From positions 1 through 29,639 of the IMG/VR virus record IMGVR_UViG_3300017991_001484: a stretch of DNA of 29,639 nucleotides; one strand, 5' to 3'. This stretch comes from a virus. Made by a program: the position numbers and the translations under genes. Positions 1-29,639 of this stretch are shown one piece after another. Position 1 is the first letter of the stretch; every line of letters starts with the position of its first letter. The notes under the pieces are model-generated. The model was not told where the DNA came from. It made no database searches and saw only the letters and a list, made by a program, of their open reading frames with translations.

Positions 1-1
1 G

Positions 2-265
2 GCCCTGCGCCGGATGCTCGAGGCCAACCTACGGATGCCGGTGCTGCTCCTGTCGAGCAACGTGCACCTGGTCAAGCTCAAGCCGATCACCGGCGGGACA
101 GCCCAAAAAATCATGGAGAGCGGGATCGATGACAGCCAGCCCAAAACGGCCAAGATCATCAGCATCGGAACGCCCAGCCGCGAAGAAGAAGGCGAAGAAG
201 AAGGCGAAGAAGAAGAAAGATCCGCTGCGGGTGGCAGCGGGGCGGAGGTCGAAAGCGAAGGGTAG
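2..265 (+). CDS. C-terminal part of an unknown protein, 5' end outside window
   Basis: The frame is open from the first bases of the window, so the start lies upstream and only about 87 C-terminal residues are visible. The first 45 residues look like ordinary folded protein (for example VLLLSSNVHLVKLKPITGG), with G/C-rich third positions. After that the frame runs into a GAA-rich tract that reads as Glu (EEEGEEEGEEEE) and an acidic tail ending at TAG 263-265. The same tract is read as Lys by the next gene, which starts at 129, so about 137 nt would be translated in two frames. I do not recognise the family. The acidic tail may be real, or a former stop near 129 may have been lost. Confidence 0.55.
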   Translation, partial: ALRRMLEANLRMPVLLLSSNVHLVKLKPITGGTAQKIMESGIDDSQPKTAKIISIGTPSREEEGEEEGEEEERSAAGGSGAEVESEG

Positions 266-728
266 GGTGTTCGAGCGCCAGATTGCGCGCGAACTTCGCG
301 CGGTCTACGACACACCGGAGCTGTGCGCCAGGATCGCCGCGGCCACGAACGCAGACCGCAAGAAGCACATGAGCGAGTCGTCCGTGCGCCGCGGGGAGCA
401 AGGCCGCAACGCCCATGAGCCGGACATCGTTGCGCCGTGCCCGTGGTGGTTCGAGCTCCACACGGGAACGCAGAGCTTGGGAAAAAAGCTCGAGCAGGCT
501 CGTGACGACGCAGAACTCCACCATCGACGCGGGGGGAGGCGGTGGACGAAGGCTGTAGCCGTTCACCGTGCCAAGGGATCGCAGAACATCACGGCGTCGA
601 TGATGCTTTCAGATCTCCTTAAAACGATCGGCGTTACCTCGCGTTTGGACATCGAAATGCCGGTGACCGTCGATTTCTACGATTTCCTCGAGTTGCTGCG
701 GCTAGAGAAAGAACGGGGGCAGGGATGA
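129..728 (+). CDS. PD-(D/E)xK-like nuclease with Lys replaced by His
   Basis: The 199-residue product begins with a Lys-rich tail (residues 17-30, AAKKKAKKKAKKKK) that could bind nucleic acid. A compact domain follows. A helix with FERQIARELR leads to PDIVAP (Asp99), then WWFELHTG (Glu109, His111), then an ExxxQA-like helix. This order resembles phage resolvase-like nucleases of the PD-(D/E)xK fold, whose strand normally reads (E/I)CK. Here the lysine position is His. Catalysis is therefore uncertain: it may be a divergent or inactive nuclease. The ATG at 129 has GGAGA upstream. It overlaps the preceding gene by about 137 nt, so a later start, for example the GTG near residue 34, is possible. 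The stop overlaps the next start (ATGA at 725). Confidence 0.6.
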   Translation: MTASPKRPRSSASERPAAKKKAKKKAKKKKDPLRVAAGRRSKAKGRVFERQIARELRAVYDTPELCARIAAATNADRKKHMSESSVRRGEQGRNAHEPDIVAPCPWWFELHTGTQSLGKKLEQARDDAELHHRRGGRRWTKAVAVHRAKGSQNITASMMLSDLLKTIGVTSRLDIEMPVTVDFYDFLELLRLEKERGQG

Positions 729-1231
729 GCGAGATCCTTCTCAACCAGCCCCCGCCGATCCCAGAGCACCTCCAGGAGGGATGGAAGGCGTACGCTGAGT
801 GGGCAGAGGCCATGGCGCGCGCCGGAGAGCCGCTCCCCCCCGGAGGCGTGTTCGTTTGCAACCGCAACACCGTGCTCAAGGGCTGTCTAATCCGCCTCCA
901 CGTGTCGATTTGCCGCGAGCTGAAAATGCCGCCCGATTGTGTCAAGATCGACGTCGAAAGGAATGATTTCGGCGGGATCGAGCCAAGGGTCGACGTGATC
1001 CCGCCGCCAGGGTGGACGCGCAATGTGTACTTTAATGGAAAAGATCTCCCCCCGGGAAAGCGGGTGGACGAGTTCATCAACGCCTACATCGTTGGCGTAC
1101 TCGAGCGCTACTACGACGAGTTCCGCAAGGACGTCGAGGAGCGGCTCCAGGGCCTGGAGCGCTGTGCTCGGCCCGATCTGGACCCGTCCGAGATTGAGGA
1201 TCTGGTAGGTGAAGCGGGTACGGACGAATGA
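725..1231 (+). CDS. hypothetical protein, 168 aa
   Basis: The gene starts at the ATG of an ATGA overlap with the nuclease-like gene, implying translational coupling. The product is soluble, with Pro-rich segments (QPPPIPEHL, EPLPPGGV) and an acidic helical C-terminus (RYYDEFRKDVEERLQGLE). It has no signal peptide or membrane segment. I recognise no catalytic motif or named family. Its place between a nuclease-like gene and a possible small-terminase gene suggests a DNA-metabolism or packaging accessory role, but that rests on position only. Codon use matches the neighbours, so the coding call itself is firm. Confidence 0.65.
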   Translation: MSEILLNQPPPIPEHLQEGWKAYAEWAEAMARAGEPLPPGGVFVCNRNTVLKGCLIRLHVSICRELKMPPDCVKIDVERNDFGGIEPRVDVIPPPGWTRNVYFNGKDLPPGKRVDEFINAYIVGVLERYYDEFRKDVEERLQGLERCARPDLDPSEIEDLVGEAGTDE

Positions 1232-1877
1232 GACGGCAGAGCGCCTGCTCCTGCGCGCAGAGTCGGAATTCATCGCCGATCCACAGCGAAGGAGCCTCGA
1301 ATACTGGTACGAGCAGATCCTCGTCAAGGCCGTGCCAGTCGACACCGTGCGTAGGTACGCACTCGAGAATCACTGGTCAGAGCGACGACAGAGTTTCTGG
1401 CGGGGAGTCCAAGCGGCCTGGCTCAAGCAGAGGCACACGCAGCTTCTCCAGCAGCGCAGCACCGAGCTCCACCAGGCAACAGACTTGCGGGCCAAGGCGT
1501 ACGACCTCATCCGGCCCAAGATCGGACCGGACGGGGTCGAGAGGTTCCCGATCCAGCCCAAGAGCTGGGAGGGTGCAGTGCGGGCCTTCGTTAGTCTCGA
1601 TGACATGGTCGAGACGAAGCGCGAGGCCATCATGTCCCAGCTCGAGCCGATGTTGGCTGCGGCAGAGGAAGTTCGAGAAGAGGGGCCGGCAGAGCTGCCG
1701 TTCTCGCGCGAGGAGATGCGCGATATCGCCCACGGGCTATTGCGACAGCGCCGCAAGCGCCGCCGGCTCGAGATGGGCCTAGCTGATGAGGATGAGGAAG
1801 ATGACGAAGGCGACGAAAGCGAAAACGAAGGTGTCGGCGAACCCCTTGGTGATGTGGCTCGACCCCCAGGAGGTTGA
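1209..1877 (+). CDS. putative helix-turn-helix / small-terminase-like protein
   Basis: The 222-residue product starts at GTG 1209, overlapping the previous gene by 23 nt. Residues 25-60 (ADPQRRSLEYWY, then VPVDTVRRYALENHWSERR) look like the helix-turn-helix of phage small-terminase or packaging proteins, where a short recognition helix is followed by a W-x-x-R tail. The middle is a long helical region, and the C-terminus is very acidic (DEDEEDDEGDESENEG). Small terminases bind the packaging site and load the large subunit. Here the large terminase is about 8 kb downstream, which is unusual, so a transcriptional or replication role is equally possible. The 3' end overlaps the ParB-methyltransferase gene by up to 92 nt. 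Confidence 0.55.
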   Translation: MKRVRTNETAERLLLRAESEFIADPQRRSLEYWYEQILVKAVPVDTVRRYALENHWSERRQSFWRGVQAAWLKQRHTQLLQQRSTELHQATDLRAKAYDLIRPKIGPDGVERFPIQPKSWEGAVRAFVSLDDMVETKREAIMSQLEPMLAAAEEVREEGPAELPFSREEMRDIAHGLLRQRRKRRRLEMGLADEDEEDDEGDESENEGVGEPLGDVARPPGG

Positions 1878-3228
1878 GATTGGGTGGAGGGCTCGGAGCG
1901 ATCTGGGCGACATCAACCAGCTGGCTGCCAGCATCGCAAAAAATGGGCAGGTGCAGCCGATCGCCGTCGCGAAGAATGGTTCCGGCAAGTTCCACGTAAT
2001 CGCTGGGGTGCGTCGCCTGACCGCCTGCCGGCAGCTCGGCGTCCAGGTGGCCGCGGTGCGGATCCACCCCAGCGACGAACAGCATGCTGTGCAGATGCAA
2101 CTCGAGGAAAACATCGCTCGCAAGGACTTCGATCACCTCGAGGTGGCCGAGGGCCTCGCGCGTCTCAAGTCCATCTACGAGGAGGCGCACCCCGAGACCA
2201 AGCACGGCGCGAGCGGTGGCGGTGTAGGCGGAAAGGGGACGCGGACCAAGGCTCAAAAGTCGAAAGACGACAAACCAGCGGAGCGCTTCACCCTGCGCGC
2301 GGCAAAGTCCCTGGGCTGTGGTGAGACCAAGGTTAAGGAGTACCTCCAGATGGCCGAGCTGCCCCGGAGGTCGAAGGCCAAGATCGACCGGGCCAAGACC
2401 ACCGGCGAGCGCAACAAGCTCGTGCGCGAGGCCCTTCGATCCGTGCGAGTCGAGCGAAAGAAGGACAAGCTGAAGTCACGCGCCGAGCAGATCCAGGCCG
2501 AGCGCCAAGAGGTGAAGGAGGAGGGCGCCCCGACCGTGGTGCTCAAGCTCCAGGACAACCGCGAGTATTTCAAGGCGCCAGATCCTGGCAACAACGACAC
2601 CGCGGTGAAGTTCGATCTCATTCTGACCGATCCGCCCTACGGGCAGCGGAAATCCATCATCGGACACGCCATGCGCGGCGACATCTCGTCCGACTTTGGC
2701 AAGTGGGACGAGCTCGACGTCGGATGGGTGCTCCAGGCGGCGCCGCTGCTCGAGGACAGCGGCCAGATGCTGATCTTCTCGCCGCTCGAGGCGATCGGCG
2801 AGCTCAAGCTCGTGTGCGAGGCGTGCGATCTGAAATGGCGCGGCGCGATGATCTGGATCAAGACCAACCCCGGGACGGCGCACCGGGACGTGTACGTCAG
2901 TGCGCTCGAGGCCATCTGCTGGGCGACCAGAGGCGATGGGTACGTGTTCCAGCCCTGGGTGAACGCCGGTGCGCCGGAGGCGCAGAACGTCGTGACGGGG
3001 CCCATTTGTGGCGGGGATGAGCGCCTCGACCACCCGAACCAGAAGCCCTTGTGGCTGCTCGAGCGGCTGCTCCAGCGCCACACGGCCGCGCACTCCCGCG
3101 TGATCGACCCGTTCTGTGGCGTCGGATCGACGCTGGTGTCAGCCAAGAAGTTGGGGCTGTACGCGGTGGGCGTCGAGAAGGAGGCCCACTACGTGCACCA
3201 GGCGCGCGTAAGATTGGCCGCAGCGTAG
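1786..3228 (+). CDS. ParB-domain / DNA adenine methyltransferase fusion
   Basis: The product is up to 480 residues. Residues about 22-130 form a ParB/Srx-type N-terminal domain: GDINQLAASIAKNGQVQPI, then AGVRRLTA (the GxRR box), then QLEENIARKDFDHLE. The C-terminal half is an amino-methyltransferase: TDPPYG at residue 282 is catalytic motif IV, and DPFCGVGSTL at residue 441 is the S-adenosylmethionine-binding motif I. Motif IV before motif I is the beta-class order. ParB-methylase fusions are common in phages and probably modify phage DNA against host restriction. ATG 1786 gives the longest form; ATG 1801, preceded closely by GAGGAAG, is an alternative. The gene is followed by a 71-nt gap with a promoter-like sequence. 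Confidence 0.88.
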   Translation: MRMRKMTKATKAKTKVSANPLVMWLDPQEVEIGWRARSDLGDINQLAASIAKNGQVQPIAVAKNGSGKFHVIAGVRRLTACRQLGVQVAAVRIHPSDEQHAVQMQLEENIARKDFDHLEVAEGLARLKSIYEEAHPETKHGASGGGVGGKGTRTKAQKSKDDKPAERFTLRAAKSLGCGETKVKEYLQMAELPRRSKAKIDRAKTTGERNKLVREALRSVRVERKKDKLKSRAEQIQAERQEVKEEGAPTVVLKLQDNREYFKAPDPGNNDTAVKFDLILTDPPYGQRKSIIGHAMRGDISSDFGKWDELDVGWVLQAAPLLEDSGQMLIFSPLEAIGELKLVCEACDLKWRGAMIWIKTNPGTAHRDVYVSALEAICWATRGDGYVFQPWVNAGAPEAQNVVTGPICGGDERLDHPNQKPLWLLERLLQRHTAAHSRVIDPFCGVGSTLVSAKKLGLYAVGVEKEAHYVHQARVRLAAA

Positions 3229-3236
3229 ACTGGGGG

Positions 3237-3269
3237 TTGACAAACCCGACACTCGAGCTACCAGATAAG
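3237..3269 (+). promoter_or_regulatory. candidate sigma70-type promoter
   Basis: A perfect -35 hexamer TTGACA (3237-3242) lies in the only gap between the methyltransferase gene and the small-gene run. A-rich candidates downstream are TACCAG at 16 bp spacing and AGATAA at 20 bp; neither is an ideal -10. The nine bases TTGACAAAC recur at 6219 in the next sizeable gap, which raises confidence that both are promoters. Confidence 0.45.
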
Positions 3270-3299
3270 TAGGCGTTCGCGCCGAAAGGAGACTCCACC

Positions 3300-3479
3300 A
3301 TGACCTACACCAACGGCACCCTCACCTACCGCGCCCGACGTCGCCTCTGCTGCACCTACGGCATGAGCTGGGACGACAGCTTCCGGGCGATCGCCCAACA
3401 GGCCATCGCGGCCGGCGGCAACCCGGCCCTGGCGGGCGCCCTCGCCTGCCTCGCCGCAGCACGGGCGGTGACCCGATGA
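3300..3479 (+). CDS. small unknown protein, 59 aa
   Basis: This 59-residue gene is the first after the candidate promoter and has a good ribosome binding site (AAGGAG, about 9 nt before the ATG). The product begins MTYTNGTLTYRARRRLCCTYG and continues through an Ala-rich helix (ALAGALACLAAARAVTR). It has no recognised family and no clear signal peptide. The stop overlaps the next start inside the sequence GGTGACCCGATGA, a junction repeated at the following genes. Two other genes in this run also begin MTY. It is short, but the ribosome binding site, codon use and coupled stop support it. Confidence 0.6.
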   Translation: MTYTNGTLTYRARRRLCCTYGMSWDDSFRAIAQQAIAAGGNPALAGALACLAAARAVTR

Positions 3480-3862
3480 GGATCACCCTCGACAACGGGA
3501 GCGGGAGCACGACGGGCCGCTGGTTGAGCCTGCACTTCGGACCGGGCAAGGGCTGCATGCGGAAGGTGTGGACTAGGCGGAACCGCCGGGCGAGGCGACC
3601 ACGCCGGGGACGTTCTGCGGTCACACGGGGCTCGATCACTGCAACAGCGTTCTGCACACGCTGGTTCTGCCAGCTGCCCGGGACGCGGCTGGGGCGCTTT
3701 CTGCTTTGCGGGCACACGCTCCGGGTGTGGTGCGGTCCGACGTACTACAGGGGGTTCCGTCGGTGGCTCCACGACGTTCGCGTCGGCGCCCACTCGTTGA
3801 GGCTCAAGCGGCAGTGTCGGGCGGTCGACGATGGGCTGTACAGCTTGGTGAGCTGGAGGTGA
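3476..3862 (+). CDS. basic Cys/Trp-containing unknown protein, 128 aa
   Basis: It starts at the ATG of an ATGA overlap. The product is strongly basic, with an Arg-rich stretch (residues 31-46, KVWTRRNRRARRPRRG) and scattered Cys and Trp residues (CTRWFCQLP, LRVWCGP). I recognise no family. Such compositions occur in small nucleic-acid-binding phage proteins, but are also seen when a GC-rich sequence is read in a wrong frame, so the call is less certain than for its neighbours. In its favour, start and stop fit the operon: the stop TGA 3860-3862 lies inside the GGAGGTGA element that serves as ribosome binding site for the next gene. Confidence 0.5.
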   Translation: MRITLDNGSGSTTGRWLSLHFGPGKGCMRKVWTRRNRRARRPRRGRSAVTRGSITATAFCTRWFCQLPGTRLGRFLLCGHTLRVWCGPTYYRGFRRWLHDVRVGAHSLRLKRQCRAVDDGLYSLVSWR

Positions 3863-3866
3863 CCCG

Positions 3867-4115
3867 ATGACCTACGAAATCGACCCCAATCCCACCTACA
3901 CGTGCATCGGTAGTGTCCGCGGGCGATGCGGCCACCGGCACGAGAGCCTGGGCGAGGCTCTCGATTGCCTCGAGGCCGACCAGCACGATTGCCGCCAGCT
4001 CGGCGGCGGAGCCTACAGCGACAGGCACATCGTCCATAGCGACGGATCGCTCCTCAGCGACGATGAGCATCGCCTGCTCGACGACTTGAGGGACCCGTGG
4101 GAGGTGATCCGATGA
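3867..4115 (+). CDS. small acidic unknown protein, 82 aa
   Basis: The ATG at 3867 is preceded by a perfect ribosome binding site (GGAGGTGA, 3855-3862). The product starts MTYEIDPNPTYTCIGSVRG, then has a Cys/His-containing part (CGHRHESLGEALDCLEADQH) and an acidic C-terminus (SDDEHRLLDDLRDPWEVIR). The Cys and His spacing (C-G-H-x-H ... C ... H-D-C) could hold a metal, but this matches no pattern I know. The family is unrecognised. It ends inside the repeated junction GGAGGTGATCCGATGA, coupled to the next gene. Confidence 0.65.
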   Translation: MTYEIDPNPTYTCIGSVRGRCGHRHESLGEALDCLEADQHDCRQLGGGAYSDRHIVHSDGSLLSDDEHRLLDDLRDPWEVIR

Positions 4116-4408
4116 CCGACCAAGATCTGGCACAGGAAATCTACAGGCGCAGTTACCCCGATGTCACCGCCTGCGCCCTGCTCGGGCTTCTGAGGCTCGC
4201 CGACATGCGCTCCAAGCCGGGCTACCTCTCCTTCCGCCACTGGGGCGTTGGTCCGCACCACCGGGAACTGGCCAATCTCGGTCTAGTCACCATTGGTCGG
4301 CCGGAATACCGCGGAGGCGCGCGGCCGGTGGATCTGACGGCCAGGGGGCGACGTGTGGCCGTCCATATCCACGCGCTGCGGATCTCCAAGCTGGAGGTGA
4401 CCCGATGA
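4112..4408 (+). CDS. small unknown protein, possible winged-helix, 98 aa
   Basis: The start at ATG 4112 is chosen because it forms an ATGA overlap behind GGAGGTGA. A GTG 15 nt earlier is in frame but lies inside that ribosome binding site. The product has a helical N-terminus (MTDQDLAQEIYRRSYPDV), then HRELANLGLVTIGRPEYR and DLTARGRRVAVHIHALR. Helix, then (E/L)LxxLGLV, then a short beta turn and LTxxGRxV resembles the end of a winged-helix domain (compare the LTxxGR endings of MarR/PadR-like domains). This is only a weak resemblance, so a DNA-binding role is inference. The stop overlaps the next gene's start. Confidence 0.65.
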   Translation: MTDQDLAQEIYRRSYPDVTACALLGLLRLADMRSKPGYLSFRHWGVGPHHRELANLGLVTIGRPEYRGGARPVDLTARGRRVAVHIHALRISKLEVTR

Positions 4409-4517
4409 CCTATGAGGACTACTGGAACATCGTGATCGGGGACCGCACGCCCGAGCAGCTTGTAAACGAGTTCCAGCTCGACACGTCGGACCGCATCGGC
4501 CCGGCGAGGACAACCCC

Positions 4518-4706
4518 GTGCTGTCGGGACCGGCGGCAGCGGACCGGCCCGACGCGCGCGACTGGGCCTTCGCGCGTCGCCTGGCCCGCGCTGGATCGTG
4601 GCGCTCGGTGTCCTGGACCGACGATGGTCAGCTCGCGGTGGGACCGTACATGTACGGTCCCGAGCGGATGGACCTCATCATCGCTACAGCGAAGGGGGAT
4701 CGATGA
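4518..4706 (+). CDS. downstream half of the frameshifted gene, or a separate 62-aa protein
   Basis: If not the tail of the gene at 4405, this can be read as its own gene: GTG 4518 has GAGGA seven bases upstream. The product contains RDWAFARRLARAGSWRSVSW and VGPYMYGPERMDLIIA. Its stop forms an ATGA overlap with the next gene, so this frame is certainly the one used at its 3' end. The family is unrecognised. A perfect 22-bp palindrome (4640-4661) lies inside, over codons VGPYMYGP. Confidence 0.5.
   Translation: MLSGPAAADRPDARDWAFARRLARAGSWRSVSWTDDGQLAVGPYMYGPERMDLIIATAKGDR
4640..4661. repeat. perfect 22-bp palindrome
   Basis: The 11-base arm GGGACCGTACA is followed directly, with no spacer, by its exact reverse complement. 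It lies inside a coding frame. A gap-free palindrome of this length would fit a dimeric DNA-binding protein, or could extrude as a cruciform. Whether it is functional is not shown. Confidence 0.9.
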
Positions 4707-5263
4707 ACCACATGCTCGCCATCTACACCGCGTACAACGCGACTGTGAACAGCCCGGACGGCGATCTGGAGGGCACGGACTGTGCCGTGCGCTCGGTCGG
4801 CCATGCCAAGCGAAGCCTTCTGGACCAAGCGGCTGAGGCGGCGGCTGAGGCCGTGGCTCACGATCTGCATTGGGAGCCTCTGCTGAACGCGATCGAGCTG
4901 GCTCATGACGACATGATGGACGCCGAGCAGGCGCTCGTGGCGCTCGCCATGGAGTCGGTGACTCTCACCGGTGGAGTCGTCCTTGCCCGTCTCGGCGGTG
5001 TGCCGATCGTGTGGGGCCTGCGGGAACACCTCGACGGCGAGGGCGGCCCGGTGGCGATGGATCTCTACGAGCGGCTCGGGCTCGAGGGTACCGGTGTCAC
5101 CGTCGAGCTCGTCGACCCTTGCTACTACGTCGGCAGTAGCCAGCACATGACTCGCCGGGTGTTGGTCAGACTGGCGCCGGCATCAGTGGAGCAGGACCCA
5201 ATGATCGACGCCCTTGAACGTGTCGAGATCGCGCTCAACGAAAAAGGGTGGTCGATGGGATGA
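4703..5263 (+). CDS. unknown acidic protein, 186 aa
   Basis: The start is the ATG at 4703 in an ATGA overlap; earlier in-frame starts would lie within the previous gene. The first half is an Ala-rich helical region (HAKRSLLDQAAEAAAEAVAH, then LLNAIELAHDDMMDAEQALV). The second half is beta-like (MESVTLTGGVVLARLGGVPI, TGVTVELVDPCYYVG). There is no signal peptide or membrane helix, and I recognise no family or catalytic motif. It ends in an ATGA overlap with the next gene. Function cannot be stated; position within the small-gene run suggests an accessory early function. Confidence 0.7.
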   Translation: MNHMLAIYTAYNATVNSPDGDLEGTDCAVRSVGHAKRSLLDQAAEAAAEAVAHDLHWEPLLNAIELAHDDMMDAEQALVALAMESVTLTGGVVLARLGGVPIVWGLREHLDGEGGPVAMDLYERLGLEGTGVTVELVDPCYYVGSSQHMTRRVLVRLAPASVEQDPMIDALERVEIALNEKGWSMG

Positions 5264-5544
5264 CAATGTTCACCGACATCCTGCATGATTGGCTCATGGG
5301 AAAAATGCAGCCAAGGCTGAGCGAGAAGTGGGGGGGAACGGCAGAGTGCCACCCCAACTACTGCCGGTTTTTTCAGAGCCGGCCGGACGGGATCGCAAAG
5401 AGGGTGCTCTGCGATGGGTGCCCCGACATGGACCGGTGCCTGCTGAATCAGACCAACGACGGGCGCCGGCCGTGGGAGCCGAAGCCACCCGTCGGCGGTG
5501 GGGCCTGTACGGGCCACGAGATCATCGATCGGTTGGCGCGATGA
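5260..5544 (+). CDS. Cys-rich small protein with Wbl-like cysteine spacing, 94 aa
   Basis: The start is ATG 5260 in an ATGA overlap; a GTG 12 nt upstream is also in frame. Five cysteines stand out: Cys30 and Cys35 (AECHPNYCRFF), then Cys51, Cys54 and Cys60 (LCDGCPDMDRCLLN). C-x2-C-x5-C with an upstream Cys is the spacing of WhiB-like (Wbl) 4Fe-4S proteins, and the surroundings (CxxCP, RCL) also look alike. The Wbl G(V/I)WGG turn is not seen, and Wbl proteins are known mainly from actinobacteria and their phages. A zinc-binding domain is an equally good explanation. A metal-binding regulatory protein is my best guess. Confidence 0.65.
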   Translation: MTMFTDILHDWLMGKMQPRLSEKWGGTAECHPNYCRFFQSRPDGIAKRVLCDGCPDMDRCLLNQTNDGRRPWEPKPPVGGGACTGHEIIDRLAR

Positions 5545-5849
5545 GTTGGTACAAGGTCCGCGCGCTATGGTTGATCTCGCGCGTGCTGTGGCTCTGCAGC
5601 GGGTTTCTCCTGCTCGCTTCCCTGGTTGCCTACGCGTGCGGCGTCGACGAGCAGAGGACCGCCGAGGACCCTCCATCGATCACCTGCGGCGAGGAGGCAT
5701 GCTCGGCCCAGTGGATCGACGGCCGCGTCCTGCGCTGCAACGACATCGAGTGCATCTGCTGGGACGCGATGAGCATCACCCCGTGCGGCGGTTCTGGCGC
5801 AACGGTCGGCGCCGTGCTGAGCGCATGGAAGGATGGCTGCTGCAGATGA
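5541..5849 (+). CDS. membrane-anchored or lipoprotein-like Cys-rich protein, 102 aa
   Basis: It starts at ATG 5541 in an ATGA overlap. Residues 8-32 are one hydrophobic segment (LWLISRVLWLCSGFLLLASL, then VAYA) followed by Cys33. This could be a signal peptide with a weak lipobox (AYA-C) or an N-terminal anchor. The rest is short and rich in Cys (ITCGEEAC, RCNDIECICWD, TPCGG, DGCC), which suggests disulfides outside the cytoplasm. I recognise no family. Small exported phage proteins of this type may be spanin-like or superinfection-exclusion proteins, but nothing here separates those options. The stop overlaps the next start. Confidence 0.65.
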   Translation: MSWYKVRALWLISRVLWLCSGFLLLASLVAYACGVDEQRTAEDPPSITCGEEACSAQWIDGRVLRCNDIECICWDAMSITPCGGSGATVGAVLSAWKDGCCR

Positions 5850-6211
5850 GCGAGCGGAATGCCGACAATGGCCAGATCCAACTATCATCGGTTGAGCGCC
5901 TCCCCGGTCGCCCGGCGACCGTCTCCCCCCAAGGCACGCTGGACGCCGGGGAGGCCGCTCTCTTTGGAACGGCGGTGGATCGGCGCGAGATCGGCGATGG
6001 TGCCGATCCCGTGCTGGTGGACGATCCCACCGCCACACCCATCACCTCCCGCCCGGAACTCGTGGGTCAGCGAGTGAGGGATCCCCTCACCGGGCGGGAG
6101 GTTGATCTACTCGATTCATGCGAGATCTGTGGATATCTGCTGAAGCGCGACTGGCCACGGTGCGAGTGCGAGGCCGACCCGCTGACGGACGCCGATCCTG
6201 GCGTGGTTTGA
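5846..6211 (+). CDS. unknown protein with C-terminal Cys cluster, 121 aa
   Basis: The start is ATG 5846 in an ATGA overlap. The N-terminal 75 residues look flexible and polar. The C-terminal part has VRDPLTGREVDLLDSCEICG and then RCEC: C-x2-C and, about ten residues later, C-x-C, a likely zinc-binding knuckle. The family is unrecognised. It is the last gene before the second promoter-like gap. Its DNA near 6045-6101 contains a 12-bp inverted repeat with a smaller hairpin inside, which may be chance in GC-rich coding DNA. Confidence 0.65.
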   Translation: MSERNADNGQIQLSSVERLPGRPATVSPQGTLDAGEAALFGTAVDRREIGDGADPVLVDDPTATPITSRPELVGQRVRDPLTGREVDLLDSCEICGYLLKRDWPRCECEADPLTDADPGVV

Positions 6212-6218
6212 CTCGTTC

Positions 6219-6248
6219 TTGACAAACGCACCGCCCTCGGCCGATGCT
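6219..6248 (+). promoter_or_regulatory. candidate promoter for the virion/lysis block
   Basis: TTGACA (6219-6224) is followed at 18 bp by GATGCT, a poor -10. The first nine bases, TTGACAAAC, are identical to those at 3237. The position is right: the first gap after a run of overlapping genes and just before a strongly initiated gene. Confidence 0.4.
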
Positions 6249-6263
6249 TCCGGCCAGGAGGGC
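6233..6263 (+). promoter_or_regulatory. leader hairpin enclosing the ribosome binding site
   Basis: GCCCTC-GGCCG (6233-6243) pairs with CGGCC-(AG)-GAGGGC (6251-6263) around a 7-nt loop: 11 bp with a 2-nt bulge. The 3' arm includes most of the Shine-Dalgarno AGGAGGG (6256-6262) for the ATG at 6271. When folded, it would hide the ribosome binding site. There is no T-run after it, so it is not a typical intrinsic terminator. Confidence 0.5.
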
Positions 6264-6270
6264 CCATCGA

Positions 6271-7383
6271 ATGTCAGCACGAAGCGAGCAGATCGTCCTG
6301 TCGCAGGACTACCAACCAGAGGATCTTGATCAGCTTAGCAAACAGATGATGGCGACGTTCGAGTGCATTCGCACGCACGAGTCCAATCGCGTCCTTTCCG
6401 GATTGGACTCTGCGGCACCGACAACGCCGTCTACGCAGGCGACGAGCCAATTCACGAGCAGCGGATTGGATTCCGACATCTCGAACCAGGTGACCGCCGG
6501 TCAGGTCGTGGAAGTCGTGAGCGACAATGGTGGCGACACCATGGACGTGACCATCTACGGCACGGACACCAGCGATGAGGCGCAGTCCGAGACGCTGACG
6601 CTGACCGGGCTAGTGGCGGCCGTCGGGACAAAGTTGTGGAACTCGATCCACGGGGCGATCATCGCGTCAGCTCCTACCGGAACCGTGACGTTGCAAAACT
6701 CTCCCGGTGGCACTGCAATTCTAACTCTCACGTCTGGCGCTCTCACCAAGGGGCTCGACGCCGAGGCCAAAACAATCGCGATCGACACGATCAAAGTCAC
6801 GGCAGATGCAGCGACGACCAAGCTGATCACCTACATCGGAACCGACGAGAGCGATGCAGCCCTCATCGAGACGGTCCAACTCGACGGAACGAACGAGGTC
6901 GAGACGACCAACGAGTTCAAGACGTTGACGCATGTCGCTGTCGGGGAGCTCGAGGCAGCCAGGACGGCTACGCATGTGACGAGCACGGGCGCTTGCGCGT
7001 GGCGGGTCAACACTGCCGAGGGGGCAGTTGTCGTCGATGGTGTTTACGGCTCGATCGCTGTCGCTGCGGACTACGCCGTTCACGCGACCACAGCGATCAA
7101 TGGGCTGGCCGTAGGAACATCGGTGGTCGCGGCGATTGTCGCCAAGAACGTGGCAGGGACCATCAGCGTAGACGCTGTGATCGGAACTCCAGCCACGACC
7201 GGATCGCAGGTCCCTCCGACGGACGCCGTCATCCAGGCCGAGCTGGGAGCGGATGTCTCATGGGTCCGTCTCACTGACGCCACGCTCAACCGGACGGCCG
7301 ACACCACGCTCACACAATCGCAGGACAACACTGTCCGGCCAATCCTCGGCGTTAACGTGCCCTACGCTCTCGGCGATCTGTAG
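6271..7383 (+). CDS. putative virion protein with internal beta-rich repeats, 370 aa
   Basis: I chose ATG 6271 because AGGAGGG lies 8 nt upstream; an ATG at 6244 falls in the leader hairpin loop. The first 45 residues are helical. The rest is Thr/Val/Ala-rich, low in charge and probably beta-stranded. Two segments resemble each other: residues about 80-135 (VTIYGTDTSDEAQSETLTL) and about 171-226 (ITYIGTDESDAALIETVQL), each with the GTDxSDxA..ET box. Repeated beta modules of this composition are typical of phage tail, fibre or head-decoration proteins. No enzyme motif is visible. Strong initiation fits a structural protein made in many copies. Virion location is inference; the exact role is unknown. 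Confidence 0.75.
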   Translation: MSARSEQIVLSQDYQPEDLDQLSKQMMATFECIRTHESNRVLSGLDSAAPTTPSTQATSQFTSSGLDSDISNQVTAGQVVEVVSDNGGDTMDVTIYGTDTSDEAQSETLTLTGLVAAVGTKLWNSIHGAIIASAPTGTVTLQNSPGGTAILTLTSGALTKGLDAEAKTIAIDTIKVTADAATTKLITYIGTDESDAALIETVQLDGTNEVETTNEFKTLTHVAVGELEAARTATHVTSTGACAWRVNTAEGAVVVDGVYGSIAVAADYAVHATTAINGLAVGTSVVAAIVAKNVAGTISVDAVIGTPATTGSQVPPTDAVIQAELGADVSWVRLTDATLNRTADTTLTQSQDNTVRPILGVNVPYALGDL

Positions 7384-7470
7384 AAATCGACCCGCGTCGG
7401 TCGGCTTGAGTACCAGGTTGGAAAGGCCATCGCAGTGGCAGAGAATTGCGACCGTCGTTCTGGAGGTGCC

Positions 7471-8283
7471 ATGGTAGCGACGACCTGGGATGAAGTCGAG
7501 GAGGCCATCGCCGAGGCGGTTGCCGCGGGGAAGCTCGCCGACTGGCGGAACAAGCTCCCGAGCCACAAGACCAAGCGCTTTCGCCAGCGGTTGTTTCCGG
7601 GCGACATCCTCGGCGACTGCACTCACCACAACGGCTCTGCCAACCAGGACCCACGGCCGACCGCGAGTTACCATGTCGGGCCGAACCACATCAGCGAGAC
7701 CGGCTGTCCGGGGATCTGCTACACGGCGGGTATCTCCCAGATCTACGAGCCAGACAAGGTGCTCCTGTTCCGTCCGTTCCAGGATGCGACGTGGAGCCAG
7801 GACAAGCCGACCAAGGGCCACGAAGAGTGGGCGGGCGACGAGAACCGGCACCTCTGCAGCACGCTGGTGTTCGGTGACTTCGACGAGGACTGGCGCAAGG
7901 GCAAGTCTGGATCGCCCAGCGCCAGCCAGCTCGATCGCTGGCTGTGGTGGATGGAGTGGAAGGCGGAGTTGTTCGGCTACGGCCCCCGTGGGCGTTTCGG
8001 CCACTACCACTTCGGCAAGTCTGCCTGCCCCGGCCGCGTGCTGCGGCACCAGATCGAGAGTGCTCGGGCAGGAGTTGTCTCGCTCACCGATCTTGAGTGG
8101 CAGCAGGCGCTGCTCCGCTGGGATCTGTACTGCCTGCCGAAGTATGGCGCCGACGGCATCTGGGGATACGAGAGCAAGCGCGCGCTGGTGGCGTTCGAGC
8201 GGGCCCACAAACACCGCGTCGATGGGATGCAGGACCCGTTCACCGAACTCCTACTGGCTCGAAAGTATCCCGCAATCCCCTGA
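7471..8283 (+). CDS. endolysin: amidase_2 domain plus C-terminal peptidoglycan-binding domain
   Basis: The 270-residue product has an N-acetylmuramoyl-L-alanine amidase (amidase_2/PGRP-like) core at about residues 35-200. It shows THHNGS (His52/His53), a strand-rich middle, and GHYHFGKSACPG, where His178 and Cys186 fit the remaining zinc ligands and Lys183 is near the usual catalytic Lys. The enzyme would cut the bond between muramic acid and the peptide stem. The C-terminus (LEWQQALLRWDLYCLP, YGADGIWGYESKRALVAFE) is a PG_binding_1-like wall-binding domain. ATG 7471 is preceded by GGAGG four bases away; an in-frame GTG at 7435 would add 12 residues. No signal peptide is visible, so release would need a holin. 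Confidence 0.88.
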   Translation: MVATTWDEVEEAIAEAVAAGKLADWRNKLPSHKTKRFRQRLFPGDILGDCTHHNGSANQDPRPTASYHVGPNHISETGCPGICYTAGISQIYEPDKVLLFRPFQDATWSQDKPTKGHEEWAGDENRHLCSTLVFGDFDEDWRKGKSGSPSASQLDRWLWWMEWKAELFGYGPRGRFGHYHFGKSACPGRVLRHQIESARAGVVSLTDLEWQQALLRWDLYCLPKYGADGIWGYESKRALVAFERAHKHRVDGMQDPFTELLLARKYPAIP

Positions 8284-8323
8284 CCCGTTGTCATTTCAGC
8301 CGTGAAGGCGTACGTTTGAGTAC

Positions 8324-8887
8324 ATGGGCTGGATGGATCATCGAGCGTACTACCAAGATATTGCTCGAAAGATCGATGGGTCTGTGATCGTCACCACCAA
8401 GGATCATTGGTTGTGGCGGGCCCTGGCCTGGGCCTTGTACCTCGTGACATGTGGCTGGGGGATGAAGCCGGAGGTGTTCCTCACCGAGTACGCGACCACG
8501 ATCGGACCCGTCCAGGGATACCCGAGGGAGTGGCCCGAGCTCCACGAGGAGACCATCGTCCACGAGAGTGGCCACACCAGGCAGGCGCGGTGGTTTGGCC
8601 TGGGAATCCATCCGTGGGTGGGACTGCTGCCGATGGCCATCGCGTACCTGCTGCTGCCACTTCCGGTGGGCCTAGCCTACGTCCGGTATATACTCGAGCT
8701 GGGCGCGGATAAGCGCAGGTGGCGCTACATGCTCGACCACGGGGCGTCTCCTGCCGAGATCGTGGTCAGAGCGAGCTCGTTCGGCAGGACGGTATCAAGC
8801 AAAGCATATGGGTGGGCCTGGCCCTGGGCGGAGAAGGGGTTTGCGGAGGCAGCGCAGCGCATGATCAGCAGCCATCGGGGGCCATGA
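8324..8887 (+). CDS. membrane HEXXH zinc-metallopeptidase-like protein, 187 aa
   Basis: Two hydrophobic segments, at about residues 29-43 (LWRALAWALYLVTCG) and 91-119 (WVGLLPMAIAYLLLPLPVGL onward), flank HESGH at residues 80-84. That matches the zinc-peptidase HEXXH motif, and about 40 residues later YILELGADKRRW supplies Glu125 as a possible third ligand and Asp129, as in gluzincin-like families. The C-terminal 50 residues are soluble. It sits between the endolysin and a one-TM protein, so it may act at the host membrane during lysis or in superinfection control; the target is unknown. The start is weakly supported: no clear ribosome binding site precedes ATG 8324, and ATG 8333 is possible. 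Confidence 0.65.
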   Translation: MGWMDHRAYYQDIARKIDGSVIVTTKDHWLWRALAWALYLVTCGWGMKPEVFLTEYATTIGPVQGYPREWPELHEETIVHESGHTRQARWFGLGIHPWVGLLPMAIAYLLLPLPVGLAYVRYILELGADKRRWRYMLDHGASPAEIVVRASSFGRTVSSKAYGWAWPWAEKGFAEAAQRMISSHRGP

Positions 8888-8888
8888 C

Positions 8889-9320
8889 GTGACACCGAAA
8901 TCGACCGATGAGTTCCAGCGCGCGGTGGGTGATGCTCTCAAGACCGGCGTGCAGGCAGGCGAGAAACATTCCACCCAAGAAATCGAAAACATGCGAGCGG
9001 CGATCGATGCGCTGCAGTGTCAGCCCCAACGCAAGGGGTGGCGCGATCAGGCGGTCACGGTTGGTCTGCTCGTGGTCCTGTTGGCCGGGTACGCTGCCAT
9101 CACGCGATGGAACGCGCTCGACACTGAGCAGGTCGAACGGCGCATCAACAAGGCGATCACCGATCACAACACGGCCGCCAACGCTCACAGCCTGACAGCG
9201 GCGCCGGCAAGCAAGCTCGACGTCCTTACCAGCCGCGTCGAGCAATTGACGGTCGAACTCCGCAGCGTCAAATCAACGCTGGACCGCATTGACCGGGCCA
9301 CGAGGACCAGGAGGAGATAG
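8889..9320 (+). CDS. single-TM coiled-coil protein, holin- or spanin-like, 143 aa
   Basis: It starts at GTG 8889, preceded by a G-run. A soluble helical N-terminus (residues 1-50) is followed by one membrane helix at about residues 55-71 (AVTVGLLVVLLAGYAAI). A long helical, coiled-coil-like tail follows (RINKAITDHNTAANAH, VLTSRVEQLTVELRSVKSTL) and ends in basic RTRRR. In a lysis cassette next to an amidase, a small protein of this shape is commonly a holin or inner-membrane spanin, but no sequence motif proves either. The soluble N-terminus is longer than in most spanins. Confidence 0.6.
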   Translation: MTPKSTDEFQRAVGDALKTGVQAGEKHSTQEIENMRAAIDALQCQPQRKGWRDQAVTVGLLVVLLAGYAAITRWNALDTEQVERRINKAITDHNTAANAHSLTAAPASKLDVLTSRVEQLTVELRSVKSTLDRIDRATRTRRR

Positions 9321-9611
9321 ATGCCGCTCTACGAGTACTGCTGCGTCAAGTGCGGAGAGGTCCAGGATCACCACCACAAGATGTCAGATCCGGTGCCCTC
9401 GTGCGCGGCCACCGAGGGGTGTGACGGAGAGCTTGAGCGCACCTATTCACCGGGGACGGCGCCGAAGGTGACACGCGTCAAGGGATCGAGAATTGGAGAT
9501 CCGTGGTTTTACGAGCGCGAAGTCCACGCGCTCCACGGCAAGGACTGGCGCGAAACGTCGAAGAACCCGCGGCGGCCTGGTGGCGCGCGCAAGGCGCTCT
9601 ACTTTCACTGA
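9321..9611 (+). CDS. FmdB-type zinc-ribbon protein, 96 aa
   Basis: The start has an excellent ribosome binding site (AGGAGG, 6 nt before the ATG). The N-terminus MPLYEYCCVKCGEVQDHHHK, followed by MSDPVPSC and EGCDGELERTYSPG, matches the FmdB-family zinc ribbon: M-P-x-Y-E-Y-x-C-x2-C-G, the MSDP segment, then a second Cys pair. The family is widespread in bacteria and phages; its role is unclear and FmdB is named as a putative regulator. The C-terminal 45 residues (WFYEREVHALHGKDWRETSK) are polar. Its stop overlaps the next start (TGATG). Confidence 0.8.
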   Translation: MPLYEYCCVKCGEVQDHHHKMSDPVPSCAATEGCDGELERTYSPGTAPKVTRVKGSRIGDPWFYEREVHALHGKDWRETSKNPRRPGGARKALYFH

Positions 9612-10057
9612 TGATCCGCCTGGCTCTTCATTTTTTACTCGCCATTTTCGGCTCATCATCCGTATCGGGCCGCGCCACGGTCTACTGGCCGGGTGACGGC
9701 ATGTGCGGAACGCACCGCGCCGACGGTCGCCGCTTCCGCTCGACCGACGGCCACATCGCGCACAGGTGGATCCCTCTCGGAACGCCCGGGCTGCTCTGCT
9801 CGACGCGCACTGGTCGCTGCGTGCTCACCTACGTTGGTGATCGTGGTCCATTCGGACAGATCCGCCCTTGTTCCGAGACCACCAAGGGGCGCAAGATCCG
9901 GTGGCGCAGGCGCTGCTACCGCTGGCGAGGGCTCACCAGGCTCGTGCGGGGGTGGGAGTGGCGCGGCGCGTTTGACCTCACGCGCCGGGTAGCTCGATCC
10001 ATCGGGCACAGGCCATTTGATCAAGTGGTGTTTTTCTACGCGCGATTGCGGCGGTGA
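9611..10057 (+). CDS. secreted RlpA-like double-psi beta-barrel protein, 148 aa
   Basis: ATG 9611 gives an N-terminal signal peptide (MIRLALHFLLAIFGSSSVSG). The rest matches an RlpA-like double-psi beta barrel: ATVYWPGDGMCG, IAHRWIPLGT (His conserved), VLTYVGDRGPFG (Asp77, the RlpA active-site Asp), then GAFDLTRRVARSIGH. RlpA enzymes cut peptidoglycan glycan strands that have lost their peptide stems. The glutamate expected in the SSGExY-type segment appears to be Arg here (RADGRRFR), so activity is uncertain and an expansin-like, non-lytic role is possible. No SPOR domain is present. Several Cys residues may form disulfides outside the cytoplasm. It overlaps the terminase start. Confidence 0.78.
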   Translation: MIRLALHFLLAIFGSSSVSGRATVYWPGDGMCGTHRADGRRFRSTDGHIAHRWIPLGTPGLLCSTRTGRCVLTYVGDRGPFGQIRPCSETTKGRKIRWRRRCYRWRGLTRLVRGWEWRGAFDLTRRVARSIGHRPFDQVVFFYARLRR

Positions 10058-11889
10058 CAGATGAACGAACACCATTCGTAGCGAAACGCCCCCGCGCGCT
10101 AGTCCGCGTCGACAACCCACCTCGAACACCGGTCATAGACGGTGTGCTGGCCCGCCCGCTCACCGAGCTCGTCCAGCTCACGGATGCCACGGATCGCGAA
10201 GTGAAGGTGAGCCTCAAGCTCAACGAGATCTCCCCCGAGGACGAGCCGATCTGGAGCCAGGCGCAGGGCTACCTCTACAGGTCGAGCCTCGCCTACTTTT
10301 TTTCGGAGGTGATCCAGGGGCCAAACGAACACCCCTACAACGGACGTTCCCTCGTCGGAAAGCACCACGAGGAGTGGGATCGACTCGTCTGCAAGTACGA
10401 TCGCATCCTAATTCTCGCTGCCCGTGACCATGGGAAAAGCCACGCGTTTTCTCTCGCATATCCAATCTGGATGGGCGGCTACGTCAAGCCCGGAAGCCTG
10501 GGCTACATCTTCTCGTCGACGCAGGACACCGCCGATGCACTGCTCGCGATCGTCAAAAACGAGCTGCTGACAAACCCCAAGCTCGCGCACTTGGTGCCGA
10601 GCACGGGCGATCGGTTGTGGTCAAAAAAGGAGATCAAGCTCCGCAACGGCACCATCATCCGAGCGCGCGGGATGGGGGTCAAGGTCCGCGGCGGGCACCC
10701 CGACTGGATCGTCGTAGACGACTGCCTCACCGACGAGGACATCTACTCGGAGACGATCCGAAAGCGGAACATCGACTACTTCCTCTCTGCCATCACGAAC
10801 ATGATCAAGCCCGGCGGGCAGATCATCGTGGTTGGCACGCCGATGCACTTTGGCGATTTGTACGGCCACATCGAGCAGACCGGCGCATACGTGGTGCGGA
10901 AGTATCCGGCGATCAGCAAGACCGGGTTGATCCTGTTCCCCGAGCGCTACGACAAGTCTCGGCTCGAGAAGAGAAAGCTGGAACTGGCGTCTCCGGCGCG
11001 GTTCGCGCGCGAGTTCCTTTGCCAGCCGCTCACGGACGAGTCGAGCCTGTTTCCCAGCCACCTGTTCGAGGGCGGCGATGTGCGCCTCCCGTACACGTTG
11101 GGGCTTCCGGCTGCTTACTGGGAGGAGAAGGGTTGGCCGCGCTACACGGGCATCGACTTCGGCATGTCCGCGAGCGCTGGCGCCGACTACACGGTGATCT
11201 TCACCGTGGCCGTCGACGACCAAGGGAACCGATGGTTGGTCAACATCCGCCGCGGAAAGGGGTGGGGATTCCAGCGCCAGATCGACGAAATCAAAGAGGA
11301 ATACGCTCAGAGCCTGCCGGATTCGATCCACGCGGAATCCAACCAGGCCCAGCGCATCTTCACCGAGGAAGTGGTCCGCGAAACAGATCTGCCCATCCGC
11401 AAGTTCCACACTTCTGGAGTGCAGCCACGGCAGCCCTGGCGCAAGGGCATGACGTCGTTGACGATGGGCAAGCACTCCATCGACCGCGGCGTTCCGTCGC
11501 TGCGCATGACGCTCGAGAACCGCAAGTGGAGGATCCCTCGCGGTGACGCCGAGAGCATCGAAAAGACAGACGTTTGGATTGGCGAGATGATGGCGATGGG
11601 TTGGATCAACGGACAGGTCGGATCGGTAGGCGACCATGATGACACCGTGATGGCGTGCTGGATGTGCGATACAGCGGTGCGGATGGGTGGGTTTTCGTTT
11701 TCCTTTGGGGATGACACCGATTCGATGGCGCCCGTGGAACATATTGCGCTTCCCCAGAACAATCAGTATCTTGACGGACAACCCCCGACAGAACAGGAGG
11801 CCGAACCAGACCCGATGCCGCGAGAAGGAGCACCGAGTCCGGATGATATGGGCTTCGGGTTCGGCGGAGGTGGTGGCTTTGGATTTTGA
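10054..11889 (+). CDS. terL: large terminase subunit (TerL), 611 aa
   Basis: This is the DNA-packaging motor. The ATPase half has ARDHGKS (Arg124-Ser129, Walker A, Lys128), DWIVVDDCLTDED (Walker B) and VVGTPMHFGD (coupling motif). The C-terminal RNase H-like nuclease has IDFGMSASAGADYT (Asp368), HAESNQAQRIF (acidic residue) and GDHDDTVMACWM (Asp pair). The length is slightly above the usual 450-600 because of a Pro/Gly-rich tail (FGFGGGGGFGF). GTG 10054 is the start, in a GTGA overlap with the RlpA-like gene. The expected partner small subunit is not adjacent; the gene at 1209 is a candidate. A long inverted repeat follows directly. Confidence 0.95.
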   Translation: MTDERTPFVAKRPRALVRVDNPPRTPVIDGVLARPLTELVQLTDATDREVKVSLKLNEISPEDEPIWSQAQGYLYRSSLAYFFSEVIQGPNEHPYNGRSLVGKHHEEWDRLVCKYDRILILAARDHGKSHAFSLAYPIWMGGYVKPGSLGYIFSSTQDTADALLAIVKNELLTNPKLAHLVPSTGDRLWSKKEIKLRNGTIIRARGMGVKVRGGHPDWIVVDDCLTDEDIYSETIRKRNIDYFLSAITNMIKPGGQIIVVGTPMHFGDLYGHIEQTGAYVVRKYPAISKTGLILFPERYDKSRLEKRKLELASPARFAREFLCQPLTDESSLFPSHLFEGGDVRLPYTLGLPAAYWEEKGWPRYTGIDFGMSASAGADYTVIFTVAVDDQGNRWLVNIRRGKGWGFQRQIDEIKEEYAQSLPDSIHAESNQAQRIFTEEVVRETDLPIRKFHTSGVQPRQPWRKGMTSLTMGKHSIDRGVPSLRMTLENRKWRIPRGDAESIEKTDVWIGEMMAMGWINGQVGSVGDHDDTVMACWMCDTAVRMGGFSFSFGDDTDSMAPVEHIALPQNNQYLDGQPPTEQEAEPDPMPREGAPSPDDMGFGFGGGGGFGF

Positions 11890-11890
11890 G

Positions 11891-11976
11891 TTGCTTGTGG
11901 ATTCGTGGTCACAGCGAGGGTCTCCGAGGGTTCCCGCTCTCCTGCTCTCCGCCTGTGACCACGAATCGACGAGCAA
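11891..11976. repeat. long imperfect inverted repeat after terL
   Basis: A 24-nt arm (11891-11914) is complementary to 11953-11976, with one G-G mismatch and one G-T wobble; the inner 15 bases pair perfectly (GATTCGTGGTCACAG). The loop is 38 nt of mixed G- and CT-rich sequence. It begins one base after the terL stop and ends 5 nt before the next gene's AGGAGG. No T-run follows, so it is not a standard terminator. Candidates are an RNA processing or stabilising element, an attenuator, or a packaging site. Confidence 0.8.
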
Positions 11977-11995
11977 GCAGTAGGAGGCGTTTGGT

Positions 11996-14900
11996 ATGTT
12001 TGGATCTCATCCATCAGGTGGCCCCTTCGGCGCGATCCCCGGCCTTGCACCGCGCCTGATTCATCGCCTTCGCCAACAGCCAAGGATCGATACCTCGGCG
12101 TTTTCTCGGCTCACGCAGATGCCGGAGGTCACGAGCCCGCTGCAGCCCGTCGGGAGCATCCCCGCCGGCGTCGCCAGCCCCGTCATTGATCTGCCCATCC
12201 GACACGCCGAGCAGGTGGCCGCCGGCCTGGGGCTGACGTACGAGGCCGAGCGAGACCTGACCGAGCAGGTGCGAGAGTGGATGCAGGCCCCCGATCCGAT
12301 CACGCTTCGTCGGTCGCTATTCAAGGGGCTGCGTAGCTTCGCCCCCCGCGACCACCCACGCCGCAACGAAATCGCCAAGCGTGTGCTGTCGCTTTGGAAG
12401 GCGTCCGCGCGCACTTCTCCGATCCATCGCGATCCGCGACACGTGATTGTGCAGAAGTCCGAGAAGGCTCACCCCGGCATGTGGACGGAGGCCGAACTGC
12501 TCAAGTACAGGATGATGCACGAGGTGGCCGTGGAGCCGCCCCTTGAGCTGCGTCGCCGGATGCGGCTGACGATCGGCGTGCCGCGGCCCCCCGAGCTCGT
12601 CTGGATGACACGCGAGCTGGACGAGCTCGGCGACCAGGTGGACGACACGCCGCCCGGGTGGCGAGAGCCGGAGATGTCGAAGCCCGGACGACTGGTGGTC
12701 AAGGCCGCCGGCCACAAGTACATCAAGCGCACGCGCCGGCCGAACCCCCCGCCCAAATATCGCTACTACTACCGCCAGCCAAAGGGCAAGGGCCTGACGA
12801 GCTCGGAGGATCTGCACCAGGGGGCCAAGTTCAAGGTCGCCCACCGCGGCCAAGAGGGCCACTTCGAGGTCGTCAAGCACCACAAGAAGAAGGGGGTGGT
12901 CGAGGTCAAGCATGACGAGTCCGGACAGACCGCATTCGTCAAAGAGCGTGATCTGCACCGGATGATCGCGTCCTACCACGCAAAGAAAACCGCCAAGGCC
13001 ACGGGCAAACCAGCGCCGAAGGCGCCCGCCAAGCTCAGAACCGCCACGATGTCCGACCTCCAGAACGGGGAGTACGACAACGTGGAGGGGTTCGGCGAGG
13101 TGTCTGCGCTCGAGTTCCAGGCTGCTGGGATGCCCAAGGACCGCGACTACGCCATCATCGCCCAGCCCGGCGGGCACATCCTGGTCAGCAAGCGCAAGCG
13201 CGAAAAGGGCAAGCGTCGAGAGATCAAGGGCGAGAAAACCGACCTCAAGCTGCGCAGTTCGAGCGGCAAGGGGGTGGAGAACCTGGCAGCCGAGTTCGTC
13301 CTGGTCGAAGCCAGCGACCTGGTGGCGAGCCACCAGCCGAAGGCGCTCGGCAACTTTCCCGTGCACCCGCGCTACCCGGAGAACGTCCAGGAGCGCCGCT
13401 ACCACGCGATCTCGGCCGAGCAGGAGAAGGTCGACCGGATCGCCAAGAACCTCGACCCGGCCATCCTGGTCAACACGAACCCAGACGCTGTCAACGGCGC
13501 GCCGATCATGGACCAGCACAACGCGATCCTGGGCGGAAACGGGCGGACGATGGCGATCCAGATGGCCTACGCGCAGTACCCCGAGAGCGCGCAGCGGATG
13601 AAGGACTACCTCGTCGCCAACGCTCGCAAGTACGGGTTTGCCGCCGCGGACGTGCGCGCGATGGAGCAGCCGGCGCTGGTGCGGCGCGTCCAGGTCGAAG
13701 CCGGCAAGGGCAACGCGAACCTCAAGATGCTCGGTCGCCGGATGAACGAGGCCCTCACCCAGGGGCTCGACCCCCGCTCGGAGGAGGTGGCTGTCAGCCA
13801 GTTCGTGACGGAGAACGTCTGCCAAAGCCTCGTGGACACCATCGACCCGGGCCAGACCTTGGCCGACTTTCTCCACAGCTCGGCCGCCGAGGGCTTCGTG
13901 GTGTCCCTGCGCCAGGCGGGCATCATCGACGAGCTCAACAAGGCGCAGTATCTCGAGCACGACAAGGACGGCAAAGCGGTCAACCGCCTGAATGAGGACG
14001 GTCGAAACCGCGTCGAGCGCGTGATGGCCGCCAGGCTGATCCCTGATGCCGACCTCCTGCAGCGGATGAACCCCGAGCTGCGGCGGGTGCTGGCCCTGTC
14101 GACGCCGTCTCTGATCGTCGCCGAGCAGCACGGCTGGCCCGTGGGCCCATCGCTCAAGACCGCGGTCGAGGCGGATCTGCACATCCGCGAGCGGTACCAG
14201 GGCCAGCGGTCCGACGCCGCGCTGCGAAACTTTCTCGGCCAGACCGAGGCGACCGAGACCGGCGTCGACGTGGCCCAGCGCGTCCACGACGATCCCGTGG
14301 CCCTGGCCCTGCTCCAGGTGATCCGCGGCAAAATCGGGCCCAAGATGACGCCCCGAGACTTTCGCGGGTTCGCCGCCAGGGCGGTCCAGGACTACCACGA
14401 CCACGCGTTCTCGGAGGGGCGCTCCGGTGCCACCGGCACCCTGCTGGGCTTCGCCAGCTCGCGGATGACCCCCGCCGAGGCCCTCGACATCGAGTTCGGG
14501 CTGAGCCCGGCCGCCGCGGCCAAGAAGCGCCAGCGGATCCAGGACGAAAAGGACCGCGCCGCGGCCGAGAAGCGCGCCGAGGCGGAACGCAAGCGCTTGG
14601 CCAAACTGCAGTCCGAGGACCAGAGCCAGTTGTTCGCCGCCAGCGAGTACAACCAGAAGCCCGATCTGGTCAAGGCGATGGACGGCCAGAACCGCTTGAT
14701 GAACCGGGTGGTCTGGCACACGCAGTACCTGGTCGATGCAGCGGTGGCCAACAGCACGTCGACGAGCTCGAGCCGAAAGCCCAGGATCAACGCGTCCAAG
14801 ATCGTCGCCCAGGTGATGGATGACGTGCGTTCCGCGGCCAAGAAGGATTCATCCTACGCTCGAGACCTTGGCGCCCAGCCGATCACCGAGGCGACGGTTC

Positions 14901-15070
14901 GTGGGCTGATCGAGAGCATGACGGCGATGACCTCGTTGGATGTGGCTGTGGCCAAGTCTGTGCCGACAGGAGATCTCCGCAAGGCAGAGATCGAGCTCCC
15001 ACCGCCGCCACCTCCGCCCAAGCGACAGGTGCCCCGGCGTCGCGGCAAGCTGGCACGGATCGGAAAATGA
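11996..15070 (+). CDS. DdrB-like ParB-superfamily polyvalent protein, 1024 aa
   Basis: The start is ATG 11996 with AGGAGG 8 nt upstream. The N-terminal 200 residues are helical and unassigned. Residues 236-262 hold a basic, aromatic patch (KYIKRTRRPNPPPKYRYYYR). Residues about 450-560 match the DdrB-type ParB-like domain of phage and plasmid polyvalent proteins: HPRYPENVQERR (457-468), KNLDPAILVNTNPDAVNGAP, and GNGRTMAIQMAY (514-525). The following region (LVRRVQVEAGKGNANLKM, then helices to about 830) continues as in DdrB proteins. The C-terminus is charged and Pro-rich. P1 DdrB belongs to the defence-against-restriction set and is a virion protein. A DNA-protection role is inferred. The stop overlaps the DarB-like gene (ATGA). 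Confidence 0.8.
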   Translation: MFGSHPSGGPFGAIPGLAPRLIHRLRQQPRIDTSAFSRLTQMPEVTSPLQPVGSIPAGVASPVIDLPIRHAEQVAAGLGLTYEAERDLTEQVREWMQAPDPITLRRSLFKGLRSFAPRDHPRRNEIAKRVLSLWKASARTSPIHRDPRHVIVQKSEKAHPGMWTEAELLKYRMMHEVAVEPPLELRRRMRLTIGVPRPPELVWMTRELDELGDQVDDTPPGWREPEMSKPGRLVVKAAGHKYIKRTRRPNPPPKYRYYYRQPKGKGLTSSEDLHQGAKFKVAHRGQEGHFEVVKHHKKKGVVEVKHDESGQTAFVKERDLHRMIASYHAKKTAKATGKPAPKAPAKLRTATMSDLQNGEYDNVEGFGEVSALEFQAAGMPKDRDYAIIAQPGGHILVSKRKREKGKRREIKGEKTDLKLRSSSGKGVENLAAEFVLVEASDLVASHQPKALGNFPVHPRYPENVQERRYHAISAEQEKVDRIAKNLDPAILVNTNPDAVNGAPIMDQHNAILGGNGRTMAIQMAYAQYPESAQRMKDYLVANARKYGFAAADVRAMEQPALVRRVQVEAGKGNANLKMLGRRMNEALTQGLDPRSEEVAVSQFVTENVCQSLVDTIDPGQTLADFLHSSAAEGFVVSLRQAGIIDELNKAQYLEHDKDGKAVNRLNEDGRNRVERVMAARLIPDADLLQRMNPELRRVLALSTPSLIVAEQHGWPVGPSLKTAVEADLHIRERYQGQRSDAALRNFLGQTEATETGVDVAQRVHDDPVALALLQVIRGKIGPKMTPRDFRGFAARAVQDYHDHAFSEGRSGATGTLLGFASSRMTPAEALDIEFGLSPAAAAKKRQRIQDEKDRAAAEKRAEAERKRLAKLQSEDQSQLFAASEYNQKPDLVKAMDGQNRLMNRVVWHTQYLVDAAVANSTSTSSSRKPRINASKIVAQVMDDVRSAAKKDSSYARDLGAQPITEATVRGLIESMTAMTSLDVAVAKSVPTGDLRKAEIELPPPPPPPKRQVPRRRGKLARIGK
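12701..12781 (+). repeat. divergent basic-aromatic tag in the DdrB-like protein
   Basis: Residues 236-262 of the DdrB-like protein (AGHKYIKRTRRPNPPPKYRY, then YYRQP) share the order of a basic patch, Gly/Pro turn and Tyr-rich end with the YWYP modules of neighbouring proteins. They lack the PIPxGxKGG part, so homology is uncertain. Confidence 0.3.
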
Positions 15071-18000
15071 CGATGAGGCTTGTGCTCGATCTCGAGAAGG
15101 CTCGGAAGCCAGATCCACGGCAGATGGGGATGTTCGGTCCGCGACAGATGGGTGTGTTTGACAGCAGAAAGCCTCCGGGCAGCGGTTGGCAACCCATCCC
15201 GCGCGGGACGAAGGGTGGTTTCCGCCGTCGCAAGGGACATGGCTGGGAGTACTGGTATCCCGAGACCGCCAAGCCCCAGGCTGACGGTCTCCCCACAGAA
15301 TCCGAGCTGTGGGAAACGACCAGGGATGCCGCGGCTGGAACCCCGCCAGAGACCAAGACTCCGGGGACCAACATCACCTGGAGCAGTCTTTCTGGGTGGC
15401 TGGATGGATACGCTGAGATCGGCGCAAGAAGGCACAACAGTAAGCGGTATGACGATGAACTCTCGCACGTCACCCAGGACATCAGCCACGTGGTGACTGC
15501 CACCACCGACGCTGATGAACTTCAGTTGGCGTTCAACGTCATGCGGAAGCGCTCTCGTGACCTGCGCATGTATCCCGAGAAGCAGGCCCCCGTGGTGGCC
15601 AACATCAACGCGATCAACCGTCGAATGACGCAGCTCGGAATCAAGCCGGAGAAGAAGCCAAGAGGGATCGACCCGATGGAGGAGGCAATCCAGGCCAAGG
15701 AGGCGCGGCGGGTCAATTTGCAGACCGCCTGGAAGGCGTTCAACCGCGCCGTGAAAAATGGCCCCTGGATGTTTCTTTCCAGCGGCGCAGGCCGGGCCGA
15801 GTACGGATCAATCGATGGCAGGCGCAAACTACAGATCGAGACACACGGAGACACGATCACGTTCAGTGGCGTGATGGCAGGGACGTACCCCCGTCTCGAG
15901 GGAATAAAGCTCGCGACCGAAATGATCGAGTCGGAGCGGCATCGCGCCGAGTGGCGGGGTCACAAAGTCGGTGACCGCGTGAGATTTCGGGCCACCACGC
16001 CTCATGGCTGGGAGGATCAAGAGGGAGAGATCCGCGACATCACCTACAAGCAAGGGACAATCTCGTTTTTGATCAAGCCGGACAAGGGACCCGCGAGACG
16101 CGTTGAGAGGTTTGACGTGCACAAGAGCAGGCGTCTCGTGCTGTTCAGCGGGCAGGATCTGCTCAAGGCGCGCCGCGCCGCCGATCCGCGCCAGATGGGG
16201 CTTTTCGGTGGCGGCGCCCCGCGTCCACCCGGTGCGGGGTGGCAGCACATCCCCGGTGGGCGCCATGGTGGCTTCCGCCGGCGCAAGGGAAAGGGGTGGG
16301 AGTACTGGTACCCGGACAAGCAGAAGGTCCAGGTGAAGCCCCACGTCGAGGACGTCGAGCCCAGGCCCAAGCTGGTGATCGGCGGCGCCGACACCCGCAA
16401 GGACGCCGTCACTGACGCGATGACCGAGGTCAAGACCAAGGGCAAACGCAAGAGCGACAACGAGCTGGCCCTCGAGATCGTCCAGCGTGCCCTGTCGGCG
16501 GGGCGCGGCCTGACGGACGAGGAGGCGATCCAGGTCGCAAAGTACAGCGGGAAGGGCGGGATCAGCGGAGACCTCAACCAGTATTACACGCGCACCGACG
16601 TCGCAGATGCGATGTGGGACGTGATGGGCGCCTATCTGCCGGAGCACGAGCGCGTGCTCGAGCCGAGCTGCGGCAGCGGCGTGTTCCTCCAGACCGCCCC
16701 CAAGGGCACCAAGGTGACGGGCGTCGAGCTCGACAGCAGCGCTGCCATGGTCGCCGACGTGCTCCACGGCCACAAGCACGAGGTTCACGCCCAGGCGCTC
16801 GAGGAGTTTACGATCGAGCGCTACGGCCAACGCCAAGACTTCGACGGCGTGATCGCCAACCCGCCGTACTGCGTGCGGACAGGCGACATCCCTCTCGATA
16901 AGCCCGAGTTCAAGAGCGCTGACAAGTACTTCATCGACACGTCCCTTGATCACGTGAAGGACGGCGGCGTGTGCGTGTTTCTGATCCACCCCGGCGTGAT
17001 GAGCAACCGTGGCCAGAACTGGCGGGAATTCCGCGAGCGCCTCCTGGCGCGCGCCGAGGTGTTGGACGGCTTCAAGCTGCCAGATGACTGTTTCAAGCAC
17101 GTCCACTGCGAAATCGCGGCCGACATCATGGTGCTCCGCAAGCGCGATCGGATCGTCGGTGAAGCCCTCCTTCAGGCCCAGGCCGACGGTAGGCTTGCCG
17201 AGGAGATGGGCCAGCTTGGCGCCTGGGATCAACAGTGGGTCGACGGCACCTACTTCGACACCCGCCCCGAGCGGATCCTCGGAGAGGCCAAGACCCGCGA
17301 GGAGACCGGGTTCCGCGATACCGTGGTCGGTGACGTGGCGCAGGTTCCCGGGGCGCTTCGTCGCCTGACCGCCGAGAAGGTGGCCGCGGAGACCGAGCCC
17401 TCCGCCATGCCGATCAGCGTCGAGCAGCTCGCCGAGCTCGGAAAAGAGCGCGAGCACATGGCCGAGTACCTTCGCCGGGCCGAGTCGAAGATCGCTGCGG
17501 CTGACGTTCCGCCGCTGCTCGGCAACGTCAAGACCATGGCCAACCGCAAGTACCTCTACATCGGCGAGCCGCCCAAGTGGGTGCCGATGGAGACGGTCGA
17601 CGACGTGAGCCAGATCATCAACAACAGCGGCGACCAGGCGATCAAGCAGGCCCACGATCTGGCCCAGGCCATCGGCGATTTGATGAAGGCTCGCCAGGAG
17701 GGCGAGTTCTACAAGGCGCGGGCGATGCGTCGCGACGTGGCGACCAGGGTCAAAGCGTGGGTCCAGGAGAACGGAATCCCGGGCTCCCACCGCGCCCTCG
17801 GAGAGCTGTCCAGAAGCGCCCCACTTCTCCTGGACTTCATGGCATGCGTCGACTCGAACGGCGAGCTGTCGGACGTGCTGAGCAAGGATGCGGCAGTGAC
17901 GCTCAAGGCCGCCGACGTCGACCGGACCGATCTCGCAAGCGTGGCCGCCTATGTAGCGCGGAGAAACCGTGGCTACGTACTACCGTCCGATCTCCAGCAC

Positions 18001-21000
18001 AACTGGGAAGGGTGGGACGGTCAGAGCGAGGACGAACTCCGGCGCCTGGTCCTTGCGACCGGCGACTACGCGCTAGACGCGTCCGCGCGCGAGAGCGAAT
18101 CAGGCGCCACACCGCTCCAGCACATGGAGGACTACCTCACGGGTAACCTCTACGACAAGCTGGAGGCCGAGCGCGCGCGCCTCGAGACCATCGGCGGCGA
18201 GGAGCGTGCCCAGGTGCAGCGCCAGATCGCGGCCATCGAGGAGCGGCTAGAGACGAAGCGCAGAAGCATCGACGACATTCCGATCCAACTCCGTGTGATG
18301 GGGTGGTTTCCGCTCGAGTGGTTCAGTGACTTTCTGAACAGCACCGAGGGGCGCCACATCGTATTTGGCCGCGGTCCGCGAAAGCACGGCGAGAACATGG
18401 CTCGCATGATCTACGAGGACGGCGTCTACACGCTGCAGGAGATCGTGCCACCCGAGGGGAAGCCGGCGAGCTACGGCAGAGAGTTCACCCCTGGGGAGGT
18501 TCTCGGGGAGAGCAGCGGCGGGGGTCGAGCGCCCCATTTCCTGAAGTACATGAACCGCTTCGGTTTAAAGAAAGAGGACGTCAAGAGCGTCGAGGAGGAC
18601 GTCGAGCGCGCGTTCGGTGACTGGCTCAAGACCTCCGAGCATCGCACCGACCTCGAGAACCTCTACAACCGCCTGTTCAACTCGGAGTTCCGCAAGGAGT
18701 ACAGCGGGGATGCGCTCGGGCTCGAGGGGATCACCGAGGGGATCGTTCCGCACGACTACCAAAACATGGCCGTGCGGTGGGCCGCAGAGACGGGGCGCGG
18801 CATCCTGGGGCAGGACGTGGGCCTTGGCAAGACCTTCATCGCGATCCTTCTCGCTCGACTGCGAAAGCAGCAGGGCCGCGCCAAGCGGCCCATGGTGGTC
18901 GTGCCGAAGTCGGTCGCTACCAACTGGGCTGAGGAGGTCGAGTCCCTGTTCCCGGGATCGCGTGTGCTCGTGATCGGCGAGCACCGCGTCAAGGGTCGTG
19001 CCGCGGTGAAGCAAGCGAAGGCGGAAGCGGTAGAGCGCGGGCTCGAGGGTGAGGCGTTTGACGCCTACGTCGAGGCCAACAGCTACGTCACCAAGGCCGA
19101 CAACGACATCGAGCGCAACCGAAAGCTCGCGATGGTCAAGCAGAACGAGTACGACCTGATCATTTGCACCAAGCCCGCGTTTGACCGGATCCCTCTCAAG
19201 CAGGAGACGATCGAGCAGTACGAAAAGGAGGATTTTTGGTACCAGCGCGCGGGCAAGGTGGACGAGATCCGTGAGGGGTCAAAGACACAGCAGACCCAGG
19301 ACAAGCGGATCGAAAAGCTCAAGGCTCAGTGGGCGCAGGACAAACTGCAGCAGAAGTTCAAGCACGATGAGAGCCTCGTGTTCTGGGAGGATCTCGGCAT
19401 CGACACGCTGATGGCCGACGAGGCGCACGCGTACAAGAACCTCTATGCAGCCAAGTCGCGGTTCGGATCCAACCCGAAGTTTCTGGGCGGCAGTGGGCAA
19501 AGCAAGCAGGCTCGCAAGATGCAGCACATGTCCCACTACGTTCGCGAGTCGGATCCGAATAACGGCGTCTACCTGTTGACGGCGACGCCGACAAAGAACT
19601 CACCGCTGGAGGTATTCAACATGCTCCAGCACATCGCCCCCGAGGCGTTTCACAAGATCGGAATCGAGAACTCCGAGGACTTCATTGACCGGTTTTGCCA
19701 GCTCGAGGAACGGCTTATCCTGACCCCCCCGGGGAAGCATGCCAAGAAAAAGGACGAGGACGAAGGGGAGACGCAGTTTTCCGACGAGTATGAGGGAGCC
19801 GGGAACCTCGAGTCGGCGCAGTGTGTCGTTGGTTTCACCAACCTCAAGGAGCTGGAGCAGATCATGGACCGGTACATGATGCTGCAGACAGCGACGGACG
19901 TCGGGCTGAAGATCCCCGACGCCGAGCACCAGACGCACCTCGTGGACATGACCAGCGAGCAAAAGGTGGTCTACGAGCTGCTGCGACAAAACGCCCTCAA
20001 CCTCGATAACCATGAAGATCCTGGGGGCATGTTCCGGCTCCTTGACCAGATGAAAAAGGCCGCTCAGGACCTCGAGTTATACGATTCAGAAGAGTACAAG
20101 AACTGGTACACGAATAGCCCGAAGTACAAGGCGTGCGTCGAGGCTGCTGCGAGAGGGGCCAAAGAGCGCGGGGGGCAGATCATCTTCTGCGACCACAACG
20201 CCAGCCATGAGCGGCTCAAGAACATGCTCATCGAGCAGGGACTCAAGCCCTCCGAGATCGGCATCATCAACGCCCAGGTGGCCGCCGACTCCGCCGCGCG
20301 GCAGGCCATCGGCAATCGGTTCAACCGCGGAGAGGTCAAGGTCGTGATCGGAAACACCGGCACGATGGGGGAGGGCGTCAACCTCCAGGGCAAAAAGCAC
20401 GCCGCGGGGACCACGGACATCCACCACCTCGACCAGCCGTGGGATCCGGGGACCATGCACCAGCGCAACGGCCGCGGTGTGCGCCAGGGCAACAACGCCG
20501 AGCAGGTGCAGATCCACACGTACCTAGCCAAGGGCTCGTTTGACGGTTTTCGACACTCCACCCTCAAGGGGAAGGAGCGCTGGCTAGATAAACTGCGTAG
20601 CGGCGCCGACAACATCTCGAACGACATGGAGGGGCAGGGCCTCGACGACGTGGAAATGCTAGCGATGCTGTCAGACAACCCCGACGAGGCGCTACGCGTG
20701 ATCAAGGAGAAGCGGGCAACGGCCGAGAGCGCTTGGTACGCCAAGCAGGCCCAGCAGTCTATCGACGACTTCTACAACTACCAGCGAAAGGTGGAGCGTC
20801 TCGGCAAGATCCGCGGCCAGGATAAAGCGCGAGCTCGCATGACAATTAGCGTCGATCGACTCAGGAGACAGTTGCTGCGCAATGAGCTGCTCCCGCTCGA
20901 GATCAAGCAGTACCTCGAGTCAGCCGATAGGACGCCGGTCGCCGTCAACACCTACCTCACAGGAGAAGGGGACGACACGCGGCTGGCTGCGCGGCTGATC

Positions 21001-21636
21001 AAGCGCGGGGTGGTGATCGAGCCAAAGGAGCCGCAGTTGCGGAAGTCGGGCCGGCTGTTGGTCGAACGGGTGGACCTGGCCAAGCGGACGATCCGCGTCC
21101 GGTCGTGGGGCAGCTCTCGCAGCTACGAGCGCGAGATCGACCAGGTGGCGGGAGACGGTTACCAGGTCAGCGACTACAAGCCCGCTGACGAGCTCAAGGA
21201 GGCGCTGCGGGACAACCTCGATAACTCCTGGAAGTCGCCCCTGGAGGCCATCACCCACATTCCAGAGTACGTGCTCGCGGCCAACCAGAGCATGATCGAC
21301 GAGCACATCCACGCCTGGTACGAGAAGCACGGAAAGCTCGGAACGCCGATGATCGTTCGCACCGAAACGGGTTCGGTGTTCTCGAAGCCCCTGGCCGAGA
21401 TTGGCCAGGGGGAGATCCTCTACCCATGGGGCGAGGACAAGGCCGCACTGATTGAAGCTGTGGCGGAGGCGAACACATCCCACGATCAATGGCGCGAGTG
21501 GAACAACCCGCTGCTCGAGACGGCGCGACGGGAGTATGGCTACTCGAGTTACGGCTACGGAGCCACAAGTCCGTTCAACAAGCTCGCCAAAGAAGCCGAG
21601 GAGCGCTGGAAGGCGTCGCACGGGGTTGCACAATGA
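15067..21636 (+). CDS. DarB-like N6-adenine methyltransferase / SNF2 helicase, 2189 aa
   Basis: Domain order: residues 16-31, two adjacent PRQMG(M/V)F boxes; 36-65, first YWYP tag; 66-370, unassigned; 373-380, a third box (DPRQMGLF); 387-416, second tag. Residues about 490-720 are a DNA methyltransferase with VLEPSCGSG (530-538) and NPPY (598-601). A helical linker follows. Residues about 1225-1850 are an SNF2-type helicase with GQDVGLGKT (Lys1255), DEAH (1451-1454), TATP (1505-1508) and QRNGRGVRQGN (1799-1809). A C-terminal 340-residue region is unassigned. Architecture and length match P1 DarB (about 2250 residues), a head-packaged, co-injected protein that shields DNA from type I restriction. 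Anti-restriction function is inferred by analogy. ATGA overlaps couple it to both neighbours. Confidence 0.88.
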   Translation: MTMRLVLDLEKARKPDPRQMGMFGPRQMGVFDSRKPPGSGWQPIPRGTKGGFRRRKGHGWEYWYPETAKPQADGLPTESELWETTRDAAAGTPPETKTPGTNITWSSLSGWLDGYAEIGARRHNSKRYDDELSHVTQDISHVVTATTDADELQLAFNVMRKRSRDLRMYPEKQAPVVANINAINRRMTQLGIKPEKKPRGIDPMEEAIQAKEARRVNLQTAWKAFNRAVKNGPWMFLSSGAGRAEYGSIDGRRKLQIETHGDTITFSGVMAGTYPRLEGIKLATEMIESERHRAEWRGHKVGDRVRFRATTPHGWEDQEGEIRDITYKQGTISFLIKPDKGPARRVERFDVHKSRRLVLFSGQDLLKARRAADPRQMGLFGGGAPRPPGAGWQHIPGGRHGGFRRRKGKGWEYWYPDKQKVQVKPHVEDVEPRPKLVIGGADTRKDAVTDAMTEVKTKGKRKSDNELALEIVQRALSAGRGLTDEEAIQVAKYSGKGGISGDLNQYYTRTDVADAMWDVMGAYLPEHERVLEPSCGSGVFLQTAPKGTKVTGVELDSSAAMVADVLHGHKHEVHAQALEEFTIERYGQRQDFDGVIANPPYCVRTGDIPLDKPEFKSADKYFIDTSLDHVKDGGVCVFLIHPGVMSNRGQNWREFRERLLARAEVLDGFKLPDDCFKHVHCEIAADIMVLRKRDRIVGEALLQAQADGRLAEEMGQLGAWDQQWVDGTYFDTRPERILGEAKTREETGFRDTVVGDVAQVPGALRRLTAEKVAAETEPSAMPISVEQLAELGKEREHMAEYLRRAESKIAAADVPPLLGNVKTMANRKYLYIGEPPKWVPMETVDDVSQIINNSGDQAIKQAHDLAQAIGDLMKARQEGEFYKARAMRRDVATRVKAWVQENGIPGSHRALGELSRSAPLLLDFMACVDSNGELSDVLSKDAAVTLKAADVDRTDLASVAAYVARRNRGYVLPSDLQHNWEGWDGQSEDELRRLVLATGDYALDASARESESGATPLQHMEDYLTGNLYDKLEAERARLETIGGEERAQVQRQIAAIEERLETKRRSIDDIPIQLRVMGWFPLEWFSDFLNSTEGRHIVFGRGPRKHGENMARMIYEDGVYTLQEIVPPEGKPASYGREFTPGEVLGESSGGGRAPHFLKYMNRFGLKKEDVKSVEEDVERAFGDWLKTSEHRTDLENLYNRLFNSEFRKEYSGDALGLEGITEGIVPHDYQNMAVRWAAETGRGILGQDVGLGKTFIAILLARLRKQQGRAKRPMVVVPKSVATNWAEEVESLFPGSRVLVIGEHRVKGRAAVKQAKAEAVERGLEGEAFDAYVEANSYVTKADNDIERNRKLAMVKQNEYDLIICTKPAFDRIPLKQETIEQYEKEDFWYQRAGKVDEIREGSKTQQTQDKRIEKLKAQWAQDKLQQKFKHDESLVFWEDLGIDTLMADEAHAYKNLYAAKSRFGSNPKFLGGSGQSKQARKMQHMSHYVRESDPNNGVYLLTATPTKNSPLEVFNMLQHIAPEAFHKIGIENSEDFIDRFCQLEERLILTPPGKHAKKKDEDEGETQFSDEYEGAGNLESAQCVVGFTNLKELEQIMDRYMMLQTATDVGLKIPDAEHQTHLVDMTSEQKVVYELLRQNALNLDNHEDPGGMFRLLDQMKKAAQDLELYDSEEYKNWYTNSPKYKACVEAAARGAKERGGQIIFCDHNASHERLKNMLIEQGLKPSEIGIINAQVAADSAARQAIGNRFNRGEVKVVIGNTGTMGEGVNLQGKKHAAGTTDIHHLDQPWDPGTMHQRNGRGVRQGNNAEQVQIHTYLAKGSFDGFRHSTLKGKERWLDKLRSGADNISNDMEGQGLDDVEMLAMLSDNPDEALRVIKEKRATAESAWYAKQAQQSIDDFYNYQRKVERLGKIRGQDKARARMTISVDRLRRQLLRNELLPLEIKQYLESADRTPVAVNTYLTGEGDDTRLAARLIKRGVVIEPKEPQLRKSGRLLVERVDLAKRTIRVRSWGSSRSYEREIDQVAGDGYQVSDYKPADELKEALRDNLDNSWKSPLEAITHIPEYVLAANQSMIDEHIHAWYEKHGKLGTPMIVRTETGSVFSKPLAEIGQGEILYPWGEDKAALIEAVAEANTSHDQWREWNNPLLETARREYGYSSYGYGATSPFNKLAKEAEERWKASHGVAQ
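15112..15159 (+). repeat. tandem PRQMG(M/V)F boxes, copies 1 and 2
   Basis: DPRQMGMF and GPRQMGVF are adjacent (24 nt each), just upstream of the first YWYP tag. The preceding residues are LEKARKP; the same (L/I)xKA(R/K) context precedes the other copies. Confidence 0.8.
15172..15261 (+). repeat. YWYP tag, copy 1
   Basis: Thirty residues (36-65 of the DarB-like protein): PPGSGWQPIPRGTKGG, FRRRKGHG, WEYWYP. It is near-identical to copy 2 and related to copies 3-6 in other proteins. Confidence 0.85.
16183..16206 (+). repeat. DPRQMGLF box, copy 3
   Basis: Residues 373-380 of the DarB-like protein, preceded by LLKARRAA and followed after six residues by YWYP tag copy 2. Confidence 0.8.
16225..16314 (+). 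repeat. YWYP tag, copy 2
   Basis: Residues 387-416 of the DarB-like protein: PPGAGWQHIPGGRHGG, FRRRKGKG, WEYWYP. It lies directly before the methyltransferase domain. Confidence 0.85.
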
Positions 21637-21947
21637 CCAGGTCTCAGGCGAACAACATCATCGCGCTTCTCCAGAAGGTGCCGATGTACTACCGCAACTT
21701 CGGGATCTGGTGGTGGCACGTCAAGCGCGAGCTCAAGCGGCACGGGTTCACACAGGACGAGCTGCCGCACCTTGGTCCATTCACCGATCCGTCGGTGGAG
21801 CCCTACTACGAAGGGATGAGCGCTGACGATCTCGACAACGAGGCGTACAGCTACCAGTACGCTCACACCTTCGACGCCTACAACGTCAACCTCTGCCACA
21901 CGCCTGATGGCGAGGTGTATCTGATCCACGACCAGGACGCGGAGTAG
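21633..21947 (+). CDS. small unknown protein between the polyvalent genes, 104 aa
   Basis: The start is ATG 21633 in an ATGA overlap with the DarB-like gene. The product begins MTRSQANNIIALLQKVPMYY, contains an aromatic and basic helix (FGIWWWHVKRELKRHGF), and has an acidic Tyr-rich second half ending in a beta hairpin (CHTPDGEVYLIHDQDAE). It has no membrane segment or signal peptide and I recognise no family. P1 also carries small genes between its dar/ddr genes, so a helper role for the large neighbours is plausible, but that is only positional. Confidence 0.65.
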   Translation: MTRSQANNIIALLQKVPMYYRNFGIWWWHVKRELKRHGFTQDELPHLGPFTDPSVEPYYEGMSADDLDNEAYSYQYAHTFDAYNVNLCHTPDGEVYLIHDQDAE

Positions 21948-21951
21948 TACG

Positions 21952-24900
21952 ATGCCAGCTTCTGCGGTCAGAACAGAGCGAGATGAGCACCTTTGGTCCG
22001 AGGCCAAGAAACAGGCCAAGAAGCAGGGGCGCACCGAGGATTGGAAGTACGTGATGGGCATCTACCAGCGGATGAAGGGCGTAAGCAAGGCCGAGGCCAT
22101 CCCCGGCGGTCTGGCCGCGGGAAAGAAGCCTGGCGACTTTGACGCCGAGGCGCTGGCCGCTGGCACGAAGGTCGAACTCGAGCATACCCGGGATCGCAAG
22201 GTTGCGCAGGAGATCGCGATGGACCACCTCACCGAGGACAAGGACTACTACCGCAAGCTGGCTCGGATGGAGGCCCACAAGTCCCTGACGCCGGAACTGG
22301 ACGAATGGATCGAGAAAGCCAAGGACGATCCGCGGCAGATGGGTCTGTTCGCTCCCCCGCCGCCGAGATCTGGTGGCGGCAAGCAGCAGCGGCCCCCGGC
22401 CGGGTACCAGCCGGTCAGGGGGTCCAAAAAGGGCGGCTACTTCAAGATGGTCGGCGGGAAACGCGTCTACTGGTACCCGGACAAAGGCGAAACCCACAGG
22501 GCAACGCCAGTTGCTCCTGCTCCTGCCCCTGCCCCTGCCCCTGCCCCCGAGCCGAAGCCGCTAACGGCAGACGAACACAAGTTTCGCGGAGCGGTGATTC
22601 TCTCGGAGTTTGACAAAAGGTCATCGTCTGGTGCCAGTTGGAATTCAATACGCCCACTCAAGGATTTGGCCGATGATCACTTCAGAACGGCCAAAGAGCT
22701 TGCGTCCAGCGATCCGTCAGAAGTTGGTGTAGCGCAAGAGTTCAGCGTTGCTCTTCAGCAGCGCGAACCATCCATACTGAAGGAACAGGCATTCGATATC
22801 GACGCAGACACGGTGGACCCGTCCGATGAGGAGTTGCTCGCCGCAGATGGCCTCCACCGGTCTATCGACGCCATCCACGATCTCGTGAAGGGCGCCAACC
22901 AGAAGCCCCCGGCCGGGTTCACCCCGATCAAGGGCAGCACCAAGGGCGGCTACCACATGAAGCGTGGGGCCGGCTACATCTACTGGTACCCCGGTGTGGG
23001 CGTCACGAACGCGCCGCACGCCAAGGACAAGGGCAAGGACACCAAGCCGAACGAGGCCAAGGGCAAGGAGGGTGGCGAGGCACCGGCCAGGGAGGTGATC
23101 ACCGATCCCGCCGAGCTCCCGGCCGATTTCAACAAGCTCGACAAGAAGCAGCGTGCTGTGATGACCGCCGACTACGACGTCGTGCAAAAGGAGATGGAGG
23201 ACCGCTTTGGAGCTCCCCGGTCCTACAAGGGCGACCTCAAGGCGGCCATCGGCGAGCACCTCGACGATCTGGGGAACCAGGGCTACATCATCCCCAAAAA
23301 CGTCGAGCGTGCGAAGAAGATGCTGCACTCCATGGTCGACTACGGCGATGCGGCGGGCGTCGACAAGGCCCAGCTGTCCAAGCTAATGGAGGAGAACGTT
23401 CGCAAGCTGGCACATCAGGAGATCGAAGCGGCCGGACGCACCCTCGGCGACCACGGCGTGCGTCACCTGAGCGTCAACGCCCAGCAGTCGGACGCCATCT
23501 TCGAGCAGCTCAAGAAGGGCGGCAAGGACATCAGCCCGATGGACCACTTCATGGCCTACCAGGTGTGGCTGGACCACGACATGGGCTACACGATTCCGGC
23601 CATCGCCCGCGGCGGATTCGCCGTCAAGGACAACTACCACCCGCAGGCGAGCACGGTCATGTCCTTGCAGCAGAAGGACAAAATGACTCAGATCTTCGGC
23701 GAGGACAAGTTCACGCGCTACGTCCAGGCCGTGGCGAACCACAGCGGCAGCGAGGTGGACTGGAGCAAGGACCACTTCGGGAGCGCGGTGCGATTGGCCG
23801 ACAACACCCACCTCTTCGCGGACAAGATGCCCGAGGTGCTGTTCGACAGCAAAGAGGCCGTCGAGACGCTGGTCAAGATCCGCATCGCCCAGGATCACGT
23901 CGCCGGGAGTGCCGAGGGCGGAAAGCGCACACCGGAGGAGAAGGCCAAGGTCAAGGCGCTGATCGGTGGCGTCAAGGCTCAGCTCACCAAGGCCATCGAG
24001 GCACGCGACGATCTCCCACCGGAGAGCAAGCACGCGCTCGTCAAGGCCGCGCGCGAGATCGGCGAGCTCACTCCCAAGTTCCTGATCGGTCGCCTCGCCG
24101 GCCGGAATCCGCAGTTTGATTTCGATGGCAAGGAGATGAAGGTCAAGATCGAGCAGTCCGATGCCCGCGAGACGATCGGTCGCGTGTTTGGCGAGGACGA
24201 TGCCGACAAGCAGTTCACGAAGCTGCTCGAGGACTACGGCGTGACGCCGGAAAAGGCGCTGGGCAAGAAGCCTCCGCCTCCAGGAGCGCACATCGGCGAC
24301 GAGGGCAACGGGATCGAGTTCTCCTGGCAGCCGCCGACCAATGAACATCACGTTGAGCGCCGGCACGCCGACGTGATGAAGGCTGCCAAGGACGAGTGGG
24401 ACGAGATCCAGAGCATGTCGGAGGGAAAGGAGCGCGAGAGCGCGATCAACAGGTTCTTCGGCGTCGAGGTGGCCAAGGCATTTGCACAACTGCTGATGAC
24501 CCAAGATCTCGACGAGTGGCTGGAAAAAAGCGTCCACGCCGCGGCAGCCGGTGGCAGCGCGATGGCGGCGCTGGCCCGGAGAACGGGCAACGTGCGCCCC
24601 AGCCCTTACCAGCCCCTCCCCGACAAGAAGCCGACCGCCAAGCCTGGCCTCGGGACCCGGATCGCGGCGAAGCTGTGGGGCGACCAGATGGCGTCCAGGC
24701 CGAGCGGCAGCGGCTGGTCTCCGGTTCCCGGAGGTGCCAAGGGCGGTTTTCGTCGCCGCGGGCGAGACGGAAAGTGGGTCTACTGGTACCCTGGCATGAA
24801 GGCCGGAGGCAGCAAGGAGGAGGCCGACAAGCACGTCGCGCACAAGCAATGGAAAGCGCACTGGAAGGAAAGCGACCGGTGGCGCGAGCGGGCAGCGAAA

Positions 24901-25776
24901 CGGTCGGGCGAGGAGCAGAAGCGCGCGAGGCAGCAGATGCACCACCACGCGGACGCGGCGAACGCGCTGGCCGAGAAGCACGGGTTCAGAAAGAGCGAGG
25001 AGAAAGACATGGTGAAAAGCAAGTCTGGCGGCCCCTACATCGGCCCGCGCGGCGGCAAGTACGCCGATCCGCAGCACAAGAGGTCGTGGAGGGAAGAAGC
25101 TGAGCATCACGTGAGGCAGAAAGAGCACCACGAGAAGGAGAAGGAGAAGCTCGGCGGGCTTTCTTTGACGCTGCGGAAGCTCAGTCCCGAGGAGAGAGAA
25201 AAGCAGGACAAGATCCAGGCCCACATGGATGCAATCAACGAGCACCATCGCGCGGCCGTGGCCCACTTGAACGCTGGCTGGGGTACTGGCACTTCCGAGG
25301 AGGCGCGCGCGGCATCGACAAACGCCGAGGAGGCGTCAAGGAAAACCAGAGGCAAGTACGCCGAGAAGTCCCTCCGCAAGGCTCGCATCGGCATCGGCGA
25401 GTGCTACGCCGAGCTCGACGAGGACGAGGCCATCGCCAAGTCCATCGAGTCCGGCGAGCTGCAGCTCGGCGTACAGGCCCGTTACGCCGGATCGGCGCCG
25501 GCCGAGGTGCTTCGCAAGGGAACCATCTACCAGGGCGAGCAGTCCGACCGACCGTGCCCCCCCGAGGACATGCAGCGCCAGCACATCGCGGCGCAGATCG
25601 TCGAGAACGATCCGGCCGGTTTCGAGGGCCAGGGCGGGCTGGCAGCCTGGTGGCAGGATGCCCACGGCGTCGAGAGCGGAGCTCCGCTGGTCGTCAAGAG
25701 CGACCCGGGCGAGACAAAGGTGATCGACGACAGCGACCCCATGGTGCGGAGCGCGTTCACCAAGCGCGACTACTAG
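21952..25776 (+). CDS. polyvalent protein: DUF5661-like, HD hydrolase-like core and three YWYP tags, 1274 aa
   Basis: Domain order: residues 9-43, a helical segment (EHLWSEAKKQAKKQGR, WKYVMGIYQRMKG); 50-108, DUF5661-like (KVELEHT, IAMDHL, DYYRKL); 126-133, DPRQMGLF; 148-176, tag 3; an Ala-Pro linker; 319-347, tag 4. Residues about 495-640 form an HD-phosphohydrolase-like set: HGVRH (501-505), DHDMGY (His542-Asp543), YHP (His563), NHSG (His597) and LADN (Asp617), the usual ligand order for a metal-dependent phosphodiesterase or phosphatase. Tag 5 is at 916-947, and GGPYIGPRGGKYADPQH at 1026-1042. The remainder is helical. HD enzymes hydrolyse nucleotides or cyclic-nucleotide signals, so a counter-defence role after injection is conceivable. 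No substrate can be named. Confidence 0.78.
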   Translation: MPASAVRTERDEHLWSEAKKQAKKQGRTEDWKYVMGIYQRMKGVSKAEAIPGGLAAGKKPGDFDAEALAAGTKVELEHTRDRKVAQEIAMDHLTEDKDYYRKLARMEAHKSLTPELDEWIEKAKDDPRQMGLFAPPPPRSGGGKQQRPPAGYQPVRGSKKGGYFKMVGGKRVYWYPDKGETHRATPVAPAPAPAPAPAPEPKPLTADEHKFRGAVILSEFDKRSSSGASWNSIRPLKDLADDHFRTAKELASSDPSEVGVAQEFSVALQQREPSILKEQAFDIDADTVDPSDEELLAADGLHRSIDAIHDLVKGANQKPPAGFTPIKGSTKGGYHMKRGAGYIYWYPGVGVTNAPHAKDKGKDTKPNEAKGKEGGEAPAREVITDPAELPADFNKLDKKQRAVMTADYDVVQKEMEDRFGAPRSYKGDLKAAIGEHLDDLGNQGYIIPKNVERAKKMLHSMVDYGDAAGVDKAQLSKLMEENVRKLAHQEIEAAGRTLGDHGVRHLSVNAQQSDAIFEQLKKGGKDISPMDHFMAYQVWLDHDMGYTIPAIARGGFAVKDNYHPQASTVMSLQQKDKMTQIFGEDKFTRYVQAVANHSGSEVDWSKDHFGSAVRLADNTHLFADKMPEVLFDSKEAVETLVKIRIAQDHVAGSAEGGKRTPEEKAKVKALIGGVKAQLTKAIEARDDLPPESKHALVKAAREIGELTPKFLIGRLAGRNPQFDFDGKEMKVKIEQSDARETIGRVFGEDDADKQFTKLLEDYGVTPEKALGKKPPPPGAHIGDEGNGIEFSWQPPTNEHHVERRHADVMKAAKDEWDEIQSMSEGKERESAINRFFGVEVAKAFAQLLMTQDLDEWLEKSVHAAAAGGSAMAALARRTGNVRPSPYQPLPDKKPTAKPGLGTRIAAKLWGDQMASRPSGSGWSPVPGGAKGGFRRRGRDGKWVYWYPGMKAGGSKEEADKHVAHKQWKAHWKESDRWRERAAKRSGEEQKRARQQMHHHADAANALAEKHGFRKSEEKDMVKSKSGGPYIGPRGGKYADPQHKRSWREEAEHHVRQKEHHEKEKEKLGGLSLTLRKLSPEEREKQDKIQAHMDAINEHHRAAVAHLNAGWGTGTSEEARAASTNAEEASRKTRGKYAEKSLRKARIGIGECYAELDEDEAIAKSIESGELQLGVQARYAGSAPAEVLRKGTIYQGEQSDRPCPPEDMQRQHIAAQIVENDPAGFEGQGGLAAWWQDAHGVESGAPLVVKSDPGETKVIDDSDPMVRSAFTKRDY
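22327..22350 (+). repeat. DPRQMGLF box, copy 4
   Basis: Preceded by WIEKAKD and followed by a Pro-rich spacer and YWYP tag copy 3. It is identical at residue level to copy 3, in a different gene. Confidence 0.8.
22393..22479 (+). repeat. YWYP tag, copy 3
   Basis: PPAGYQPVRGSKKGGYFKMV then GGKRVYWYP: the same frame as copies 1-2, with the Arg run replaced by FKMVGGKR. Confidence 0.75.
22906..22992 (+). repeat. YWYP tag, copy 4
   Basis: PPAGFTPIKGSTKGGYHMKR then GAGYIYWYP, about 140 residues after copy 3 and just before the unassigned region leading to the HD core. Confidence 0.75.
24697..24792 (+). repeat. YWYP tag, copy 5
   Basis: RPSGSGWSPVPGGAKGGFRR then RGRDGKWVYWYP. It resembles copies 1-2 of the DarB-like protein more than copies 3-4 of its own protein. 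Confidence 0.8.
25027..25077 (+). repeat. GGPYIGPRGGK motif, copy 1
   Basis: GGPYIGPRGGKYADPQH in the HD protein; 16 of 17 residues match the copy in the MuF fusion at 28986. It is preceded by VKSKS. Confidence 0.85.
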
Positions 25777-25786
25777 GGAGCAGCCC

Positions 25787-27508
25787 ATGAGCTGGCAGGA
25801 TCGACTGATCGCAGGCGCCTCCGATGCGTTCGGGGGGGCGCTGCACATGGTGGGGCAGGTGTTCTCGGAGAGCTTCGAGAAGGCTGCCGCCCGCGGCAGA
25901 AGCGCCCTGCCCGTCAACGCCGACGGCCAACAGAACCTGCCTCCGGGGCTGCCGGAGCCCGCCGACGAGGCGGCCAAGGCGCTGATGGTCGATCCGTTCG
26001 CTGTGCTCGACGCGATCGGCTTCAAGGACCGCGCCACCGGCCTGACATACTGGACTCTCGAGGAGCTGAGCCGGAAGGTCCCGGTGTTCACTGGCATCCT
26101 CCAGACGCGCGTCCACCAGGTGGCGAACTTTGCCATCCCACAGCAGCAGGACCGCGAGCCCGGCTACCAGATCAAACTGCGAGACCAGGAAAAGAACACC
26201 ACCAGGGCCGAGCGCAAGCGCGCCAACGAGATCGAGCAGTGGCTGCTCTACACGGGCAGCACGCGGAAGTTCGGCAAGGACAACTTCGAGACCTTTCTCC
26301 AAAAGCTGGTGCGCGACAGCCTGACGTACGACCAGGCCACGTTCGAGGTGGTCGACAACCGCAAGGGTCAGCCGAGCGACTTCTACGCGCTCGACGCGTC
26401 CACGATCAGGATCGCGGACATGCCGCTCAGCGCTGATCTTGACGACGATCCCGAGCGCGCGCGGTTCGTCCAGATCTACGACGACGTGGTGATCGCCGAG
26501 TTCGCCGCCCACGAGCTCTGCTTCGGCATCCGCAACCCCAGGACCGGGATCCGGCTCAACGGCTACGGTTTCTCTGAACTCGAGATGATGATCAACGTCA
26601 TCACGGCCCTGCTCTACTCGTTCGAGTACAACAAGCGGTTTTTCAGCCAGGGCAGCGCGACGAAGGGTATCATCAACTTTCGTGGCGGGATCAGCGGCCC
26701 CAAGCTGGACGCTTTTCGACGCTACTGGTACCAGCTGATCTCGGGCGTGGCCAACGCATGGCGCACGCCGATCACCAACGCTGACGAGCTGCAGTACATC
26801 AACCTACACAGTTCCAACCGGGACATGGAGTATGCCGCCTGGAACGACTTCCTGATCAAGCTGGCATGCGGGATCTGTCAGTCTGACCCGGCCGAGCTCA
26901 ACTTTGTCTACGGCAATCAGGGCCAGACATCCCAGATGTTTCAGGCGCCAGCCGAACAGCGGATCAAGTCCAGCAAGGACAAGGGACTGCGGCCGATCCT
27001 GCGCAAGCTCTCCTCGTGGATCAACCACTACCTGATTTGGCGCATCGATGAGGACTTTGAGCTCGTGTTTACGGGCATGGACCCTCGCTCGTCCGACCAG
27101 ATTGCCGATCTGCAAAAGAAGCAGGCGAGCTACATCAAGACCGTCGACGAAATCCGGGCGGAGGATGACCTTGCCCCGCTCCCCGACGGCAAGGGCGAGG
27201 TGATCCTCGATCCGACGTGGCTGCAGTTTGCCCAGGCCAAGGACATGGAGGCCCAGCAGGGCCAGTTCGGCGAGCAGGGCGACCAGTTTGGCGAGCAGCC
27301 TGGGGGTGAGCAGGTCAAGCAGGGAGGCGAACAGGGTGCGTCCGAGGAGCCTGATCAGTGGTCGGACATGCTCGGCCAGCTCCGGGGCCTCCCCGAGACC
27401 AGCCGCGATAAAGAGGGCGAAGAGGCGGCAGAAAAATCGATAATGCGCAAGGCACAAGTGACCGAGCGCCGATCCAACGGGACCTACACCTACACGATAG
27501 AGGTTTGA
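25787..27508 (+). CDS. phage portal protein, 573 aa
   Basis: The ATG at 25787 follows GGGAG. Portal features are the segment VPVFTGILQTRVHQVANFAI, DNFETFLQKLVRDSLTYDQA, GYGFSELEMMINVITALLYS, then FFSQGSATKGIINFRGG and a long helical C-terminal half. Portals form the dodecameric ring through which TerL pumps DNA and to which the tail attaches. Gene order, portal then small genes then MuF head protein, is typical. The C-terminal 100 residues are Gln/Gly/Glu-rich (QQGQFGEQGDQFGEQPGGEQ), likely disordered, and end near EKSIMRKAQVTERRSNG. TerL is about 14 kb upstream, separated by the polyvalent genes rather than adjacent. Confidence 0.9.
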   Translation: MSWQDRLIAGASDAFGGALHMVGQVFSESFEKAAARGRSALPVNADGQQNLPPGLPEPADEAAKALMVDPFAVLDAIGFKDRATGLTYWTLEELSRKVPVFTGILQTRVHQVANFAIPQQQDREPGYQIKLRDQEKNTTRAERKRANEIEQWLLYTGSTRKFGKDNFETFLQKLVRDSLTYDQATFEVVDNRKGQPSDFYALDASTIRIADMPLSADLDDDPERARFVQIYDDVVIAEFAAHELCFGIRNPRTGIRLNGYGFSELEMMINVITALLYSFEYNKRFFSQGSATKGIINFRGGISGPKLDAFRRYWYQLISGVANAWRTPITNADELQYINLHSSNRDMEYAAWNDFLIKLACGICQSDPAELNFVYGNQGQTSQMFQAPAEQRIKSSKDKGLRPILRKLSSWINHYLIWRIDEDFELVFTGMDPRSSDQIADLQKKQASYIKTVDEIRAEDDLAPLPDGKGEVILDPTWLQFAQAKDMEAQQGQFGEQGDQFGEQPGGEQVKQGGEQGASEEPDQWSDMLGQLRGLPETSRDKEGEEAAEKSIMRKAQVTERRSNGTYTYTIEV

Positions 27509-27509
27509 C

Positions 27510-27905
27510 ATGGCCAGCACGTATCGAGTGAAGCACTCCATCGCCATCTTAGCCAGCCTCGACACCGACGAGAGATTGATCGGGTTCGAGCGTTCGAACG
27601 CCGTGACTATCCAAACGATCCGCACTGACATGGAGGTCGGAAAGGCTGACACGCGAGTGATCGCCGCGGGGGCTGTGGACGATGATTTGGAGCTCGGAGG
27701 TGTCACGACGGCCGCGCTTCTCTATATCGAGACCGACCAAGCGTTGACGATCAAGTTCAACGGCGGGTCGGAGTCTCTAAAGCTAGAGCCGACAAGCGGC
27801 GCCAAGGCAAAGTTGTTTTGGGAGGGTGAGTTTACACAGCTTCAAGTGACGAACCCGAGCAGCGACACCGATGCGATCGTGACCTATTTGGTGGCTGGCG
27901 CGTGA
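27510..27905 (+). CDS. small beta-rich virion-like protein, 131 aa
   Basis: It begins one base after the portal stop, with AGAGG upstream. The product is beta-strand-like throughout: GVTTAALLYIETDQALTIKF, ESLKLEPTSGAK, LFWEGEFTQLQVTNPSSDTD, VTYLVAGA. Alternating hydrophobic strands ending in a VxxLVAG tail are common in small phage structural proteins lying near portal genes. There is no catalytic motif, signal peptide or membrane helix. A virion role, for example a minor head or tail component, is inferred. Its stop overlaps the next start (GTGA). Confidence 0.7.
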   Translation: MASTYRVKHSIAILASLDTDERLIGFERSNAVTIQTIRTDMEVGKADTRVIAAGAVDDDLELGGVTTAALLYIETDQALTIKFNGGSESLKLEPTSGAKAKLFWEGEFTQLQVTNPSSDTDAIVTYLVAGA

Positions 27906-28114
27906 AGCTGACCATCGAATCGGACCGGCCCCTCAGCCGAGAGGATCTCGTCAAGGCGGTCAGGAACCTGACACGAGGTCACGCGCACGACCGCGAGCCG
28001 CGACCAATGGAGTACGCTGCCCTCCAGGGAACCATCGACCACCACCAGGCCGTGGTCGAGAAGGTTCGGGCTCGCATGGTCAAAAAGCTCGAGCGCGTGC
28101 TCAAGGACGCATAG
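27902..28114 (+). CDS. small helical unknown protein, 70 aa
   Basis: The start is GTG 27902 in a GTGA overlap. The product is basic and mostly helical: SREDLVKAVRNLTRGHAHDR, then LQGTIDHHQAVVEKVRARMV and KKLERVL. It could be a small scaffold or assembly helper because it lies between a virion-like gene and the MuF fusion, but no family is recognised. Codon use and the coupled start and stop support it as real. Confidence 0.65.
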   Translation: MKLTIESDRPLSREDLVKAVRNLTRGHAHDREPRPMEYAALQGTIDHHQAVVEKVRARMVKKLERVLKDA

Positions 28115-28115
28115 C

Positions 28116-29639
28116 ATGCCCCTTCTGACGCCAGCACAGATCGAGGAGCTGCGGCGGATCATCCGAGATTCGTCGACGGCCCTGGCCATCGGTACCGCGG
28201 GCATGGAGGTCTCGGATGAGGATCTCCAGCGCCTGATCGACGAGGGCTACCTTGACCCCAGGGACATCGGAAGTCTGGTCCTGGACAGCTTCGAGTTTGG
28301 CCGTTTGATGGCCAAGCTTCCTGGCGCCGAGCAGATGAGCTACCGGCAGTTCCGCTCCTACCTCGAGAAGCACCCGGTAGAGCTCACCGACCGCGAGCGT
28401 CTCGCCTACGATCAGGCTGTCTCGCGCGCTGGTCAGTTTTGCGTGGGGCTCGGCACCCGCTACAGCGGCGAGGTCGGTACCGACGTCATTCAGCTCGACG
28501 AGGAGTTGGCGCAGCAGTTTCTCCAGGGCACGCGTGACGAGGCGGGCTGGGCGGTGGCTCGGCGGGACGGGATCTCCAAGCTCACCACGCGTCTCCGCCA
28601 GATGAGCGAGGACTGGGCGCGCGACTGGCAGCGGATCGCTTCGACTGAGAGTCAGTTTGCCCACGAGCAAGCCAAGCTCGAGTCAGTGATCGCTGACCAC
28701 GGCGATGGCGCGATGATGGCCAAGGTGCCGGAACCCGACGCGTGCAAGGAGTGCAAGCGGCTCTACCTCGACGAGGACGGTCTGCCCAAGATCCGCCCCG
28801 CGAGCTGGTGGCACGCTCAAGGCGTGTCAAACATCGGGCTGAAACAGTCCGAGTGGCGTCCGGTGCTCGGAGCGGTGCATCCGTGGTGCCAGTGTCGACT
28901 GGTGCGCGTCCCTGCGGGCATGGTGTTCAACGAGCAGTGGGACCTGGTGCCAGAGGGCATGGCCGAGAAGTCCCTGACCAAGGCTGGCGGCCCCTACATT
29001 GGTCCACGCGGAGGAAAGTGGGCTGATCCGCAACACACCATCCCCTGGAAGGAGGGAAAGAGAAGATCGAGGCGAACAGATCTGGACGATCACCTCAAGC
29101 ATGCTCTCGAGTTTGAGGACACCATCCAGGGCGGGGAAGTGGCCAAGTCCCGCAAGCTCCACGGCCGCACGACATGGAACGGGCTCCCTATCTCCATCGA
29201 GAACCGAAAGGGGAGCAAGCGCCACTGGTACGATCCGCACAACAAGACCGAGGGTGAGACGCTGATGCGCTACCCCTACGGCTACATCCGGCTGACCGAG
29301 GCGCCAGACGGCGATCACGTCGACGTCTACCTCGGGCCGAATGAACAGGCCAAGTTCGTCTACGTCGTCCACCAGCTCAAGGCGCCAGAGTTCAAGGAGT
29401 ACGACGAGGACAAGGTGATGCTCGGATTCGACAGCCGCGCCGAGGCAAAGCGCGCCTACCTCGCGCACTACGACGATCCGAGGTTTTTCGGCACCATGGA
29501 CGCGATCTTGGCGACCACGTTTGTCGAGCGCTGCAAGGCCGGCGAGTACCGCGACGGCAAGCGCATCGAGAAGGCCAAACAGCTTGGCTTCGGATGGCAG
29601 CCGATACCCAAGGGAAAGAAGGGCGGCCAGCGCCGGAAA
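28116..29639 (+). CDS. MuF-like head protein fused to inorganic-pyrophosphatase-like domain, 3' end outside window
   Basis: The reading frame is open from ATG 28116 (AAGGA upstream) to the window end, 508 codons without a stop. Residues about 60-265 resemble MuF/SPP1-gp7 head morphogenesis proteins: TESQFAHEQAKLE, then CKECKRLYLDEDGLPKIRP (Cys210, Cys213) and HPWCQCRLV (Cys258, Cys260). Residues 291-307 are GGPYIGPRGGKWADPQH. Residues about 356-465 resemble the pyrophosphatase-like domain of polyvalent proteins: GLPISIENRKGSKRH, YGYIRLTEAPDGDHVDVYLG (D398-G-D400-H-V-D403, the PPase acidic signature), DEDKVMLGFDSRAEAKRAYL. The final visible residues start another YWYP tag. MuF proteins are minor head components with C-terminal effector domains. 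Pyrophosphatase activity is inferred. Confidence 0.82.
   Translation, partial: MPLLTPAQIEELRRIIRDSSTALAIGTAGMEVSDEDLQRLIDEGYLDPRDIGSLVLDSFEFGRLMAKLPGAEQMSYRQFRSYLEKHPVELTDRERLAYDQAVSRAGQFCVGLGTRYSGEVGTDVIQLDEELAQQFLQGTRDEAGWAVARRDGISKLTTRLRQMSEDWARDWQRIASTESQFAHEQAKLESVIADHGDGAMMAKVPEPDACKECKRLYLDEDGLPKIRPASWWHAQGVSNIGLKQSEWRPVLGAVHPWCQCRLVRVPAGMVFNEQWDLVPEGMAEKSLTKAGGPYIGPRGGKWADPQHTIPWKEGKRRSRRTDLDDHLKHALEFEDTIQGGEVAKSRKLHGRTTWNGLPISIENRKGSKRHWYDPHNKTEGETLMRYPYGYIRLTEAPDGDHVDVYLGPNEQAKFVYVVHQLKAPEFKEYDEDKVMLGFDSRAEAKRAYLAHYDDPRFFGTMDAILATTFVERCKAGEYRDGKRIEKAKQLGFGWQPIPKGKKGGQRRK
28986..29036 (+). repeat. GGPYIGPRGGK motif, copy 2
   Basis: GGPYIGPRGGKWADPQH in the MuF fusion, preceded by AEKSLTKA, between the MuF and pyrophosphatase-like domains. 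It differs from copy 1 only by Trp for Tyr. Confidence 0.85.
29583..29639 (+). repeat. YWYP tag, copy 6, cut by window end
   Basis: LGFGWQPIPKGKKGGQRRK, preceded by IEKAKQ. It matches the first 19 positions of the tag; the WYWYP end would lie just outside the window. Confidence 0.7.

What the first reader, a model, noticed from the sequence alone, without database searches (positions are those of the whole stretch)
11996..21636. Dar/Ddr-like anti-restriction pair placed between terminase and portal
A DdrB-like ParB-superfamily protein (1024 aa) overlaps a DarB-like methyltransferase-SNF2 protein (2189 aa). P1 carries comparable proteins that are head components and protect injected DNA from type I restriction. 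Here they sit inside the packaging/head operon, separating terL from portal by about 14 kb, which supports virion assembly coupled to head formation.
Basis: partly seen in the sequence, partly recalled or inferred. Interest (0 to 1): 0.75.

Follow-up and report, generated by a model that had tools for sequence, protein, structure and literature searches.

The report
Tagged anti-restriction cargo inside phage head
This uncultured phage carries relatives of the phage P1 proteins that are packed in the head and injected to shield its DNA from restriction enzymes, and here these cargo proteins share recurring short tags, one of which looks like the head protease's cutting site, suggesting that one proprotein is trimmed into several injected effectors.

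Summary
Two ORFs joined by an ATGA overlap encode a DdrB-type ParB protein (11996-15070) and a DarB-type methyltransferase-SNF2 protein (15067-21636), between terL and portal. A diverged relative keeps the order terL-DdrB-DarB-Ulx-fourth protein-portal. These are known 'polyvalent' proteins.

New is the punctuation. (1) LxK[AS] tetrapeptides are 16-fold enriched in the scaffold, 9-fold in the head protease and 3-fold in the cargo; they occur once near the N-terminus of all six capsid proteins, mostly in portal tails, and never inside a Pfam domain (0 of 45). That is the pattern of a prohead-protease site. (2) A Qx[SDGAE][LM]F pentapeptide, matching the host beta-clamp binding motif, is 12-fold enriched in cargo, absent from portal, TerL and capsid protein, and often follows an LxK[AS] site. 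(3) Small aromatic/glycine modules recur in unrelated cargo proteins and were not found in cultured phages.

Cultured Bordetella phage PHB04 shows the same LxK[AS] pattern, so the idea is testable. Cleavage, clamp binding and anti-restriction activity are inferred, not shown.

The parts
10054..11889 (+). terminase large subunit, upstream border of the cargo block
   Evidence: phrog_38 E 7.9e-56
11996..15070 (+). DdrB-like protein, 1024 aa
   Evidence: orthologue at 50-56% identity in IMGVR_UViG_3300031772_000164
13283..13690 (+). ddrB-ParB domain (aa 430-565), with GNGRT at aa 514
   Evidence: PF18763 E 6.6e-21
12695..12990 (+). module C: VVKAAGHKYIKR...YRYYY and following ~80 aa, shared with the N-terminus of an LPD1-SNF2 protein in L006
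   Evidence: conserved in the DdrB-like protein of L070
15067..21636 (+). DarB-like N6-adenine methyltransferase + SNF2 ATPase, 2189 aa
   Evidence: catalytic motifs PSCGSG, NPPY, GLGKT, DEAH, QRNGRGVR intact
16579..17148 (+). N6-adenine methyltransferase domain (aa 505-694)
   Evidence: PF02384 E 3e-11
18721..20640 (+). SNF2/helicase region (aa 1219-1858)
   Evidence: PF00176, PF00271, phrog_62
21633..21947 (+). Ulx-like protein, 104 aa, ATGA overlap with the DarB-like stop
   Evidence: phrog_1629 'Ulx-like anti-restriction' E 3.6e-9; sequence; alignment with P1, D6, JK004 and Lalka27a Ulx; 65% identity in L066
21952..25776 (+). fourth large cargo protein, 1274 aa: DUF5661, three B modules, one A module, helical HD-like region aa 381-846 (by eye)
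25787..27508 (+). portal protein, downstream border
   Evidence: PF04860 E 1.1e-19
28116..29639 (+). MuF-type minor head protein fused to polyvalent InPase domain; runs off the window
   Evidence: InPase PF18823 E 6.1e-35; the MuF part is by position and by eye (PF04233 only E 0.24)
15091..15102 (+). candidate prohead-protease site LEK|A, DarB-like aa 9
16159..16170 (+). candidate site LLK|A, DarB-like aa 365, just before clamp-like motif and module B; VLKA in the orthologue
14666..14677 (+). candidate site LVK|A, DdrB-like aa 891, conserved in the orthologue
14975..14986 (+). candidate site LRK|A, DdrB-like aa 994, conserved as LIKA
22309..22320 (+). candidate site IEK|A before QMGLF and module B in the fourth protein
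24520..24531 (+). candidate site LEK|S (aa 857), after the HD-like region; conserved in L008 and L066
25009..25020 (+). candidate site MVK|S before module A
28974..28985 (+). candidate site LTK|A between MuF part and module A
29139..29150 (+). candidate site VAK|S, 7 aa before the InPase domain
29565..29576 (+). candidate site IEK|A, just after the InPase domain
15121..15159 (+). tandem clamp-like motifs QMGMF and QMGVF at the DarB-like N-terminus
16192..16206 (+). clamp-like motif QMGLF before the methyltransferase domain
22336..22350 (+). clamp-like motif QMGLF in the fourth protein
15172..15261 (+). module B copy 1 (PPGSGWQPIPRGTKGGFRRRKGHGWEYWYP)
16225..16314 (+). module B copy 2
22393..22479 (+). 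module B copy 3
22906..22992 (+). module B copy 4
24700..24792 (+). module B copy 5
25030..25089 (+). module A (GPYIGPRGGKYADPQHKRSW) in the fourth protein
28989..29048 (+). module A (GPYIGPRGGKWADPQHTIPW) after the MuF part
29592..29639 (+). start of a further module B, cut by the window end

Best explanation
The block between terL and portal is a Dar-type head-cargo operon. DdrB-like, DarB-like, Ulx-like and a fourth large protein are made with the head genes, packed into the prohead, and injected with the DNA. In the new host the DarB-like methyltransferase-SNF2 enzyme moves on and methylates the incoming DNA in cis, with the DdrB-like and Ulx-like proteins helping its packaging or delivery as in P1. 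I infer that the head maturation protease, which must clear the scaffold, also cuts the cargo at LxK|[AS] in the linkers, so that one precursor yields several separate injected enzymes. Many predicted pieces begin with a QxxLF tag and a small aromatic/glycine module, which may dock or sort the piece. Shown here: the genes, their order, the domains, the enrichment and placement of the motifs. Inferred: packaging, the cleavage event and its exact bond, the role of the tags, and protection from restriction.
For: Domain and profile matches. DarB-Ulx adjacency is shared with P1, D6 and Thermus Lalka27a, and PHB04 has a Ulx-alignable ORF at the same place. terL > DdrB > DarB > Ulx > fourth protein > portal is conserved in a second phage at 51-68% identity. 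LxK[AS] observed/expected by class: scaffold 19/1.2, protease 12/1.3, portal 26/5.3, cargo 131/43.3, TerL 1/1.1; LxK[TNQDE] and LxR[AS] are near 1 for cargo and portal. One LxK[AS] at aa 22-38 in all six capsid proteins. 0 of 45 sites inside Pfam domains, p 0.003, and sites on both sides of InPase in 4 of 4 proteins. The partner genes are head maturation protease, scaffold and major head protein by PHROGs. The same pattern holds in cultured PHB04: scaffold 7 vs 0.67, protease 5 vs 0.64, capsid aa 34, portal aa 26 and 569, DarB N-terminus LLTKA-QLALF.
Against: No virion proteome, cleavage or restriction data exist for this phage. The window ends before protease, scaffold and capsid genes, so those are taken from relatives. 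P1 cuts its capsid protein at E120|S121 (PMC9024508), so this site code is not P1's. LxK[AS] is also 2.7-fold enriched among unclassified genes of the same contigs (40 vs 15), which may hide further head proteins or some general bias. The lysine of these sites is not significantly better conserved than other lysines (13/20 vs 115/240, p 0.11). The Ulx-like and DdrB-like assignments rest on partial-length matches.
Confidence: 0.72

Rival explanations
1. The QxxLF tags are beta-sliding-clamp (DnaN) docking motifs: after injection each piece binds the host clamp and is loaded onto replicating phage DNA. (This concerns the role of the tag and is compatible with the best explanation.)
For: Qx[SDGAE][LM]F: 20 vs 1.6 expected in module-bearing cargo, 5 vs 0.4 in other proteins of 800 aa or more, 0 in portal, TerL and capsid; controls with E, N or R for Q, or Y or W for F, are not enriched. 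The canonical clamp motif is Q-aliphatic-x-[L/M][F/L], best QLxLF (PMC11139829); QLDLF, QMGLF, QLGLF and QTSLF occur. Within 12 aa after an LxK[ASG] site in 11 of 30 against 8% background, p 1e-5. Also in cultured PHB04 DarB (QLALF, QGSLF), Lalka27a DarB (QPALF), P1 DdrB (QGDMF), ABMM1 DdrB (QQGLF).
Against: Purely sequence-based. P1 and D6 DarB have none, and neither do most of the giant podovirus ejection proteins tested. Eight of the strict matches come from the window and L006, which suggested the idea. Proteins not expected to need DNA also carry it.
Confidence: 0.4
2. The QxxLF tag, with the preceding LxK[AS], is a capsid-targeting signal that sorts cargo into the prohead, not a clamp motif. 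(Also compatible with the best explanation.)
For: Confined to predicted head cargo. Often at the N-terminus. The first 30 residues of P1 DarB suffice for capsid targeting and truncations point to residues 6-10 (PMC9024508); those residues are MGVFR and the window has RQMGVF at its DarB N-terminus.
Against: The MGVF match is a single tetrapeptide and is not kept in D6 DarB. Many copies are internal or C-terminal. Positional preferences follow the clamp consensus.
Confidence: 0.3
3. LxK[AS] enrichment is only a composition or helix effect of lysine- and alanine-rich linkers, not a protease site.
For: Unclassified genes also show 2.7-fold enrichment, and E-x-A-K style helix patterns are enriched too.
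Against: LxR[AS] and LxK[TNQDE] are not enriched in cargo, portal or protease. One site at the same N-terminal place in all six capsid proteins, placement in portal tails, and 6-11 sites in scaffolds.
Confidence: 0.13
4. The block is not packaged at all; the DarB-like enzyme is an ordinary late methyltransferase modifying newly made phage DNA.
For: Methyltransferase-helicase fusions occur in many phages; general knowledge.
Against: Position among head genes, the Dar gene set, and the processing sites shared with scaffold and portal.
Confidence: 0.1

Closest known systems
Phage P1 Dar system (DarA, Hdf, DdrA, DdrB, DarB, Ulx)
   Same: DarB methyltransferase-SNF2 followed directly by Ulx; DdrB-type ParB protein; linkage to head genes (P1 portal prt and pro lie next to darB)
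   Different: No DarA, Hdf or DdrA match seen in the window; ddrB next to darB instead of a separate operon; no HExxH metallopeptidase motif in the DdrB-like protein; different candidate protease site; clamp-like tags and modules A-C
Polyvalent proteins (Iyer et al. 2017, PMC5512222)
   Same: ddrB-ParB, N6-MTase-SNF2 and InPase domains in large late-operon proteins; LPD1 and ART-PolyVal in relatives
   Different: That paper attributes processing to fused zincin metallopeptidases; here the sites match the prohead protease's own substrates, and recurring modules punctuate the domains
T4 and SPN3US internal head proteins cut by prohead protease
   Same: Head cargo processed by the maturation protease
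   Different: Many sites between enzymatic domains of very large proteins; LxK[AS] consensus
Bordetella phage vB_BbrM_PHB04
   Same: Closest cultured DarB-like relative (35% identity over 66%); same LxK[AS] pattern in head proteins; LLTKA-QLALF at the DarB N-terminus; Ulx-alignable ORF after DarB
   Different: No A or B module found by the short-query search of cultured phages

Membership tests
DarB (P1-type) | N6-adenine methyltransferase fused to SNF2 ATPase with intact motifs | tested here: met
DarB (P1-type) | homology to P1 DarB over the MTase-SNF2 core | tested here: met
   tblastn 29% identity, query 461-1905
DarB (P1-type) | gene followed by ulx | tested here: met
DarB (P1-type) | packaged in the head and protects injected DNA from type I restriction | not testable with these tools
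   needs virion proteomics and plating
DdrB (P1-type) | ddrB-ParB domain above curated cut-off | tested here: met
   75.1 bits vs 27.6
DdrB (P1-type) | C-terminal zincin metallopeptidase (HExxH) as in P1 DdrB | tested here: not met
   no HExxH in P0001; so DdrB-like, not a full P1-type DdrB
Ulx | profile match and position after darB | tested here: met
   phrog_1629 E 3.6e-9, alignment
Complete P1 Dar system | DarA, Hdf and DdrA present | tested here: inconclusive
   no such match in the cargo proteins scanned, but the window is a fragment
Polyvalent proteins | large late-operon proteins combining polyvalent domains in a portal-terminase phage | tested here: met
Prohead-protease substrates | share a site motif with scaffold, portal, protease and capsid protein | tested here: met
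Prohead-protease substrates | cleavage observed | not testable with these tools
   needs N-terminomics of virions
Beta-clamp binding proteins | Q-aliphatic-x-[L/M][F/L] motif outside folded domains | tested here: met
   motif enrichment; outside Pfam domains 12 of 12, though not significant by itself
Beta-clamp binding proteins | binding to DnaN | not testable with these tools
   needs a binding assay

The most novel reading that the evidence does not exclude
A group of uncultured phages builds its injected effectors as cassettes: prohead-protease site, then a host beta-clamp docking motif, then a small aromatic/glycine module, then an enzyme. The head protease releases the pieces during assembly, and after injection each docks on the host's sliding clamp, so that virion-delivered enzymes are placed on the phage's own replicating DNA.
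Probability: 0.3. Interest if true: 0.85.

Novelty: new variant of a known kind. Interest (0 to 1): 0.62.

Why it matters
How huge multi-enzyme cargo is sorted, processed and put to work after injection is open even for P1, where no shared signal was found among Dar N-termini (PMC9024508). A shared site code read off scaffold, portal, protease, capsid and cargo gives a concrete prediction that can be checked by one N-terminomics run on a cultured phage. If the QxxLF tag binds the clamp, virion effectors would be known to use the host replication machinery as a docking point. The modules also give a handle for finding injected cargo in unannotated phages.

Tried and rejected
Short-query tblastn of modules A and B against 50,697 cultured phage records found nothing; a P1 DarB N-terminal control of similar size worked. 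The A pattern hit one of 84,980 species genomes, a Myxococcales MAG. AlphaFold of the HD-like region of the fourth protein was low confidence (pLDDT 51.5), with no PDB sequence match and no Pfam match, so HD is only a by-eye reading of H/HD/H/H/D residues. AlphaFold of module B gave a three-strand mini-fold at pLDDT 77.5; the best PDB matches were WW domains but not significant (E 1.8), so no WW claim is made. Identity of the tag with the P1 DarB targeting residues MGVF was considered and not relied on, because D6 lacks it. Lysine conservation between orthologues was tested and is not significant. A first comparison seemed to show LxK[AS] enriched in 'control' genes too; sorting the controls by function showed much of the excess in scaffold, protease and portal.

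Full report
OBSERVATION. The first carries the ddrB-ParB domain (PF18763, E 6.6e-21) and the second an N6-adenine methyltransferase plus SNF2 ATPase with phrog_11801 at 1.7e-261 and 'DarB-like antirestriction' phrog_10089 at 1.3e-92. tblastn reaches P1 darB and P1 ddrB themselves. Catalytic motifs of the methyltransferase and SNF2 parts are intact. TerL and portal flank the block.

WHAT WAS MISSED. A small gene overlapping the DarB-like stop (start ATG 21633) matches 'Ulx-like anti-restriction' (phrog_1629, E 3.6e-9) and aligns with Ulx of P1, D6, JK004 and Lalka27a. In P1, D6 and Lalka27a ulx also follows darB directly. P1 lists Ulx, DarB and DdrB among its head proteins and describes Ulx and DdrB as helping DarB into the capsid (PMC9024508). 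The next gene encodes a 1274-aa protein with DUF5661. A second phage, IMGVR_UViG_3300031772_000164, keeps the whole order: TerL 68%, DdrB-like 56%, DarB-like 58-63%, Ulx-like 65%, fourth protein 51%, portal 60% identity. Cargo genes between terL and portal recur in other contigs of this group (L015, L041, L045).

PUNCTUATION 1: A PROTEASE-SITE CODE. While reading a relative's scaffold protein I noticed repeated LxKS/LxKA. Its neighbours are a head maturation protease (phrog_1028, 1.5e-43), a scaffolding protein (phrog_15087, 4e-8) and a major head protein (phrog_752, 5e-85). Over genes from the module-bearing contigs, LxK[AS] observed/expected by within-protein shuffling is 19/1.2 for scaffold, 12/1.3 for protease, 26/5.3 for portal, 131/43.3 for cargo, 6/2.0 for capsid and 1/1.1 for TerL, whereas LxR[AS] and LxK[TNQDE] stay near 1 in cargo and portal (small classes scatter). 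The scaffold that suggested the idea (L008) is not among those three scaffolds. Placement is what a prohead protease would need: all six capsid proteins have one LxK[AS] at aa 22-38, most portals one site in the N-tail and many one in the C-tail, proteases around aa 163-170 past the catalytic part, scaffolds 6-11. In cargo, none of 45 LxK[AS] falls inside a Pfam domain (11.8% of residues, p 0.003), and InPase domains are bracketed by [LIVM]xK[AS] on both sides in four of four proteins. Window proteins: fourth protein 15 vs 5.4 ([LIVM]xK[AGS]), DdrB-like 8 vs 3.4, MuF-InPase 4 vs 1.4, DarB-like 9 vs 6.5 (not significant as a whole). In the orthologous DdrB-like protein four of the window's sites are kept, while others inside folded regions are not, but lysine conservation as a whole is not significant. 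Cultured phage PHB04 shows the same code. That the cut follows lysine is inferred, by analogy with HK97 gp4 from general knowledge; P1 itself cuts its capsid protein after glutamate (PMC9024508).

PUNCTUATION 2: A CLAMP-LIKE TAG. Directly after several of these sites stands QMGLF, QLGLF, QLDLF or similar. Qx[SDGAE][LM]F is enriched 20 vs 1.6 in module-bearing cargo and 5 vs 0.4 in other proteins of 800 aa or more, and absent from portals, TerL and capsid proteins. Single-residue control patterns are not enriched. Eleven of 30 motifs lie within 12 residues downstream of an LxK[ASG] site against 8% expected. The pattern fits the published beta-clamp binding motif (PMC11139829). It also appears in head-cargo proteins of cultured phages: PHB04 DarB twice, Lalka27a DarB, P1 DdrB, ABMM1 DdrB; it is missing from P1 and D6 DarB and from most of the large podovirus ejection proteins examined. 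The alternative, a capsid-targeting signal, stays open: P1 DarB residues 6-10, implicated in targeting, read MGVFR.

PUNCTUATION 3: SMALL MODULES. Module A (KGGPYIGPRGGKWADxxHTIPW), module B (PPxGWxPIPGGxKGGYRRRxxGWEYWYP) and module C (KAAGHKYIKR...YRYYY) recur in otherwise unrelated proteins of one phage, with five full B copies in the window. Exact patterns found 33 (A) and 10 (B) stretches in IMG/VR, one species genome and nothing by short-query search in cultured phages (positive control). Module B is predicted as a small beta fold with moderate confidence. In the syntenic relative an ADP-ribosyltransferase (ART-PolyVal, 4.5e-14) is inserted at the DarB-like N-terminus, bracketed by LSKS-module B and LLKAEQLGLF-module B, which fits exchangeable cassettes.

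MECHANISM AND STANDING. Best supported: Dar-type head cargo, injected, DarB-like enzyme protecting DNA in cis (homology to P1, literature), with the cargo cut at LxK|[AS] by the head protease (computational evidence). Less certain: what the QxxLF tag and the modules bind. The system is a new variant of known polyvalent/Dar cargo. Nothing here was tested at the bench.

Noticed in passing
window 1786-3228: ParB_N domain fused to an N6/N4 DNA methyltransferase upstream of the packaging genes; also contains QMLIF.
   Followed up: no
window 3-728: RusA-like Holliday junction resolvase match.
   Followed up: no
window 23092-24489: Conserved H/HD/H/H/D residues in the fourth protein suggest an HD-type phosphohydrolase, but fold, PDB and Pfam searches gave no support.
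   Followed up: partly
L070/L066 (IMGVR_UViG_3300031772_000164): Orthologous DarB-like protein carries an added ART-PolyVal domain at its N-terminus, bracketed by the tags.
   Followed up: partly
L032 5103-9407: One 1435-aa protein fuses InPase and ddrB-ParB domains with LxK sites between them.
   Followed up: no
L054 14050-14349 (Thermus phage Lalka27a DarB N-terminus): Tandem QPALF, QPTLW, QPTLW motifs in a Pro-rich tail, like the tandem QMGMF/QMGVF of the window.
   Followed up: no
L051 (Myxococcales MAG CP070713.1): Only bacterial genome contig with the exact module A pattern; portal and MuF-like genes nearby suggest a prophage or phage contig.
   Followed up: partly
L053 10906-12179 (PHB04): A (p)ppGpp synthetase/hydrolase and a protein phosphatase lie between portal and DarB-like gene, possibly further cargo.
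   Followed up: no
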